Assembly (NCBI RefSeq): GCF_900182605.1
Contig: NZ_FXTB01000006.1
Coordinates: 186,001-250,000, forward strand
DNA from: Saccharicrinis carchari
GTDB lineage: Bacteria > Bacteroidota > Bacteroidia > Bacteroidales > Marinilabiliaceae
Length of the DNA: 64,000 bases
Direction of reading: 5' to 3'
Below are positions 1 through 64,000 of this stretch, piece after piece. The number at the start of each line of letters is the position of its first letter. The stretch's first letter is position 1. A program made the position numbers and the translations under genes. The notes under the pieces were generated by a model. That model was not told where the DNA came from, did not search any database, and was given only the letters and a program-made list of their open reading frames with translations.

Positions 1-1410
1 TTTGGAGGACGCCCCGGCATGATATCCGGTGCTACGGGTGCACTGGCCGTTGTTATGGTTAGTCTGGTGGCCGAGGGAAATCAAATGGGAGGCGACTCCG
101 CCGGACTGCAATATTTGTTTGCCACCATTGTGTTGGCAGGCCTCATTCAAATGACAGCCGGCATTTTAAAATTAGGTAAATTTATACGTATGGTGCCCCA
201 ATCGGTAATGATGGGGTTTGTAAACGGTTTGGCCATCGTAATATTTACCTCGCAGTTGGGTATGTTTAAAACCAACGGGGAATACATATCCGGATCTGCA
301 CTCTATGTGATGCTTGGCTTAGTACTGCTCACTATGGCCATAATGTATATCCTGCCCAAGTTCAGCAAAAAAGTTCCGGCAGCATTGGTTGCAATTATCG
401 TTGTTTCGTGCATCGTAATATTTGGTGGAGTAGAAACCGAAACGGTACGTTCTTTTGTGATTGCAAAAGGTGGCACCGGTATTAAAGCCGGATTACCCAG
501 CTTTAATGTACCCATGATACCACTTAATTGGGAAACGTTACGATTTATTAGTCCATATGCCTTTATTTTAGCTATGATTGGCTTAATTGAATCGCTTATG
601 ACACTTACCTTGGTAGATGAGCTCACCGAAACTCGGGGCAGCGGCAACCGCGAATGTGTTGCTCAGGGGCTTGCCAATATCACCAACGGATTTTTTGGTG
701 GCATGGGTGGCTGTGCCATGATAGGACAAAGCATCATCAACATCAAATCGGGCGGTAGAGGTCGTTTGTCGGGCATTGTGGCTGCACTGGCTCTGCTCGG
801 CTTTATCGTATTTGCCTCTACCTATATCGAAATGATTCCGATTGCCGCATTAGTGGGGGTAATGTTTATGGTGGTTATTGGCACCTTTGCATGGAGTACA
901 TTTAAAATCATCAATAAAATTCCCCTGGCCGATGTTATTGTTATCGTATTAGTTACTGTACTTACCGTGCTATTTGATTTGGCCGTAGCTGTTGCAGCAG
1001 GTGTAGTGGTTTCGGCATTGGTATTTGCCTGGGAAAATGCAGTTAAAATAAGGGTTTCGAATGTTACCGACCGGAAAGGAGTAAAGCATTATATTGTGCA
1101 TGGCCCATTGTTTTTTGCCTCCACAACCTCCTTTATTTCTAAATTTGATGTTAAAAACGACCCCAAAGAAGTGGTCATCAGTTTTGAGGAATCCAGAATT
1201 ATGGACCAATCAGCTATTGAAGCCATCAATAAACTGGCCGAAAGGTATCAATTGATAGGTACCAACGTACACCTGCGTTACCTTAGTGGTGATTGCGTTA
1301 AACTGATAAAAAGAGCTGAAAAAATATGCGATGTAAACATACTAAAAGACCCTGATTACCATGTAGCTATCGATGACTACCGTAAGAAAGTGGTAGACGC
1401 ATCAATATAA
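1..1410 (+). CDS. SulP family inorganic anion transporter, 5'-truncated by window
   Basis: The frame is open at base 1 (reading F-G-G-R-P-G before the first Met at base 19), so the true start lies outside the window; 469 residues remain. The first residues carry the GMISGATGA stretch typical of the SulP sulfate/bicarbonate transporter core, followed by a run of hydrophobic membrane segments to about residue 350. A soluble C-terminal STAS domain (roughly residues 365-460) contains the VVISFEESRIMDQSAIEAI strand-helix unit. SulP proteins are inner-membrane symporters or exchangers for sulfate, bicarbonate or other anions; the substrate cannot be read from the sequence. A strong hairpin terminator follows. 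The family call is secure, the substrate is not. Confidence 0.9.
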   Translation, partial: FGGRPGMISGATGALAVVMVSLVAEGNQMGGDSAGLQYLFATIVLAGLIQMTAGILKLGKFIRMVPQSVMMGFVNGLAIVIFTSQLGMFKTNGEYISGSALYVMLGLVLLTMAIMYILPKFSKKVPAALVAIIVVSCIVIFGGVETETVRSFVIAKGGTGIKAGLPSFNVPMIPLNWETLRFISPYAFILAMIGLIESLMTLTLVDELTETRGSGNRECVAQGLANITNGFFGGMGGCAMIGQSIINIKSGGRGRLSGIVAALALLGFIVFASTYIEMIPIAALVGVMFMVVIGTFAWSTFKIINKIPLADVIVIVLVTVLTVLFDLAVAVAAGVVVSALVFAWENAVKIRVSNVTDRKGVKHYIVHGPLFFASTTSFISKFDVKNDPKEVVISFEESRIMDQSAIEAINKLAERYQLIGTNVHLRYLSGDCVKLIKRAEKICDVNILKDPDYHVAIDDYRKKVVDASI

Positions 1411-1501
1411 ATTATCTTTACTAGTACCTTAATTAACAGCGCCATCAGGAACCTGCCGTAATCGGGAGGTAAACACAATAGCCATATTAAACTTTACTTT
1501 G

Positions 1502-1545
1502 CAAACCCCGGTATTGCCTGGCAACACTCCGGGGTTTGTTGGTTT
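1502..1545 (+). terminator. Rho-independent terminator, probably bidirectional
   Basis: A perfect 10-bp inverted repeat (CAAACCCCGG at 1502-1511 and CCGGGGTTTG at 1529-1538) is followed by the T-rich TTGGTTTT. It sits between the converging SulP gene and the minus-strand hydrolase gene, where a shared terminator is expected. Confidence 0.75.
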
Positions 1546-1565
1546 TAATAGGTAAGTACAGGTAT

Positions 1566-2591
1566 TCAATCCACGTGCGTGTTCTCCTCAACACTAACAT
1601 GGAATATGGCGTCGCCCTTATAAACGATAGGAGCGGTATTCACACCAAAAATATAGCCATTGAAGGGGGCATAAATTTTCTTCTCAAATTCGCCGTAAGG
1701 ATCCGAAATCCTGCCTATGATTGCTTTGCGCTGCACCCGGCAACCATTATTTACCAGGGGCTCAAATATACCTGAATACGGGGCACGCAACCACTTGCTA
1801 TCTTTTAAAACAATGGGCTCTTCCTCTATTTTTATTTCACCGTCTTGCATTTTCAGGTGTTTCATTAGGTTAAGCGTGCCCTCCACACCGCATTTAACAA
1901 CCGACTGATCGAGTTGCAAGGATTTACCTCCTTCGAACAACAATATACTTTTCCCCATTTTATTGATGGTTTCCCGTATTGATTTGGCTATATAGTTTGA
2001 GTGTACTACAAATGGGGCTCCAAATATTTTGGCCAGTCTCACCATTTCGGTTTGTTTAAAATCGCACCTGATATTGGGATAATTATACCTGTTGCCCCCT
2101 CCCGTATGAAAATCCAGGATGTAATCGACCAGTGGAGCAATCTCCTCCGTAAACTTATGGGCAAACTGGCTTGCCAGGGAACCTTTTGCGGTACCCGGAA
2201 ACATCCTGTTTAAATCCCTGCCGTCCGGAAATTCCCTTTGTTGGTTCAAATAACCAAAAACGTTAAATACAGGTATGCATATGACAGTACCACGGGTAGG
2301 TTTATTGATTTTTTTTCGGATAAGGTCACGAACAATAGCCACACCATTAATTTCATCACCATGTACCCCGCCCATCAGCAAAAGAACCGGCCCCTCACAG
2401 CTAGCCCGCTCCACAATTATGGGTATGCTTAAACTGTTTCGGGTGTGTAATTTAGCTACCTCCATCTCAATAACAGCGCTCTCGCCCAATTTTATTTCCT
2501 GCCCAAGTATTACAAATCTATCTTTACTATTTCCGTCCTGCATTTGCTTATTTTGCCATTCGTTTGTATGTTTTGTTTTAGCTGTAGGCAT
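1566..2591 (-). CDS. Succinylglutamate desuccinylase/aspartoacylase (AstE/AspA, M14-like) family zinc hydrolase
   Basis: This 341-residue protein has the zinc site of the AstE/AspA branch of the M14 fold: GGVHGDE with H77 and E80, a DGRDLNR substrate-binding segment, the DFHTGGG zinc-histidine segment and a later LLFEGG stretch that supplies the likely catalytic glutamate. The family removes acyl groups from N-acyl amino acids or related amides. Residues 250-341 form a beta-rich tail typical of this branch. The first 20 residues are polar and may precede the real domain. The exact substrate is unknown; many Bacteroidetes have such a paralogue beside unrelated genes. It lies on the same strand as the formimidoylglutamase-like gene upstream, separated by 173 bp. 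Confidence 0.85.
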   Translation of the reverse strand: MPTAKTKHTNEWQNKQMQDGNSKDRFVILGQEIKLGESAVIEMEVAKLHTRNSLSIPIIVERASCEGPVLLLMGGVHGDEINGVAIVRDLIRKKINKPTRGTVICIPVFNVFGYLNQQREFPDGRDLNRMFPGTAKGSLASQFAHKFTEEIAPLVDYILDFHTGGGNRYNYPNIRCDFKQTEMVRLAKIFGAPFVVHSNYIAKSIRETINKMGKSILLFEGGKSLQLDQSVVKCGVEGTLNLMKHLKMQDGEIKIEEEPIVLKDSKWLRAPYSGIFEPLVNNGCRVQRKAIIGRISDPYGEFEKKIYAPFNGYIFGVNTAPIVYKGDAIFHVSVEENTHVD

Positions 2592-2764
2592 GGTTGCTGT
2601 ATAAAATTTAAACTAGGAACTCAAACGCAATAATAATAACAAAAATAAGTACTTCATAATGCTTGGTGTTAGCTGGTTGTAAATGGGGAGTTACCGTCTG
2701 CGCCGGTCAGGCATCCACTACCAATAAAGAACTCATATTTAAATTGAGATGAAACAAAAAAAAC

Positions 2765-3766
2765 TTAGCGTTCAATCACCCCCTTACAGAAAGCTTGCAC
2801 CATATAGCTAAGCAACTTACCCACCAGTCTATCTTCCTGTCCATCACTGCGTTTATAAATCGCTTCGGCAAGGTGTAAGTAAGCAGCTCCCTTGTTTTTG
2901 CCACAATAGTATAAATAGTTTAAAGATTCCCTGGCAGAAATCCCCACAGGACTCCACGCACTGCTCAGCATATTTTGTACGCTATCTACATCTAATTCTA
3001 CCCCAAATAATTCATCACTCACAAAATCAATGGCGCGTTGCTGGGCATTTTCCCACGATTCTTTTTTTCGCAGAAAAACATCCTCAAAAAAGAGGGGCAA
3101 AAAGTCCGGGTTAGTTCGTAATTCATTGGTACAATAATCGCTATTATAGGCCTCGTGCAAACCCAACATGGCATATCTTTTTAAAAACCCGGAATCATAG
3201 GCATAGCTAAAACCATTACCACTATGCCTTCCTTCTTTGGTTCTAAAATCGGTATGTGCATCTAAATTAATAGCATTAACTCCTTGTTTGAGTGCCAATG
3301 AACAGCCCTTAAGTATGGGAAAAGCATTGTTATGCCCTCCTCCGATAACGATTGGTATTTTACCGGCACTAACAATCATTTGAATAACCGGGCATACCCT
3401 ATCATCCAAGGCCTGCGTCAAACTCCTCAACTCCTGAATGTTAGCATTTTGGCTTTCTTGCATCAATTGACACGTATCTACTTGTCCTAACAAAAAAAAC
3501 TGTCTCCCATTTAAAGTCTCGGTATTTTGAATATTTACAAAGCTTTGCAAAAAAGAATGAAAAGCGGTGTAGGCACCGGCCATTCCATGATTAGCTCTGA
3601 CACCTATATCCTCCGGAATTCCTACTATCACAAATTTCCCCCTAAAATTATTCAAACTACCATCATGCGATATGTCCATTCCTTGCCCCAGCTTTTCTTC
3701 GCCCTGACGATAAGCAATGAGTGAATTCACAAATTCCTTTTCTAATACCTGAATTGATGCCGTCAT
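2765..3766 (-). CDS. Formimidoylglutamase-like enzyme (arginase/ureohydrolase family)
   Basis: The 333 residues carry the metal-binding motifs of the ureohydrolase fold: GGGHNN (H145), NLDAHTDF (D169, H171, D173) and ELDVDSV (D259, D261). These ligate the two Mn ions that activate water for hydrolysis of guanidino or formimidoyl groups. The HSGNGFSYA segment after the second motif resembles the formimidoylglutamase (HutG) type better than agmatinase, so histidine degradation is the likely role. No hutU, hutH or hutI is next to it, which leaves the substrate assignment as an inference. The 36-bp gap to the AlbA_2 gene upstream would allow cotranscription. Confidence 0.8.
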   Translation of the reverse strand: MTASIQVLEKEFVNSLIAYRQGEEKLGQGMDISHDGSLNNFRGKFVIVGIPEDIGVRANHGMAGAYTAFHSFLQSFVNIQNTETLNGRQFFLLGQVDTCQLMQESQNANIQELRSLTQALDDRVCPVIQMIVSAGKIPIVIGGGHNNAFPILKGCSLALKQGVNAINLDAHTDFRTKEGRHSGNGFSYAYDSGFLKRYAMLGLHEAYNSDYCTNELRTNPDFLPLFFEDVFLRKKESWENAQQRAIDFVSDELFGVELDVDSVQNMLSSAWSPVGISARESLNYLYYCGKNKGAAYLHLAEAIYKRSDGQEDRLVGKLLSYMVQAFCKGVIER

Positions 3767-3801
3767 ACTATATTGTATATTTAACCAAATATCTTTTCCA
3801 A

Positions 3802-4464
3802 CTAATCCACTTTTTGCTTTTTACCTGCTTGTTGAGCTAAGGTATAATAAACCCCCTTTTCAGTAATGTGAATATTGATTATTTTCATACATAATAAACT
3901 CACCATTATTTTTTGCGCTCTGTAATACGATATACGTGCCTGCTTCTGAAAACGAGTCAGTGTAATGGATTCGTTAGTGGCCAGATAATTCAAAATATAT
4001 TTTTCGGGCTCGTTTAACCGGAACAGGTTATTGCTGTTTTTTTTCTGCGCTTTCCAATAATCCAGTAATATTTTGTTGGCCAGTAAATTCTGGTCGTCCA
4101 CCCTTACATAAACCATGGGTTTACCCTCCTTGTTGGGTGCGGTATGCGGTTTATGTGCACTTCTATGGATTTTTATTTCAAGAACCGTTTTACCCTCCTC
4201 CTCCCATTCGTAGGTTTCAAATGCTATCGGTGGCTTACAGTACCTTTGAGCTGCGGCCTCCACCATGTAAAACTCTTCCTCCGAAGCAACACCAACTACC
4301 TTTCCGTTGTCTTTAACGCCCAAAAGCAAGCTACCTCCATCGCTATTGGCAAAAGCAGCTAGTGAACGGGCAATTTTTTTAGAATCGTTAATGGCATATT
4401 TAAAATCTTGTTGTTGGTGCTCTCCTTCCGCTATTTTAACCTGCAACTGCTTATTTGTCATCAC
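3802..4464 (-). CDS. AlbA_2 (Schlafen-type) putative DNA/nucleotide-binding protein
   Basis: The N-terminal half (about residues 10-130) is an AlbA_2 domain. It shows the Q-D-F-K opening, the SLAAFANSDGGSLLLGV core and the GVKDNGKVVG turn that define this family, formerly called divergent AAA-4. The C-terminal part (about 150-205) looks like a winged-helix segment (LNEPEKYILNYLA, YYRAQKIMVSLL). Proteins of this build occur as stand-alone transcriptional regulators or accessory defence proteins; nothing here shows which. It is the most upstream gene of the minus-strand run, so it could regulate it. Function is not established. Confidence 0.7.
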   Translation of the reverse strand: MMTNKQLQVKIAEGEHQQQDFKYAINDSKKIARSLAAFANSDGGSLLLGVKDNGKVVGVASEEEFYMVEAAAQRYCKPPIAFETYEWEEEGKTVLEIKIHRSAHKPHTAPNKEGKPMVYVRVDDQNLLANKILLDYWKAQKKNSNNLFRLNEPEKYILNYLATNESITLTRFQKQARISYYRAQKIMVSLLCMKIINIHITEKGVYYTLAQQAGKKQKVD

Positions 4465-4690
4465 TCAATAATTTAAGGCAAAAATAAGGATTTTGTGCCT
4501 GTGCTACAAATCAAAGGTTAAAGTGTTGTATTTGTTTATTTAGTCTAAACACATATTGATTATCAGGCTTTAATGATTCATTTCTGCTGTAAAACATGAC
4601 ATTTGTTAGCTGCTTTTAAACGTGCTTTGATTAACTTATTGCTGAAATATTTCTTTATTGATTTTATCGTACTTCTTAAAAATATGCCTT

Positions 4691-5188
4691 ATGACCGAAA
4701 CTGTAAATCTTGTGAAGAGCCTGGCCGACAAGTACGGTCGATATCACGAAAGCTTATTACCCATTCTACAGGGAGTAGTTGAAAAGGAAAGCTACCTTTC
4801 AGAGGAATCTATGGTAGAGGTAGCACGCGAACTGGATATTTCGGCGGCGCGGGTCTTTGGAACAGCTTCCTTTTACTCTTTCCTGAACACCAAGCCCATG
4901 GGTCGGCATGTAATACGGGTATGTAAAACTATCACCTGCATGATGCATGGAAAAAACATCATGATTCAAGAGCTCGAAAAACAGTTGAAACTTAAGTTGG
5001 GCGAAACCTCGCACGACGGCAAGTTTACACTTTTAGAAACCAACTGCCTGGGACAATGCCACAAAGGGCCGGCCATGCTGGTTAACGAAACACCCTATAC
5101 GGATCTCACCCCCGAAAAGATAAGAGATATAATTCAATCGTTAAAAAAAGACGATTTAGTGGACAGCACCTCCAACCCTTTAAACTAA
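4691..5188 (+). CDS. hydC: NuoE-like 2Fe-2S subunit of [FeFe]-hydrogenase set 1 (HydC type)
   Basis: The 165-residue protein is a thioredoxin-fold NuoE homologue with all four 2Fe-2S ligands: C78, C83, C119 and C123. In NADH-linked [FeFe]-hydrogenases this subunit passes electrons next to the flavin subunit. The frame is open from a TTG at 4658, but the ATG at 4691 starts exactly where NuoE homology begins, so it is preferred. The gene opens a three-gene operon with the NuoF-like subunit 6 bp downstream and the catalytic subunit after that. A paralogue lies at 23729-24205. Confidence 0.92.
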   Translation: MTETVNLVKSLADKYGRYHESLLPILQGVVEKESYLSEESMVEVARELDISAARVFGTASFYSFLNTKPMGRHVIRVCKTITCMMHGKNIMIQELEKQLKLKLGETSHDGKFTLLETNCLGQCHKGPAMLVNETPYTDLTPEKIRDIIQSLKKDDLVDSTSNPLN

Positions 5189-5194
5189 AACGTT

Positions 5195-6376
5195 ATGTCT
5201 AAAAAAAACCTAAAGAGATTAGACCTCATTTTCAAAAACGAACACGATGGCGAAAAAATACTGCTAAAAACATTGGCTCGCCCCTCACAGGAAATTGTTA
5301 ATGATTTAATTATATCGGGACTTAAAGGCCGGGGCGGTGCCGGATATCCCACAGGGTTAAAATGGAAACTGGCTTCGGAAGCAAAGGGTGAGATGAAATA
5401 TGTAATTTGCAATGCCGACGAGGGTGAGCCCGGAACATTTAAAGACAGAGAAATATTAAGTCAGGTACCCAATAAAGTTTTAGTTGGGATGGCAGTTTGT
5501 GCCAGGATAATAGGAGCCCATCAAGGCTTTATTTATTTGCGGGGAGAATATAAATTTTTAGTGCAACAGCTCAACGATGTTATTGACGATTTCCATGTTT
5601 GGATGAATAAAATGGGCATAGATTTTAGAGTAAAAATATTTTTAGGCAGTGGCGCTTATATTTGCGGCGAAGAAACTGCCCTCTTCGAAAGCATGGAAGG
5701 CTTCCGGGGTGAGCCTCGCAATAAACCTCCTTTTCCCACCCAATCGGGATACAGAGGTATGCCCACGGTAATTAACAATGTGGAAACATTGGCCCATACC
5801 TACTCCATTTTTAAATACGGCCCCGAGATGTTTAAAGATCTGGGGGTTCAGGATTCCAGAGGCTCCAAAGTTTTTTCGGTTTCGGGTGATACCCCCATAC
5901 CCGGTATTTACGAACTTGAGTTTGGTATGTCGGTACAAAAATTTGTAGAGGACTTTGGCGATGGCGATACCAAGGCGGTGCAAGTGGGCGGCGCTGCCGG
6001 CTTTTGTGTACCCCGAAAAAGGTTTGCTAACACAAAAATTGGCTATCAGGGTAAACTCACCGGCGAGTCCTTACCCACCGGGGGATCCATGATGATTTTT
6101 AATTCCTCACGAAGCATGTATAACGTACTACACAACTACCTCGATTTTTTTGTAGAAGAGAGCTGTGGCCAATGTACTCCTTGCCGTGTGGGTACGCAAC
6201 AATTATTGCTGGGTATTGAAGCAGTAAAAAAAGGAGAACGTCCCTCGGATTATTTAAATCGACTACTCGATCTGGCCGAAAATATGAGGGTGACAGCCAA
6301 GTGTGGACTGGGGCAGTCAGTGGCCAATTCTTTTTCGTCCATCGTAGAGAATTTTAAGGAAGAAATGATTTACTAA
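5195..6376 (+). CDS. hydB: Short NuoF-like FMN/NADH-binding subunit of hydrogenase set 1 (HydB type)
   Basis: The 393 residues cover only the NuoF core. A glycine-rich GRGGAGYPTGLKW segment (about 46-57) and CNADEGEPGTF (72-82) form the FMN/NADH site, and ICGEETALFESMEG follows. C324, C327, C330 and C370 bind the single 4Fe-4S cluster. Unlike the paralogue at 19864, it has no N-terminal 2Fe-2S thioredoxin domain and no C-terminal 2[4Fe-4S] ferredoxin. The subunit should oxidise or reduce NAD(P)(H) and exchange electrons with the flanking subunits in the cytoplasm. The missing domains bear on whether the complex can bifurcate electrons. Confidence 0.93.
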   Translation: MSKKNLKRLDLIFKNEHDGEKILLKTLARPSQEIVNDLIISGLKGRGGAGYPTGLKWKLASEAKGEMKYVICNADEGEPGTFKDREILSQVPNKVLVGMAVCARIIGAHQGFIYLRGEYKFLVQQLNDVIDDFHVWMNKMGIDFRVKIFLGSGAYICGEETALFESMEGFRGEPRNKPPFPTQSGYRGMPTVINNVETLAHTYSIFKYGPEMFKDLGVQDSRGSKVFSVSGDTPIPGIYELEFGMSVQKFVEDFGDGDTKAVQVGGAAGFCVPRKRFANTKIGYQGKLTGESLPTGGSMMIFNSSRSMYNVLHNYLDFFVEESCGQCTPCRVGTQQLLLGIEAVKKGERPSDYLNRLLDLAENMRVTAKCGLGQSVANSFSSIVENFKEEMIY

Positions 6377-6394
6377 TCGTTAAACACCAGGCAT

Positions 6395-8182
6395 ATGAAC
6401 AAAGTAAACCTTAACATAGACAATATACAGGTGAGCGTGGAACGGGATACCACCTTATTGAACGCCGCCAGCCAACTGAAAATAAAAATACCTACTTTAT
6501 GTTATCACGAAGATTTGTGTGTTGCCGGAAACTGTAGGGTATGCGTTGTTGAACAAGTGGGGAGCGATAGATTACTGCCCGCCTGTGCCACTCCCGTTTC
6601 GGAAGGCATGGAAATACGTACCAACAGCTTAAAGGTACGAAACGCCCGTAAAACCGTTATCGACTTGTTGGTATCGGAGCACAGGGCCGAGTGTACCCGT
6701 TGTTATAAAAATGGTAATTGCGAGCTTCAGCATCTTGCCTCCGAATACTTGATAGGTGAGGACAGTTATATCGATCTGGTTCCGCTGAAAGAATATACCA
6801 TCGACTACTTTTCGCCTTCCATTATTAAAGATGACTCCAAATGTATCCGTTGCCAAAGGTGTGTGCGCACTTGCGACGAACTGCAAGCTATAGGTGCACT
6901 CTCAGTCGCCTATAAAGGGGAAGATATGAAGGTATCCTCCTTTTTTGAGAAACCTATGTACGAGGTAATCTGTACCAATTGCGGACAGTGTGTGAACAGA
7001 TGCCCCACAGGAGCGCTGGTAGAGCATAATTACATCGACGAGGTCTGGGCTGCCATTAGTAATCCCAATAAACATGTGGTGGTTCAAACGGCACCTGCCG
7101 TACGCATTGCCTTGGGCGAAGCCCTGGGCATGCCTGCCGGTAAAATTGTTACAGGCAAAATGGTGAGTGCTTTGCGTCGCATAGGATTCAATTCAGTGTT
7201 GGATACCGACTTTACGGCCGACCTTACCATTATTGAGGAGGGCAACGAACTACTGCATCGTTTAAAAGCTGCTTTGGTTGACAAGAACCCCGATGTTCAT
7301 TTGCCCATGACCACGTCCTGCTCACCGGGATGGGTTAAATACATCGAACACATGTACCCCGAGTATCTGCCTAACGTTTCAACCGCCAAATCACCACAGC
7401 AAATGTTTGGTGCCCTGGCAAAAACCTATTATGCCAAAAAAATGAATATCGAACCCGAAGATATGGTATCGGTATCGGTAATGCCCTGTACTGCCAAAAA
7501 ATATGAAGCCAACCGCCCCGAGATGCATTCCAGTGGATATAAAGATGTAGATCTGGTGCTGACAACACGCGAGCTGGCCAAAATGATTCAGCAGGCAGGC
7601 ATCGATTTTGAAGCACTGGAAAACGAAGAGTTCGATTCTTTTATGGGTGTTTCATCCGGAGCCGGGGTTATTTTTGGAGCCACGGGAGGTGTGATGGAAG
7701 CCGCTCTGCGCACCGCCTACGAAGTGGTAACCGGACGCGAAGTACCTTTTAAAGGTTTAAACATAACCCCTGTGCGTGGCATGGACGAAGTAAAAGAGGC
7801 TACTATTAAAATAGAGGACGCACTACCTGAGTGGGACTTTTTAAACGGTGTAGAATTAAAAACTTGTGTTGCACACGGATTGGCCAACGCTAAAACGGTA
7901 ATGGACAAAGTAAAAAAAGGTGAAGCAAGTTATCATTTTATTGAGATAATGGCTTGCCCCGGTGGATGCCTGGGTGGAGGGGGACAACCCATACCTACCA
8001 ACGCCACCATACGCCGGCAGCGTAGCAAAGCCATTTACAGGGAGGATGTAGGAAAACCTATCCGAAAGTCACACGAAAATCCTGAAGTAGTGAAACTTTA
8101 CAAAGAATTCCTGAAAAAACCCCTGGGCCATAAGTCGCATGAATTGTTACATACCAGCTATATCGGAAGGAATAGGTATTAG
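6395..8182 (+). CDS. hydA: [FeFe]-hydrogenase catalytic subunit, set 1 (group A, NADH-linked), with Ser in the L1 motif
   Basis: The 595 residues run as follows: 2Fe-2S domain (C36, C47, C50, C64), His-Cys 4Fe-4S site (H96, C100, C103, C109), two 4Fe-4S clusters (C150-C160 and C193-C203), then the H-cluster domain and the small-subunit-like tail ending near residue 595. L2 is MPCTAKKYE (C365) and L3 is MACPGGCLGG (C521, C525). L1 reads T-S-C309-S310-P-G-W where the classical motif is TSCCPxW, so the usual cluster-ligand cysteine is serine. The enzyme makes or oxidises H2 with electrons from the NuoE/F-like partners upstream. About 60% of residues in the H-domain match the paralogue at 21678 by eye. 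Confidence 0.93.
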   Translation: MNKVNLNIDNIQVSVERDTTLLNAASQLKIKIPTLCYHEDLCVAGNCRVCVVEQVGSDRLLPACATPVSEGMEIRTNSLKVRNARKTVIDLLVSEHRAECTRCYKNGNCELQHLASEYLIGEDSYIDLVPLKEYTIDYFSPSIIKDDSKCIRCQRCVRTCDELQAIGALSVAYKGEDMKVSSFFEKPMYEVICTNCGQCVNRCPTGALVEHNYIDEVWAAISNPNKHVVVQTAPAVRIALGEALGMPAGKIVTGKMVSALRRIGFNSVLDTDFTADLTIIEEGNELLHRLKAALVDKNPDVHLPMTTSCSPGWVKYIEHMYPEYLPNVSTAKSPQQMFGALAKTYYAKKMNIEPEDMVSVSVMPCTAKKYEANRPEMHSSGYKDVDLVLTTRELAKMIQQAGIDFEALENEEFDSFMGVSSGAGVIFGATGGVMEAALRTAYEVVTGREVPFKGLNITPVRGMDEVKEATIKIEDALPEWDFLNGVELKTCVAHGLANAKTVMDKVKKGEASYHFIEIMACPGGCLGGGGQPIPTNATIRRQRSKAIYREDVGKPIRKSHENPEVVKLYKEFLKKPLGHKSHELLHTSYIGRNRY

Positions 8183-8479
8183 ATATAAATCATCGTAAAA
8201 AAAGGAATCAGATGGGCTGGGTGTGGAATTCCCATAGGGGTAATATCTCTACCGTTGTTTTATCCCGGTAGGTTCCGTCCCACTCTGGGAAATATGCACT
8301 TTAAAATTTCTACACCAATTGGCTGTCTAACGGACTGTGGGTGATTAGTTTAGATTACGGCCAATTGTATGCCTTCATAATTAATTTTGCAGGTATCATT
8401 ATGCCAGGGGCACATTGCAAATATCACAAATCTGTAAAATATGTTTATCTTTATTATGTGGGCTTAAAACTTATACGAT
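8183..8479. other. Intergenic region with hairpins between set 1 and the sensor cluster
   Basis: No coding frame is convincing here. There is an outer pairing TTCCCA (8229-8234) with TGGGAA (8286-8291), enclosing CTACCG (8249-8254) with CGGTAG (8266-8271). Near the downstream gene, TTG at 8415-8417 and TATGTTTA at 8440-8447 resemble a loose Bacteroidetes promoter, with a spacing of 22. Confidence 0.4.
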
Positions 8480-8734
8480 ATGCAAAACGAACATACCATT
8501 ACCATATGTCTGGGTAGCTCTTGCTTTGCACGGGGCAATAAGGAAATTTTAAATATCGTTAAAAGGTTTTTATCGGTGCACGAATTAGAGGAGTTGGTGT
8601 TTTTTAGGGGCGAATTGTGCAGCGGTAATTGCGAAAATGGCCCTATCCTAAAAATAGACAATGCGATGTACAGTCAAGTCAATTCCAATAATGTATTTCA
8701 GATATTGAACGAATACTTTAACGTAAACCACTAA
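8480..8734 (+). CDS. Stand-alone small 2Fe-2S thioredoxin-like protein
   Basis: The 84 residues match the C-terminal 2Fe-2S half of NuoE, without its helical N-terminus. The four ligands are C10, C15, C47 and C51 in the CLGSSC and CSGNC contexts. It ends 3 bp before the sensor-type hydrogenase gene, so the two are surely cotranscribed and this protein is a plausible electron donor or acceptor for it. Small proteins of this type accompany sensory [FeFe]-hydrogenase genes in other anaerobes. The cluster-binding call is from visible cysteines; the partnership is inferred from position. Confidence 0.85.
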   Translation: MQNEHTITICLGSSCFARGNKEILNIVKRFLSVHELEELVFFRGELCSGNCENGPILKIDNAMYSQVNSNNVFQILNEYFNVNH

Positions 8735-8737
8735 GGT

Positions 8738-10591
8738 ATGGCACAACTAATCAAAGGAAATAAGGATAAATGCAACCTTAGTTTCACCTGTATCAGAGTA
8801 TGCCCGGCAAAGGCCATAAAAATTGCCGATAACTATGCTAACATTATGCCCGACAGGTGTATAGGTTGTGGCAATTGCGTGGTGGTGTGTGCCCAAAAAG
8901 CCATTAGTTTCCGCAATCAGGTGGATACTGTGCGTAAAATGTTGAATAGTGATGTTAAGGTGGCCGCCATATGCGACCCCGCCATATCGGGCGAATTCGA
9001 CGATATATCCGACTACCGTAAGTTTGTAGCCATGATACGTGAGCTGGGTTTTAGCCTGGTGAGCGAAGTGGCATTTGGTGTTGATTTGGTTGCGCAGGAG
9101 TACAAAGAGCTGCTGGGCGATTTCCACGGTAAATACTACGTTAGCACGCATTGTCCGCCGGTTCGCTCGTACGTAGAAAAATATCGCCCCGGGCTGGTGG
9201 ATAACCTGGCTCCCATCGTACCCCCATTTGTGGCCATGGCCAAGGTGATGCATAAAAAATATGGCAGCGATGTTAAAGTGGTGTATATTAGCGCTTGTGT
9301 GGCGGCCAAAGATGAAGCTATGGCTTTTGCCCATACCGATGGTAAAATCGATGCAGTAATTTCCTTTCAAGAACTCCGAGCCATGTTTAAAGAGGATGAC
9401 ATTAATGAAGCCTCGGTAGAATACAGCGACTTTGATCCACCCGTAGGACGCAAAGGAGGTTTATATCCCATCAACCAGGGATTATGGCAGACGGTAGATA
9501 TGCAACAAGACTTACTGAATACCAACATCATATCTGTTGATGGACGAAATAATTTTTTGGGCTCCCTCAAAGAGTTTTCTGCCCATACTAACCTTAACCA
9601 AAACCTCGATCTGTATTATTGCGAGGGTTGTGTCATGGGGCCGGGCATGTCGCCCGGTGATAAAAAGTTTTTGCGTCAGTCTAATGTTGTCCGGTATGTA
9701 GAAAAACGCCTTAAAGTAATTGACAATACACTATGGGAAAAGGATATGAAGGAATTTAAGGACATTGATTTGAGCCGTAGCTTTAAAATAACCGACCGTA
9801 GACTCCCCCAACCCTCGGAGCAGGAAGTTCAACGCGTATTGCATGATATGGGCAAGAGTAATGTAGAGGACCAATTAGGTTGTGGCGCCTGCGGCTATCC
9901 CAGTTGCAAGGAGTTTGCAGTGGCCTACTGCCAGGGGCTCACCAATTTTGAGATGTGCTATTCCTACTCCTTAAAAACCTTGCACACCTACATCAATAAG
10001 GTTCACGCTGCTAACGAAAACTTAAAAAACACCAAGGAAGCCCTTAAAGAAAGTGAGGAAAAAGCACGCAAGGAAGAGCTGGCAGCCCGCGAGGCCGCAG
10101 AAACCATTACCGCCATGCTCAATAAAATAAGGGCAGGTATTGTTATGGTTGATGCCAGGCTGAATATCATCGAAGCTAATCTGAGCTTCGTGAATATGAT
10201 GGGCGAAGATGCTAAACAGCTTAACGAGATAATACCCGGATTAAAAGGAGCCGACATCAATACCTTTCTCCCCTTTGGTGCCATGTTCAGTACGGTATTG
10301 CAAACCGGACAAGAAATCATCAATCGCGACACCACTCAGGACGATGTCATACTAAACGTATCGGTGTTTACCATTAAAAAGCATCAAATTGTTGGTGGTA
10401 TCATCCGCGACCTTACCGCACCTGAGGTCCGACGCGAAGAGGTCATCAATCGGGCACGTTCCGTTATCCGCGACAATCTGCAAACAGTGCAGCAAATAGC
10501 CTTTTTGCTGGGTGAGAGCGCTTCAAAAACCGAAAAAGTATTAAGCTCCATCATCGAAGCACAAAAATTGGGAGACAGCCATGGAGGTTAA
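8738..10591 (+). CDS. Sensor-type [FeFe]-hydrogenase-like protein: ferredoxin + H-domain + Fe-S + coiled coil + PAS
   Basis: The 617 residues show a clear order. The N-terminal ferredoxin comes first; its second cluster is intact (C41, C44, C47, C51), but the first site has only C12, C18 and C22. An H-cluster domain (about 70-320) has diverged motifs: L1 is STHCPPV (C139, with H138 where the proton-transfer Cys usually sits), L2 is SACVAAKDE (C187) and L3 is YCEGCVMGPG (C295, C298, spacing CxxC). A Fes-type site follows (C382, C385, C390), then a charged coiled coil (about 415-450) and a PAS domain (about 455-560). Catalytic hydrogenases lack PAS domains, so a sensing role is likely. The stop overlaps the start of the SpoIIE phosphatase gene by 11 bp, suggesting translational coupling and a sensor-output pair. 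Confidence 0.88.
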   Translation: MAQLIKGNKDKCNLSFTCIRVCPAKAIKIADNYANIMPDRCIGCGNCVVVCAQKAISFRNQVDTVRKMLNSDVKVAAICDPAISGEFDDISDYRKFVAMIRELGFSLVSEVAFGVDLVAQEYKELLGDFHGKYYVSTHCPPVRSYVEKYRPGLVDNLAPIVPPFVAMAKVMHKKYGSDVKVVYISACVAAKDEAMAFAHTDGKIDAVISFQELRAMFKEDDINEASVEYSDFDPPVGRKGGLYPINQGLWQTVDMQQDLLNTNIISVDGRNNFLGSLKEFSAHTNLNQNLDLYYCEGCVMGPGMSPGDKKFLRQSNVVRYVEKRLKVIDNTLWEKDMKEFKDIDLSRSFKITDRRLPQPSEQEVQRVLHDMGKSNVEDQLGCGACGYPSCKEFAVAYCQGLTNFEMCYSYSLKTLHTYINKVHAANENLKNTKEALKESEEKARKEELAAREAAETITAMLNKIRAGIVMVDARLNIIEANLSFVNMMGEDAKQLNEIIPGLKGADINTFLPFGAMFSTVLQTGQEIINRDTTQDDVILNVSVFTIKKHQIVGGIIRDLTAPEVRREEVINRARSVIRDNLQTVQQIAFLLGESASKTEKVLSSIIEAQKLGDSHGG

Positions 10592-11774
10592 AGAACCAGA
10601 TTTTTTTCTCGACATCGACTGCCAGCAAAATAACCATTTTGGCGAATACATCTGTGGCGATGTGTTTCTTTCCCGCCGAATCAAAGAGGATGCACGCACC
10701 ATTGTGGTTCTTTCGGATGGAATGGGCAGTGGCGTTAAAGCCAATGTGCTGGCCACCCTAACCGCATCCATGGCCGTCAACTTTACCGTGGAACACAAAG
10801 AGGTGCAGCGAACAGCCGAAATTATAATGAACACCTTACCGGTATGCAGCGTGCGTAAGGTGAGCTACTCTACTTTTACCATCATTGATATCGACGATGA
10901 GGGAAGCACTACCATTGTGGAGTACGACAATCCTCGTTGCCTTATTATGCGCAGCCATCGTCCGTTCGATCCGGGATGGAACGAGATTACCCTCGATAGT
11001 AAACGCAACAAAGGAAAAAAACTACATACCTGCCATTTTCAGGCCCGCAAGGAGGACCGGATATTTTTTTGGTCGGATGGCATTGTTCAATCGGGTATGG
11101 GTAGCAAAACACTGCCCTTTGGCTGGGGACGCGACGAAGCCGAACTGTATGTGATTAAAAGTGTTAAAAACACCCCATTTATCGCCTCGGCCAAACTGTC
11201 GCGCAAAATTGTTAATATGGCTTCACTCAACGATGGAGGCAGCCCGCTGGACGACACTTCCTGCGGCATTATCTATCTGCGCGAACCACGCAGACTCCTG
11301 TTTGTAACAGGGCCCCCTTTCGATGAAAAAACAGATGTAGACTTTGCCTTGAAAGTACAACGTTTTGGTGGAAAAAAAATAGTGAGCGGAGGAACAACAG
11401 CCGAAATTATAGCTCGCGAACTGGGTCTGAAATTTTCCTCGGGGCTTGATATGTCCGATCCGGACCTGCCCCCTACTGCACAAATGGAAGGTATTGATTT
11501 GGTTACCGAAGGAATACTCACCTTGGGCAAGGTAGTGCGGATAATGGAGCATTTTGATAAAAACAGCACCCTTGGCAAAGGACCGGCAAATCAAATTGTA
11601 AAGCTTTTTTTAGAGAGCGACAAAATACAAATCATCAATGGAACACGCATCAACGTAGCCCATCAGGACCCCAGCTTACCTGTAGAGCTCGAAATACGGC
11701 GCACCGTGGTCAAACGTATCGCCCACCTGCTCGAGAGTAAGTTCCTGAAAGAAGTTTCAATGGAGTATATATAG
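10581..11774 (+). CDS. SpoIIE-type PP2C serine/threonine phosphatase with uncharacterised C-terminal domain
   Basis: Residues about 10-235 are a SpoIIE/PP2C phosphatase domain. DGMGSGVKAN carries the metal-binding aspartate, IFFWSDGIVQ a second, and LDDTSCGII the last. Residues 236-397 form a further domain beginning with RRLLFVTGPPFDE and containing GGTTAEIIARELG, which I do not recognise. SpoIIE phosphatases dephosphorylate anti-anti-sigma or similar switch proteins. The start codon lies inside the PAS-hydrogenase gene, so the two are coupled. Together with the RsbW-like ATPases at 14429 and 18471, it makes a partner-switching type of circuit likely, although no STAS antagonist is seen in the cluster. 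Confidence 0.88.
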   Translation: MEVKEPDFFLDIDCQQNNHFGEYICGDVFLSRRIKEDARTIVVLSDGMGSGVKANVLATLTASMAVNFTVEHKEVQRTAEIIMNTLPVCSVRKVSYSTFTIIDIDDEGSTTIVEYDNPRCLIMRSHRPFDPGWNEITLDSKRNKGKKLHTCHFQARKEDRIFFWSDGIVQSGMGSKTLPFGWGRDEAELYVIKSVKNTPFIASAKLSRKIVNMASLNDGGSPLDDTSCGIIYLREPRRLLFVTGPPFDEKTDVDFALKVQRFGGKKIVSGGTTAEIIARELGLKFSSGLDMSDPDLPPTAQMEGIDLVTEGILTLGKVVRIMEHFDKNSTLGKGPANQIVKLFLESDKIQIINGTRINVAHQDPSLPVELEIRRTVVKRIAHLLESKFLKEVSMEYI

Positions 11775-11789
11775 TGCATTTAAGAAAAC

Positions 11790-12070
11790 CCGGTATTTTT
11801 TGAGTGGCTCGATAAAAAAGCAACCAACGCAAATGCCGTCATCATGCAGCCACAACCTGGTTTTAGGAAATGTAGGAAAGTTTACAATAATCGACAGCTC
11901 ACCTGATTGTGCCGCATCCCTTCCCGCATAACCGGCTTCACTGAATTGCAGAGGCTTTTTACTATCGGTAAAAACCTGGGTTCTTCCTCCACCGAGTGCC
12001 ACCCTAAGTAGCGCCAGGAGTAATCCTCAAGCTTCAAATCCCACCCAAAGCCGCCCCACTCCAAGCCTCA
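11790..12070 (-). pseudogene. Possible frameshifted gene remnant, family unknown
   Basis: This lies within a 446-bp stretch (11775-12220) that has no intact gene. Two minus-strand frames look protein-like and join near 12002. The upstream frame reads EWGGFGWDLKLEDYSWRYL; after a shift the downstream frame continues with GGGRTQVFTDSKKPLQFSE and FPKTRLWLHDDGICVGCFF. The composition is that of a folded protein rather than random translation, but I cannot name a family and there is no clear start. It could also be chance. The rest of the interval shows nothing I can identify apart from the leader of the pirin gene. Confidence 0.25.
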
Positions 12071-12220
12071 ATAGAACAAAGCTCAAAGTATTATGTTATT
12101 GAGATAAAACATTTAAAGCACAAGTAAGATGGAACAGGGCCCTTAATGGCCGGTTCTATCATACTCCTGAATTTGAAGGAGCCAATCGAATACCAATAAA
12201 GAACAAATATTTGTAATAAG

Positions 12221-13099
12221 ATGAAAATAAAAACAGTAGAACAAGTTGTAAGCCCCATGCAACCGCATTTTGTGGGCGATGGCTTTCGGGTTCATAATTT
12301 TATCCCCAGCGTTAAGGGCTTAAGCATGCAGAGAATGGATCCATTTATACTGATGGACTATAATTCCAAATTTTTTTTCCCGCCAGCCGACAAACCAAGA
12401 GGAGTTGGCGTTCACCCCCATAAAGGCTTTGAAACGGTTACCATAGCTTATCAGGGAAAAGTAGCTCACCACGATAGTAGTGGCGGCGGTGGTGTAATAG
12501 GCCAGGGCGATATTCAATGGATGACGGCCGCAAGCGGTGTGTTGCATAAAGAATATCACGAAGAGGAATGGAGTAAGCAAGGGGGCGATTTTCAGATGGT
12601 GCAACTTTGGGTAAACCTACCAAAAAAAGACAAAGAAAGTACACCTAAATACCAAGCTATAAAACACAGCGATATCAAGTGCTATCAACTGGAAGGTAAG
12701 CAAGGTGAAGTTAGGGTTATAGCCGGCGAATACAAAGGTGTGTTAGGCACCGCCTCTACTTTTACACCCATTCACATGTTCAATGCAAAACTAAAAAAAG
12801 AGGGCACAACTGACTTTACGTTCCCTGCCAATTATAACACAGCACTGTTAGTAATTGAAGGCAGCATAACGATAAACGATAACACTAAAGCACCCACCAA
12901 CCATTTTGTGCTCATGGCCAACGATGGCGAAAAATTTAAAATAAAAGCTACTGATGATGCATTAGTACTGGTTTTAAGCGGGCACCCCATCAACGAACCC
13001 ATTGCAGCTCAAGGTCCTTTTGTGATGAATACGAAAGCAGAGTTACAACAGGCCTTCCATGATTTCAACTCCGGCAAATATGGCTATTTGGAAGATTAA
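12221..13099 (+). CDS. Pirin family protein
   Basis: The 292 residues form a bicupin of the pirin type. The N-terminal cupin (about 20-130) has the HPHKGFETVTI metal-binding segment followed by DSSGGGGVIGQGDIQWMTAASG and HKEYHEE, which supply the His/Glu ligands. The C-terminal half is a second, more diverged cupin. Bacterial pirins bind Fe or other metals, and some have quercetinase activity; the natural role here is unknown. The gene stands alone between the signalling genes, followed by a 14-bp perfect hairpin. Confidence 0.92.
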   Translation: MKIKTVEQVVSPMQPHFVGDGFRVHNFIPSVKGLSMQRMDPFILMDYNSKFFFPPADKPRGVGVHPHKGFETVTIAYQGKVAHHDSSGGGGVIGQGDIQWMTAASGVLHKEYHEEEWSKQGGDFQMVQLWVNLPKKDKESTPKYQAIKHSDIKCYQLEGKQGEVRVIAGEYKGVLGTASTFTPIHMFNAKLKKEGTTDFTFPANYNTALLVIEGSITINDNTKAPTNHFVLMANDGEKFKIKATDDALVLVLSGHPINEPIAAQGPFVMNTKAELQQAFHDFNSGKYGYLED

Positions 13100-13124
13100 A
13101 GCAACAACGCTTTCACCACTCCTT

Positions 13125-13167
13125 TTAGCCTGCCCTATTCATAAAATCTACGGATAGGGCAGGCTAA
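13125..13167. terminator. Perfect 14-bp hairpin after the pirin gene (REP-like core)
   Basis: TTAGCCTGCCCTAT at 13125-13138 pairs perfectly with ATAGGGCAGGCTAA at 13154-13167 across a 15-base loop. There is no T-run. It may act as a terminator or as an mRNA-stabilising hairpin. It shares the 10-mer GGGCAGGCTA with the palindromes at 14351-14394. Confidence 0.6.
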
Positions 13168-13234
13168 CGATATTATCTGCAATATTCCATCATTTTTCAT
13201 ATCTTTAATGCTTATGAAATTTGGTTTTTTGATA

Positions 13235-13265
13235 GGGTCAGGAATAAGATGGGGTCAGGAATAAG
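13235..13265. repeat. Two-copy direct repeat, period 17
   Basis: GGGTCAGGAATAAG occurs at 13235-13248 and again at 13252-13265. It lies just upstream of the small acetyltransferase gene. Function unknown. Confidence 0.6.
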
Positions 13266-13294
13266 TTATAAGAACCAGTACTAAAAACATCTAA

Positions 13295-13591
13295 ATGCAT
13301 AACACTATGGCAAAGATAAAACATGAGGACAATGGTAAACAAGGACGCTTTGTAATTTATGAAAAGGACATTTTTGCAGGCAAAATGACTTATACCTGGG
13401 CCGGAGAAACTCAATTTATTATTGAGCACACCACCGTGGAAGCTAAGTTTACCGGTAAAGGTCTGGGTAAGCAAATGGTAATGGAGGCGGTAAAATTTGC
13501 GCGTAAAAAGAAGGCCAAAATTACCGCCCGATGCTCTTATGCTGCCAAAGTACTTGAATCCGACGACAGCATAAATGATGTTAGGGGATAA
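13295..13591 (+). CDS. Small GNAT-type N-acetyltransferase (YjdJ/Gcn5-like)
   Basis: The 98 residues match the compact GNAT proteins of about 90-100 residues. A beta-strand FVIYEKDIFAGKMTYTW is followed by the acetyl-CoA loop FTGKGLGKQMV, helix MEAVKFARKKKAKI, and the C-terminal CSYAAKVLES strand with a conserved cysteine. The second Met at 13307 could be the start, since homology begins at MAKIKHED. The substrate is unknown. It stands apart from the hydrogenase signalling genes in function and may be an insertion into that region. Confidence 0.8.
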   Translation: MHNTMAKIKHEDNGKQGRFVIYEKDIFAGKMTYTWAGETQFIIEHTTVEAKFTGKGLGKQMVMEAVKFARKKKAKITARCSYAAKVLESDDSINDVRG

Positions 13592-13919
13592 ATTACTATT
13601 CTCAATGGGAGTTTAATTTACATTATGTAGGAACTAAGTCATGGTTGAAAGATACAAGCAACTCATAACTCCCTTTGCCCAATTTATGCTTCTCCAAGTC
13701 AAAATCAAAGTCATTCCCCAAACCCCTCACCACCCCCTATTGCTAACATTTCTCTTTTTCTTCTAATCCGATCGTATCTCGCCGCTATTCCTGGCCATTT
13801 CCATTTATTTCTATTTGCCCTATTTAGACTGATTATGTATTACAGCATACATGATAATCCCCGTTTTTTTTTTGAAGGATACATTGTATTTTACAAGTGA
13901 TTAACGAATAGTTTCTTTA
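13592..13919. other. Intergenic region, no gene seen
   Basis: These 328 bp are AT-rich with a pyrimidine-rich central part and have stop codons in all frames. A run of T (13863-13873) precedes the DRTGG gene. I see no RNA gene, repeat or clear promoter. Confidence 0.5.
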
Positions 13920-14264
13920 ATGAAAATAAAAGAGATTGCGGATATACTGGATGCCCAGGTGGTATGTGGTTCGGAATATTTAGAAAACGAGATAACCCGT
14001 GGTTTTGCCAGCGATTTAATGAGCGACGTACTAACCTTAGATACCGATAAGGTGGTACTGATAACCGGCTTGGCTAATGTACAAACCATCCGAACCGTAG
14101 AAATGTCGGAAATTAATTGCATTGTGTTTGTGCGTAACAAGCAGGTAACACCGCAAATGCTGGAACTGGCGGGCATGGAAGGTTTAGTACTAATACAATG
14201 TAAATATTCCATGTTTAAAGCTGTGGGCAAGTTATACGAGGCAGGTTTGTTACCCGTTTATTAA
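13920..14264 (+). CDS. DRTGG domain protein 1
   Basis: The 114 residues form a single DRTGG domain: MKIKEIADILDAQVVCG, then E-I-T-R-G-F-ASDLMSDVL, a VVLITGL strand and IVFVRNKQVTPQMLELA. DRTGG domains occur as regulatory parts of phosphotransacetylase and CBS/DHH proteins and as solo proteins beside sensory [FeFe]-hydrogenase genes. The ligand is not known; a nucleotide is possible. The protein is paralogous to the one at 16551 (for example SDLMSDV against SDLLSDV). Context suggests it is a switch or ligand-binding element of the hydrogenase signalling cluster. Confidence 0.85.
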   Translation: MKIKEIADILDAQVVCGSEYLENEITRGFASDLMSDVLTLDTDKVVLITGLANVQTIRTVEMSEINCIVFVRNKQVTPQMLELAGMEGLVLIQCKYSMFKAVGKLYEAGLLPVY

Positions 14265-14350
14265 AGCATTATGAAACGCGCCATAGCCTGCTCTTCGAAA
14301 GCGGAGAGAATACTTCTCACAAAGAGGGACTGATTAGTTTGGGAGAGTTC

Positions 14351-14394
14351 CCCCGATAAAAAATCGGGGCAGGCTATCCCGCAATGGCGGGATA
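14351..14394. repeat. Tandem palindromes (REP-like element)
   Basis: Two adjacent hairpins stand before the ATPase gene: CCCCGAT (14351-14357) with ATCGGGG (14363-14369), then TATCCCGC (14375-14382) with GCGGGATA (14387-14394). The linking GGGCAGGCTA recurs in the hairpin at 13125-13167. Confidence 0.65.
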
Positions 14395-14428
14395 AGTTAG
14401 TGGCAATTAAAAAAGAATATCTAGACAC

Positions 14429-14839
14429 ATGAAATTTGTTTATGAAGTAGAGGGAGGAGATTTTTCCAAGGCGGGCAACGCTGCAAGTGGCGTAAAAAAA
14501 GTACTGAAACAACTGAACGTAAATCCTAAAGTGATTAAACGAACAGTGGTAGCCTTGTACGAAGCCGAAGTTAATATAGTGGCTCATGCCTACAAGGGTA
14601 CCATAAACATTAACATTAACACAGCAGATATATCTATTGTTTTGGATGATGAAGGGCCCGGCATACCCGATATTGAACTGGCCATGCGCGAGGGCTTCTC
14701 AACAGCATCCAGTGAAGTACGTGAAATGGGTTTCGGTGCAGGGATGGGGCTTCCCAATATAAAAAAGAATGTAGACGAGCTTAAGGTGAGCAGCATAGTA
14801 AACAAAGGAACCAAAGTAGAGATGAAAACTAATTTATAG
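14429..14839 (+). CDS. RsbW-like anti-sigma-type ATPase (HATPase_c_2)
   Basis: The 136 residues are a GHKL ATPase of the RsbW/SpoIIAB kind: an EAEVNIVAHAY N-box, DDEGPGIPDIELAM (G1 box) and the glycine-rich FGAGMGLPNIKKNVDEL lid (G2). Such proteins are serine kinases and sigma-factor binders that are counteracted by SpoIIE-type phosphatases; one is encoded at 10581. The usual STAS phospho-acceptor partner is not visible nearby, so the substrate may be unconventional. Position inside the cluster supports a role in the hydrogenase signalling relay. Confidence 0.87.
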   Translation: MKFVYEVEGGDFSKAGNAASGVKKVLKQLNVNPKVIKRTVVALYEAEVNIVAHAYKGTINININTADISIVLDDEGPGIPDIELAMREGFSTASSEVREMGFGAGMGLPNIKKNVDELKVSSIVNKGTKVEMKTNL

Positions 14840-15190
14840 AACTTGTAAGATTCCTATGAAACAAAAAAATACCAATGACGGCTAATAATTGACATAGATA
14901 ATGTTTACGAGAATTGACGAATTCTTTTTTTGATGGATTTTTAGTTTTATAAATTATTCGAAACGTGCAACATGAAATATTTTCTTTGCTTCGTTTCTTT
15001 TATCACGAAAAAAAAATGAAGAGCCCCCTCCGGCTAAAGGAGAGTAGAGGGGGACACATAGCTTAAAAGGTTTCAAGTGAATGATTGCCGTATTTCTATA
15101 GCCATACCCTCTCCCTGCAAGTCTTTTCTAACGTTAGGGAAAGACTAAAGAGCGTATTTGTATAATCTGTTAAGAGAACCATCAACGCAA
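14840..15190. other. Intergenic region with hairpins
   Basis: There is no coding potential. CCCCCTC (15024-15030) pairs with GAGGGGG (15047-15053). Closer to the next gene, AGTCTTT (15120-15126) pairs with AAAGACT (15140-15146) around the palindrome CTAACGTTAG (15128-15137). The second hairpin ends 45 bp before the hydrogenase-like start codon and could act in the leader. Confidence 0.5.
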
Positions 15191-16564
15191 ATGAAAAAGC
15201 AACAAATATATCATGCCTTAAAGGTTGACAAAGATATTTGTTACGGATGCACCCATTGCATGAGTGTGTGCCCTACCGATGCTATTCGTATAAACAAGGG
15301 TAAAGCGTTGATACTCAAAAAGCGATGCGTAGATTGTGGCGAATGTCTTAAGGCCTGCCCCGTAGATGCCATTTATGTAGAGCAGGACGATTGGGACAAT
15401 ATATTTGATTATGAATGCCGCGTGGCACTGGTACCGGCAGTTTTTACAGGTCAGTTTCCTACTTCCATTTCCGAAGAGGAGATATTTAGCATTATGAAGG
15501 AATTGGGCTTTACCCATGTTTTTCAGGCCGAATTTATGGTGGATGTTATCAATGGCCTCATGAACGACCAGATGCAGTCGAAAGCCGAAAAGCCCCTGAT
15601 ATCCACCTTTTGTCCTTCCGTTGTTCGACTCATACAGGTCAAGTTTCCATCGCTGATCGATAATATAGCCTCGGTAAAACCACCGGTAGATGCTTCGGCG
15701 GCTTTTTATCGCAAGTTGTTGGCTACTCAAGGCGTGCCCGAAAAAGAAATAGGTATTTTTTATATTACCCCTTGTGCTGCTAAAATTGCTGCCCTCAAAG
15801 GCATAAACAATGATGAAGATACAGTGATAAACGGGGTAATTAATATGCGCTACCTCTACAATAAACTATATACCCGAATAAAAAATAACAAAACAGGAAC
15901 CAGCCAACTTCCCGTCCTTCCTCATCTGTCCGCAAAAGCTACGCAATGGAGTTTAACGCGTGGCGAAACCGATAACATGAAGGGTACCTGCCTTGCCGTG
16001 GACGAAATACATAATGTAATAGAGTTTTTAGAGCTTCTGGAAAATGAGGAGATTCCAACGGTAGATTACCTGGAGTTGCGTGCCTGCGATCAAGGCTGTG
16101 CCGGAGGGGTGCTGCTACATGGCAACCGCTTTTTAACCGTAGAAAGAATGAAACTGAGAGCAAAGCAGTTAGAAAGTGAAAACGGCGATGTGGATTGGAA
16201 AGCGCATAATGACATTATTGAAGATAAAGATTTATTTATAAGTAAGGTAAATCCCTTGCCAGCCATGGCGCTGGATACAGATTTTTCAAAAGCCTTAAAA
16301 AAAATGGAACGCATCCGAAACCTGATGTGCTATTTACCGGGTATCGATTGTGGTGCCTGTGGATCGCCCCATTGCCAGGCTTTGGCCGAAGATGTAGTGC
16401 AACGCAAAGCCAACCTGAGTAACTGTGTTTTTTTACAGCGGATGATGGAAAAAAGCAATAAGCTAAGTAGTGAGCACGCCATTCGTATCATTGAAAAAAC
16501 ATGGGGCAAAGACAGATTGAGTAAGGACTGTAAAAAGTTAGGAGCTAAAAATGAAGGTATGTGA
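15191..16564 (+). CDS. Second H-cluster-like Fe-S protein (sensor-type [FeFe]-hydrogenase family), no PAS domain
   Basis: Counting from the ATG at 15191 (457 residues; the frame is open from a TTG at 15158), there is a complete 2[4Fe-4S] ferredoxin (C17, C20, C23, C27; C46, C49, C52, C56). An H-cluster-like domain follows: L1 is STFCPSV (C141, with F140 at the proton-transfer position), L2 is TPCAAK (C195) and L3 is RACDQGC (C299, C303). A C-terminal Fes-type site GIDCGACGSPHC and a late NCVF cysteine complete it. It has no output domain of its own. The 3' end overlaps the second DRTGG gene by 14 bp, which ties the two functionally. Catalysis is doubtful; redox or H2 sensing, or electron transfer, is more likely. 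Confidence 0.87.
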   Translation: MKKQQIYHALKVDKDICYGCTHCMSVCPTDAIRINKGKALILKKRCVDCGECLKACPVDAIYVEQDDWDNIFDYECRVALVPAVFTGQFPTSISEEEIFSIMKELGFTHVFQAEFMVDVINGLMNDQMQSKAEKPLISTFCPSVVRLIQVKFPSLIDNIASVKPPVDASAAFYRKLLATQGVPEKEIGIFYITPCAAKIAALKGINNDEDTVINGVINMRYLYNKLYTRIKNNKTGTSQLPVLPHLSAKATQWSLTRGETDNMKGTCLAVDEIHNVIEFLELLENEEIPTVDYLELRACDQGCAGGVLLHGNRFLTVERMKLRAKQLESENGDVDWKAHNDIIEDKDLFISKVNPLPAMALDTDFSKALKKMERIRNLMCYLPGIDCGACGSPHCQALAEDVVQRKANLSNCVFLQRMMEKSNKLSSEHAIRIIEKTWGKDRLSKDCKKLGAKNEGM

Positions 16565-16889
16565 TTTGGTCGATCAACTCGACTTAAAAGTATTTTGTGG
16601 TAATCAAGGCATCAACAATTCTGTGCTTGGCGCTTATGTGTCCGATTTACTAAGCGATGTGATGGGCAACGTAGATGAAAACCAAGTATGGATTACCCTG
16701 CAAACCCACAAAAACGTTGTGGCTATCGCTTCTTTAAAAGAGGTAGCAGCCATCATTCTGGTTAAAGGCCACGAGCCCGAGCAAGCAGCCCGGGAACAAA
16801 GCAACCAGGAAGGCATCCCCATATTGGGAACCAAACTGGAAACCTTTGAAATAGCCGGCAAATTATATGCGCTGTTAGAAAAAAGATAA
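16551..16889 (+). CDS. DRTGG domain protein 2
   Basis: This 112-residue protein is a solo DRTGG domain (MKVCDLVDQLDLKVFCG, SDLLSDVMGN, QVWITLQTH, IILVKGHEPEQAA). It parallels the protein at 13920, with the same fold elements at the same positions. The start codon lies inside the preceding H-cluster-like gene (14-bp overlap), so translation is probably coupled. The two DRTGG copies each neighbour a different signalling protein, which suggests specialised ligands or partners. The precise role is unknown. Confidence 0.85.
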   Translation: MKVCDLVDQLDLKVFCGNQGINNSVLGAYVSDLLSDVMGNVDENQVWITLQTHKNVVAIASLKEVAAIILVKGHEPEQAAREQSNQEGIPILGTKLETFEIAGKLYALLEKR

Positions 16890-16937
16890 TAAAAATTAAC
16901 GCGGTGTCCCTGTGCCACTGTGTTCATTTGTCTTTAT

Positions 16938-16961
16938 ACTTGATACTAAAAACTTGATACT
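16938..16961. repeat. Two copies of ACTTGATACT before the PHP gene
   Basis: ACTTGATACT is found at 16938-16947 and 16952-16961, a 14-bp period, ending 8 bp before the PHP start codon. The same 9-mer core CTTGATACT occurs at 23676-23684 and in reverse orientation at 23468-23476. Confidence 0.6.
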
Positions 16962-16969
16962 CATTTACA

Positions 16970-17737
16970 ATGAAAAACTATCGGGTCGATCTACATATCC
17001 ATACGGTACTTTCGCCCTGCGCGAACTTGCAGATGAGCCCCGATGTGATTGTTGAGCGGGCCCTGGAACAACAGTTAGACATCATAGGCATTGCCGACCA
17101 TAACAGCACCAAACAGTGCGAAGTGATACGACAGATGGGCCACGAAGTAGGATTAACGGTTTTATGTGGTGCCGAAATAAACACCAAAGAAGAGGTGCAT
17201 TGCCTTACGTTCTTTGAAGATAGCAACCAACTCAACCAATTTCAGCAATATCTGGACACACATCTCCCCAGGATAAAAAATAAACCGGAGTTGTTCGGCG
17301 ACCAGGTTTGGGTAGATAAAGACAATAATATTTTAGGCGAAGAACTAAGACTGTTGATTGTGGGTTTGGATGCATCGATTGACGAAGTGAACAGAAAAGT
17401 AGCCGAGTTGGGCGGATTGTTTATTCCGGCACACGTGGATAAACCCCGTAACAGCATATCCAGTCAATTGGGTTTTTTACCTGGCAATCTTACTGTTTCG
17501 GGAGTTGAGCTCAGCGCCAATGCTAATATGGAAGCGTTTAAAAATAAACATCCGTGGATAAAAAAATATAGCCTTATCACCAATTCCGACGCCCATATAC
17601 CGGAACAGATTGGGAGCAGTTATACCATAATGCAATTGCAGGAATCATCGTTTAATGAAGTGAAAATGGCCTTGAAAAACGAAACCGGAAGACGGGTATT
17701 GAGTATAATGAAAAAAGGAGAGCGTTATGGAGTATGA
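16970..17737 (+). CDS. PHP domain metal-dependent phosphoesterase
   Basis: The 255 residues have the PHP signature: DLHIHTVLSPC near the N-terminus, GIADHNS, GAEINT, a central FIPAHVDKP histidine and the C-terminal TNSDAHIPEQIG motif. These ligate up to three metal ions in a TIM-like barrel. The closest known types hydrolyse phosphoesters such as 3',5'-bisphosphonucleosides or histidinol phosphate; the substrate here is unknown. Solo PHP proteins recur in the gene clusters of sensory [FeFe]-hydrogenases in anaerobes, so it may produce or remove a small-molecule signal bound by the DRTGG proteins. That link is an inference. Confidence 0.87.
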   Translation: MKNYRVDLHIHTVLSPCANLQMSPDVIVERALEQQLDIIGIADHNSTKQCEVIRQMGHEVGLTVLCGAEINTKEEVHCLTFFEDSNQLNQFQQYLDTHLPRIKNKPELFGDQVWVDKDNNILGEELRLLIVGLDASIDEVNRKVAELGGLFIPAHVDKPRNSISSQLGFLPGNLTVSGVELSANANMEAFKNKHPWIKKYSLITNSDAHIPEQIGSSYTIMQLQESSFNEVKMALKNETGRRVLSIMKKGERYGV

Positions 17738-17801
17738 TGCTGTATATAATTAATTTAGACGGATCAGATACGAATAGCTGTAATCTTGTAAAATATAAAA
17801 A

Positions 17802-18464
17802 ATGAAGAATATAATCTTACTTTCTATTTTAGTTCTGTTTTCTATCAGCTGCGTAACTACAAAAAAATACGCCTCCATTGTTGATCCAAAAACAAAAGAC
17901 GTAAGAGCGGAGTCTAACTTAAATGATTGGTTACTTGTACATACAGAACAGGCAGAGCCGCAGCAAACTAAATACAACCAAAAGAAAAATTCATTTGTAC
18001 CGGCCATTTTTTATTGGGGATGGAACTCCACCATCGAATGTGAATTGGATTTTAACACACGATTGGAATACGTGAGAAATGGAATTTATAGGGCTGCAGA
18101 TAGTCTTGATTTGAAACAGTATGCAGGTGATAAAAAAATAGAAATTAAATTGAAGGATATCCCCGGCAAGTTTCTGTACGAAAATAAAGGCAACACAATT
18201 ATTGTAGTGGTTGCCTATGCGGTAAGTGTGTTTGAAGCAATAAGTCCCTATCCAATAAATCTCACATACGATTACACAATTACAAACAATGGAGAATCGA
18301 ATGCTCAGGGTGAAGGATCTATTCAAAACAAAGAGCAACCGTTAGGGAACAGAAAGCATTCTACCAAAAAATTTACTTGGATGTACCTGGACGAATATAA
18401 AAAAGAAACCGACAGAATGGGGGTTGAACTTGTAAAAGACTTGATTAACGAATTAAAATCTTAA
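17802..18464 (+). CDS. Predicted lipoprotein, function unknown
   Basis: The 220-residue product begins with a short lipoprotein signal (MKNIILLSILVLFSISC, lipidated Cys at 17) followed by a Thr/Lys-rich linker and a mixed alpha/beta domain without motifs I recognise. It is exported, unlike its soluble cytosolic neighbours, yet it sits only 6 bp before the HATPase gene and 64 bp after the PHP gene. It may be a late insertion into the signalling cluster or an envelope component of it. No function is assigned. Confidence 0.7.
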   Translation: MKNIILLSILVLFSISCVTTKKYASIVDPKTKDVRAESNLNDWLLVHTEQAEPQQTKYNQKKNSFVPAIFYWGWNSTIECELDFNTRLEYVRNGIYRAADSLDLKQYAGDKKIEIKLKDIPGKFLYENKGNTIIVVVAYAVSVFEAISPYPINLTYDYTITNNGESNAQGEGSIQNKEQPLGNRKHSTKKFTWMYLDEYKKETDRMGVELVKDLINELKS

Positions 18465-18470
18465 AAAAAC

Positions 18471-19019
18471 ATGCGCGACATATCCATGCACCTACTTGAT
18501 ATAGTCGGAAATTCGGTCAGAGCCGGAGCCGCACTCGTTGAGGTGTCCGTCATTGAAAACACGAACGAGGATACCATGGTGTTGATCGTTAAGGATAACG
18601 GTTGCGGCATGGATAAGGAAACAATTGCAAAGGCGATGGATCCCTTTTTTACTTCGCGCACTACCCGTAAGGTGGGGATGGGCATTCCCCTGTTACAGCA
18701 AAACGCACAACTAACAGGTGGAAACGTGCTTATTGAGTCGCAACCGGGAAATGGAACTTTACTTACCGCTACATTTATCCGTTCGCATATAGACAGGCCG
18801 CCTATGGGTGATTTACCCGGAACCCTAAGCCTGATGGTAGCAGGAAACCCCAATGTCGATTTTTGTTTTACGTACCGTATAAATGAACAGGAATATATAT
18901 TTAATAGCCGCTCAGTAAAAAGCGTGCTCGATGGTGTTGAAATAAGCCAAGCCCCAGTTATAAAATTTATAAAAGAAATGATAAACGAAAACCTAACGGA
19001 AATTGGAGTGGAGATGTGA
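18471..19019 (+). CDS. GHKL ATPase / histidine-kinase-like ATP-binding protein
   Basis: The 182 residues carry the GHKL boxes: LLDIVGNSVRAGA (N box, with Asn), VKDNGCGMDKETI (G1), DPFFTSRTT (F box) and VGMGIPLLQQNAQLTGG (G2), up to about residue 105. The F box resembles that of sensor kinases and MutL-type ATPases rather than RsbW. Residues 110-182 are an extra alpha/beta segment (LSLMVAGNPNVDFCFTY...) of unknown role. No phospho-acceptor histidine domain is present. It closes the signalling cluster, and its GHKL type differs from that of the ATPase at 14429. Confidence 0.85.
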   Translation: MRDISMHLLDIVGNSVRAGAALVEVSVIENTNEDTMVLIVKDNGCGMDKETIAKAMDPFFTSRTTRKVGMGIPLLQQNAQLTGGNVLIESQPGNGTLLTATFIRSHIDRPPMGDLPGTLSLMVAGNPNVDFCFTYRINEQEYIFNSRSVKSVLDGVEISQAPVIKFIKEMINENLTEIGVEM

Positions 19020-19443
19020 AATAGCTGTTTGCTGTAAGCAGTAAATTCACCCCCATCCCCACACCTACGGTGCGGTACTTCCCCCTCCTCCAAAAAATGG
19101 GAGAGGGAAGAGTTTGCAAATTAAATGAGATGAGTTGTTGTAAAAATATGCTTCACTCAACGGATTCCCCTCCTTAAAAAAAGGAGAGCCTGTCCCGAAT
19201 TCGCATTCGGGAGTTAGATGATGTTGAGGTACGAAACATCAGACGGGGTGGTTTTGAACCTAATCCTTTTTTTAGTAATTTTTACAAAGGAAAGCAACTT
19301 TGTGTAATTCGTGGATCGAGAAAACATTGCGCAGCAATATCTATAAACCCAAATGGAGTGAAACGACATACCGCCACCGTAAATTTAATTAAAGGCTTGT
19401 CTGTCACACTCAGGGAGCTTGAAACTCTTAAAACTCAAACGAT
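19020..19443. other. Repeat-rich intergenic region upstream of hydrogenase set 2
   Basis: This 424-bp interval holds no gene. It contains the small palindromes CTCCTT/AAGGAG (19170-19175, 19181-19186) and TCCCGAAT/ATTCGGGA (19193-19200, 19205-19212), joined by AGCCTG, the same core as in the repeats at 13125 and 14351. The part at 19365-19420 is one arm of a diverged inverted repeat whose partner lies beyond the operon at 24282-24337. Confidence 0.55.
19365..19420 (+). repeat. Left arm of inverted repeat flanking hydrogenase set 2
   Basis: Aligned against the reverse complement of 24282-24337, most positions agree over about 55 bp, with small gaps. The core GGCTTGTCTGTCAC (19394-19407) is a perfect match to the reverse complement of 24299-24312. 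The adjoining AATTTAATT and CAGGGA also match. Confidence 0.65.
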
Positions 19444-19854
19444 ATGGCAAAAGTAAAAACCTTAGATGATCTAAAAAAGATGAGAGAAGGACTTCAGTCG
19501 AAGATTAGCCTTCGTGAAAACAGCGATCGTCCCGAAAAATTAGTTCAGATAAAAGTGTCGATGGCCACCTGCGGCATTGCTTCAGGGGCCAAGGAAACCA
19601 TGAGTTATCTGATTGAAGAGTTAGATAATAGAGCCCTGGATGCGGTGGTAACACAAACGGGCTGCATGGGCTATTGCCACTCCGAACCCACCATCGAGGT
19701 GCACGTACCCGGAACCGATCCGGTGGTATATGGCGATGTAGATATTAAAAAGGCCGAGGAGATCATTACCAAGCACATCATTGGTGGTGAGTTGGTCGAT
19801 GGTATAATACCTGCCGCCTATAAAACATCAAACGAACATCGTAACGAAAAATAA
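19444..19854 (+). CDS. hndB: HndB-like small 2Fe-2S-type subunit of hydrogenase set 2
   Basis: The 136 residues have a helical N-terminus and a thioredoxin-like C-terminal half. The visible cysteines are C43 (MATCGIASGA), C74 and C78 (TGCMGYC). One of the four usual NuoE ligands is absent, since the position after the first Cys is Ser/Gly. That pattern is usual for the HndB/HydD-type accessory subunit of tetrameric [FeFe]-hydrogenases, so it need not mean loss of function. Set 1 has no counterpart. The gene is the first of the set 2 operon, 9 bp before the NuoF-like gene. Confidence 0.85.
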   Translation: MAKVKTLDDLKKMREGLQSKISLRENSDRPEKLVQIKVSMATCGIASGAKETMSYLIEELDNRALDAVVTQTGCMGYCHSEPTIEVHVPGTDPVVYGDVDIKKAEEIITKHIIGGELVDGIIPAAYKTSNEHRNEK

Positions 19855-19863
19855 TTCAGCGCT

Positions 19864-21657
19864 ATGGCCAAATACAATAGTCACATTTTAGTCTGCGGAG
19901 GCACCGGATGTCGTGCTTCCAAGGGCGAGGAGATCGTTGAAAACCTAAAGCAAGCGGTTACCGATAACAGCTTAGACGATCAAATACAGGTGGTACGTAC
20001 AGGTTGCTTCGGTTTTTGCGAAAAAGGCCCCATCGTAAAAATGATTCCTGACAATACTTTTTACGTCCACGTTAATCCCGAAGATGCCGACGAGATTATT
20101 TCGGAGCATCTGATAAAAGGACGCAAAGTAGATCGTTTGTTGTATGTCGATCCCGAAACATCGGAACACATCACCGATTCGAAGCACATGGGGTTCTATA
20201 AAAAGCAGATTCGCATCGCATTGCGCAATTGCGGTTTTATTAACCCCGAAAATATAGACGAATACATTGCCCGCGATGGGTATGCTGCCCTGGGCAAGGT
20301 ACTTAGCGAAATGACACCCGAAGAAGCCATTAAAATAATTAAAGACTCGGGATTGCGCGGACGTGGCGGAGGCGGATTCTCAACTGGCTTAAAATGGGAG
20401 ATAACCAACAAAGTAATGAGCGACATAAAATATGTGGTGTGCAACGCCGATGAGGGCGACCCGGGTGCTTTTATGGATCGCTCTATCCTGGAAGGCGATC
20501 CCCATTCGGTTTTGGAAGCCATGGCCATCTGTGGCTATTGCATCGGTGGAAGCCATGGTTTGATTTACATACGAGCCGAGTACCCTCTGGCTATCAATCG
20601 ATTAAAAATAGCCATCGATCAAGCCCGGGATTTGGGCGTTTTGGGTAAGGACATCTTCGGTACCGGATTTGATTTTGATGTGGAGCTGCGCTACGGTGCC
20701 GGTGCTTTTGTGTGTGGCGAGGAAACCTCCTTAATACACTCCATGGAAGGTTTGCGCGGCGAACCTACCGTTAAACCTCCCTTCCCCTCGGTAAGTGGTT
20801 ATAAAGGCATGCCCACCAACGTAAACAATGTGGAGACCTTTGCCAATATTCCTGCTATCGTTATCAATGGATCCGAATGGTTTTCGTCTATCGGCACCGA
20901 AAAAAGCAAAGGTACCAAGGTATTTGCGCTCGCCGGTAAAATCAATAACGTAGGTCTGATAGAAGTGCCCATGGGTATTACCCTGCGCGAGGTTATTTTT
21001 GATATTGGCGGAGGCATCAAGGACGGCAAAAAGTTTAAATCCGTACAAACAGGAGGCCCCTCCGGGGGATGTCTTACCGAAAAACACCTCGATATTCCCA
21101 TCGACTACGACACTTTATTGGCCAGCGGCTCCATGATGGGATCGGGTGGTATGATAGTGATGGATGAGGACGACTGTATGGTTTCTGTAGCTAAGTTCTA
21201 CCTCGATTTTACGGTGGAGGAATCCTGCGGCAAGTGTGCTCCCTGCCGCATAGGCAATAAGCGTTTATATGAGATGCTGGATAAAATTACCAAGGGAAAT
21301 GCCAGCCAGGAAGATCTGGGGATATTGCGCAATTTGGGTAATGTTATTAAAGATACCTCACTTTGCGGCTTAGGGCAAACATCGCCTAACCCCGTACTTT
21401 CCACTATGGATAATTTCATGCACGAATACCTGGCTCATGTGAAGGACGGAAAATGCCCGGCCGGGCAGTGTAAGGATCTGATGATGTACGTCATCGATGC
21501 GGTGGCCTGCGTGGGTTGCACCCTCTGTGCCCGTGTTTGTCCGGTAGATGCTATATCAGGCGATAAAAAACAACCCCATATAATCGATGCCTCCATTTGT
21601 ATAAAATGTGGCGCCTGCATGGAAAAGTGTAAATTCAATGCCATCAGCATCCAGTAA
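19864..21657 (+). CDS. hydB: Long NuoF-like subunit of hydrogenase set 2 (HndC/HydB)
   Basis: The 597 residues contain three parts: an N-terminal thioredoxin-like 2Fe-2S domain (C11, C16, C48, C52), the NuoF core with GRGGGGFSTGLKW, CNADEGDPGAFMDR and SCGKCAPCRIGNK for FMN, NAD(P)H and 4Fe-4S, and a C-terminal ferredoxin with eight cysteines (CVGCTLCARVC and CIKCGACMEKC). This is the full arrangement of the electron-bifurcating HydABC/HndABCD hydrogenases, which couple NAD(P)H and reduced ferredoxin oxidation to H2 formation. The gene lies between hndB and hydA, with 20 bp to hydA. Confidence 0.95.
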   Translation: MAKYNSHILVCGGTGCRASKGEEIVENLKQAVTDNSLDDQIQVVRTGCFGFCEKGPIVKMIPDNTFYVHVNPEDADEIISEHLIKGRKVDRLLYVDPETSEHITDSKHMGFYKKQIRIALRNCGFINPENIDEYIARDGYAALGKVLSEMTPEEAIKIIKDSGLRGRGGGGFSTGLKWEITNKVMSDIKYVVCNADEGDPGAFMDRSILEGDPHSVLEAMAICGYCIGGSHGLIYIRAEYPLAINRLKIAIDQARDLGVLGKDIFGTGFDFDVELRYGAGAFVCGEETSLIHSMEGLRGEPTVKPPFPSVSGYKGMPTNVNNVETFANIPAIVINGSEWFSSIGTEKSKGTKVFALAGKINNVGLIEVPMGITLREVIFDIGGGIKDGKKFKSVQTGGPSGGCLTEKHLDIPIDYDTLLASGSMMGSGGMIVMDEDDCMVSVAKFYLDFTVEESCGKCAPCRIGNKRLYEMLDKITKGNASQEDLGILRNLGNVIKDTSLCGLGQTSPNPVLSTMDNFMHEYLAHVKDGKCPAGQCKDLMMYVIDAVACVGCTLCARVCPVDAISGDKKQPHIIDASICIKCGACMEKCKFNAISIQ

Positions 21658-21677
21658 CCAATTTAAAGATCATAGCA

Positions 21678-23453
21678 ATGGATATCGTAAAATTAAATAT
21701 AGACGACAAAGCAGTAGTAGTTGAAAAAGGCACTACCCTGTTAGAAGCTGCCCAAAGCGTGGGGGTGAATATCCCTACCTTGTGCCACCTGAAAATGCAC
21801 GATTTAAATGTGGAGAACAAACCCGGCGGCTGCCGCATTTGTGTGGTGGAGGTAGAAGGCAGACGAAATCTGGCTCCGGCCTGCAAAACGGAATGCACCC
21901 AGAATATGAACGTTAATACCCACTCGTTACGTGTAATAAACGCACGCCGCACTGTAATGGAACTCATCCTGTCGGATCATCCCCCCGAATGTCTTACTTG
22001 TGTTAAAAACGGCAAATGCGAATTGCAGACTATGGCACAGAACCTGGGCATTCGCGAAATCCCCTTCGCAGGGGAACAATCGCATTACAAAATAGACCGC
22101 TCGCCTGCCATCATCCGCGACATGGACAAGTGTATTATGTGCCGCCGCTGCGAAATGGCCTGTAACGTGCTGCAAACCGTGGGTTGCCTCTCGGCTATCA
22201 ACCGGGGTTTTGAATCGGTGGTAGCACCGGCTTTTGAGATGGATCTGGAAAAATCTACCTGTACCTATTGCGGGCAGTGTGTGGCCGTTTGCCCAACAGG
22301 AGCGCTCTCCGAGGTGGACAATACCCGCAAGGTGATCGCTGCCCTGGTAGATCCCGCTAAAACCGTGGTGGTACAAACCGCACCCGCTGTGCGTGCCGCA
22401 TTAGGCGAGGAGTTTGGCATGGAACCAGGCACCTTAGTAACCGGAAAAATGGTGTCTGCATTAAAAAAACTGGGTTTCGATAAGGTGTTCGATACCGACT
22501 TTGCTGCGGATCTCACTATCATGGAAGAGGGAACCGAGCTGCTGGATCGCCTAAACAAGCATCTGACAGGCGATAAGAATGTAAAACTGCCTATCCTTAC
22601 CTCTTGCTGTCCGGGATGGGTTAATTTCTTCGAAAGCAACTTCCCAGATATGTTGGATGTTCCTTCCACAGCCAAATCGCCCCAACAGATGTTTGGCGCC
22701 ATAGCCAAAACGTATCTGGCCGACAAAATGGGTATCAAGCGGGAAGATATGGTGGTAGTTTCCATCATGCCTTGTCTGGCAAAAAAATATGAAGCGTCCC
22801 GTCCGGAGTTTGCCGTGAATGGAAATCCGGATGTAGATTTGTCTATCGACACTCGCGAGCTAGCTCAGATGATAAAAGGTGCCAATATCAATTTTATGGA
22901 ACTAACGGATGAAGCGTTTGACAACCCTATGGGCGAATCTACCGGTGCCGGTGTTATTTTTGCCAATACCGGCGGTGTGATTGAAGCGGCGGTGCGCACC
23001 GCTTACGAAGTACATACCAAAAAGAAACTGGAGAAAGTGGAATTTGAGGCATTACGCGGTTTCGAGGGTATCCGCTCGGCCGAAGTAGATTTTGACGGAC
23101 TTCCCCTAAAAATTGGTATCGCCCATGGCCTGGGGAATGCCCGTAAGTTACTGGAAGATGTACAAGCCGGGAAATCGCAATATCATGCCATCGAAATAAT
23201 GGCTTGCCCTGGTGGGTGTATCGGCGGCGGCGGACAGCCCTACCATCATGGTCATTCAAGCATACTCAAAAAAAGAGCGTCGGCCATTTATCGTGAGGAT
23301 GCGGGCAAAGCCATACGTAAATCGCACGAAAACCCCTTCATTATTAAGTTGTACAAAGAGTTCCTTGGTGAGCCGGGCAGTAAACTGGCACATCAACTGC
23401 TGCACACCCAATATTTTGACAAGAAAAAAAAGGTGGAGATTAAAAATGATTAA
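21678..23453 (+). CDS. hydA: [FeFe]-hydrogenase catalytic subunit, set 2 (HndD/HydA, canonical H-cluster)
   Basis: The 591 residues have the same order of domains as the set 1 paralogue: 2Fe-2S (C36, C52, C55, C69), the His-Cys cluster (H101, C105, C108, C114) and two 4Fe-4S clusters (C152-C162, C195-C205). The H-domain follows with all canonical motifs: L1 TSCCPGW (C310, C311), L2 MPCLAKKYE (C366) and L3 MACPGGCIGGGG (C510, C514). The small-subunit-like tail completes it. It should be the H2-forming or H2-oxidising subunit of a tetrameric NAD(P)-linked, probably ferredoxin-dependent enzyme. No maturase gene accompanies it. Confidence 0.96.
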   Translation: MDIVKLNIDDKAVVVEKGTTLLEAAQSVGVNIPTLCHLKMHDLNVENKPGGCRICVVEVEGRRNLAPACKTECTQNMNVNTHSLRVINARRTVMELILSDHPPECLTCVKNGKCELQTMAQNLGIREIPFAGEQSHYKIDRSPAIIRDMDKCIMCRRCEMACNVLQTVGCLSAINRGFESVVAPAFEMDLEKSTCTYCGQCVAVCPTGALSEVDNTRKVIAALVDPAKTVVVQTAPAVRAALGEEFGMEPGTLVTGKMVSALKKLGFDKVFDTDFAADLTIMEEGTELLDRLNKHLTGDKNVKLPILTSCCPGWVNFFESNFPDMLDVPSTAKSPQQMFGAIAKTYLADKMGIKREDMVVVSIMPCLAKKYEASRPEFAVNGNPDVDLSIDTRELAQMIKGANINFMELTDEAFDNPMGESTGAGVIFANTGGVIEAAVRTAYEVHTKKKLEKVEFEALRGFEGIRSAEVDFDGLPLKIGIAHGLGNARKLLEDVQAGKSQYHAIEIMACPGGCIGGGGQPYHHGHSSILKKRASAIYREDAGKAIRKSHENPFIIKLYKEFLGEPGSKLAHQLLHTQYFDKKKKVEIKND

Positions 23454-23728
23454 CAAGATAAGTACAAAGTATCAAGTGCAAAGTATCATAATACGTAGAT
23501 AGATAATATTTTATTTGAAATGGAACATAACAGGTTGGTATCTTATCATTAGGATTATTTTATTTTTTAGCAGCATATCGCTACATATACAAAGGATTCG
23601 GTACGATTTGTTCCAAACTTGTTTTCGAAGGACTTTAACACCTTCACCTTGATGCTTTTATGTTAATAATTCAATCTTGATACTTGACTCTTTTTTTATT
23701 GAATAACTTATATCAAAAGCAATTCGAT
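23454..23728. other. 275-bp spacer inside the set 2 operon with CTTGATACT-type motifs
   Basis: The spacer between hydA and hydC holds AGTATCAAG (23468-23476), a related AGTATCAT at 23482-23489 and CTTGATACT (23676-23684), which together form an inverted pair. There is no gene. The long gap suggests that hydC has its own promoter or was joined to the operon secondarily. Confidence 0.5.
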
Positions 23729-24205
23729 ATGGCAGAATTAAAATTAGCAGACAGCAAAGTCCGGGAACTAAAGGATGTTTGCAAAAAATTCGATTACGAT
23801 AAAAGCGAATTGATTAATGTGTTGCACCAGGCACAGAGTATCTTTGGCTATTTGCCCGCTGAGGTGCAGGAAGTGGTGGCCGATGAGTTAAAAGTGAATG
23901 TAGCCCACGTATATGGCGTAGTTACGTTTTATTCGTTTTTCACCATGATACCCAAGGGCCGACATCCCGTTTCGGTGTGCATGGGCACAGCCTGCTACGT
24001 GCGCGGTGCCGAAAAAGTGCTTGATGAATTTAAGCACCTGCTGAATGTGAAGGTTGGCGAAACTACCCCCGATGGTAAATTTTCACTGAGCAGCCTGCGC
24101 TGCGTGGGGGCTTGCGGATTGGCTCCGGTAGTTACCATTGGCGAAAAAGTATATGGTCGCGTAGCCGCCGAAGATGTGAAGAATATTTTGGCAGATTATA
24201 GCTGA
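23729..24205 (+). CDS. hydC: NuoE-like 2Fe-2S subunit of hydrogenase set 2 (HndA/HydC)
   Basis: Counting from the ATG at 23729 (158 residues), this is a standard NuoE subunit with a helical N-terminal half and 2Fe-2S ligands C84, C89, C125 and C129. The frame is open from a TTG at 23684, but NuoE homology starts at MAELKLADS. In most hnd/hyd operons the hydC gene comes first; here it is last and separated from hydA by 275 bp. The 3' end (GRVAAEDVKNIL) is nearly repeated in the remnant at 31845-31910. Confidence 0.92.
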   Translation: MAELKLADSKVRELKDVCKKFDYDKSELINVLHQAQSIFGYLPAEVQEVVADELKVNVAHVYGVVTFYSFFTMIPKGRHPVSVCMGTACYVRGAEKVLDEFKHLLNVKVGETTPDGKFSLSSLRCVGACGLAPVVTIGEKVYGRVAAEDVKNILADYS

Positions 24206-24281
24206 TAGCAGATGGTTTATGGCCGAAGGAAGCGTAGCGCAAGAAACGTTGCTATGAGCATGTAGGCTTTTTCGCTCAACA

Positions 24282-24337
24282 AAGCTTCTTCCCTGGTAGT
24301 GACAGACAAGCCAATTAAATTAAAGTGGCGATATATC
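24282..24337 (-). repeat. Right arm of inverted repeat flanking hydrogenase set 2
   Basis: This is the counterpart of 19365-19420 in opposite orientation, with the perfect 14-bp core GTGACAGACAAGCC at 24299-24312. It begins 76 bp after the hydC stop codon. Confidence 0.65.
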
Positions 24338-24365
24338 ACTTCCCCCGGTTTTGGATTTGGAGCCT

Positions 24366-24443
24366 GGTGCTTGTCCGTTGTTCTTAAGGTGCGACTATTA
24401 TTTTACCCGGATCTGGACAAGCCAGAACCAACTTTAGTCGCAC
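24366..24443. repeat. Overlapping inverted repeats downstream of set 2
   Basis: GTGCGACTA (24389-24397) pairs perfectly with TAGTCGCAC (24435-24443). Overlapping it, CTTGTCC in 24370-24376 pairs with GGACAAG at 24415-24421. The two structures are mutually exclusive in part. They lie between hydC and the DUF2007 gene. Confidence 0.5.
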
Positions 24444-24492
24444 TTCAAGTACACTTAAAATTCATGTAATCCTTGGATATCAAATAAAAAAT

Positions 24493-24741
24493 ATGACGAC
24501 AAAAAAACCATCAACCCCGATAGAAATATTCTCGGGTGATTTATATGAAGCCGAAATGGTAAAAAACCTGTTGGAGAATGAAAACATAGAAGCCTTCTTA
24601 AAAGATGAGTACATCGGCACCATTGCACCATGGTATAGTGCGCCAGGCGGAGCCGGCTCTGTAAAGGTAATCGTTTTAAGTAAGTATTTCGAAAAGGCCC
24701 GACGTATAGTTGAAGCATATGAGATGCAAAGACATAAATAA
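24493..24741 (+). CDS. DUF2007 (putative signal-transducing) protein
   Basis: The 82 residues are a single DUF2007 domain: IEIFSGDLYEAEMVKNLLE, then NIEAFLKDEYIG, and the C-terminal SVKVIVLSKYFEKARRIVEAY. The fold resembles a PII-like ferredoxin fold, and the family is annotated as putative signal transducers on weak evidence. It stands alone, followed by a long region without known genes. No link to the hydrogenases is shown by the sequence apart from closeness. Confidence 0.8.
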   Translation: MTTKKPSTPIEIFSGDLYEAEMVKNLLENENIEAFLKDEYIGTIAPWYSAPGGAGSVKVIVLSKYFEKARRIVEAYEMQRHK

Positions 24742-25724
24742 AATTGGGATGCGTGTAATTGATGCCTATCCTAATAACTTGATATTCGATAAAAAATGGT
24801 GGGCAAAACAAACAGCACGCTGGCATCCTGGAGAGGTTGATTTTTAACCAAACTATATAAAAAAGGATTAAATCGAGCTCTCTACTTTTTTGATTCTGAA
24901 CAAGGGCAATAAGCATCATTCATTCAATGATTCCTAACCATTTCTGTAATAATTATATGAAAGTGGTGCCCAAACTAACCTTTAAGGTCTGGCATTTAGA
25001 AATACAAAGCGCAAAGAGACAGGTTCTATGGCAGACACAACACGATCCCTCCAACATTATCTATAGATGGCCTGCTCGTATGGTGTAGTGCAAAGCTACA
25101 ATATCAACAGCTTAATACAGTAACAAATTAAAGTGCCCGCTATTGGGGAGTCTGACAAGGCAATTGAAAAACGCAAAGTAGCCTTAAACCTAAATCAGAA
25201 CATCTATTACACAAGCCACTGGTTTTCTTTCCCTTAAGAATAAACACCCTCTTCTTACAATACATAATCCAAAATTGGATGTGAGCTGAATGGCTTCAGC
25301 TTAAACATCCAAATAACTCCCATAACACAAACCGCTAAAGCAATTACAATGCCCAATGAGTCGGAGGACGAATGGCCTCCAAAAATAATGTATTGATAAA
25401 ACCTCATTCATTTAGGAGGCAACAGCTGGGTATGTTTTATTATATCGCAACTATTGAATACAGCCTATTTTCCTCAATTATACACCACCTGTAGTTTAAA
25501 TGTAAAAGTGTCGGCAAAAGAGTGATTAAAAAGACACTAAGTTCCTGATAATATACAAGTTTATACTTTTTTAAGAGTGTTTATTGTGAGGTTTAAATTT
25601 CTGTCTAGTGAGTTTTAAATGAGTCTTATTTTTAGTGATAAAATACATTTGATGATATGTTTGTCATGTTTTAATGATTTTTTACAATAAAATAAAAATA
25701 TTAATCATTTGAATTTATCCAATT
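24742..25724. other. 983-bp region without a recognised gene
   Basis: AT-rich with no protein of known family. There is a 43-codon plus-strand frame at 24957-25088 (start MKVVPKLTFK) and a 50-codon minus-strand frame listed separately. Before the first GH16 gene, TTTG (25660-25663) and TACAATAA (25683-25690) stand 19 bp apart and make a weak promoter candidate. Long A/T runs near 25560-25720 would suit a leader region. Confidence 0.4.
25255..25407 (-). CDS. Possible small membrane protein of 50 residues
   Basis: An ATG-initiated frame on the minus strand encodes 50 residues beginning MRFYQYIIFGG. A single hydrophobic segment, SLGIVIALAVCVMGVIWMF, is followed by a short basic and polar tail. 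The composition is that of a one-pass membrane peptide, and codon third positions look ordinary. There is no strong Shine-Dalgarno site, which is normal in this phylum. It may be a real small protein or the last piece of a decayed gene. Confidence 0.3.
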   Translation of the reverse strand: MRFYQYIIFGGHSSSDSLGIVIALAVCVMGVIWMFKLKPFSSHPILDYVL

Positions 25725-27242
25725 ATGAAAGAAAATTTACAAGCTATTTTATTTTTATTACTTTTTTCCTTTTCAATATCAAGTGCACAAAACTATGAAT
25801 TGGTTTGGGAAGATAACTTTGATGGGAATACATTAAACACCTCAAATTGGACCTACGACTCTCCAACAGGAGTTTGGAACTGGGGCGCTAATCAAGAGTT
25901 ACAATATTACAGTTCCGATAATGTATCGGTGGGACCTGATGGTGAAGGTGGAAATGCACTAATTATTACGGCAAAAAGAGAAACTCGTGGAGGCTATCAA
26001 TTTACTTCCGGTCGTATTCATACTCGGGGAAAACAAAGTTTTCGTTATGGAAAGGTTGAAGCACGCATTAAACTACCCGTTTTGTCCAATGGCTTGTGGC
26101 CCGCATTCTGGATGTTGGGCACAGAAAACGTTTGGCCTGCGAGTGGGGAGATTGACATATTAGAAGCCGGTCATGGAGAAGGTATTTCAAACAATACTCA
26201 GGAACGGACATTCAATGGCGCTTTACACTGGCAACATGCGGGTAATTACGCAGGCTACGGATATCAGCATACCGCACCTCCAAACGCAAGCCTGTACCAG
26301 TACAACACTTATACCATGTACTGGACGCCTTCGAAAATTGAAATGTTTTTTAACGATGATACCCAGCCCTATTATGCAATGGATATTTCAGGAGCTGATG
26401 CAGAGGAGTTTCGTGATTGGTCTCACTACTTCATCCTTAACATGGCCGTAGGGGGTTCTTTCCCCGGTATAACAAACCCGGCAGGTATTACCGCCCCATT
26501 GCCTGCACAAATGATGGTGGATTACATCAGGGTTTATCAAACAGAAGGAAATGAATACCCGGAGACAACGCTTCCTCCAGAATCGGACTGGAACACATGG
26601 TTCGGTGCAGGGGGAGCGGGCAGCGTGCTCTATGAGCAAGGTAATTTAGCCACTGTAGCCGTAAGCAATGCTGGTTCATTCAGTTATTCGGCTCAACTTT
26701 TTAAGGACAATATAGTGTTGCCCGATGGCGACTATGAGCTCACTTTTAAAGCAAAGGCCGATGCTGCTCGATCTATTATTGTAAATATCGGCAAGGGATT
26801 AAATGTAGATCCATGGTTTGATGCTTTTATGGATGCTCAATCATTTGATCTGACCACGGAATGGCAAACATTTACACATGTTTTTACAAAAAGTAATACC
26901 TACCCGAATGGTAAGTTGGTTTTTGAAGTGGGTAAAACTGAAAATGGTACTGCGGAAACAAGTGTTTATTTTGATGATATAGTTTTAAAGCCATCTATAG
27001 CAAGTTCTGTAAATCACAACGCTCATGATAAAACCTTGTTTGTATATCCAAATCCTGCAAAAAACAGAGTGAATGTAAAAGTAAAAACCGGAAGCAAAGT
27101 CTCATTATACAATATCTCTGGTACTTTAATAACATCAAAAACGGCTTACGAATCAACAACAACTTTTGAGTTAAATGATTTGGAAAACGGTATTTATTTT
27201 ATTCGATCGTTGGGCAAGACGGCCAAGTTTATTAAGGAGTAG
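25725..27242 (+). CDS. Secreted GH16 endo-beta-glucanase (laminarinase-like) with CBM4/9-like and T9SS domains
   Basis: The 505 residues start with a signal peptide (cleavage near AQ22). The GH16 catalytic domain (about 23-275) has the active-site motif E142-I-D144-I-L-E147, where E142 is the nucleophile and E147 the acid/base. A carbohydrate-binding module of the CBM4/9 type (about 285-425) follows, and a T9SS type A sorting domain (about 435-505, YPNPAKNRV...NGIYFIRS) ends it. The protein should leave the cell through the type IX system and cleave beta-1,3-glucans such as laminarin. It is a close paralogue of the next gene, with the GH16 domains aligning without gaps over long stretches. 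Confidence 0.93.
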   Translation: MKENLQAILFLLLFSFSISSAQNYELVWEDNFDGNTLNTSNWTYDSPTGVWNWGANQELQYYSSDNVSVGPDGEGGNALIITAKRETRGGYQFTSGRIHTRGKQSFRYGKVEARIKLPVLSNGLWPAFWMLGTENVWPASGEIDILEAGHGEGISNNTQERTFNGALHWQHAGNYAGYGYQHTAPPNASLYQYNTYTMYWTPSKIEMFFNDDTQPYYAMDISGADAEEFRDWSHYFILNMAVGGSFPGITNPAGITAPLPAQMMVDYIRVYQTEGNEYPETTLPPESDWNTWFGAGGAGSVLYEQGNLATVAVSNAGSFSYSAQLFKDNIVLPDGDYELTFKAKADAARSIIVNIGKGLNVDPWFDAFMDAQSFDLTTEWQTFTHVFTKSNTYPNGKLVFEVGKTENGTAETSVYFDDIVLKPSIASSVNHNAHDKTLFVYPNPAKNRVNVKVKTGSKVSLYNISGTLITSKTAYESTTTFELNDLENGIYFIRSLGKTAKFIKE

Positions 27243-27250
27243 AATTATTA

Positions 27251-27290
27251 AAAATACAGCACAATGGTAATCATTGAGCTGTATTTTCTT
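27251..27290 (+). terminator. Hairpin terminator between the two GH16 genes
   Basis: AAAATACAGC (27251-27260) pairs with GCTGTATTTT (27278-27287), with an inner CAATG/CATTG pair, and ends in a T-rich stretch. The two paralogues therefore probably have separate transcripts or partial read-through. Confidence 0.7.
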
Positions 27291-27323
27291 ATCAATAGAA
27301 TATCTTAAAAAAAATCTTTAAAC

Positions 27324-29984
27324 ATGAAGAAAAAAACACTATTACTTTTTTTATTGCCATTCTTGTTATTCGTGGCAACAACTGCACAAAACTACAATTT
27401 AGTTTGGGAAGAAAACTTTGATGGTACAAGTTTAAACACTGATGTTTGGACTTATGATACCCCTACAGGCATTTGGAATTGGGGTTCCAATCAAGAGTTG
27501 CAGTATTATAGTCCGGACAATGTTTCGGTGGGACCCGATGGAGAAGGCAATAACGCTTTAATAATTACGGCAAAGAGAGAAGCCCGTGAAGGCTATCAGT
27601 TTACTTCAGGACGCATTCACACCCGTGGTAAAGTGGGCGTTCGATACGGGAAAATTGAAGCGCGTATTAAGTTGCCCGTACTGGCCGATGGGCTGTGGCC
27701 TGCCTTCTGGACCCTGGGAACTAAAAACGTATGGCCTGCCTCCGGAGAGATTGACATATTAGAGGGTGGTCATGCCGATGGAATTGCGGCTGGTACTCAG
27801 GAGCGATCATTTAATGGTGCGGTACACTGGCAGCATGCCGGTAATTATGCCGGGCACGGCCCCCAATATACAGCTCCTCAAGGATCGAGTCTGTATCAGT
27901 ACAACACTTTCACCATGGAATGGTCTCCTTCTAAAATTGAAATGTTTTTCAACAATGAAACAGTACCTTATTTTGCGATGAATATCGATGGTGCAGATGC
28001 AGAAGAGTTTCGCGATTGGACACATTATTTTATTTTAAACCTTGCCGTGGGTGGTTCTTTTCCCGGAATTACAAATCCTGATCATATCACCGCTCCACTA
28101 CCTGCACAAATGATGGTAGATTATATTAAGGTTTACCAGAAAACAGGTGAAGGCGAGGTAGTGATAACACCACCCGAGGCACCACCAACTGCCGATCAGT
28201 TCGGCATCTATACAGAAAACCCTGCTATTACCGAGCGTTTTGTTATTGATGATTTAAACAACTCGCTGCAGATTTGGGAGAATTCGCTTCAGCCTTTAAA
28301 TGACGCCCCCAGTTATGATGGAACTGAGGCAATGGCATTTTATGCATTGGCTTCAAGAACATGGTTTGGTTTAGGTATAAACGCTAACAATGGTATTGAC
28401 TTATCACATTATGACAATGGATACTTGAAATTTGCTTTACGTACCACTGCCGATAATAATTTTTGGATTGGCGTAGGCGATCAAGACGGAAACGAAGGAA
28501 AAGTTGAATTTAATAATGGCGCTGATCCGTATGGCTTTCAGCGCGATGGTCAATGGCACAATATATCGATCCCGGTAAGCACCTTAAAAATTGCCGGTTT
28601 AAATTTAAGTAAAGCCAGCAACATCTTTATGATAGGAGGAGAAGGGGCAGTTAGCAATATCCTGATTGACGATATCTATTATTCCACTTCACCTGATGAT
28701 GTGAGTAATTCAGCTTTAAATCCTAATAGAAATGCTACTATTGAATTGATAGAAAATAAAATTGTTGCCGATTATTATGGCGTTTATACAGAAAACCCCA
28801 ATGTGACAGAAAAATTGCTTATTGACGATGTTACGGGCCATATTTATTCTTGGGAAAACACCCTTGTGGGATATCCAACAGCGCCCTATGATGGAGAAGA
28901 ATCATTGGCCTGGAGAACCACCAGTGACAGGGGTTGGTTCGGTTTTGGAATTCATGATGATATTGCACCGGATTTAACTCATTTTGCAAATGGAACACTG
29001 TCTTTTTCGGCCAAAACATCTTCGCAAGAAAATTTTGTTGTTGCAATTGAAGGAAAAAGTGGATCTAAAGGCGAAATTCATTTCACAGTAGGCAACGATC
29101 CGGCCGGCTTTTTAAGAGATGGCGAATGGCATCGGGTAATCGTTCCTATTGCTGATTTAAATGTTGACTTATCGGCTGTTCCGCTCCCGTTTTTTGTAAC
29201 ACAAGGCACTGGCTCTTCTACCATTTCAGGCTTTGCCTTTGACGATATTATTTACACGGCAGGAGCAACGCAACCTGAAAACCCAAATTTATATACTGGT
29301 GGTATAGATATTGGCGAAAGCACACATCCTCTGTGGGATAGCTGGTTTGGAGATGGTGGCAACGGAAGTGTTACCTATTTTGAAAATCACCTGGCTACAG
29401 TATCGGTAAATGAAGCAGGATGGGCTAGCTACTCCGTTCAGCTGTTTCAAGACAATATGAATCTGCCAAATGCTACTTATACATTAACATTTAGAGCAAA
29501 AGCTGATGCCCCACGCTCTATAAATGTAAATGTAGGAAAAGGATTAAATGTTGATCCCTGGTTCGATCCATTTATGGACGGTGTAACATTTGATATCACT
29601 ACCGAATGGCAAACTTATACGCATACTTTTACTAAAACCAATCCGGAACCTATGGGAAAACTTGTGTTTGAGTTAGGTACGGCCACAAATGGTACGGCCG
29701 TAACCAATGTACATTTCGACGATGTAGTACTTGCCGAATCAAATGCAACCAATATAAACAAGCGTATAGAAAAAAGTTTTGCGATCTATCCTAACCCGGC
29801 AAAAGATGTGGTATACGTGATTGCTGAACCAGGAAGTGTAATTAACCTATACAATATGACAGGTAAACTGGTGGCTACCCAGCTGGCTTCCGAAACAAAG
29901 AATACTATTGATGTTTCCGCTTTGCCAAAAGGTTTATATTTGATTAAAACTGATGAAAATATCGAAAAATTGATTATAAAATAG
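27324..29984 (+). CDS. Large secreted GH16 glucanase with duplicated accessory module, CBM4/9-like and T9SS domains
   Basis: The 886 residues have a signal peptide (about 1-22), a GH16 domain with EIDILE at 142-147, two copies of a module of about 165 residues (about 290-454 and 482-645), a CBM4/9-like domain (about 665-815) and a T9SS sorting domain (about 820-886). The two internal modules share the pattern YTENP...IDD...WEN...YDG, and later GFxRDGxWH before a DDI-Y end. They look like galactose-binding-fold carbohydrate modules. The enzyme should act on beta-1,3-glucan outside the cell. It appears to be a duplicate of the preceding gene with the modules added between GH16 and the CBM. Confidence 0.93.
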   Translation: MKKKTLLLFLLPFLLFVATTAQNYNLVWEENFDGTSLNTDVWTYDTPTGIWNWGSNQELQYYSPDNVSVGPDGEGNNALIITAKREAREGYQFTSGRIHTRGKVGVRYGKIEARIKLPVLADGLWPAFWTLGTKNVWPASGEIDILEGGHADGIAAGTQERSFNGAVHWQHAGNYAGHGPQYTAPQGSSLYQYNTFTMEWSPSKIEMFFNNETVPYFAMNIDGADAEEFRDWTHYFILNLAVGGSFPGITNPDHITAPLPAQMMVDYIKVYQKTGEGEVVITPPEAPPTADQFGIYTENPAITERFVIDDLNNSLQIWENSLQPLNDAPSYDGTEAMAFYALASRTWFGLGINANNGIDLSHYDNGYLKFALRTTADNNFWIGVGDQDGNEGKVEFNNGADPYGFQRDGQWHNISIPVSTLKIAGLNLSKASNIFMIGGEGAVSNILIDDIYYSTSPDDVSNSALNPNRNATIELIENKIVADYYGVYTENPNVTEKLLIDDVTGHIYSWENTLVGYPTAPYDGEESLAWRTTSDRGWFGFGIHDDIAPDLTHFANGTLSFSAKTSSQENFVVAIEGKSGSKGEIHFTVGNDPAGFLRDGEWHRVIVPIADLNVDLSAVPLPFFVTQGTGSSTISGFAFDDIIYTAGATQPENPNLYTGGIDIGESTHPLWDSWFGDGGNGSVTYFENHLATVSVNEAGWASYSVQLFQDNMNLPNATYTLTFRAKADAPRSINVNVGKGLNVDPWFDPFMDGVTFDITTEWQTYTHTFTKTNPEPMGKLVFELGTATNGTAVTNVHFDDVVLAESNATNINKRIEKSFAIYPNPAKDVVYVIAEPGSVINLYNMTGKLVATQLASETKNTIDVSALPKGLYLIKTDENIEKLIIK

Positions 29985-30017
29985 TTTTAAATTAAACCTA
30001 TAAATCACCATACTCCT

Positions 30018-30061
30018 ACCCACAGGTGCTGAGATAAAATCAGGATCTGTGGGTTTTTTTG
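30018..30061 (+). terminator. Rho-independent terminator after the second GH16 gene
   Basis: ACCCACAG (30018-30025) pairs with CTGTGGGT (30047-30054), directly followed by a run of eight T. This is a textbook intrinsic terminator. Confidence 0.85.
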
Positions 30062-30184
30062 TTGGTAATTACTCAGAAGCGACTAAGCTACATCCTCTAA
30101 AAAAATAACGATACAACATCTTCTCAACGCAAGTGCCTACTTTCGGTAAAAAACATCTCCACAAGAAATTCTGGCATAATTATG

Positions 30185-30198
30185 AATGAACGTTCATT
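30185..30198. promoter_or_regulatory. Perfect palindromic operator AATGAACGTTCATT for the TetR regulator
   Basis: A perfect 14-bp palindrome lies 36 bp upstream of the chosen start codon and just upstream of the -7 element. The arms TGAAC/GTTCA match the symmetry expected of a TetR-type dimer site, so autoregulation is likely. Confidence 0.7.
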
Positions 30199-30206
30199 TT
30201 TTTTAT

Positions 30207-30214
30207 TATCTTTG
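30207..30214 (+). promoter_or_regulatory. Bacteroidetes-type -7 element TATCTTTG of the TetR gene
   Basis: TATCTTTG matches the TAnnTTTG consensus. The palindromic operator occupies the position where the -33 region would be. Together they argue that the first in-frame ATG at 30186 is not used. Confidence 0.65.
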
Positions 30215-30233
30215 TACCAAAGTTAGGAAAGAT

Positions 30234-30812
30234 ATGTGCACCGTTTCTAAAGGCCAGATAAAGAGAGAAGCCCTTGTAAGGGCAACTATAAACCTTGTAA
30301 ACAACAATGGTTTTCACGCCGCTCCCATGTCTAAAATTGCTAAGATGGCAAAAGTTTCCCCGGGTACCATTTATCTCTATTTCAATAACAAACAAGATCT
30401 GATCAATCAGGTTTATATAGAGGTGAAAGCTGCCTTTAGCCAATATGCTTTTAAGGATTACGAGGAACATCTTTCGGTGGAAAAGGGTTTTAAAAATATT
30501 TGGAAAAATATTGCAGAATTCAAACTAAAAGAGGTGGAAGAAGCTATGTTTCTTTCGCAATGCGATAACACGCCCATGATAGATGAAGCCGGCAGAAAGG
30601 AAGGGTTAAAACATCTGCAACCTCTCTTGGATCTTTGGGAGCGCGGCCAAAAGGAAGGGGTCATTAAACCGGTATCGCCATATATGTTGTATGCATTTAG
30701 CATTTACCCCATTGCATTTTTAATGAACATACAACAGCGTGCGTTGTATAAATTAACACCGACTCACGTAAATGATGCCTACGAAATGGCATGGAATAGT
30801 ATTAAAATTTAA
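30234..30812 (+). CDS. TetR/AcrR family transcriptional regulator
   Basis: Counting from the ATG at 30234 the protein has 192 residues. An ATG at 30186 is in frame but lies inside the operator and upstream of the -7 element, so the later start is preferred. The N-terminal helix-turn-helix is typical: NNNGFHAAPMSKIAKMAKVSPGTIYLYFNNKQDLINQVY. The C-terminal ligand domain is variable, as in all TetR proteins. The gene lies 15 bp before an MDR oxidoreductase gene, so the regulator probably represses itself and that enzyme in response to a small electrophile or similar compound. The ligand is unknown. Confidence 0.9.
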   Translation: MCTVSKGQIKREALVRATINLVNNNGFHAAPMSKIAKMAKVSPGTIYLYFNNKQDLINQVYIEVKAAFSQYAFKDYEEHLSVEKGFKNIWKNIAEFKLKEVEEAMFLSQCDNTPMIDEAGRKEGLKHLQPLLDLWERGQKEGVIKPVSPYMLYAFSIYPIAFLMNIQQRALYKLTPTHVNDAYEMAWNSIKI

Positions 30813-30827
30813 ATAAAAAAGATAATT

Positions 30828-31829
30828 ATGAGCACAACAAGAACGATAAATTTAAAGAACCGACCAACCGGAAAGCCTGAATTAACAGATTTTGATTTCA
30901 GCACTTCCGTAATTCCGGAGCTAAAGGAAGGAGAACTTTTGTTAAGTACTAAATATGTTTCTGTAGATCCCTATTTACGTGGAAGAATGAGCGATGCACC
31001 ATCCTACATTCCGCCATTTGAGCTCAATAAGCCCATAGCATCCGGTGTTGTTGCAGAAGTTTTGGAGTCAAAAAACAGTAAGTTTAGCAAAGGTGATCAT
31101 GTGTTGGGTATGATGGAGTGGAAAGAAACCCAGGTGGCAAAAGCCGATGGGCTTATTAAAGTGGATCCGGATAAGGCACCCCTATCGGCATATCTTGGCG
31201 TTCTGGGTATGACGGGACTTACCGCCTATCTGGGATTAACAGAGATAGGAAAACCAAAAAAAGGAGAGACTTTACTTGTTTCGGGTGCCGCAGGAGCGGT
31301 AGGTAGCGTCGTGGGACAAATTGGTAAAATACTTGGATTACGAGTAGTAGGTATTGCCGGAACCGATGAAAAGGTGGAAATGATCAAATCGGAATTCGGT
31401 TTTGATGAAGGTATCAATTATAACAGTACCGAGAATATGATCGAAGCCATTGCCAAAGCATGCCCCGATGGCGTAGATGTATATTTCGACAATGTTGGCG
31501 GTGAGATTTCCGATGCCGTACTCTTCAATATCAATAAGTTCTCCCGTACAATTAACTGCGGAGCGATCTCTGTATATAACAACACCGAGCAGCCCAAAAG
31601 CATCAGCGTACAGCCGTTTTTGGTAAAGAAAAGCGCTTCGATGCAAGGTTTTGTGGTATTTGATTATGCCGATAAGCATCCGCAAGGAATTATGCAATTA
31701 GCCGAATGGTTAGGTCAAGGCAAACTGCATCATACCGAAACGATTCGAGAAGGGTTTGAGAACATACCACAGGCTTTTCTAGATCTTTTTGAGGGAAAAA
31801 ACAAAGGGAAAATGGTGGTGAAAATTTAA
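30828..31829 (+). CDS. MDR-family NADP-dependent oxidoreductase (prostaglandin/leukotriene reductase type)
   Basis: The 333 residues match the zinc-free medium-chain dehydrogenases. The GroES-like N-terminal half has VDPYLRGRMSD and ASGVVAEVLE, and the Rossmann half has VSGAAGAVGSVVGQIGK and DGVDVYFDNVGG. These enzymes reduce alpha,beta-unsaturated ketones and aldehydes with NADPH in the cytosol. The TetR regulator immediately upstream suggests induction by a reactive carbonyl compound. The short hydC-like remnant starts 15 bp after the stop codon. Confidence 0.92.
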   Translation: MSTTRTINLKNRPTGKPELTDFDFSTSVIPELKEGELLLSTKYVSVDPYLRGRMSDAPSYIPPFELNKPIASGVVAEVLESKNSKFSKGDHVLGMMEWKETQVAKADGLIKVDPDKAPLSAYLGVLGMTGLTAYLGLTEIGKPKKGETLLVSGAAGAVGSVVGQIGKILGLRVVGIAGTDEKVEMIKSEFGFDEGINYNSTENMIEAIAKACPDGVDVYFDNVGGEISDAVLFNINKFSRTINCGAISVYNNTEQPKSISVQPFLVKKSASMQGFVVFDYADKHPQGIMQLAEWLGQGKLHHTETIREGFENIPQAFLDLFEGKNKGKMVVKI

Positions 31830-31844
31830 AATTTATAAGTTGCG

Positions 31845-31910
31845 ATGGAAGAAAAAGGATATGGTCGCGTAGCCGCTAAGGACGTAAAAGTCATTTTGTC
31901 CAATATATAG
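31845..31910 (+). pseudogene. 3' remnant of a NuoE/HydC gene
   Basis: These 22 codons encode a peptide ending GYGRVAAKDVKVILSNI, which matches the C-terminus of the set 2 HydC (VYGRVAAEDVKNILADYS). The DNA TATGGTCGCGTAGCCGC is identical in both places. The rest of the NuoE domain, including all cysteines, is absent. It is a displaced or duplicated gene end about 7.7 kb from the intact copy. Confidence 0.75.
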
Positions 31911-31936
31911 ATAATTCAGGGCTTGTTTCCGAAACA

Positions 31937-32010
31937 GCACGCGGATGACGCGAATGCAAAGCAACACAGGTTTTACAGCCAGTATTTGAAAACCGGTGTT
32001 ATCCGCGTGC
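31937..32010. repeat. Inverted repeat upstream of the aldo/keto reductase gene
   Basis: GCACGCGGAT (31937-31946) pairs with ATCCGCGTGC (32001-32010), and near-matches extend the arms inward to about 13 bp. It resembles dispersed intergenic palindromes common in Bacteroidetes and could act as a terminator hairpin. Confidence 0.5.
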
Positions 32011-32051
32011 CAACAACAGCATTATTAAATAACCTATAACAATCAAATACA

Positions 32052-32894
32052 ATGAAAAAATATTTTAAACTAAACAACGGCCTACAAATACCATCCATAG
32101 GATTTGGAACGTGGCAAACGCCAGATGGCAGTACCGCTATCGATGCCGTAAAAACAGCTTTAGCAGCCGGCTATAGACACATCGACACAGCGGCTATTTA
32201 CAAAAACGAAGAGAGTGTTGGAAAAGGCATCAAAGAAAGCGGAATTGAGCGCGAAGAGGTATTTGTGACCAGTAAACTCTGGAATAGCGAAAGGGGATAT
32301 GAAAAGACAATGCGAGCATTTGATAAAAGCTTAAACGATCTGCAATTGGATTATCTCGATATGTATCTTATTCATTGGCCAGCCGTTGAAAATCAATACA
32401 AAGATTGGCAAAAAATCAATGCCGAAACATGGCGAGCACTGGAAGAGCTGAATAAGCAAGGTAGAATTAAAACTATTGGTGTGAGTAATTTCCTTACGCA
32501 CCACCTCAAACCGTTACTTGAAAGTGCAACCCTTACGCCTTCCGTAAATCAAATAGAATATCATCCGGGTTTTATGCAGCAGGACATTGTTGAACTTTGC
32601 CGCAAAAACAATATTGTAGTTGAAGCATGGAGCCCTCTTGGCACAGGAAAAATGCTGAACAATGAGACTTTGATTACCATAGCAAAAAAATATAAGGTCT
32701 CCGTGGCACAGCTATGTATCCGATGGGTATTGCAAAATGATGTTTTACCTTTGCCTAAATCGGCTTCACCCCACCGAATAAAAGAAAATATTCAAATTGA
32801 TCATTTTGAGATAGCACCGGAGGATATGCAAACCATCAATAATATGGATTATTTTGGTGGTTCCGGCATGAACCCCGATACGATTAACTTTTAA
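32052..32894 (+). CDS. Aldo/keto reductase
   Basis: The 280 residues match the AKR family of 2,5-diketogluconate/aldose reductase type. GYRHIDTAAIYKNEESVG carries the catalytic Asp and Tyr, VFVTSKLW the Lys and YLIHWP the His. The NADPH pocket motif LPKSASPHRIKEN is near the C-terminus. It reduces aldehydes or ketones with NADPH. It follows the MDR oxidoreductase on the same strand but is separated from it by 222 bp with repeats, so it may be transcribed on its own. The substrate cannot be told from the sequence. Confidence 0.93.
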   Translation: MKKYFKLNNGLQIPSIGFGTWQTPDGSTAIDAVKTALAAGYRHIDTAAIYKNEESVGKGIKESGIEREEVFVTSKLWNSERGYEKTMRAFDKSLNDLQLDYLDMYLIHWPAVENQYKDWQKINAETWRALEELNKQGRIKTIGVSNFLTHHLKPLLESATLTPSVNQIEYHPGFMQQDIVELCRKNNIVVEAWSPLGTGKMLNNETLITIAKKYKVSVAQLCIRWVLQNDVLPLPKSASPHRIKENIQIDHFEIAPEDMQTINNMDYFGGSGMNPDTINF

Positions 32895-32972
32895 TATGCC
32901 CTAAACAATCTTACCGTAAGTGCAGCTCCTATTTGAGCTTTGCCTCCGATTTAGCTTACCCCAAGGGTACGC

Positions 32973-33040
32973 TGTCACTGAAGCTGCGACGTAAGTGTAA
33001 GCCACCATCGCCTTACGCTTGCGATATGGCTTCAGTGCAG
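32973..33040. terminator. Large hairpin between converging genes
   Basis: CACTGAAGC (32976-32984) pairs with GCTTCAGTG (33029-33037), and an inner CGTAAGTGTAAG pairs imperfectly with CTTACGCTTGCG. It stands between the plus-strand aldo/keto reductase and the minus-strand NamZ gene and may stop transcription from both sides. Confidence 0.5.
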
Positions 33041-33057
33041 GGGCATTGCCAACAAAT

Positions 33058-34257
33058 TTAGCGATCAGAAAGCAGGCCTGAAGGGTAAAGTAAATATTTA
33101 TCCCGCAGTTTGGCATATAAAGCAAGCTCCTTTTGCCACTTCTGTTTTATCTGAGTTTCGCTTAGCCCGGCCTGTATGTCCTTTAATACCTGCCCATCTC
33201 CTGCCAGTAAATTAAACCAACGGGTATTTAGACCAAAGCTTTCTTCGTGGCCAAACTTTTTATAAAAAGATATAAAGTAGGATAAAGTAAAACGGTGATC
33301 CTCAGCTTCCTCTCGTAAATCCATGCCATAACATTTTTTATCCTGTTGTTTGGGATGCTTCGACATGCCTTCAATACTAACAGGCGTAAAAGAAAAATCA
33401 CCAGCCGTAGGATCCGGATAACCAATAACCTGGAATGGAAAGTAGGTACCTCGTCCCACGCTCACATTGCTGGCCTCAAAAAAGCATAACGAAGGGTACA
33501 AACGAAGCGAGATATAATTGGGTAAATTGGGCGATGGTTTAACCGGCAAACTGTACTTGAGGCCATGATTCCAGTTCTCCATTTCAATCACCTGCAAATC
33601 ACATTTGATGCCTTTATCGAGCCAGCCCTGGCCATTTATCATCAGTGCCAGTTCACCAATTGTTAAACCGTGTACCACAGGAATGGGATGCATGCCCACA
33701 AACGATGTGTATTCCTTCTTTAGTATGGGGCCATCAAAATAATCACCATTCGGATTTGGCCTGTCCAGCACCATCATTTTAACTGAAGACTGAGCACAGG
33801 CTTCCATCATGTAGTGCATAGAGCTAATGTAAGTATAAAACCTCACCCCTACATCCTGAATATCAAAAATCACAATATCCAGATCCGCCAATTGTTCCGG
33901 GCTGGCCTTTTTATTTGAACCATACAAAGACACAATGGGCAGCCCGGTTCTTTTATCCGTATCGCTCTCAACAAGCTCACCGGCATCGTGCTCGCCTCTG
34001 AAACCATGTTCGGGTGCAAATATCTTTTGAACATGCACGCCCATGCTAAGTAAGGTATCCAGCAAATGTGTTTGCCCCACCAATGATGAATGATTAACTA
34101 AAAGGCCCACTTTTTTATCTTTAAGCATAGGTATATAAACCTCTGTACGTTCGGCTGCCGGCACTATAGTTTCCACTTCTGTTTTACTTTGCTGCGATAC
34201 ACACGAAAACGATAGTAAAAATAGACCACTGACGATAAAAAATAAAAACCTAATCAT
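33058..34257 (-). CDS. Exo-beta-N-acetylmuramidase NamZ-type (DUF1343) lipoprotein
   Basis: The 399 residues start with a lipoprotein signal (FLLSFSCVSQQ; lipidated Cys near 19). The DUF1343/NamZ domain follows with KVGLLVNHSSLVG, IFAPEHGFRGEHDAGE, VIFDIQDVGVRFYTYISSM and VLDRPNPNGDYFDGP. NamZ removes terminal N-acetylmuramic acid from peptidoglycan fragments during cell-wall recycling. Bacteroidetes such as Tannerella encode the characterised type. A location on the periplasmic side of an envelope membrane is expected. No other cell-wall recycling gene is adjacent. Confidence 0.9.
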   Translation of the reverse strand: MIRFLFFIVSGLFLLSFSCVSQQSKTEVETIVPAAERTEVYIPMLKDKKVGLLVNHSSLVGQTHLLDTLLSMGVHVQKIFAPEHGFRGEHDAGELVESDTDKRTGLPIVSLYGSNKKASPEQLADLDIVIFDIQDVGVRFYTYISSMHYMMEACAQSSVKMMVLDRPNPNGDYFDGPILKKEYTSFVGMHPIPVVHGLTIGELALMINGQGWLDKGIKCDLQVIEMENWNHGLKYSLPVKPSPNLPNYISLRLYPSLCFFEASNVSVGRGTYFPFQVIGYPDPTAGDFSFTPVSIEGMSKHPKQQDKKCYGMDLREEAEDHRFTLSYFISFYKKFGHEESFGLNTRWFNLLAGDGQVLKDIQAGLSETQIKQKWQKELALYAKLRDKYLLYPSGLLSDR

Positions 34258-34288
34258 ACCTAATCACACTTTATGTAACAGCAATAAG

Positions 34289-34609
34289 CTAAGCCTGCGG
34301 GGTAGAACCAAAATTCATGGGAATGTTCATCCCGGGGTTACCATCGTCAATATTTTTAATAGGACCGTGGTTGGCCTCAAAACGCTGGATATTGTCTTTC
34401 AGCGCCATCATCAGGCGCTTGGCGTGTTCGGGGGTAACCACCACCCGCGACTTCACCTGAGCCTTTGGTAATCCGGGCATTACTCGAATAAAGTCCAATA
34501 CAAACTCTGAGGGCGAATGGGTGATTACGGCCAAATTTGAATAAATACCCTGTCCTATCTCTTCATTCAGCTCAATATTGAGCTGGTTTTTATTTTTCTT
34601 ATCCTCCAT
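34289..34609 (-). CDS. DUF3467 domain protein
   Basis: The 106 residues form one DUF3467 domain (INIELNEEIGQGIYSNLAVITHS, PSEFVLDFIRVMPGLPKAQVKSRVVVTPEHAKRLMMAL). The family is widespread in Bacteroidetes and has no known function. It lies downstream of rpoC on the same strand, beyond a strong terminator, a neighbourhood I would expect to be conserved in the phylum. The C-terminal tail is rich in Gly, Asn and Pro. Confidence 0.85.
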   Translation of the reverse strand: MEDKKNKNQLNIELNEEIGQGIYSNLAVITHSPSEFVLDFIRVMPGLPKAQVKSRVVVTPEHAKRLMMALKDNIQRFEANHGPIKNIDDGNPGMNIPMNFGSTPQA

Positions 34610-34646
34610 TACTTGCTGTTTTTTATAAAAAAATACAATTTAAAAC

Positions 34647-34680
34647 AAAAAAGGGAAGCATCTGCATACTTCCCTTTTTT
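34647..34680 (-). terminator. Rho-independent terminator after rpoC
   Basis: AAAAAAGGGAAG (34647-34658) and CTTCCCTTTTTT (34669-34680) form a perfect 12-bp A/T-flanked stem with a 10-base loop. It ends the minus-strand rpoBC transcript 16 bp after the rpoC stop codon and reads as a terminator in both directions. Confidence 0.88.
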
Positions 34681-34695
34681 TATATGTAAGAACAA

Positions 34696-37600
34696 TTAAT
34701 CTTGCTCCTGCTCTTCTTCCACTTCTTTTTTCTCGGTTAACTTATCGTAATCCTTCTGCGAACCCACAATAATATTTTTAAGGGCTCTTTGTCCCGTACC
34801 CGCAGGTATCAGGTGTCCACAAATTACATTCTCCTTCAAGCCTTCCAGGTTATCTACCTTGCCGGATATGGCAGCCTCGTTAAGTACTTTGGTTGTTTCC
34901 TGGAACGATGCGGCCGACATAAAGCTCTTGGTTTGAAGCGCTGCCCGGGTAATTCCCTGAAGAATCTGGCTCGATGTTGCCGGGATAGCATCCCTTGATT
35001 CAACCAGTTTAAGGTCCTTACGTTTCAACTGTGAGTTTTCGTCCCTCAACCTACGCGAGGTAACAATCTGACCCGGTTTAAGATTTGACGAGTCCCCTGC
35101 ATCCACCACAACTTTTTTATCATAGATATGGTCGTTCTCGTGCATAAAGTCCAGTTTATCTGCAATTTGTTTCTCCAGGAACTTGGTATCACCCTGATCG
35201 TCAATAATAACTTTACGCATCATCTGACGAACAATTATCTCAAAATGCTTGTCGTTGATTCTAACACCCTGTAATCGGTATACGTCCTGTACTTCGTTTA
35301 CGATATACTCCTGAACCGCTGTAGGACCCATAATATGAAGAATATCGGACGGTGTGATAGCCCCATCTGACAAGGGGATACCGGCACGTACATAATCGTT
35401 TTCCTGTACCAGGATTTGTTTGGAAAGCGGAACCAGATATTTTTTTACCTGGCCGTTTTTAGAGGTTACGATAATTTCGCGGTTACCTCGTTTTATCTTA
35501 CCAAAGGTTACTTCACCATCAATCTCCGAAACTACTGCCGGATTGGAAGGATTACGCGCTTCGAATAACTCAGTTACACGAGGAAGACCACCTGTAATAT
35601 CACCCGCTTTACCTACAGCTCTAGGTATCTTAGCAACAATTTCGCCTAATTTTACCTTATGTCCATCTTCAACAGAAACGTGTGCACCTACCGGTAGGTT
35701 AAACAATTTAAGGGTTTCATCCGCTCCATCCACAATACGCAATGCGGGATTCTTTGTTTTATCCCTTGTTTCTATAATAACCTTTTCTTTAAATCCGGTT
35801 TGTTCATCGGAAACTTCCTTATAGGTTACGCCTTCAATCATATTGTCGAAGCTTACCTTACCTGCTTTCTCCGAAATAATAACCGCATTATAAGGATCCC
35901 ATTCACTAATCAGCTCACCCGCTTTAACTTTACTTCCGTTTTTGATATACAATTTCGAACCGTACGAAATCGGATGACTAACCAGAGCTATACCGGTATT
36001 TTTATCGATGATACGTAATTCGGCCAAACGTCCTATTACAATATCTATGTCTTTATCCTCTTCATTCTTGGCTGGCACGGTACGCAATTCCTCAAATTCG
36101 GCAACACCGTCATATTTGGCATACAGGTTACTCTCGGTAGAAATATTACCCGCTGTACCCCCTACGTGGAAAGTACGCAGGGTAAGCTGTGTACCCGGCT
36201 CCCCAATACTTTGGGCTGCAATAACACCCACCGCTTCGCCAATATGAACAAAGTTACCTGTGGCCAGATTACGACCGTAACATTTGGCACAAACCCCAAC
36301 TTTACTCTCACAAGTAAGTACCGAACGTATTTCAACCGTTTCCAGAGGTGAGTCGTTCAAAATTTTAGCTTTTACCTCGTCAATCTCGTCTCCTGAATTA
36401 ACAATAAGCTCACCTGTTGTAGGATGGTATACATCATGAACCGAAACACGTCCTAATACACGCTCGTATATGGTGGCTACAATATCTTCGTTGTTTTTGA
36501 TATCAGAAGCCGAAAGTCCTCTCAAGGTTCCACAATCTTCCTCTGTAATAATCACATCCTGCGATACATCAACCAAACGACGTGTTAAGTAACCCGCATC
36601 GGCTGTTTTTAAGGCCGTATCTGCCAAACCTTTACGGGCACCGTGTGTAGAAATAAAATATTCAAGTACCGACAGTCCTTCTTTAAAGTTAGAAAGAATG
36701 GGGTTTTCAATAATTTGTCCGCCTGTAGCACCTGACTTTTGTGGTTTTGCCATCAGTCCCCTCATACCAGACAACTGACGTATCTGCTCCTTGGAACCCC
36801 TGGCACCTGAGTCAAGCATCATATAAACGGAGTTAAAGCCCTGTTGATCTGAGCTCAACTGTGTCATTAAAGTGTTGGTAAGCTTGGCATTTACGTGCGT
36901 CCAAATATCAATAATCTGATTGTAACGTTCGTTGTTGGTAATGAAACCCATGTTATAGTTGTTCAATACCTCTTCTACCTCGTCGTACCCTTCTTTAACC
37001 ATGGTATCTTTTTCCTCGGGAATAATAACGTCGCCCAGGTTAAATGATAATCCACCCTCAAAGGCCATTTTATATCCCAGATTCTTAATATCGTCCAAAA
37101 ATTCTGCCGTACGCGGAGTACCACAAATTTTCTGAACTCTACCAATGGTATCGCGTAGTGCTTTTTTGGTGAGTACCTCATTAATAAAACCTGACTCTCG
37201 TGGGGCAAATTCATTAAATAAGATACGGCCCACTGTCGATTCTATGAGTTTTAACTCGGGTACACCCTCATCGTTTAAGTCGTAACCTTTTACCTTTACC
37301 AGCGCATGTAAATCTACCTGTCCCTCATTATAGGCAATGCGTACTTCTTCTATATCGTAAAAAGTCAAGCCTTCACCTTTGGCTCCCTTTCGTTCTTTGG
37401 TCATGTAGTACAGACCCAGAACCATATCCTGCGAAGGTACCGTAACGGGAGCTCCGTTGGCCGGGTTAAGTATATTCTGCGAACCCAACATTAGCATCTG
37501 TGCTTCCAGAATTGCTGCGTTGCCCAATGGCAAGTGAACCGCCATTTGGTCACCGTCGAAATCGGCGTTAAATGCCGAACAAGCCAGTGGGTGCAGTTGT

Positions 37601-38976
37601 ATTGCTTTTCCTTCAATTAGTTTTGGCTGAAAGGCCTGAATACCCAAACGGTGCAAGGTAGGGGCACGGTTAAGCAATACGGGGTGCCCTTTCATTATGC
37701 TTTCCAGAATATCCCAAACTACCGGATCTTTTCTGTCAACTATTTTTTTAGCAGATTTTACCGTTTTAACGATACCACGTTCAATAAGCTTACGGATAAC
37801 GAAAGGTTTGTAGAGCTCGGCAGCCATTCCCTTAGGAATACCACACTCGTGCATTTTAAGTTCCGGGCCAACAACAATTACCGAACGGGCAGAATAATCA
37901 ACCCTTTTACCCAATAAGTTTTGACGGAAACGGCCTTGCTTTCCTTTTAAGCTATCACTCAATGATTTCAATGGTCGATTAGCATCCGTTTTTACGGCAT
38001 TGGCTTTACGAGAGTTATCAAAAAGCGAATCTACCGACTCCTGCAACATACGTTTTTCGTTACGCAGAATAACCTCAGGAGCCTTAATTTCAATCAATCG
38101 CTTTAAGCGGTTATTTCGAATGATGACCCTACGATAAAGGTCGTTAAGGTCGGATGTAGCAAACCTGCCACCATCCAAAGGTACCAGTGGTCGTAGTTCT
38201 GGTGGTATTACCGGCACCACTTTCACTATCATCCATTCCGGACGGTTGCGTCCTACAGACTCGCGGAAAGACTCAACAACTTGCAGTCGTTTTAAAGCCT
38301 CATTTTTACGCTGTTGTGATGTTTCTGTATTGGCTTTATGTCTGAGGTCATACGACAGTTCATCTAAATCGATGCGCGAGAGTATCATGTGCAGCGCATC
38401 TGCTCCCATCTTGGCGATGAATTTGTTCGGATCATCGTCTTCCAGGTATTGGTTTTCTTTCGGTAGCGTATCCAGAATATCCAAATATTCCTCTTCCGTC
38501 AGGAAATCCATGTATTGAATTCCATCCTCTTCTTTAATACCCGCCTGAATAACCACATAGCGTTCGTAATAAATAATGGAATCCATTTTTTTTGTGGGTA
38601 ATCCCAATAAGTATCCGATTTTATTCGGAAGGGATTTAAAGTACCATATATGCGCTACGGGAACCACTAAGGAAATATGTCCCATTCGTTCACGTCGTAC
38701 TTTCTTTTCTGTTACCTCCACACCGCATCTATCGCAAACGATTCCACGGTATCTTATTCTTTTATATTTACCACAGTGACACTCATAATCCTTTACGGGA
38801 CCGAAAATTCTTTCGCAGAATAATCCGTCACGTTCCGGTTTATAGGTTCTGTAGTTGATGGTCTCGGGCTTTAACACCTCTCCACTCGATCTCTCCAAGA
38901 TTTCTTCCGGTGATGCTAACCCGATAGAGATTTTTGTAAAATTACTCTTTACTTTCTGATCTCTTCTGAATGCCAT
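34696..38976 (-). CDS. rpoC: DNA-directed RNA polymerase subunit beta'
   Basis: The 1426-residue protein is full length for Bacteroidetes beta'. Near the N-terminus is the zinc site [19 protein letters not shown]. The active-site loop [12 protein letters not shown] provides the Mg-binding aspartates, and a second zinc site [19 protein letters not shown] is in the C-terminal half. The EEEQEQD tail is acidic. It lies 100 bp after rpoB, in the usual order. No internal oddity was seen. Confidence 0.98.
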
Positions 38977-39076
38977 ATGTCGACGTCTATTAAATTAAAA
39001 ACAAATAAGGCAATCATCGCACCGTGCCATGCACCGTGCGATGATATAAAGCTTTAACTAAGGCTTTAAAGATGGC

Positions 39077-42000
39077 TTAGTCCAGATTTACACTTAAACC
39101 AAGACCTCTAAGCTCATGTAACAACACGTTAAGTGATTCGGGGATGCCCGGTTGTGGCATGGGGTCGCCTTTAACAATGGCCTCGTAGGCCTTGGCTCTT
39201 CCCATTACATCATCCGATTTAACGGTTAATATCTCCTGCAGGATGTTGGCAGCACCAAAAGCTTCCAGTGCCCAAACTTCCATCTCTCCAAAACGCTGAC
39301 CTCCAAACTGGGCTTTACCACCCAATGGTTGTTGCGTAATTAATGAGTACGGACCTATTGAACGGGCGTGCATCTTGTCCTCAACCATGTGCCCCAGTTT
39401 GAGCATATATATAACTCCTACTGTGGCCGGCTGGTGGAACCTATCGCCGGTACCACCATCGTAAAGATAAGTTTTACCGTGCTCAGGAACCTTGGCTTTT
39501 TTAGTCCACTCATCCATATCCTCAAAGGTGGCTCCATCAAATATGGGTGTAGCAAATTTAACCCCCAATTGTTTTCCGGCCCAGCCCAACACCGTTTCAT
39601 AAATCTGTCCGAGGTTCATCCGCGATGGCACCCCCAACGGGTTCAATACAATATCCACAGGCGTACCATCTTCTAAAAATGGCATATCCTCTACACGTAC
39701 AATACGGGATACGATACCCTTGTTACCGTGTCGACCGGCCATTTTATCGCCCACCGTTATCTTACGTTTTTTAGCAATATACACTTTTGCTAACTGAACA
39801 ATACCGGCAGGTAGTTCGTCACCTATCGTCAAGTTATATTTTTGACGTTTTTCTTTGGCCTCGTACTCCTGAAATTTCAACAGATAATTATGGATAATAT
39901 TTTGTATTACCTCATTCTTTTCTTTATCGGTAGTCCAGCCTCTCGGGTTTATATTATGATAATCCAACTCGTTCAATATTTTTTGTGTAAACTTAGTGCC
40001 TTTGGCAATTACGTCTACACTAAAATAATCCTGAACGCCTTGCGATGTTTTACCATTGGTAATCGCAAAAAGTTTATCTACCAATCTTGTCCTTAAATCT
40101 GCTACCGAACGATCAAACTCCTCGTCAATTTTAGCGATTAAGGGTTTGTCAGACGATCGTGCTTTACGATCTTTTATTATCCGCGAGAATAATTTTTTAT
40201 CGATAACAACCCCTTTTAACGATGGCGATGCCTTTAATGAGGCGTCTTTCACGTCGCCTGCTTTTTCACCAAATATAGCCCGCAATAATTTTTCCTCGGG
40301 CGTTGGGTCGCTTTCGCCTTTCGGCGTTATTTTACCAATTAAAATGTCACCGGGTTCAACATGGGCACCTACCCTTATCAACCCGTTTTCATCCAGATCC
40401 TTGGTAGCCTCTTCGCTCACGTTGGGAATATCGGCTGTTAATTCTTCCAGTCCCCTTTTGGTATCACGTACTTCTAACGAATACTCGTCTATATGCACCG
40501 ATGTAAATACATCCTCGCGTACCACGCTTTCGGAAATAACAATCGCATCCTCAAAGTTATATCCTTTCCAGGGCATAAAGGCCACCTTCAGGTTTCGTCC
40601 GAGTGCAAGTTCTCCGTTTTCGGTAGAGTATCCCTCTGTAAGAATTTGACCTTCCTTAACTCGCTGGCCTGTTACTACCATTGGCTTAAGGTCGATGCAG
40701 GTATTCTGGTTTGTTTTCTGAAATTTAGGTATCCGGTAACGTTTCGTTTCAGAATCGAAACTTACAAATTTCTCTTCCTCAGTTAAATCATAACGGATAA
40801 CAATCTCCTCTGCATCACAGAACTCAACCACACCATCTTTTTCGGCAACAATGTTGGTTCTGGAATCGCTAATCAATTTACCCTCTAATCCGGTTCCCAC
40901 GATAGGTGCCTCAGGTCGTAACAAAGGTACGGCCTGGCGCATCATGTTCGATCCCATCAGTGCACGGTTGGCATCATCATGCTCCAAAAATGGAATAAGC
41001 GATGCAGCTACCGAAGCTATTTGGTTAGGTGCCACGTCCATCATGTCAATTTCGTCCGGCGTGCTCACGGGGTAATCTGCTTCCAGTCGCGATTTAATGC
41101 GGTTGTTTACAAATTTCCCTTCTTCATCCAATGGTGCATTGGCTTGTGCTATCACCAACTCCTCTTCTTCCTCTGCACTTAAATAAGCCACTCCTTCTCC
41201 GGTCAGATCAACTTTTCCTTCCGTTACCTTACGATACGGTGTTTCGATGAAACCTAAATCGTTGATTTTGGCGAAAACGCACAACGAAGATATCAAACCG
41301 ATGTTTGGCCCTTCCGGTGTTTCAATCGGACACAAGCGACCATAATGCGTGTAATGCACATCGCGCACCTCAAAACCAGCTCTCTCACGTGAAAGTCCTC
41401 CAGGTCCTAATGCAGACATTCTCCGTTTATGGGTAATCTCGGCCAACGGATTGGTCTGATCCATAAACTGCGATAAAGCATTTGTGCCAAAGAAACTATT
41501 GATAACTGACGATAAAGTTTTACTATTGATTAGATCAATAGGTGTAAATACTTCATTGTCTCTTACATTCATTCTTTCGCGGATAGTACGTGCCATACGT
41601 GCCAATCCTACACCAAACTGGTTACCCAGTTGCTCGCCCACCGTACGCACCCTTCGGTTGCTAAGGTGGTCGATATCATCTACCTCTGTTTTGGAGTTGA
41701 TAAGCTCAATCAGGTATTTAATGATCTGTATAATATCGGGTTTGGTCAGTACTTTTGTATCCGTAGCTGTATCCAGACCCAATTTTTTGTTCAGTCTGTA
41801 GCGTCCTACCTCACCCAGGTCGTAGCGCTTATCAGAAAAGAACAACTTATCAATTACATCGCGGGCGGTAGCCTCATCTGGCGGCTCCGCGTTGCGTAAT
41901 TGACGATATATGTGCAGCACGGCTTCTTTTTCGGAATTACAAGGGTCCTTTTGAAGCGTGTTGTATATTATTGCGTAATCAGACAGGTTCTGATTTTCTT

Positions 42001-42889
42001 TATGTAGCAAGATTGTTTTGGCACCAGAGTCAACCACCTCCTCGATATGCTCCGGCTCAATAACTGTTTCACGGTCGATAATCACTTCGTTACGTTCGAT
42101 AGATACTACCTCACCGGTATCTTCGTCCACGAAATCCTCGATCCATGTTTTAAGTACGCGTGCCGCCAGTTTACGACCCAATACTTTTTTCAACCCTGCC
42201 TTGGTTACTTTTACTTCATCGGCAAGGTCAAATATTTCTAAAATTTGTTTATCGCTCTCGTAACCAATTGCACGTAGCAATGTTGTTACCGGCAATTTTT
42301 TCTTTCTGTCGATGTACGCGTACATCACACTGTTGATATCCGTGGCGAATTCGATCCATGACCCCTTAAAAGGTATGATGCGTGCCGAATACAGTTTTGT
42401 ACCATTGGCATGGATGCTTTGACCAAAGAAAACTCCCGGTGAACGGTGCAACTGCGAAACCACAACCCGCTCGGCTCCATTGATGATAAAACTACCTTTA
42501 TCGGTCATATATGGTACGGTTCCAAGATATACATCTTGTACAACAGTATCAAAATCTTCGTGTTCGGGATCGGTACAGTACAGCTTTAGTTTGGCCTTTA
42601 AGGGTACACTAAAGGTGAGTCCCCTTTCAATACACTCCTGAATAGAGTATCTGGGGGGATCAATACCGAAATCAAGAAACTCTAGTACAAAATTGTTTCT
42701 TGTGTCCGTGATGGGAAAATTATCTTCAAATACTTGAAATAAACTTTCTACTTTTCTTTCTTCGGGTGTGGTACCCTGTTGAAAGAACTCACGGAACGAT
42801 TTCAATTGAACTTCTAAAAAATCGGGGTATTGAAGTTGATTTTTAATAGAAGCAAAGTTAATTCTTTCGCTTGTGGTATTTGGAGTCAT
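39077..42889 (-). CDS. rpoB: DNA-directed RNA polymerase subunit beta
   Basis: The 1270-residue protein shows the conserved blocks of beta: [11 protein letters not shown], the rifampicin-region segment [20 protein letters not shown] with wild-type-looking D, H and R residues, [17 protein letters not shown] and [12 protein letters not shown]. Residues and length agree with Bacteroidetes homologues. It follows rplL after 102 bp and is cotranscribed with rpoC. Resistance-type changes in the rifampicin region are not evident by eye. Confidence 0.98.
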
Positions 42890-42991
42890 CTATCAACAAA
42901 AATTAATTGAACTTATAACATAAACGTATAAATAGGTATAGGAACTTATCAAAGATAAGTCCCTACACCGTCCCTTATAACAAGGTAGTAA

Positions 42992-43369
42992 TTACTTAAG
43001 TTCAACTTCTGCTCCAGCCTCTGTTAATTGACTTTTTAATGCTTCCGCTTCTTCTTTAGATACTTTTTCCTTAATTGGTGCAGGTGATTTGTCCACTAAT
43101 TCTTTAGCTTCTTTCAAACCAACGCCTGTCATCTCTTTAACCAACTTTACGATAGCCAGTTTGGATCCACCTGGTGATTTAAGGATTACGTCGAATTCTG
43201 TTTGCTCTTCAGCTGCGGCGGCATCGCCACCAGCTGCAGGGCCGGCAACAGCTACAGCTGCAGCAGCAGGCTCAATACCATATTCTTCTTTAAGGATCTC
43301 TGCAAGTTCGTTAACGTCTTTTACTGTTAGGTTAACCAATTCCTCTGCTAGCTTCTTTAAATCTGCCAT
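42992..43369 (-). CDS. rplL: 50S ribosomal protein L7/L12
   Basis: The 125 residues show the N-terminal dimerisation helices, the flexible Ala/Gly hinge ([20 protein letters not shown]) and the C-terminal factor-binding domain ([24 protein letters not shown]). This protein forms the stalk that recruits translation GTPases. It lies 37 bp after rplJ, its stalk partner. Confidence 0.97.
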
Positions 43370-43406
43370 CTTTTTATTTATTAAAAAATTGTTTTATTCT
43401 TTTTAT

Positions 43407-43925
43407 TTACTCTTTTTCTGATAGTGTTTTTAATACACCATGTATGGTACTTCCGCCTGATTGCAGTGCCGAAATAACATTTTTTGCTGGTGATTGCAGC
43501 AATGCGATGATATCGCCCACCAGTTCCTCTTTAGACTTGATGTTAACCAAGGTCTCCAGGTACTCGGGTCCTAAATAAATCGACTCTTCAACGAAAGCTC
43601 CTTTTAAAACAGGCTTTTTGTTTGCCTTGCTAAATTCTTTGATTAATTTAGCAGGAACATTCCCTGTGTTTGAAAAGAATATTGCCGAAGAACCTTTTAA
43701 CGCATCGTACAATTCGGCATAGTCTCCATCTAACTCCTCAAGTGCTTTTACAAACAAGGTGTTTTTAACCACCATCATTTTCACTTCCTTGTTAAAACAG
43801 AGTCTACGCAAGGCACTCGTTTTTCCCGAGTTCATACCACCTGCATCTACCACATAAAAATGGTTGTACTCGGCGATAGTTTGAGTGAGTTCCTTTACAA
43901 GTAAGCTCTTATCTTCCTTTTTCAT
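43407..43925 (-). CDS. rplJ: 50S ribosomal protein L10
   Basis: The 172 residues match L10: MKKEDKSLLVKELTQTIAEYNHFYVVDAGG, a LRRLCFNKEVKMMVVKNTLFVKAL core and the C-terminal helix that binds L7/L12 dimers. It anchors the stalk to 23S rRNA. In many bacteria L10 represses its own operon through its leader; a specific leader structure was not identified in the 29-bp space upstream. Confidence 0.96.
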   Translation of the reverse strand: MKKEDKSLLVKELTQTIAEYNHFYVVDAGGMNSGKTSALRRLCFNKEVKMMVVKNTLFVKALEELDGDYAELYDALKGSSAIFFSNTGNVPAKLIKEFSKANKKPVLKGAFVEESIYLGPEYLETLVNIKSKEELVGDIIALLQSPAKNVISALQSGGSTIHGVLKTLSEKE

Positions 43926-43954
43926 GATTCCTTTCTTTTCTGTTAGTTAAACAT

Positions 43955-44650
43955 TTAGGCCTCAACCAATTTGGCATCAACTCTAATACCCGGACTCATC
44001 GTACTTGAAAGACTAATGCTTTTAATGTAAGTACCCTTTGCTGCTGAAGGCTTCAGCTTATTGATTACCTCAATAAACTCTCTTGCATTCTCAACAATTT
44101 TGTTCTGATCAAAAGACACCTTACCGATAGAAGCATGTATAATACCGAACTTATCAACTTTAAAGTCAATTTTACCGGCTTTTACATCTGTAACGGCTTT
44201 ACCCACTTCCATGGTAACTGTACCACTCTTAGGGTTAGGCATTAAACCACGAGGGCCTAAAACACGTCCTAGTTGACCCACTTTGGCCATTACACTAGGC
44301 ATGGTGATAATTACATCCACATCTGTCCAGCCTCCTTTGATCTTTTCCACGTATTCATCCAATCCAACGAAATCGGCGCCTGCACTTTTTGCCTCTTCTT
44401 CCTTATCAGGAGTACACAAAACAAGCACACGCACTTCTTTACCCGTACCATGGGGAAGGGTACAAATACCTCTCACCATTTGGTTCGCTTTTCTTGGATC
44501 GACACCCAGCCTTACGTCAATATCTACCGAAGCATCAAATTTAGTATTGGTAATTTCCTTCACCAATTTGGCTGCTTCCTCAAGCGAATATTGCTTTCCG
44601 GCTTCGATTTTATCTAACGCTAACTTTCTATTCTTTGTTAGTTTTGTCAT
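43955..44650 (-). CDS. rplA: 50S ribosomal protein L1
   Basis: The 231 residues are full-length L1, including [36 protein letters not shown] and the C-terminal [12 protein letters not shown] segment. L1 binds 23S rRNA at the tRNA exit side and can repress its own mRNA. The gene is 19 bp after rplK. Confidence 0.97.
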
Positions 44651-44669
44651 ATCTCCAAAATGGTATTAA

Positions 44670-45113
44670 TTAGTTATCACCAGGGAATTCACCATCCACG
44701 GCGATACCCATACTTCTGGCAGTTCCGGCCACCATCTTCATACCGGAGTCTACTGTAAAACAATTCAAATCAGCCATTTTGTCCTCAGCTATCGCTTTTA
44801 CTTGATCCCACGTTACCGTGCCCACCTTCTTACGGTTTGGCTCAGCGGATCCGCTTTTAAGCTTGCAAGCCTCTAAAAGTTGTACTGCTGCCGGTGGTGT
44901 TTTAATAACAAAGTCAAAGGACTTGTCGGTATACACCGAAATAACAACGGGTAAAACTTTACCTGCTTTCTCCTGAGTTCTGGCGTTGAATTGCTTACAA
45001 AACTCCATTATATTCACACCTTTAGCACCTAATGCAGGCCCTACCGGTGGTGAAGGGTTTGCCGCTCCACCTTTTATCTGTAATTTGATAAAAGTTTCAA
45101 CTTGTTTAGCCAT
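44670..45113 (-). CDS. rplK: 50S ribosomal protein L11
   Basis: The 147 residues begin with [20 protein letters not shown], the typical proline-rich L11 start, and contain the C-terminal rRNA-binding domain ([19 protein letters not shown]). It lies in the GTPase-associated centre. The gene is 114 bp downstream of nusG. Confidence 0.97.
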
Positions 45114-45227
45114 GTAGCAATTCTTATTAAATTAATATATATATAATGCATCCCAAACTTTAATTCTTGCAGTGATAAAAGAAGGTATCTTTTATGGAAG
45201 CTTAAACGTACAAGTTAAAGGGGATTA

Positions 45228-45776
45228 TTATTCTTTTTCTACCTGTAGGAAACTTAATTCAAGTGGTGTTTTTCTGCCGAAGATTTTAACCATTACCTGT
45301 AGTTTTTTCTTTTCTTCGTTTACTTCTTCTATAACACCGTTGAAGCCATTAAACGGACCATCGATTACTTTTACCGTTTCGCCTACAAAATATGGAACAT
45401 TCAACTCCTCATTCTCTGTATCTGCCAATTCATCCACCTTACCCAGTATCCTGTTTACCTCGCTGGTGCGCAAGGGTACGGCGCTGTTGTCTCTATCGCC
45501 CAAAAAGCCGATAACATTTGGCACGCTCTTTAGTATGTGCGGGATTTCACCCACTAATGCGGCTTCAATCATCACATAACCCGGAAAAAAATTACGCTCT
45601 TTGCTGATTTTTTTTCCGTTTCGGATCTGGTATACTTTTTCTTGTGGTATTAGCACCTGGGCGATGTAATCATGTAAATTAAGACGTTCGATTTCGTTTT
45701 CGACGTATTCTTTCACTTTTTTTTCTTTACCCCCAATGGCCCTTAATACATACCATTTTTTTTCTATGTTAGCCAT
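45228..45776 (-). CDS. nusG: Transcription termination/antitermination protein NusG
   Basis: Counting from the ATG at 45776 there are 182 residues. The frame extends 29 codons further upstream, but that part overlaps secE and has no homology. The N-terminal NGN domain starts at KKWYVLRAIGGKEKKVKEY, and the C-terminal KOW domain has VKVIDGPFNGFNGVIEEVN. NusG couples RNA polymerase to elongation, Rho and the ribosome. It is 13 bp after secE, as usual. Confidence 0.95.
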   Translation of the reverse strand: MANIEKKWYVLRAIGGKEKKVKEYVENEIERLNLHDYIAQVLIPQEKVYQIRNGKKISKERNFFPGYVMIEAALVGEIPHILKSVPNVIGFLGDRDNSAVPLRTSEVNRILGKVDELADTENEELNVPYFVGETVKVIDGPFNGFNGVIEEVNEEKKKLQVMVKIFGRKTPLELSFLQVEKE

Positions 45777-45789
45777 GTGTATAAAGTTC

Positions 45790-45984
45790 TTAGTAAAGCT
45801 GATTGTAAATCCAAGCCAGGGTTTTATCGAATGTATAATCCATACCAAATATAATACCAGCAATAATTGCTGACGCCACCATTACAACCAGAGCACTATT
45901 TTGCAGCTCGGCCCATGTAGGCCATGACGTTTTATTTACTAATTCGTTTTGAACGTCTTTGAAGTAATTAACAATCTTGCTCAC
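45790..45984 (-). CDS. secE: Preprotein translocase subunit SecE
   Basis: The 64-residue single-span protein begins with an amphipathic helix (YFKDVQNELVNKTSWPTWAEL) and has one transmembrane helix (SALVVMVASAIIAGIIFGMDYTF minus its ends). This is the short SecE type that stabilises SecY. It sits between tRNA-Trp and nusG as expected. Confidence 0.94.
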   Translation of the reverse strand: MSKIVNYFKDVQNELVNKTSWPTWAELQNSALVVMVASAIIAGIIFGMDYTFDKTLAWIYNQLY

Positions 45985-46115
45985 TTATTTATTCTTTTAT
46001 GTTTATAGCCATCTGTTTAGTGCCTTCCTGATATTTAAAAGATGTAAAAAGAACTTGCATCTTTTTCACGAAGTTGCCGGATATCAACCGAATTAACGAT
46101 TTTGTATCCGGCCTG

Positions 46116-46188
46116 CACGGGATAAGAGACTCGAACTCCTGACACCTGGTTTTGGAGACCAGTGCTCTACCAACTGAGCTAATCCCGT
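46116..46188 (-). tRNA. tRNA-Trp (anticodon CCA)
   Basis: A 73-nt cloverleaf: acceptor ACGGGAT/ATCCCGT, D stem GCTC/GAGC, anticodon stem CTGGT/ACCAG with loop CTCCAAA, and T stem AGGAG/CTCTT around TTCGAGT. The anticodon CCA gives tryptophan. No encoded CCA tail. It lies between tuf and secE. Confidence 0.95.
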
Positions 46189-46238
46189 GTTTAAAAAAAT
46201 GGAAGGGCTTAGCCTTCCATTTAATTGTTATATATTGA

Positions 46239-47426
46239 TTACTCAATAATTTCAGTTACCTGTCCGGCACCTACTGTTCTACCACCTTCGCGGATTGCAA
46301 AACGCAAACCTTTATCAATAGCAACAGGGTAGATAAGCTCAACAGTAATCGTTACGTTATCACCTGGCATTACCATTTCTGTTCCTTCCGGCAGTGAAAT
46401 CTCACCTGTTACATCAAGTGTACGCAGGTAAAACTGTGGACGGTATTTATTGTGAAATGGAGTGTGACGTCCACCTTCTTCTTTCTTCAGGATATACACC
46501 TCGGCCTTGAACTTTGTATGAGGGGTGATTTTTCCGGGTGCACCCAGAACCATACCTCTTTTTACTTCGTCCTTATCGATACCACGTAATAATAGACCTA
46601 CGTTGTCACCAGCTTGTCCGTCGTCAAGAATTTTACGGAACATCTCTACACCTGTACATACGGTCTTTTTGCCTTCGGCACCCAGACCAATAATTTGCAT
46701 TTCGTCACCGGTGTGGATTGTACCTGTTTCGATACGACCTGTTGCAACAGTACCACGACCTGTGATTGAGAACACATCCTCGATAGGCATAAGGAATGGC
46801 TTATCTACATCACGCTCAGGAAGCTCGATCCATGTATCTACTGCTTCCATCAGCTCCATTACTTTATCAACCCATTTTTCTTCTCCGTTCAAAGCACCCA
46901 ATGCCGAACCTTGAATCACGGGAGTGTTGTCGCCGTCGAAGTTGTAGAAATCCAATAATTCGCGGATTTCCATTTCAACAAGCTCCAGCAGCTCTTCGTC
47001 GTCCACCATGTCCACTTTGTTCATGAAAACTACCAGACGTGGTACGTTTACCTGACGAGCCAACAGGATATGTTCGCGTGTTTGTGGCATAGGGCCATCT
47101 GTAGAAGCTACTACAATAATAGCTCCGTCCATTTGGGCAGCACCCGTAACCATGTTTTTCACGTAGTCGGCGTGACCTGGACAGTCAACGTGTGCATAGT
47201 GACGGTTAGCAGTTGCATACTCAACGTGCGAACTGTTGATTGTAATGCCCCTTTCTTTCTCTTCGGGAGCGTTATCAATTTGATCAAAATTCTTTGCTTC
47301 ACTAAAACCCTTATCCGCCAACACTTTTGTAATTGCGGCTGTTAAAGTGGTTTTACCATGGTCAACGTGACCAATTGTACCGATGTTCACGTGAGGCTTC
47401 GACCTGTCATAATGTTCTTTAGCCAT
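46239..47426 (-). CDS. tuf: Elongation factor Tu
   Basis: The 395 residues are a complete EF-Tu. GTPase motifs are [14 protein letters not shown] and NKVDM, followed by the two beta-barrel domains ([19 protein letters not shown], and the C-terminal [16 protein letters not shown] region). It delivers aminoacyl-tRNA to the ribosome. The gene is flanked by tRNA-Thr upstream and tRNA-Trp downstream, which suggests one transcript with tRNA processing. Confidence 0.98.
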
Positions 47427-47490
47427 AACTCGAAATAATTAGACAATTAGATATTAACTTATAATTTTTATTAATCCCGAACCAGAATGG

Positions 47491-47562
<72 letters not shown>

Positions 47563-47568
47563 GAGATG

Positions 47569-47641
47569 AGCGGGAAACGGGATTCAAACCCGCGACCCTT
47601 AGCTTGGAAGGCTAATGCTCTATCAGCTGAGCTATTCCCGC
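47569..47641 (-). tRNA. tRNA-Gly (anticodon TCC)
   Basis: A 73-nt cloverleaf: acceptor GCGGGAA/TTCCCGC, D stem GCTC/GAGC, anticodon stem TTAGC/GCTAA with loop CTTCCAA, and T stem GCGGG/CCCGT. Anticodon TCC gives glycine. Only six bases separate it from tRNA-Thr. Confidence 0.95.
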
Positions 47642-47726
47642 TTTTGTTTCGGGGCAACAAAGATAATGATTTAATTATCAAAAACTTTGCAACACCCCGG
47701 ATTTTTTCACTATTTTCCGGTTCGTG

Positions 47727-47809
47727 TGGGAAGAGCAGGATTCGAACCTACGAAGACGAAAGTCAGCGGAGTTACAGTCCGCCCCAGTTGGCCACTTTGG
47801 TATCTTCCC
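47727..47809 (-). tRNA. tRNA-Tyr (anticodon GTA)
   Basis: An 83-nt class II tRNA: acceptor GGGAAGA/TCTTCCC, anticodon loop CTGTAAC with GTA, and a long variable arm typical of bacterial tRNA-Tyr. T loop TTCGAAT. It is the first gene of the tRNA-tuf run. Confidence 0.94.
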
Positions 47810-47847
47810 TTTAGTCCTTTCCGTTAAAAGGCTACTTTATGTCATTC

Positions 47848-47881
47848 AATAGGCTGATTACTTTTCAACAATCAGCCTATT
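47848..47881. terminator. Perfect 12-bp hairpin between hpf and tRNA-Tyr
   Basis: AATAGGCTGATT (47848-47859) pairs with AATCAGCCTATT (47870-47881) across a 10-base loop. There is no T-run on either strand. It lies between the promoter at 47929-47960 and tRNA-Tyr, so it may be in the leader of the tRNA operon as well as acting as a stop for hpf. Confidence 0.55.
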
Positions 47882-47928
47882 AATATTGTGTTCAGGCATT
47901 CTGAATATTCCATTCTTAAAACGGTGTG

Positions 47929-47960
47929 CAAATGTATAAACTATTTTTAAAAGACCACAA
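47929..47960 (-). promoter_or_regulatory. Promoter of the tRNA-tuf-ribosomal protein operon
   Basis: On the minus strand TACATTTG (47936 to 47929) is a full match to the -7 consensus TAnnTTTG, and TTG (47960 to 47958) stands 21 bp upstream as the -33 element. Initiation is expected near 47922, about 110 bp before tRNA-Tyr. Confidence 0.6.
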
Positions 47961-48130
47961 TAAATTGTGTGTTTTTTTTTGATGTAATATGATTTTATTG
48001 CCACCCGTGCATATTGCGTTAATTTACAAAGCTTTACTTTTACAACTAATTATAGACTTATGCCTCATCGTAAGGCTTACATGCCCTTTTCTATAATGTA
48101 AAAGCAACTTTTAACCATGCATACAGGATC

Positions 48131-48424
48131 CTATTTTACTTTTTCTTTTTTCTTTATCAGTTGTTTCCGAAGCGCTTCGCAACACAAATCAATGGACTCT
48201 TCAAAGCTTCTGGTTTGCTTTTTAGCAAATAAATCGGAACCGGGCACGCCCAGACTAATTTCCGCTACCTTATTTTCTAATGTTTCGGATTTTTCGAGTT
48301 TTAAAATCACTTCGGCATCGATAATGCGATCGAAAAAGACATCCAACTTATTCACTTTTTGCTCGATAAATCCCTTTAACTTATCGGTAGCATCAAATTT
48401 TACTGATTGAATTGTTACGTTCAT
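48131..48424 (-). CDS. hpf: Ribosome hibernation/stability factor (HPF/RaiA family, short form)
   Basis: The 97 residues have the beta-alpha-beta-beta-beta-alpha pattern of HPF: MNVTIQSVKFDATDKLKGFIEQKVNKLDVFFDRI, then AEVILKLEK and a Lys-rich C-terminus. The short form lacks the dimerisation tail of long HPF. It binds the small subunit and protects inactive ribosomes. The neighbouring order rpsU, recombinase, hpf is one I would expect to be conserved in this phylum. Confidence 0.9.
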   Translation of the reverse strand: MNVTIQSVKFDATDKLKGFIEQKVNKLDVFFDRIIDAEVILKLEKSETLENKVAEISLGVPGSDLFAKKQTRSFEESIDLCCEALRKQLIKKKEKVK

Positions 48425-48441
48425 ATTAAATCCTCCATTTG

Positions 48442-49326
48442 TTACGACCGCGGATGGGCCTGATTATATATATCGGTAATTTTCTCAAAACTATTGTGCG
48501 TATATACTTGGGTTGCATTTAAATTAGCGTGTCCTAAAAGTTCTTTGATGGCATTCAGATCGGCTCCGGCGTTCAACAACGAAGTGGCAAAAGAATGACG
48601 AAGTACGTGTGGACTTTTTTTGTGTAAGGTGGTTACTAATGCCAAATATTTATTTACCACCCGATACACTAATTTATGATATATCTTCTCCCCCTTTCCT
48701 GTAAGAAAAAATGAAGCGTCTTTGTTCACTCCAAATTCCTTATTTCGTACTTTTATGTAATGGTCGACCAAATGCACCAATTGTTTGTACATAGGGATTA
48801 TCCTGTCCTTTTTGTATTTACCGGTTACGCGCACCATCCCGTTTTGTAAATCAAAATCCCGATCCGAGAGCCCCACCAATTCAGACAATCTCATTCCGGA
48901 ACCGTAAAACAGCTCCAAAATTAATTTATCGCGCACACCCTCGTAATCATTTGTAAAAGGTATATCATCCAACAAATGATCCATTTCGCTGTTACGCACA
49001 AAAACAGGGAGTTTTTTGGGTATTTTGGGAGTGACTACTCCCTCTGCGGGACTTTGCTCTATAAAACCTTCACGCATCAGGAATTTAAAAAAGGATTTTA
49101 GGGCAGTAATCTTCCTATTCACACTTTTGGGTGACATGCCGTCCTCGACCATTTTCACCACCCAGGTTCGTACCACCTTTTTTGTGACGGCACTCAACTG
49201 ATGTATGTTCTTTTGCTGACAAAAGGACAAAAATTGTTCGAGATCGCAGCGATAGGCAATAAGCGTATGGTTTGAACTGCGTTTCTCGAACTCCAGGTAT
49301 TTTAAAAACGACTGAATTGAAATCAT
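48442..49326 (-). CDS. Xer-type tyrosine recombinase
   Basis: The 294 residues comprise an N-terminal SAM-like core-binding domain (about 1-90: FLKYLEFEKRSSNHTLIAY) and the catalytic domain. Arg is in GSGMRLSELVGL, HVLRHSFATSLL gives the His-x-x-Arg pair, LLGHANLNATQVYTH gives the third His and the nucleophilic Tyr. The length and close fit to XerC/XerD suggest chromosome dimer resolution rather than phage integration. Which of the two it is cannot be decided here. It is 17 bp upstream of hpf. Confidence 0.9.
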   Translation of the reverse strand: MISIQSFLKYLEFEKRSSNHTLIAYRCDLEQFLSFCQQKNIHQLSAVTKKVVRTWVVKMVEDGMSPKSVNRKITALKSFFKFLMREGFIEQSPAEGVVTPKIPKKLPVFVRNSEMDHLLDDIPFTNDYEGVRDKLILELFYGSGMRLSELVGLSDRDFDLQNGMVRVTGKYKKDRIIPMYKQLVHLVDHYIKVRNKEFGVNKDASFFLTGKGEKIYHKLVYRVVNKYLALVTTLHKKSPHVLRHSFATSLLNAGADLNAIKELLGHANLNATQVYTHNSFEKITDIYNQAHPRS

Positions 49327-49395
49327 CCGGGTTTAGCTTCTTTTAGTATAAACGAATATACTAAAATTAAAATAAAAATAACCCGTTAATCCTAT

Positions 49396-49587
49396 CTATT
49401 CCTCGTTCTGTTGCAATTTTTGCACGTAAATTGCCTTTTTAATTTCTTCTCTTCTCAAAATAGAAGGTTTTGCGAAAGCCTGACGTGAGCGCAATTCGCG
49501 CATAGTTCCAGTTTTTTCGAACTTACGTTTAAATTTCTTCAACGCTCTTTCGATGTTTTCGCCCTCTTTAATTGGAATAACAATCAT
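49396..49587 (-). CDS. rpsU: 30S ribosomal protein S21
   Basis: The 63 residues match S21: MIVIPIKEGENIERALKKFKRKFEKTGTMRELRSRQAF. It binds near the anti-Shine-Dalgarno end of 16S rRNA and is linked to weak SD use in Bacteroidetes. Its leader is A/T-rich, with TTTG and TTTCTTTG 20 bp apart upstream as a possible promoter. It is followed by the recombinase gene after 69 bp. Confidence 0.95.
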   Translation of the reverse strand: MIVIPIKEGENIERALKKFKRKFEKTGTMRELRSRQAFAKPSILRREEIKKAIYVQKLQQNEE

Positions 49588-49783
49588 AATCTTTTTTTTA
49601 TTTTTTTTATTTGCCTATATAAATAGCTACTACACTTCTAATAATAAATAGGTTACAGCGATTAAAACCACATTCACCTTAAATATTTGCGGGTACAAAG
49701 AAACTAAAGATAATCCATAGCAACAAATAATTGTAAAATATTTTTCTAAGCTAATACAATTCTAACATCCTACTTATCGGAAG

Positions 49784-50923
49784 CTAGGAAAAATATTTAA
49801 AGCTACGCATTAATTGGATTATGATACTGCGTATGTTTTTTTGTGCACCCTCCTTATCCATAGCCTCTTCCATTGTAACCGGGCCTTGTGTGATAGTATA
49901 AACCGATAAAAATCCACTTTTATTTAAGTGCTCCGGATCTTCTATACTGCCTCCAATGGCAATCACGGGTACATTGCGTTGTAAGGCCATTTTAAGAATA
50001 CCGGATGGAGCTTTTCCCATAGTGGTTTGATAATCCAGCTTACCCTCCCCGGTGATAACCAAATCGGCCCCATTTAAATGCGCATCAAAATTAAGAGCTT
50101 CCAATACTACCTGTATGCCCGGCTTTAAATTCGCATTTAGAAAAGCCACCAATGCACCACCCATTCCGCCTGCCGCACCCGCACCCGGTATATTGTTTAG
50201 GTCTATTTGTTTCTGCTGCAGAAGGAGTTGCCTGAAAATCTCCATACCTTCATCCAATTGTTCAATCATTTTAATATTTGCACCTTTTTGAGATGCATAT
50301 ACATGTGCAGCACCATTAAAACCGCTAAATGGATTGTTCACATCACAAGCTACTGAAAAAAAAGCATCTTTCAATTGGGGCATGGCTTTCGAATCGTCTA
50401 TAGCAGTAATAGCAGCCAAGGATTGCCCTCCTTCACTTACGCCCTCTCCCCTACGGTTTAAAAATTCGTACCCCAATGCCCGCAGCACTCCTATTCCGGC
50501 ATCGTTAGTGGCACTACCGCCTATACCAATTAAAAACTTGCTACAACCCCTTAGCAAGGCATGTTTAATCATTTCACCCACGCCGTAGGTACTGGTTTGC
50601 ATCGGATTTAGTTCACTTGGATGCAGCAAGGTAAGTCCGGCGGCAGCTGCTAATTCAATGACGGCCGTATAGCCATCATTCAAAATTCCATACACGGCCC
50701 TTATTGGACGCATAAGAGGATCATGGACAGTCAGCTCTACTTTTTTTCCTCCTAAAGCGGTCACCAAGGTATCACAAGTACCTTCCCCACCATCTGCCAC
50801 CGGTATTTTAACGGTTTGGCATTGGGGAAATACCTCAAGGACACCTTGTTGGATAGCAATTGCCACCTCAGATGAGCTGAGACAGCCCTTAAAAGAATCG
50901 GGGGCGATAAGTATTTTTTGCAT
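49784..50923 (-). CDS. Glycerate kinase (GckA/GarK type)
   Basis: The 379 residues begin with ILIAPDSFKGCLSSSEVA, the family's N-terminal motif, and contain IPVADGGEGTCDTLV and LLRGCSKFLIGIGGSATNDAG, all typical of type I glycerate kinase. It phosphorylates D-glycerate, using ATP, to 2- or 3-phosphoglycerate. No glycolate or sugar-acid genes flank it. Full length and without visible defects. Confidence 0.94.
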   Translation of the reverse strand: MQKILIAPDSFKGCLSSSEVAIAIQQGVLEVFPQCQTVKIPVADGGEGTCDTLVTALGGKKVELTVHDPLMRPIRAVYGILNDGYTAVIELAAAAGLTLLHPSELNPMQTSTYGVGEMIKHALLRGCSKFLIGIGGSATNDAGIGVLRALGYEFLNRRGEGVSEGGQSLAAITAIDDSKAMPQLKDAFFSVACDVNNPFSGFNGAAHVYASQKGANIKMIEQLDEGMEIFRQLLLQQKQIDLNNIPGAGAAGGMGGALVAFLNANLKPGIQVVLEALNFDAHLNGADLVITGEGKLDYQTTMGKAPSGILKMALQRNVPVIAIGGSIEDPEHLNKSGFLSVYTITQGPVTMEEAMDKEGAQKNIRSIIIQLMRSFKYFS

Positions 50924-51100
50924 GTACTTTTATTAGCCAGTTAAGTTTTATTTATCGTCTAAAGTATTTTGATTTTAATTTACCCATTTCCATCAGCCAT
51001 ACCGTAAATTTATACATTAAAAAATAAAACTATCACTTGTATTAAATAATACAATCAATTCGTCTCAATATAAATAGGAATTCAAGCAGTATTTTTTAAT

Positions 51101-51132
51101 TTTGTTAATGGTGTTCGTAAGCTGTATCTTTA
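51101..51132 (+). promoter_or_regulatory. Promoter of the superoxide dismutase gene
   Basis: TTTTG ending at 51104 and TATCTTTA at 51125-51132 are 20 bp apart, close to the Bacteroidetes consensus. The -7 element lies 46 bp before the start codon. Confidence 0.6.
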
Positions 51133-51178
51133 AACGAACAACCTAATTTATTAACAGACAATTTAAAAACAAACAAAC

Positions 51179-51754
51179 ATGAAATTTGAATTACCGGAAT
51201 TACCTTATGCAAAGGATGCGCTAGAACCAATTATCACCAAAAAAACCATTGAATTTCACTATGGGAAACACCATCAGGCGTATGTAAACAACCTAAACAA
51301 CTTAATTGTAGGAACCGAATTTGAAAATGCTGATTTAGAATCCATCATCAAAAAAGCCGATGGTGGAATTTTTAACAATGCTGCACAGGTTTGGAACCAC
51401 ACCTTTTATTTTACTTCGTTTTCGCCCAACGGAGGCGGTGAGCCAACAGGTGATTTAGGAAAAGCTATCGACAAGACATTTGGTAGCTTTGCGGCTTTTA
51501 AAGAAGCTTTTGGTAAAGCTGCCGCCACCCAATTCGGATCGGGATGGGCATGGCTGGTGAAAGACGCAAAAGGCGAACTTAAAATTGTACAAACCAGCAA
51601 CGCAGGTACCCCGTTGACTGATGAACTAACACCGATTTTAACTTGCGATGTTTGGGAACATGCCTATTATTTAGACTACCAAAACAAACGTCCGGATTAC
51701 ATAAACAACTTTTGGAAATTGATTGATTGGGATACCGTAGGTTCCAGATTTTAA
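51179..51754 (+). CDS. sodB: Superoxide dismutase, Fe type
   Basis: The 191 residues carry the metal ligands: H27 in [11 protein letters not shown], the His in WNHTFYF, and Asp and His in [13 protein letters not shown]. The [13 protein letters not shown] block with its Gln in the N-terminal-side position is typical of iron enzymes. It converts superoxide to O2 and H2O2 in the cytosol. Its presence suits an anaerobe that meets oxygen. Metal choice is inferred from motif type. Confidence 0.94.
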
Positions 51755-51800
51755 ACCAAACAGCTAATCACATTATTCATCATAAACTAATTCTTTTGAG

Positions 51801-52367
51801 ATGCTTAAAGATCTGATTTTAAAAAACCGAAGCTACAGGCGCTTTTACCAGGATCAAGAGGTAAGCCAGGAAACGCTTACCGAACTTATTGATATGGCTC
51901 GCTTGTCGCCTTCGGCACGAAACGCCCAACCCATTAAATATCTTTTATCCAATACCCCCGAAAGAAACCGTATTATATTCAAACATCTTTCGTGGGCCGG
52001 ATATTTAAACAATTGGCCCGGCCCCGTAGAGGGAGAAAGGCCTGCTGCTTATATCGTGATGTTGAATGACACCACCATTTCATCCAACTTTTTTAGCGAC
52101 AACGGTATAGCGTCGCAAAGTATTTTACTGGGAGCTGTAGAAAAAGGACTGGGTGGTTGCATTATCGGATCTATAGAACGTCTGCAGTTACAAAGAGAAT
52201 TGGACATACCGTCGCAATTTAAAATCATACAGGTGATTGCTATAGGCAAACCAAAAGAAAAGGTTGTAATTGAAGAGTTAGATAATGATCATAAGTATTG
52301 GCGCGACATGAACGATGTGCATCATGTGCCCAAACGCAGCCTGGAAGAGGTTATCGTTAAATTGTGA
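51801..52367 (+). CDS. Nitroreductase family flavoprotein
   Basis: The 188 residues match the FMN nitroreductase fold: KNRSYRRFYQDQEVSQETL at the start, ARLSPSARNAQPIKYLL for the FMN phosphate site, and GLGGCIIGSI and IAIGKPKEKVVIEELD in the C-terminal half. The protein reduces nitro compounds or quinones, or has a more specific unknown role. It follows sodB by 46 bp and could be transcribed with it under oxidative stress. Confidence 0.9.
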   Translation: MLKDLILKNRSYRRFYQDQEVSQETLTELIDMARLSPSARNAQPIKYLLSNTPERNRIIFKHLSWAGYLNNWPGPVEGERPAAYIVMLNDTTISSNFFSDNGIASQSILLGAVEKGLGGCIIGSIERLQLQRELDIPSQFKIIQVIAIGKPKEKVVIEELDNDHKYWRDMNDVHHVPKRSLEEVIVKL

Positions 52368-52379
52368 TGAAACATGCAC

Positions 52380-52412
52380 ACTGCGGGTGCCTTTAGAAGT
52401 CGCACCCGCAGT
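52380..52412. terminator. Perfect 11-bp GC-rich hairpin after the nitroreductase gene
   Basis: ACTGCGGGTGC (52380-52390) pairs with GCACCCGCAGT (52402-52412) across an 11-base loop. A T-run is lacking, but the position, 13 bp after the stop codon, suits a terminator. Confidence 0.6.
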
Positions 52413-52488
52413 AATACCGTCAACCAAATCACTAATACGAGGTTAAATTATAGCCAGCTGCTGATAACAATGCCTAAAATTAATTGCC

Positions 52489-53199
52489 ATGAAACCGAAA
52501 AGAATTCTGCCTCTATTACTACTCGTTTTTTGCACTTTTGCCAGCGCGCAAGTAAATCGCGACTCACTGTTGTTCAGAGGTGTTATTTTAGAAGGCGACA
52601 GCCTTTTTTCGCTGCCTTATGCCAAATATATAGTAAATAATAAATTTGGTTACACCGCCAATGAGGCCGGCCAGTTTTCATTTTGGGCTAAACCCGGCGA
52701 TATGGTGCACTTTTCGTATGTGGGTTTTAAACCATTGTACCTTCAATTAAACGACACCTTATCCAACAGCAACTATTTGATGGGTGTTTTTTTAAGCCGC
52801 GATACCATTGAACTTTCGGAAGTAATTATTATTCCTCAATTTATCAACCCCAATGCCGTAGCACGTAATATGCCCATGCTAAGCACAACCGACGAAGTGG
52901 TAGCCCAGAACAATGTAGCCATGAGCACTTATCAGGCCAAAACACAACCTGTGACTACCTGGGACGCCGAGATGAACCAAAAAAACTTTATACAATCTCG
53001 TTCAAACGACATTGCGTATCAAACGCAAGTGCAACCAAGCCAAATGGTAGGGGTGAGTAACACCGCAATACTTAAACAAATTGACCGTGCCAAATTGCGT
53101 AAAATGAAACCAGCCCGCCCGTATATTACCCAAAACGAATGGGAACAATTGCTAATGAGTTACCAGCAACGTATTAAAAACAAACTTGAGGGTAATTAA
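52489..53199 (+). CDS. Exported CarboxypepD_reg-like beta-sandwich protein
   Basis: The 236 residues have a signal peptide (MKPKRILPLLLLVFCTFASAQ) and a carboxypeptidase-regulatory-like domain (about 25-105: FRGVILEGDSLFSLPYAKYIV, FGYTANEAGQFSFWAKPGD, VHFSYVGFKPLYLQL). Similar domains occur at the N-terminus of TonB-dependent receptors. The rest of the protein, rich in Gln and Asn, is not recognised. It converges on the DUF4249/TonB receptor pair on the other strand. Envelope location is likely; function unknown. Confidence 0.8.
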   Translation: MKPKRILPLLLLVFCTFASAQVNRDSLLFRGVILEGDSLFSLPYAKYIVNNKFGYTANEAGQFSFWAKPGDMVHFSYVGFKPLYLQLNDTLSNSNYLMGVFLSRDTIELSEVIIIPQFINPNAVARNMPMLSTTDEVVAQNNVAMSTYQAKTQPVTTWDAEMNQKNFIQSRSNDIAYQTQVQPSQMVGVSNTAILKQIDRAKLRKMKPARPYITQNEWEQLLMSYQQRIKNKLEGN

Positions 53200-53235
53200 A
53201 AAAGATTATTGTTTAAAACATGTGCTGTAGGCATA

Positions 53236-54141
53236 TTACTCTCTCTGTTCCAAAATTTCTTTGGATACTTTAACGGAATCCTGTACCAGGGAATATACTC
53301 TAAAAAAACCACGACCCCCATTGCTTATGTTGGTAGGCACATTGGCCGGTGGTCCGCTAAAGAGCGGTACTTTTATTCCCGTTTCGGCATCTACGGCAAG
53401 AATAAAGTCGAAATAATCCTTGTTTATATTTTGCATCTCCAACTTCACCCAATCACCCTCTTTTAAAATATGCTCTGTAGCCTCCCCGTCCGTATCTTCT
53501 TCCACCACACTTTGCACCCAAGCACCAACAATATCATTTCCGTTATAAAATTTATCTTCGGCATACTCCAAATCCGATAATTTGGGTGTAATCCACTTAT
53601 CGTTCAAGAACAAACCAAAAGCATAGTAATCAGTCGTTTCCTCCGGCTCTCGGCTGTATAGCAGCACCTGCCATTGTTTTTGCCCGCGCGCACTGCTCCA
53701 TACCAGCGCTATTGAATCTATATTAACAACGGGATTCAAAGTATTAGAGGCCACGTAACTTTCATCCGTCCCGTTGCTGTCGATATCTATCCCTGCTATT
53801 TTAAGTGTATAAGTTCTTCCGTAAATGCCCCGGTACGATTTGGGAATGCGATACGTTCCCACTTGATCCGACAGCTCGTTCAAAATAATTTCGGAATATC
53901 CGTCGGAGAGGCTAAGCTGGGCACCAGACAGCGGTGGGTTAGGTTTGTTACTCAAAAAGCTCGACGACAAAGACAGTTTTACAAAGTGATCCTGCTGTTG
54001 ATCGGTGAAAAAACCATCCACCACCAGCTGCGGCTTTCCCGTTTTAAACTTCCTATCTATCTCCTCGGTACACGATACAAGTGATAACAATATTATCATC
54101 ACCATTATCCATATATTTAGCTTAGATAATATTTTGCCCAT
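53236..54141 (-). CDS. DUF4249 lipoprotein (partner of the TonB-dependent receptor)
   Basis: The 301 residues begin with a lipoprotein signal ending LLSLVSC, then a DUF4249 beta-rich domain (KPQLVVDGFFTDQQQDHFVKLSLSSSF, LSLSDGYSEIIL, YTLKIAGIDID). DUF4249 lipoproteins are almost always encoded next to a TonB-dependent receptor in Bacteroidetes, as here, with only 3 bp between the genes. They are thought to act at the cell surface with the receptor. The substrate is unknown. Confidence 0.87.
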   Translation of the reverse strand: MGKILSKLNIWIMVMIILLSLVSCTEEIDRKFKTGKPQLVVDGFFTDQQQDHFVKLSLSSSFLSNKPNPPLSGAQLSLSDGYSEIILNELSDQVGTYRIPKSYRGIYGRTYTLKIAGIDIDSNGTDESYVASNTLNPVVNIDSIALVWSSARGQKQWQVLLYSREPEETTDYYAFGLFLNDKWITPKLSDLEYAEDKFYNGNDIVGAWVQSVVEEDTDGEATEHILKEGDWVKLEMQNINKDYFDFILAVDAETGIKVPLFSGPPANVPTNISNGGRGFFRVYSLVQDSVKVSKEILEQRE

Positions 54142-54144
54142 AGC

Positions 54145-56490
54145 TTAAAATTTAAAATTATAGGTAATAGACGGCACTACCTGAAATAAATAGGTTTTAA
54201 CGGCCTTCACCCTGTATGGGTCGGTTTCGTCCTGCTCGTAATAAATGCTCCAGGCATTTTTACGTCCATAGGCATTATACAAAGCAAAGTTCCATTCGCC
54301 CTGCCATTTCCGTTTTTTCTTATTTTTGCCTTGCAAGGTGTACGACACATCCATCCTGTGGTAATCGGGCATTCGCTCCTGATTACGAGCCGAATAAATA
54401 GGAACCACATCGCCAGCCACAAACATACGCCCAGTAGGTGAAGTCATAGGGGATCCGCTGGTGTAAATCCAGTTTACACCCACGTGTCCACGTTTGCCCA
54501 CCATACGATTAAGTACCACAGAAACATCGTGATTACGGCTATAGGGCGATAGGTATTTATTCCCATCATTAATCTCCGGTATCTTGCGCCACGATTTGCT
54601 CCAGGTATACCCTATCCAACCACTATATCTGTCTTTATTTACTTTTACCAAAAATTCGGCACCGTAAGCCCAGGATTTACCAATACGCAGCTCGCCTTCC
54701 ATTTTATCATTGAGCAACAAGTCGGGATAATCCTTAAAATCAATGGTATTTTGCATGTCCTTATAAAAAAGCTCCACCGATGTTTCTATCGTGTTATTTT
54801 TTATGTTTTTGAAATACCCTACTGAAACCTGATCGCTTATTTGGGGCTCAATATTGGGCGACGACATAAACCAAACGTCTAAAGGCGTGCCCGAAGTAGA
54901 GTTGCTGGCCAAATGCAAATACTGCCTGGTGCGGGCATAGCTCCCCTTTACCGACGACGAGTTATTGAGCATGTACGACAGCCCCAGGCGAGGCTCCAAG
55001 CCCCAATAGGTATTAAACACCTCACCTGATGGATACTCCCTTTTACCCATTTCCTCATAGTTTTCGTTAAACTGAAAAACAATACCGCTGCCTATATTTT
55101 GCAAACCTGAAAAGCGCAGGCCATATTTTAGGTTTAACCTGCCAATGCGTTGCGAATTGGCCATATATAAGGCATGCTCCAAGGCATGGGCATCGGGCAA
55201 TACAATCTTATTTAAAAGCGGACTATCACCGGTTCCCATAGCGGTGGCAGGCTGCATAGTATGAAAAATACTTTGTCCTCCAAAACTGATGGTATTGTTT
55301 GGGTTAGGATAATAATCAAAATCAACTTTTAAACTATAATCCCTCAGTTTGCTATCCCAAATAAAACCCGAGGTGGCATCATCGGCCTCCAAACTGTAAT
55401 CGTAATTACTGCCTATAAACGTAATATTGGAGAAAAGTTTTGGATTATACACATGATTCCAACGCAAGGTAAAAGTCCGGTTACCATAATTGATGCGCGA
55501 TCGGGTTTCCTTAAAAACATCACGCCCGGTATAAAAGCTCAAATACAGTCGATTATTGTTATTGATTACATGTTTTGCTTTGGCATTAATATCGTAAAAA
55601 TAAATTTTATTGTCCTTATCTTCCTCTTCTACAAACAAGGGCAAAAACATATCGGCATAGGTACGACGGGCACTGGCGATGATAGAAGTTTTGTTTTTAA
55701 CCAGTGGACCTTGCAAGGTTAATCGGGACGAAATAAGGCCAATACCACCATTGCCTTCCCATTTTTTATTGTTGCCATCGTTCATGCGCACATCTACCAG
55801 CGATGCCAAGCGTCCGCCATAATTTGCCGGGATATCGCCCTTGTACAATTGCACATCTTTAATAGCATCGTTGTTAAACACCGAAAAGAAACCGAGCATA
55901 TGGCCGGCATTATACACAATAGCCTCATCAAGTAAGATGAGATTTTGATCCGGATTACCACCCCGCACACTAAAACCACTGGATCCTTCGCTGGTAGCCT
56001 GCACTCCCGGCATCAGCTGAAGCACTTTTATCACATCCACCTCGCCCATGAGCGCCGGAACAGCTTTAATATCTCTACTCTGTAGTTTTTGTACCCCCAT
56101 TTGGGCATCCCGAACATGGGCATCTACCCGTTTCGAGGTCACCACCACCTCTGCTATGGTTTTATTATCAGGATACAGCTCTATATCTGCAGTAGTGTGG
56201 GTAGTAAGTTTTATTGTTTTACTGATGGTTTGGTAACCCAAATAAATAAAATCTACCTGATAAGTTCCCGGTTTAACAGCATAGGAATAAAACCCATATT
56301 CATTTGATGTAGCTCCGGATGTTAAATCTTTAAAGTAAACGGCTGCCCCTATCAACAGCTCACCCGTTTCGCCATCTTTTATGTGGCCACTTAGCACCAC
56401 CAATTCTTTATCGGCAGGTGCAACGGCATTGGCAGCGACATAAAAAATGAGGTGAATAAACAGAAGGGTGATGCGATTTAAAATATTCAT
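54145..56490 (-). CDS. TonB-dependent receptor with CarboxypepD_reg domain
   Basis: The 781 residues have a signal peptide (to about residue 24), a CarboxypepD_reg-like domain (about 30-115: VLSGHIKDGETGELLIGAAVYFKDL, FYSYAVKPGTYQVDFIYLGYQT) and a TonB plug (SSGFSVRGGNPDQNLILLDEAIVYN, YKGDIPANYGGRLASLVDVR). The beta-barrel ends with aromatic F (YNFKF). It imports a substrate that cannot be deduced here. It precedes the DUF4249 gene and is cotranscribed with it. A SusD homologue is missing. Confidence 0.94.
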   Translation of the reverse strand: MNILNRITLLFIHLIFYVAANAVAPADKELVVLSGHIKDGETGELLIGAAVYFKDLTSGATSNEYGFYSYAVKPGTYQVDFIYLGYQTISKTIKLTTHTTADIELYPDNKTIAEVVVTSKRVDAHVRDAQMGVQKLQSRDIKAVPALMGEVDVIKVLQLMPGVQATSEGSSGFSVRGGNPDQNLILLDEAIVYNAGHMLGFFSVFNNDAIKDVQLYKGDIPANYGGRLASLVDVRMNDGNNKKWEGNGGIGLISSRLTLQGPLVKNKTSIIASARRTYADMFLPLFVEEEDKDNKIYFYDINAKAKHVINNNNRLYLSFYTGRDVFKETRSRINYGNRTFTLRWNHVYNPKLFSNITFIGSNYDYSLEADDATSGFIWDSKLRDYSLKVDFDYYPNPNNTISFGGQSIFHTMQPATAMGTGDSPLLNKIVLPDAHALEHALYMANSQRIGRLNLKYGLRFSGLQNIGSGIVFQFNENYEEMGKREYPSGEVFNTYWGLEPRLGLSYMLNNSSSVKGSYARTRQYLHLASNSTSGTPLDVWFMSSPNIEPQISDQVSVGYFKNIKNNTIETSVELFYKDMQNTIDFKDYPDLLLNDKMEGELRIGKSWAYGAEFLVKVNKDRYSGWIGYTWSKSWRKIPEINDGNKYLSPYSRNHDVSVVLNRMVGKRGHVGVNWIYTSGSPMTSPTGRMFVAGDVVPIYSARNQERMPDYHRMDVSYTLQGKNKKKRKWQGEWNFALYNAYGRKNAWSIYYEQDETDPYRVKAVKTYLFQVVPSITYNFKF

Positions 56491-56646
56491 CTATTGTTAC
56501 AATTCAAAAAAACAGGTTGCTTGACATCATGTATCCATTCTATTGACAATTGGATACATTGATGGTTGCAAAATAGGTGAAAAAAACGAAATGCCCTTTA
56601 ACAATAAAAATTGATCAACCCGAATTTAGTGATGCTTTAAAGTTCT

Positions 56647-57579
56647 TTATGCTTTTTGAGGTTTTTCCTCCTTGTTCATTGTTAGTTTTAGCGGATCTAT
56701 TTCATCTCCCCAATAAATAGTAGTATGTGGGAACGGTATTTCAATATTTTTAGCATCAAAGGCCACTTTTAAGCGTTTACGATATTCGCGTCCTACCGTC
56801 CATTGCTGGCCGGCTTTGGTTTTAAATCGCGCCTTGATAACCAAGGCACTATCACCAAATTTATCCAAGCCCATAACTTCAATGGGTTCTATAATACCCG
56901 TTTTATAGGGCTCTTCATTTTCCATTTCACCGGCTACCTCCTCTATCACCTTAATTACCTCATCTACACTCTCCTTGTAAGCCACGCCTATATCAAATAC
57001 CATGGCCGACCAATCCTTTGTCATGTTACTAAGCGTACTTATTTTACCATTCTGGAAGATATGCACCACTCCGGACAAGTCACGAAGGGTGATAGTGCGT
57101 AGCTCAATGCGCTCCACAACCCCTCCCGTTCCATTGATAATGGCCACGTCGCCCGTGCGTACCTGATCCTCTAAAAGCATAAAAAAACCTGAGATGTAAT
57201 CGCGTACCAGCTCCTGGGCACCAAAACCAACGGCCAACCCTAAGATACCGGCACTGGCCAGGAGGGGCGCCACATCAATACTAAATTTACTAAGCAACAT
57301 GATTACATACACCGTAACAATAGCAATTTTAGCCGTTCCTGAAATAATCCCGGTAAGAGTATTTATCCTTTTTGTAGCTTCTGCATTATCTGTTGAATCA
57401 TCTTGTTCGGCACGGTGGATTAGTACTTTTTTAAACCTGCGCATGGTAAACTTTACAATTCGCAATACTACAAGTAAACCAATGGTTATTATAAGTATAC
57501 CGGGCAACTCCGTAAAAGCCCAAATCCCTAAGGTTTGAATTAAATCGCTCCAAAATTCTGAGGTGAAAAATTTTTCCAT
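56647..57579 (-). CDS. MscS-type mechanosensitive channel
   Basis: The 310 residues show an N-terminal transmembrane part (LPGILIITIGLLVVLRIV, ISGTAKIAIVTVYVIMLLS), the TM3 pore-lining segment (LASAGILGLAVGFGAQELVRDYISGFFMLLEDQ) and the MscS beta and alpha/beta domains (VRTGDVAIINGTGGVVERI, RTITLRDLSGVVHIFQNGKI). It protects the cell from osmotic downshift as a homoheptamer. The C-terminal tail is charged. It stands alone. Confidence 0.93.
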   Translation of the reverse strand: MEKFFTSEFWSDLIQTLGIWAFTELPGILIITIGLLVVLRIVKFTMRRFKKVLIHRAEQDDSTDNAEATKRINTLTGIISGTAKIAIVTVYVIMLLSKFSIDVAPLLASAGILGLAVGFGAQELVRDYISGFFMLLEDQVRTGDVAIINGTGGVVERIELRTITLRDLSGVVHIFQNGKISTLSNMTKDWSAMVFDIGVAYKESVDEVIKVIEEVAGEMENEEPYKTGIIEPIEVMGLDKFGDSALVIKARFKTKAGQQWTVGREYRKRLKVAFDAKNIEIPFPHTTIYWGDEIDPLKLTMNKEEKPQKA

Positions 57580-57688
57580 AATATGTTTTTTAAAAAAAGT
57601 AAATTTTTATCCGATTAAAATGTTTTATCTGTAAATTAGTAGATTGACTATCACTAAAGTGTGACAATTAATTTACACAAATATACAA

Positions 57689-58597
57689 ATGGAAAGAACT
57701 CAAAAAAAAAATGTTCGAGAAAACATCCAAACAGATCTATTTGCTATCATACGAATGTTCCTAATCCTATCAACTGTTTTTCTTGTGCATTGCAGCCAAA
57801 CAAGCAATGACTTGCCCACGAGTGTCATCATTCAAAATAAAATATTTACATCGACGCTATCCCTTGTCGGCAAAAAATATAACGGTGCCATAATAAGAAA
57901 CTGTACTTTTAGGGATATCAATGCCGTCAATGAAGAAATGCTCGCCAATGGTATTGAGCTTTCCGGGGCTTCGCATATAACCATCGACAGCTGTGTATTT
58001 ATTAATATACAGGGCAACGGTATTCGGCTACGATGGTCCGGGGGATCTACCACAAACAATATCATAAAAAATTGCCGCTTTGATTCTATCTATGCCAATG
58101 GTATTCAGGTAACGAATGTAAACAGTAATGTAAGCATCCTCAACAATCAAATCAATAATGTGGGTTTAGATACAATTTCGTCCGGGCTAGGAGCTCCTCA
58201 CCATGGCATTTACAGCATGGGGCGCGGTGTTAAAATTTTAAACAACATCATTAGCCACTTGCACAACCGCAAGGGCAACTGTATAAGCATTCGTTCGGGA
58301 GGTAATATTGCCGGCAACCGTTTATTTAACTCCTCAAAATTTGGTATCAACTATTTTTCTGATCACCCGGGATCAAGCGAAACCCTATTGATTGAAAACA
58401 ATGAAATTTATGATACACATCACGGAGGAATTGGATTTACGAGCAACGGAAACAAAAACATGCACATAAAAAACGTCATCGTGCGCTTTAACAAAATCAC
58501 AACAACATCAAGCCCTTGCATACATATTGATAAAAATTTAGGTGACGTTCAATTTGAGATAGAAAACAATGTGTGCGATACAAATGCACCATCATAA
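57689..58597 (+). CDS. Right-handed beta-helix lipoprotein
   Basis: The 302 residues have a lipoprotein-type signal (MFLILSTVFLVHCSQ); the Met of this segment at 57755 may be the true start, as the preceding 22 residues are polar. The remainder is a repetitive parallel beta-helix with runs such as IKNCRFDSIYANGIQVTNVNS and ILNNIISHLHN, as in pectate-lyase-like and NosD-like proteins. No catalytic triad is evident. It could bind or degrade polysaccharide at the surface. Only the fold is clear. Confidence 0.8.
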   Translation: MERTQKKNVRENIQTDLFAIIRMFLILSTVFLVHCSQTSNDLPTSVIIQNKIFTSTLSLVGKKYNGAIIRNCTFRDINAVNEEMLANGIELSGASHITIDSCVFINIQGNGIRLRWSGGSTTNNIIKNCRFDSIYANGIQVTNVNSNVSILNNQINNVGLDTISSGLGAPHHGIYSMGRGVKILNNIISHLHNRKGNCISIRSGGNIAGNRLFNSSKFGINYFSDHPGSSETLLIENNEIYDTHHGGIGFTSNGNKNMHIKNVIVRFNKITTTSSPCIHIDKNLGDVQFEIENNVCDTNAPS

Positions 58598-58708
58598 TCT
58601 ATAAATCATACAGCGTTAAGCTTAACCCACTTAATAGGATATTAATTGATAAGCCCATGAAAAAAAACGAAGTAGCTTCCTGGTTTGTGAAAAAAAAGCT
58701 CATTTTAC

Positions 58709-58738
58709 TTGCATTTAATCCCTTAATCATTATCTTTG
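58709..58738 (+). promoter_or_regulatory. Strong promoter before a hairpin transcript
   Basis: TTG (58709-58711) and TATCTTTG (58731-58738) are 19 bp apart, an excellent match to the Bacteroidetes consensus. The expected start is near 58745. A 40-codon frame (58657-58779) overlaps it but is probably chance. Confidence 0.65.
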
Positions 58739-58744
58739 TATCAA

Positions 58745-58815
58745 CTCATAGTTTAGGGTTAGGTTTGGTTAAAGATTGAAAGCCACTGTCAGAACGTTGA
58801 CGGTGGCTTTCTTAC
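58745..58815 (+). ncRNA. Candidate small RNA or leader attenuator
   Basis: From the predicted start near 58745 a short transcript would run into a 14-bp hairpin: GAAAGCCAC-T-GTCA (58778-58791) with TGAC-G-GTGGCTTTC (58798-58811), one T-G pair, loop GAACGT, then TTACTTT. About 35 unpaired bases precede the hairpin. The next gene starts at 58892, so this may be a leader attenuator or an independent small RNA. I cannot match it to a named family. Confidence 0.45.
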
Positions 58816-58891
58816 TTTAAATACTTCTTTTTACATTCCGTTCTGAAAAAACTAAGTGGCATTGGAGAAATAATCGTAATTTTATTACCCT

Positions 58892-61800
58892 ATGAAATCA
58901 AAATTCATGAATAAGCGCTTTTACATAACACTCACCACAATACTAGTTTTGGCTGGTTTTTATTTCGTTTTTCATTACAATACCCATCAAAAAGCAGAAA
59001 AAAGACATTTAAAACCACTTGCTTCAACCGAGATACTTCAACAGCGCATCAACAAAAAAATAGAGCGCAGAAAAAATGGCTATGCCAAACCCGACAAACC
59101 CGATAAATACGTAGAATATCTGCAAAGCCTTGTTTCGGGTTATGGTAAGCAAAACTACGGAGCAAACCACAAAATTAATGCGCTCAAATCGGCGGTAGCA
59201 CGAAGAGCATCTTTAAAATCGGCAAAAGTATCCTTACCCTGGCAACAACGTGGGCCCGGCAATGTAGGGGGCAGAACAAGATGCATTATTGTAGATCCGG
59301 ACGACACCACAGGCAAAACCTGGTTTGCAGGAGCCGTTTCAGGAGGCATTTGGAAAACCACCGATGCCGGCAGTTCCTGGGAAATTATTTCGCCCGATCT
59401 CCCCAACCTTGCCACCGTGAGCTTATGCATGGCACCATCCAACAGCCAGGTAATTTATGCCGGCACAGGCGAAGGCTACTATAATATTGATGCAGTGCGT
59501 GGCAACGGCATATTCAAAAGCACCGACAAAGGTACAACATGGACACAGCTGGCCTCTACAAAAGATAAATACGGCTTTCATTACGTTAACAGCCTTACCA
59601 TATCCCATTCCAACGAAAACATTTTATGGGCGGCCACCAATTCCGGATTGGTTAAATCAACCGATGGAGGAACAAGCTGGTATTCCCTGGGAGCTCCCTT
59701 AAATCAACGTTACCAAAAAATTATAAAACACCCCAACAGCGACAATATATTGTGGGCTACTGCAAACGACATAGGCATTTATAAAACCGAAAATGGTGGA
59801 GTAAATTGGTTTTTAGTGCACGACATGAGTGGTGCAGGACGAATTGAAATAACTGTCGCAAAAAAAGAACCCGAAAAATTGTATGCCATCGACGAGGAAT
59901 CGAATGTATACTATTCGTATGACGGTGGCACAGAGTGGGCCTCGGCAACCGAATCAGGCGATGCCACCAGGTTTTTGGAGGGACAAGGATGGTATAATAG
60001 TGTGATGGCCGTTAACCCTACCCATGCCAGTAAAGGTTTTATAGGAGGCATTGATTTATTCAGTTTTGAAGTCGGTAACGAAATAGCCTTCACCGGAAGG
60101 CAAGCATTCAATGTAAAAAATAACATGTCGTCGCTGTTACAATTTGGATATTTTGGAGGAACTTATTCCAATGGAGGAGTTACTATATTAGCAGAATATA
60201 CCAATCAAACCAACAACATTAGCATTCAGTTTGGAACTGACAAAAGCCAAAAATGCCATTTATTAAAAAGGAAAACCACCGAGAACAGTTGGAGCGGACT
60301 TTTTGCAGAAGACATGAATAAACTGGAATACGGCGGCTATGTTAGTGTGCCCTTTATGGTAACCAACACAAGTACGGGCGAACAGCTGCATGCTTCGTTT
60401 GTAGATGACAATAACAACAACAAGTTTGACGTATACCAAGACGGATACGAAGTGATATTGATTCACAACGTGGCCTATAATGCGACAGCACAAAATACCT
60501 TCATCCAAACCAATAACGGTGATTATAAAACAATGGCTGCGCTGTATCCGACGCTTATCGAAGGTGCAGTGTGGAACGATAGCAATCTTCCGGAAGGTGA
60601 CCTAAGCATTGAATCCTATAGTTTAAAAGATAGGAGGCTAAGTAGCACCCGCATTAGCAATTGGTGGGCAGAAACAGACCAACCCAACTATTCACATGCC
60701 GACCACCACGACATTACTATTATAGAAAATAGCGGCAATCCGTTTTCTGTTATCGTAGGTAATGATGGTGGAATAGGTTACTCCTCAGATGGCGGCTCCA
60801 CCTGGTCGTCTAAATCCAATGGCTATATCACTTCACAATACTACGGTATCACCCGGCATCCGAAACAATACAGGTATTTTGGAGGGCTCCAGGATAATGG
60901 ATCTACCCTGTCGGGCAACGACCCGGATAAAATGTCGGAATGGAAAGATGTACTCGGAGGGGATGGTTTTGATGTGGTATGGCATACGCGCGACCCACAA
61001 ATGATCATTGGCACGTATTATTACAACCAGTTACGAAAGAGTTACGACGGGGGCTTATCCTGGCTTAATATTGGTGCCTTGATGGGCGATAACGATGACA
61101 GTGAAACCTCCCCTTTTGTTACCCGCATTGCCAGCTCCCAGGCCGATCCCGACCTGTTATTTACCGGGGGTGCATCCGGCCTTTGGAAATCGACCAACTT
61201 TGGCGACAGTTGGAAGAACATTAACATGGGAGCTCATTGGGGCTTTACTAGTAATTCCTCACCCAAAATAACCATAAGCCAAGCCAATCCCAGCATAGTA
61301 TGGGCAGGCATACACATGAATACCGACCCCTTGTATAATACCGGAAAATTGCATGTATCAACGGATGGTGGCGAAAGCTTTACAGCCTTGGAACCATTTA
61401 TGGACATGGGACCGTTAAGCAACCTCATTACACACCCCACAGAACCGGAAACAGCTTATATGTTGTTTTCTTTTTCGAACTATCCAAAAATTTTTAGAAC
61501 CGAAGATTTGGGGCAAACCTGGGAGGACATTACAGGTTTTGGTATTGAGGGCAGCGACCAAAGCAGCAACGGATTCCCGGATGTGGCTATTAACACCATG
61601 GTGGTTATGCCTTTCGACACTAATCAACTGTGGGTAGGTACCGAAATAGGCTTATTTATTAGCTCCGACAACGGAAACACCTGGGAATATGCCGATAACG
61701 GCATTCCGGCCGTATCGATATGGGATATGAAAATTATTGGCGATGAGGTAATCCTTGGTACACATGGTTTAGGTGTTTGGACGGTAAAAATGGACGGACT

Positions 61801-62896
61801 GGCCAATACCCTCCCCCATCCGCACATCAATATGGCAGGCATTCGGCCCAATGGCAGTCTTGTTTTAAACACCACTTTCGAAAGCCGGTTAGATTCATTT
61901 GAGCTTTACAATAACAATGGATTGCTAACAACTGTATACAACATAACACCCCACAACAAAAGTGATATCAACTTTGGCTTAATGGAATCTTCGGATATAC
62001 TATATATACATGGCTATTTAAATGGACAGCAATACATATCAAATACTGTAAACTTATCGCCCGGGTCAGTTTATACAGCACAAAAAAACTATGTAAACGA
62101 TTTTAGCGAGGAAGATAGAATAAATGATTTTACAGGATACGGTTTTTCCATCCACGATGGTTATTTCAACAACCCCGCCATCCATTCTCCTCACCCCTAC
62201 CCTGAGAATACCGATTTATATTATACCCTAAAATACCCTATCATTGTTTCGGACAATCCGGAGTTGGCCTATATCAAATATTACGACATAGCGTATCTGG
62301 AAACTGGCGAAAGTGGAGCTGTGTACCCTTCGGTAGATTTTTACGATTATGCCATAATGGAAGGGAGCAAAGACGGATTAAACTGGCATGCCCTTTCAGA
62401 TGGTTATGACTTTTCGTACAATGCGGCATGGTCTTCCGCAGGCAAAACATACGAAAGCAACCCGGCAGCTAAAGATTATACCAACCATCATATCGATTTA
62501 TATGACACATTTACCGCGGATGACACTATTCTGGTTCGCTTCAGGCTTCACTCCGATCATTTTACAGCCGGTTGGGGCTGGAGTATCGACAATGTTCGCA
62601 TACAAGGAACACTATCCAGCGTTAACGATGACTTAGCAACTACTTTTGCAATTGATTTATTTCCCAACCCCGTTACAAACAACCATGTAAACCTGAGAAT
62701 AACTGACGTTTATATTGGATCTGTTGATGTTGGTATTTATACTGTTTCGGGCCAGGAAATTTCAAAACATTCTTACTTTAAAGGCACCGAAGTGTATGAA
62801 CAACAAATTAATATACCCCGGGTAAGCAAGGGTATTTATTTAGTAAAAATACAAATGAACAATCAAGAAAAAACGGAAAAGATAAGAATTCATTAA
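58892..62896 (+). CDS. Large BNR/sortilin-type beta-propeller protein with T9SS sorting domain
   Basis: The 1334 residues start with a hydrophobic N-terminal anchor or signal (FYITLTTILVLAGFYFVF). BNR/Asp-box repeats of the form S-x-D-x-G-x-T/S-W recur through residues about 115-980 (for example SSDGGSTWSS, STDGGTSWYS, SSDNGNTWEY), giving multi-blade propellers like VPS10/sortilin and glycan-binding or sialidase-like proteins. No sialidase catalytic site is evident. A jelly-roll-like part with DYTNHHIDLYDTF and GWGWSIDNVRI (about 1070-1240) precedes the T9SS domain (about 1248-1334, LFPNPVTNNHVNLRI...KGIYLVKIQ). It is secreted by the type IX system and may bind surfaces or glycans. Confidence 0.88.
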   Translation: MKSKFMNKRFYITLTTILVLAGFYFVFHYNTHQKAEKRHLKPLASTEILQQRINKKIERRKNGYAKPDKPDKYVEYLQSLVSGYGKQNYGANHKINALKSAVARRASLKSAKVSLPWQQRGPGNVGGRTRCIIVDPDDTTGKTWFAGAVSGGIWKTTDAGSSWEIISPDLPNLATVSLCMAPSNSQVIYAGTGEGYYNIDAVRGNGIFKSTDKGTTWTQLASTKDKYGFHYVNSLTISHSNENILWAATNSGLVKSTDGGTSWYSLGAPLNQRYQKIIKHPNSDNILWATANDIGIYKTENGGVNWFLVHDMSGAGRIEITVAKKEPEKLYAIDEESNVYYSYDGGTEWASATESGDATRFLEGQGWYNSVMAVNPTHASKGFIGGIDLFSFEVGNEIAFTGRQAFNVKNNMSSLLQFGYFGGTYSNGGVTILAEYTNQTNNISIQFGTDKSQKCHLLKRKTTENSWSGLFAEDMNKLEYGGYVSVPFMVTNTSTGEQLHASFVDDNNNNKFDVYQDGYEVILIHNVAYNATAQNTFIQTNNGDYKTMAALYPTLIEGAVWNDSNLPEGDLSIESYSLKDRRLSSTRISNWWAETDQPNYSHADHHDITIIENSGNPFSVIVGNDGGIGYSSDGGSTWSSKSNGYITSQYYGITRHPKQYRYFGGLQDNGSTLSGNDPDKMSEWKDVLGGDGFDVVWHTRDPQMIIGTYYYNQLRKSYDGGLSWLNIGALMGDNDDSETSPFVTRIASSQADPDLLFTGGASGLWKSTNFGDSWKNINMGAHWGFTSNSSPKITISQANPSIVWAGIHMNTDPLYNTGKLHVSTDGGESFTALEPFMDMGPLSNLITHPTEPETAYMLFSFSNYPKIFRTEDLGQTWEDITGFGIEGSDQSSNGFPDVAINTMVVMPFDTNQLWVGTEIGLFISSDNGNTWEYADNGIPAVSIWDMKIIGDEVILGTHGLGVWTVKMDGLANTLPHPHINMAGIRPNGSLVLNTTFESRLDSFELYNNNGLLTTVYNITPHNKSDINFGLMESSDILYIHGYLNGQQYISNTVNLSPGSVYTAQKNYVNDFSEEDRINDFTGYGFSIHDGYFNNPAIHSPHPYPENTDLYYTLKYPIIVSDNPELAYIKYYDIAYLETGESGAVYPSVDFYDYAIMEGSKDGLNWHALSDGYDFSYNAAWSSAGKTYESNPAAKDYTNHHIDLYDTFTADDTILVRFRLHSDHFTAGWGWSIDNVRIQGTLSSVNDDLATTFAIDLFPNPVTNNHVNLRITDVYIGSVDVGIYTVSGQEISKHSYFKGTEVYEQQINIPRVSKGIYLVKIQMNNQEKTEKIRIH

Positions 62897-63181
62897 CGCC
62901 GCTAACTATTTAAAAATACATAATTATCCAAGTAAGCTGGCTATTCATCATCCCTAAACAAGCCATTATAGATTCAGAAAAATAACCGTAATTTAAATTG
63001 ATGACAAAGTATTTATTTATACTTCTGATATTAAGCACATTGCATTATTCGCTATTTAGAATCGATATAAATAAAATAGTATAAGAGTTTAAGCTCTTTT
63101 GGTATTGTTTACGAATTCACTATATTTGTTGAACAATTACCAGAAGAAAAAAGTAGAATTAAACAGGCAAAACATTACACC
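62897..63181. other. Intergenic region with promoter before the sigma-factor gene
   Basis: These 285 AT-rich bases have no gene. The promoter at 63097-63128 lies near the 3' end. Confidence 0.5.
63097..63128 (+). promoter_or_regulatory. Promoter of the ECF sigma-factor gene
   Basis: TTTTG (63097-63101) and TATATTTG (63121-63128) are 19 bp apart, a near-perfect Bacteroidetes promoter. The start codon lies 53 bp downstream of the -7 element. Confidence 0.65.
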
Positions 63182-63679
63182 ATGACAGCAACGCAATTTA
63201 ACGAGAGCTTACTGGGTTTGCAAGACAGACTTAGGTATTTTGCGCTTAGTTTAACCGCAAATGAAGAAGATGCCAATGATCTTCTACAAGAAACGACTTT
63301 AAAAGCGCTTACATATAGAAAACAATTTGTATCCAACACAAATTTTAAAGCATGGGTGTTTACCATCATGAAAAACACTTTTATTAATAATTACCGTAGG
63401 ATTCAAAAAACCAGGAATACTTTTGAATCGGCCGAAGATGCCTACCGTGTAGCTTTTAAGGGCAACTACACCTCTGAAACGCCTGAAATGGTTCAGGCGG
63501 TAAACGAAATGAATCAAAGTATCGAAAAATTAGAGGATGAATTCAAAGTTCCTTTTACTATGCACACATCAGGCTTTAAGTATAAGGAAATTGCAGAAGA
63601 ACTCAACCTTCCCATAGGTACAGTTAAAAGTCGGATATTTTTTACACGCAAAAAGCTGCAAAGTATGCTGGCGGATTAG
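63182..63679 (+). CDS. RNA polymerase sigma factor, ECF type
   Basis: The 165 residues have sigma region 2 (DANDLLQETTLKALTYRKQF, WVFTIMKNTFINNYRR) and region 4 (FTMHTSGFKYKEIAEELNLPIGTVKSRIFFTRKKLQ) with a linker of about 40 residues. No anti-sigma gene is seen downstream in the visible part; the next gene is fRMsr-like. The group and its trigger are unknown. The -7/-33 elements upstream look like the housekeeping type, so the gene is probably expressed by the main sigma factor. Confidence 0.92.
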   Translation: MTATQFNESLLGLQDRLRYFALSLTANEEDANDLLQETTLKALTYRKQFVSNTNFKAWVFTIMKNTFINNYRRIQKTRNTFESAEDAYRVAFKGNYTSETPEMVQAVNEMNQSIEKLEDEFKVPFTMHTSGFKYKEIAEELNLPIGTVKSRIFFTRKKLQSMLAD

Positions 63680-63762
63680 GATTTTTTTCACATATCAGAT
63701 TTGAATAATGCAAGATCAACTTTTAATAGTTATCTTGCATTTTATTTTTAAATCAATGTACT

Positions 63763-64000
63763 ATGGAAAAAATAAGCCCTAAACTATCCAAATACAAAAG
63801 ATTATATCATCAGCTCGAAAAGCTAACCGCTCCGGTTAAGGATCCCACCTCACGCATGGCCACGCTAACAGCGCTACTTCACCACAAAATGAAAGGTTTT
63901 TTCTGGACCGGCTTTTACTTACTCCAAACAGGCGAATTATTAGTGGGTCCCTACCAAGGCCCTGTAGCCTGTCTGCAACTAAAAAAAGACACGGGTGTTT
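63763..64000 (+). CDS. GAF domain free-methionine-(R)-sulfoxide reductase, 3'-truncated by window
   Basis: The frame starts at ATG 63763 and runs to the last base, giving 79 residues. The segment TALLHHKMKGFFWTGFYLL and ELLVGPYQGPVACLQL are the typical GAF-type fRMsr (MsrC) motifs. This cytosolic enzyme reduces free methionine-(R)-sulfoxide with thioredoxin. The catalytic cysteines lie beyond the window except for the one in PVACLQ. The call rests on the visible N-terminal half. Confidence 0.85.
   Translation, partial: MEKISPKLSKYKRLYHQLEKLTAPVKDPTSRMATLTALLHHKMKGFFWTGFYLLQTGELLVGPYQGPVACLQLKKDTGV

Follow-up and report, generated by a model that had tools for sequence, protein, structure and literature searches.

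What do the genes lying between two [FeFe]-hydrogenase operons of Saccharicrinis carchari do together, and do they make one circuit? We analysed 64,000 nt of its DNA (NZ_FXTB01000006.1 of GCF_900182605.1, forward strand, 186,001–250,000), here called the window, and all positions are relative to it. A preliminary description had listed the genes in between. Every listed gene is a genuine open frame of the + strand, between the hydrogenase operons and with the named domains, although the list overlooked a pirin gene and a GNAT-like gene within its range. The features are as follows.

4658–8182, + strand: hydrogenase operon 1, with NuoE (4658–5188), a short NuoF (5195–6376) and HydA1 (6395–8182)
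8480–8734, + strand: small thioredoxin-like [2Fe-2S] protein (PF01257), module A
8738–10591, + strand: HydS1, with Fe_hyd_lg_C and FeS matches above cut-off, module A
10581–11774, + strand: SpoIIE/PP2C-type phosphatase, its conserved C-terminal part having no Pfam name, module A
12221–13099, + strand: pirin by domain match, outside both modules
13295–13591, + strand: GNAT-like gene by domain match, outside both modules
13920–14264, + strand: DRTGG1, scoring 25.1 bits against a Pfam cut-off of 25.2, the fold being backed by a structure model, module B
14429–14839, + strand: SpoIIAB/RsbW-like GHKL kinase, TIGR01925 at 61 bits, below the cut-off of 135, module B
15191–16564, + strand: HydS2, a PAS-less sensory [FeFe]-hydrogenase homologue with four H-cluster Cys and a C-terminal Cx2Cx4Cx16C motif, module B
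16551–16889, + strand: DRTGG2 by domain match, module B
16970–17737, + strand: PHP-domain phosphoesterase with the His/Asp/Glu pattern kept, module B
17802–18464, + strand: putative lipoprotein of a family without a name, the lipobox judged by eye, outside module B
18471–19019, + strand: GHKL ATPase of the HK/MutL type, carrying an additional C-terminal domain, at the border of module B and operon 2
19444–24205, + strand: hydrogenase operon 2, with a 2Fe-2S protein (19444–19854), a long NuoF (19864–21657), HydA2 (21678–23453) and NuoE (23684–24205)

HydA1 scores 884.9 bits to NF040763 (cut-off 765), and the short NuoF has no 2Fe-2S or Fer4 matches. Operon 2 encodes subunits of the electron-bifurcating HydABC type, namely a long NuoF (2Fe-2S at its N-terminus, Fer4 at its C-terminus), a HydA with PF02906/PF02256 and a NuoE, and bifurcation is predicted for it. 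A genome-wide profile search places all four PF02906 matches and the sole two DRTGG matches (E ≤ 0.001) of this genome in the cluster. Both modules occur together in 21 of 40 relatives' stretches, all selected because HydS1 or HydS2 matched there, so their grouping is not chance.

The cluster is not the single circuit proposed earlier but consists of two independent modules, placed one after the other. SpoIIE and HydS1 are each absent (0/80) from the Clostridia-type module B stretches examined, which are 3.6–21 kb long, and both modules are found alone. Two genus members with genomes listed as 100% complete (G001 and G004) have module B and no SpoIIE match. The R. albus locus, to which the comparison was confined, holds module A and no module B, and two relatives (G014 and G017) have module A and no HydS2 match of ortholog strength.

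In a single partner-switching circuit, SpoIIE and the RsbW-like kinase would oppose each other on one common substrate (DRTGG or STAS), and both HydS proteins would provide input. Genes of the phosphatase and kinase types are indeed neighbours in the window and in those 21 stretches, and four STAS matches exceed the cut-off elsewhere in the genome. However, no STAS or sigma gene is among the domain matches of the cluster, the kinase occurs without any SpoIIE match in G001 and G004, and the R. albus locus, like the stretches of G014 and G017, has SpoIIE and no RsbW/DRTGG. Against the missing SpoIIE of the Clostridia-type stretches as well, such a circuit is quite improbable. SpoIIE and RsbW as a working pair were dropped on the same absences in the Clostridia-type stretches and in G001 and G004. 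The claim of two inputs holds in that two different sensory-hydrogenase homologues are present.

Module A is of a known kind by its sequence, matching the R. albus sensory-hydrogenase operon and the "phosphatase-linked" group C3 of HydDB. The nearest known systems are this group, which HydDB marks as putative, R. albus HydS and HfsB of Thermoanaerobacterium. As in the R. albus operon, the order is 2Fe-2S, HydS and an overlapping SpoIIE. Identities to the R. albus counterparts are 29% over 76 positions for the 2Fe-2S protein, 28% for HydS1 and 34% over 398 positions for SpoIIE. In the hfs operon, likewise, hfsA is a 2Fe-2S gene and hfsC a phosphatase gene.

HydS1 is laid out as N-terminal Fe-S motifs, an H-domain, a C-terminal Cx2Cx4Cx16C cluster motif and a PAS region. 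The cluster motif (C382, C385, C390 and C407, invariant in 15 aligned) is present in R. albus HydS too and, together with PAS, is a group C3 trait. The sequence match to PAS is weak, since PAS_9 (19.8 bits) and PAS_8 (18.3 bits) both score under the Pfam cut-offs. The phosphatase gene beside HydS, another group C3 trait, here overlaps HydS1 by 11 bases, predicting shared transcription, and D46, D166, D224 and D225 of SpoIIE are kept in all 31 aligned. HydS1 would sense H2 or redox state, and its PAS region would act on the overlapping phosphatase.

Unlike the group C3, R. albus and HfsB systems, the operon in the window has no Rex or adhE, module A adjoins a trimeric NADH-linked-type hydrogenase and the L3 spacing of HydS1 is Cx2C rather than Cx3C. 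The sensory-hydrogenase cluster of R. albus is reported as 111-fold down in co-culture (PMC6776011). Group C1, the histidine-kinase-linked type, appears as HydS-HisKA-HATPase fusions beside nuoF-hydA in order-level relatives (L042, L044, L045 and L046), and no HydS-histidine kinase fusion of this type is in the window. The earlier tie of the sensory genes to hydrogenase control stands as far as they adjoin hydrogenase genes and module A is arranged as the R. albus operon, but it does not stand as one circuit.

Module B is widespread. Its five core genes lie in order at 73 of the 80 Clostridia-type loci, a 74th (L143) being left out of the count for its PHP, which is another gene, upstream. HydS2 is present in 120/299 sampled genomes and DRTGG in all 120 (Fisher p 2.6e-70, relatedness uncontrolled). 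At E ≤ 1e-90, HydS2 is found in 35 of the 61 genomes searched, the own genome included, so its occurrence in Bacteroidetes is nothing special. Distance correlations of 0.44–0.77 between module B genes leave shared descent uncontrolled and are not counted as evidence.

By sequence features, module B fits the putative sensory group D. The features reported for this group (PMC8163306) are no PAS, two N-terminal clusters, Cx2Cx4Cx16C, a place upstream of a trimeric bifurcating-type hydrogenase and an adjoining HK-like ATPase. HydS2 is like TamHydS (group D/M2e), as likened via published features, in having no PAS match, two N-terminal [4Fe-4S] motifs, Cx2Cx4Cx16C, no Cys299 and Thr at 353 (CpI numbering by motif), and it also sits upstream of a trimeric bifurcating-type hydrogenase and beside an HK-like ATPase. 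An AraC gene, reported as a neighbour of TamHydS, was not observed in the window. C20 and C379 of TamHydS (PMC13104023) correspond to C21 and C380 of a Subdoligranulum homologue (L063), the numbering being offset by one at both.

T204, F151, C152, C206, C310 and C314 of HydS2, placed in CpI numbering by motif, and C398, C401, C406 and C423 of its C-terminal motif are invariant in 14 aligned. Its start is probably ATG 15191 rather than TTG 15158, because relatives begin near there. The frames of HydS2 and DRTGG2 overlap by 14 bases.

The kinase resembles SpoIIAB/RsbW partner switching in being a SpoIIAB-like GHKL protein with an N-box (Glu45 and Asn49 in 110/110 aligned), presumably of the SpoIIAB spacing, and in having small partners with an invariant Ser. 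Module B differs from it in that its partners are DRTGG-fold, and its Pfam matches include no STAS partner, sigma factor or PP2C in or beside the operon. D32 and S35 are invariant in both DRTGG1 and DRTGG2, Ser35 being found in 111/111 and 108/108 aligned, respectively. In the predicted DRTGG1 model (mean pLDDT 91.3), Ser35 opens a helix, and residues 31–40 are the least certain block (mean about 70).

The top matches in a fold search with DRTGG1 are DRTGG, HPrK and Mur ligase among the best 50 of 942, and a divergent STAS domain was rejected, no STAS being among these 50. TM-scores (query length) are 0.84 to the AF1212 DRTGG, 0.73–0.76 to the DRTGG/CBS region of the C. perfringens pyrophosphatase and 0.67–0.70 to the HPr kinase N-domain. 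DRTGG1 shares the fold of the latter two in this predicted model but is free-standing and kinase-paired, with D-x-x-S replacing the family-naming residues. Phosphorylation of Ser35, like the regulated target, is what we infer, and for a phospho-acceptor it is the invariant Ser that speaks, because the DRTGG1 fold is that of DRTGG/HPrK-N and not the STAS of the kinase's known substrates.

The same fold matches allow another role, in which a nucleotide or some different small ligand binds DRTGG1 and DRTGG2, these regulate the kinase without being its substrates, and PHP destroys the ligand. Among solved structures, the nearest are DRTGG domains, one of them the regulatory CBS-DRTGG part of a pyrophosphatase. 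Genomes without HydS2 can have a CBS pair fused to the kinase, and the below-cut-off matches of the PHP protein include PHP families that act on nucleotides. Yet the D-x-x-S invariant in both paralogues would equally suit a phospho-site, the putative ligand has no known candidate and fusion of DRTGG1 to RsbW fits either view. Ligand binding is a possibility that we regard as doubtful.

Fusions suggest which proteins of module B work together. DRTGG1 and RsbW share a single frame at five loci (L162–L166, of which L164 and L165 appear closely related), HydS2 and DRTGG2 at two (L161 and L186) and RsbW and HydS2 at one (L187), and assembly or frame artefacts may be behind some of them. These fusions point to a HydS2-kinase complex, in which DRTGG1 would be the direct partner of the kinase and DRTGG2 that of HydS2. 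Among 12 genomes with DRTGG and no HydS2, two (G196 and G229; L172, L173 and L179) have a CBS-CBS-RsbW fusion, once beside Rnf genes (L173). This suggests that HydS2 is a replaceable sensor attached to a core of DRTGG and kinase.

Instead of signalling, module B might aid the assembly, repair or electron transfer of the bifurcating hydrogenase. GHKL and nuoF accompany it in 49 of the 80 Clostridia-type stretches, and many of these stretches end too soon for more to be visible. However, a Parabacteroides distasonis record has the six module B genes and no hydrogenase gene in its 21-kb stretch, four genomes (G037, G071, G074 and G075) have one PF02906 match each, HydS2-like in size or strength, and the core recurs without HydS2 beside the Rnf genes of L173. 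Such an aid is thus unlikely. The P. distasonis stretch and G037, which is 99% complete and has HydS2 and a single PF02906 match of HydS2-like strength, also leave unsupported, for module B, the earlier statement that the cluster adjusts which hydrogenase is made.

Whether the sensors hold an H-cluster bears on what they sense. HydS1, HydS2 or both could contain Fe-S clusters alone, in which case they would respond to ferredoxin or the redox state and not to H2. In group C3, four H-cluster Cys, no Cys at 299 and a small residue at 353 are expected. The four Cys are kept in 14/15 aligned HydS1, residues 299 and 353 of the window copy are His and Ser, respectively, and one copy (L042) has lost all four. 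The H-cluster of the Bacteroidota HydS1 is uncertain, because the L3 loop is one residue shorter (Cx2C) in 29/30. G074, moreover, has HydS2 and no HydG match. Against this, all four Cys are invariant in aligned HydS2 (14/14 and 12/12 in two sets), and TmHydS and TamHydS take up [2Fe] (PMC10055695 and PMC8163306).

The maturase argument for an H-cluster in HydS2 is weak or mixed. HydG is kept in 3/4 genomes that have one HydS2-like PF02906 match and no other, versus HydF above cut-off in 1/14 genomes without a PF02906 match (G040, which also keeps HydG), while another of the latter (G048) has a full-length HydF-like match of 245 bits under the cut-off. HydF above cut-off is missing in 5/47 PF02906 genomes (G022, G039, G045, G053 and G058). 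Assembly gaps matter, since HydG is missed in 7/21 genomes, six of them with a catalytic HydA. The Fisher test (p 0.019) pools HydF and HydG as well as two phyla and omits G048, so is a hint only. Taken together, sensors with Fe-S clusters alone appear rather improbable, and HydS2 would carry an H-cluster.

We consider it probable as a whole that these are two independent sensory modules acting as proposed, each with a non-standard [FeFe]-hydrogenase homologue at its head, and joined between two NADH-linked-type [FeFe]-hydrogenases. In module B, HydS2 would control the complexed kinase, the PHP enzyme would reverse or remove the product and the output would tune electron disposal by hydrogenase or Rnf. 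More tentatively, module B may be an undescribed signalling unit, in which a SpoIIAB-like kinase phosphorylates the invariant serine of a free-standing DRTGG instead of STAS, an exchangeable sensor (a group D [FeFe]-hydrogenase that reads H2, or a CBS pair) gates it and PHP instead of PP2C resets it, and by which many anaerobes govern electron disposal via hydrogenase, Rnf or other routes. In the open-licence PMC literature, we found neither a link of DRTGG to hydrogenase or anti-sigma systems nor this gene combination (hydrogenase, DRTGG, RsbW, PHP domain, bifurcating, NuoE).

The TamHydS paper (PMC8163306) raises the signal route of PAS-less sensory [FeFe]-hydrogenases as an open question. 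Likely signalling partners of HydS2 can now be named, the kinase and the two DRTGG proteins, which are kept in two phyla and sometimes HydS2-fused. The question is therefore testable with six genes, including the P. distasonis version without an adjoining hydrogenase. A published proposal is that rumen anaerobes, by sensing H2, adjust the proportions of ethanol, acetate and H2 (PMC6776011), and the modules may be a route by which bacteria sense H2 or redox state and relay the signal.

Several other features were set aside. Pirin and the lipoprotein match in 0/40 relatives' stretches and GNAT in 1/40 (L021, where the contig stops before pirin would be visible), and all three were dropped as module parts. 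The lipoprotein has no Pfam or NCBIfam match and is seen only in this window. Rex-type sites give four weak matches, none in 4658–24205, with 6.0 expected by chance, and a hairpin at 15024, considered as a repeated element, is a single copy in the window. For the C-terminal part of the GHKL ATPase there is no convincing structural match, the whole-protein matches (MutL, PMS2 and topoisomerase VI-B) having rmsd >5. Counting against the proposal for module B, in G084 and G211 DRTGG2 lies beside hydABC with no DRTGG1-RsbW in the stretch, and in G116 (L175) HydS2 and PHP are present only as broken frames.

Module B, comprising DRTGG1, an RsbW-like kinase, HydS2, DRTGG2, PHP and GHKL at 13920-19019, is a widely conserved unit centred on a group D-type sensor, the PAS-less HydS2. 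We found no description of its partner genes in the open-licence papers reached by the searches. A HydS2 alignment headed by a Subdoligranulum sequence was used to scan the genome collection. Of 534 confirmed places the best 80 were kept, so the sample leans to the kin of that sequence. Their record titles read Oscillospiraceae, Ruminococcus, Clostridia and similar, one being merely 'Bacterium D16-76'. DRTGG1, RsbW, HydS2, DRTGG2 and PHP stand in that order in 73 of these best 80 of 534. The other seven loci (L069, L078, L081, L101, L115, L139 and L143) have one or two genes missing in place; the five apart from L078 and L143 are situated at a contig end or close to one. nuoF occurs with GHKL in 49 of the 80 stretches.

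In an even draw of 299 genomes from the Clostridia phylum, HydS2 (E<=1e-50) was found in 120 and DRTGG (E<=1e-19, 13 weaker matches being dropped) in 132, including 120 of the 120 HydS2 genomes; the HydS2 search scored about five candidates per genome, so 120 may be an undercount, and the counts ignore relatedness. In a HydS2 tree, 31 Bacteroidota sequences form one group (support 1.0) apart from 80 others, so the gene is no recent arrival from the sampled Clostridia. A Parabacteroides distasonis record (L062) carries DRTGG1 (59% identical to the window's), RsbW (68%), HydS2 (57%), DRTGG2, PHP and GHKL (42%); an aminopeptidase gene lies on one side and a TPR gene on the other, and the 21-kb stretch contains no hydrogenase gene.

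HydS2 has eight N-terminal cluster cysteines, four H-cluster cysteines and a C-terminal Cx2Cx4Cx16C in 14 of 14 aligned sequences, and these sets are likewise kept in a set of 12 including one Clostridia member. It shows no PAS match, has Thr at 353 and lacks Cys at 299. Such features are published for group D, whose model is TamHydS (PMC8163306), a likeness by description, not by sequence. The same source places the TamHydS gene next to one for an HK-like ATPase, with a bifurcating hydrogenase downstream, and leaves its signalling route open (PMC8163306).

Four genomes have a single match to PF02906, the [FeFe]-hydrogenase C-terminal domain: in G037 (99% complete) it is of HydS2-like strength, and in G071, G074 and G075 it lies in a frame of HydS2 size. 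HydG is above the cut-off in G037, G071 and G075 and HydF in G037; no HydG above the cut-off was found in G074. Among 14 relatives without a PF02906 match, HydF is above the cut-off in one, G040, and G048 has a weaker full-length match. The pattern fits an H-cluster on HydS2, but in G040 either the assembly lacks a hydrogenase or the maturases persist without one, and six Clostridia genomes have HydA but no HydG match.

We collected 27 further stretches, picked because they showed long frames, additional copies of DRTGG, or DRTGG with HydS2 absent. Single frames join DRTGG1 to RsbW (L162, L163, L164, L165 and L166), HydS2 to DRTGG2 (L161 and L186) and RsbW to HydS2 (L187). Both fused parts are seen by Pfam in L161, L162, L163, L186 and L187 and by our own profiles in L164, L165 and L166.

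DRTGG occurs without HydS2 in 12 genomes, and the stretches of nine (all but G169, G286 and G370) were inspected. In G196 and G229 the RsbW part carries a fused CBS pair. The order is DRTGG1, CBS-RsbW, DRTGG2, PHP and GHKL in L172 and L179, and DRTGG1, CBS-RsbW, a 2Fe-2S protein and RnfC (by Pfam) in L173, where more Rnf genes follow (by eye). L181 (G088) and L184 (G238) hold DRTGG1, RsbW, DRTGG2 and GHKL and nothing else of the module. L182 (G115) holds DRTGG1-RsbW alone; a Rex-type gene (Pfam) lies about 0.7 kb away, with NfnAB-like genes nearby (by eye). The locus of G315 is cut by a contig end, and G116 has HydS2 and PHP in broken frames only. On balance, the core looks like the DRTGG1-kinase pair, with HydS2 being one of at least two sensors. 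G084 and G211 do not fit a fixed core: their stretches have DRTGG2 with the hydrogenase but lack DRTGG1-RsbW. Separately, a lone DRTGG1-like gene (L174:5323-5724) lies beside multihaem-cytochrome-like and pyridoxal/serine-type genes (by eye) in G290, a genome also with HydS2.

Residues were counted in one sequence per locus passing length and score filters, the group labelled Firmicutes including the Bacteroidota locus L062. Glu45 and Asn49 of the kinase are kept in 110/110, the PHP residues His9, His11, Asp43, His44, Glu69, His77, His155, Asp207 and His209 in 103/103, and Asp32 and Ser35 in 111/111 DRTGG1 and 108/108 DRTGG2. In the DRTGG1 model (mean pLDDT 91.3), Ser35 lies at the start of helix 34-39 after strand 27-30, and among solved structures DRTGG and HPrK N-domains match it best. 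On these grounds we propose that HydS2 would sense H2 or redox state and alter the activity of a bound kinase, the kinase would act at Ser35 of DRTGG1 and/or DRTGG2, and PHP would reverse its action. What the analysis shows is the conservation and the fusions; the chemistry is inferred. A serious rival is that DRTGG binds a ligand.

The genes named in the preliminary description all lie on the + strand within 8480-19019, as it had listed, but the list is not complete since a pirin and a GNAT-like gene also fall inside. The pirin and the putative lipoprotein are in 0/40 relatives' stretches, and the GNAT gene in 1/40. In the window, the overlap is 11 bases between HydS1 and SpoIIE and 14 between HydS2 and DRTGG2. 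HydS2 probably starts at ATG 15191, close to its relatives' starts. The whole genome has just four PF02906 matches (two catalytic HydA and two HydS) and just two DRTGG matches, all in this stretch. RsbW and HydS2 are separated by a gap of about 350 bases (14840-15190) with a hairpin-like CCCCCTC...GAGGGGG at 15024; the distance is about 10-20 bases in four genus relatives (L022 and L024-L026). GHKL (18471-19019) has a conserved C-terminal domain, residues ~103-182, with no convincing match in structure comparison. A STAS match at 1066-1320 (G000:C6:187066-187320) lies within a 534-aa frame, perhaps of a SulP-type transporter.

We searched 40 relatives' stretches, picked for HydS1 or HydS2 matches, with profiles of the window's genes. 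HydS1, SpoIIE, DRTGG1 and HydS2 occur together in 21, all of one family, and the long-enough ones read nuoE-nuoF-hydA, 2Fe-2S, HydS1, SpoIIE, DRTGG1, RsbW, HydS2, DRTGG2, PHP, GHKL, 2Fe-2S, nuoF, hydA, nuoE. The clustering proposed earlier stands, but its reading as a single circuit does not. Elsewhere the modules occur apart. Module B lacks module A in G001 and G004 (same genus, neither with a SpoIIE match) and in the order-level relatives' stretches L036, L038 and L040. Module A is present in G014 and G017, both without HydS2 of ortholog strength. SpoIIE and HydS1 are in 0/80 of the sampled stretches around Clostridia-type module B loci.

Module A (2Fe-2S protein, HydS1 and SpoIIE, 8480-11774) is a new member of an already known kind. 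In Ruminococcus albus 7, whose sensory hydrogenase is published, the order on pRUMAL01 is Rex, adhE, phosphotransferase, 2Fe-2S, 2Fe-2S, HydS, overlapping SpoIIE and a 4Fe-4S dicluster protein, the last being HydA by PF02906-type motifs. The SpoIIE proteins are 34% identical over 398 positions, including the C-terminal part without a Pfam name, and the HydS proteins 28%. This conserved SpoIIE part (residues ~235-397 of 10581-11774) is present in R. albus too. HydDB places such proteins in C3, 'phosphatase-linked (putative)' (PMC5037454), and the R. albus cluster is reduced 111-fold in co-culture (PMC6776011). In Thermoanaerobacterium and others, deletion of hfsB alters the ethanol yield, and hfsB deletions have also been made in C. 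thermocellum (PMC5707799). Several relatives (G005:C40, G007:C231, G003:C118, G008:C209, G016:C21 and G019:C66) have a further SpoIIE locus containing two PF02906 proteins (frames of about 570-585 and 483-490 aa).

The L3 cysteines are Cx2C in 29/30 Bacteroidota HydS1 copies, L059 being a fragment and L042 lacking all four cysteines, whereas three Clostridia HydS (L061, L064 and L065) have Cx3C. The L042 copy (4231-6174, - strand) lacks all four H-cluster cysteines and keeps the C-terminal cluster motif and the adjacent SpoIIE. HydS is fused to a kinase in the following loci.

HydS-kinase fusions
L042:10647-12632, HydS-like H-domain and FeS fused to HisKA-HATPase (group C1-like), order-level relative
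L044:6620-8599, - strand, the same fusion, order-level relative
L045:12124-14151, the same fusion, order-level relative
L046:10915-12912, the same fusion, order-level relative
L161:10472-12772, - strand, near module B, PAS, HisKA and HATPase by Pfam, Clostridia-phylum genome
L186:9646-11979, - strand, near module B, HydS and GHKL by our own profiles, Clostridia-phylum genome

Cx2C is found also in the fusions of L044 and L161, and a CC pair in L042, L045 and L046 is readable either way. A receiver-HisKA-HATPase protein and nuoF-hydA genes lie near the fusions of L042, L044, L045 and L046, and a sigma-54-type response regulator (8266-9639, - strand) is next to that of L186.
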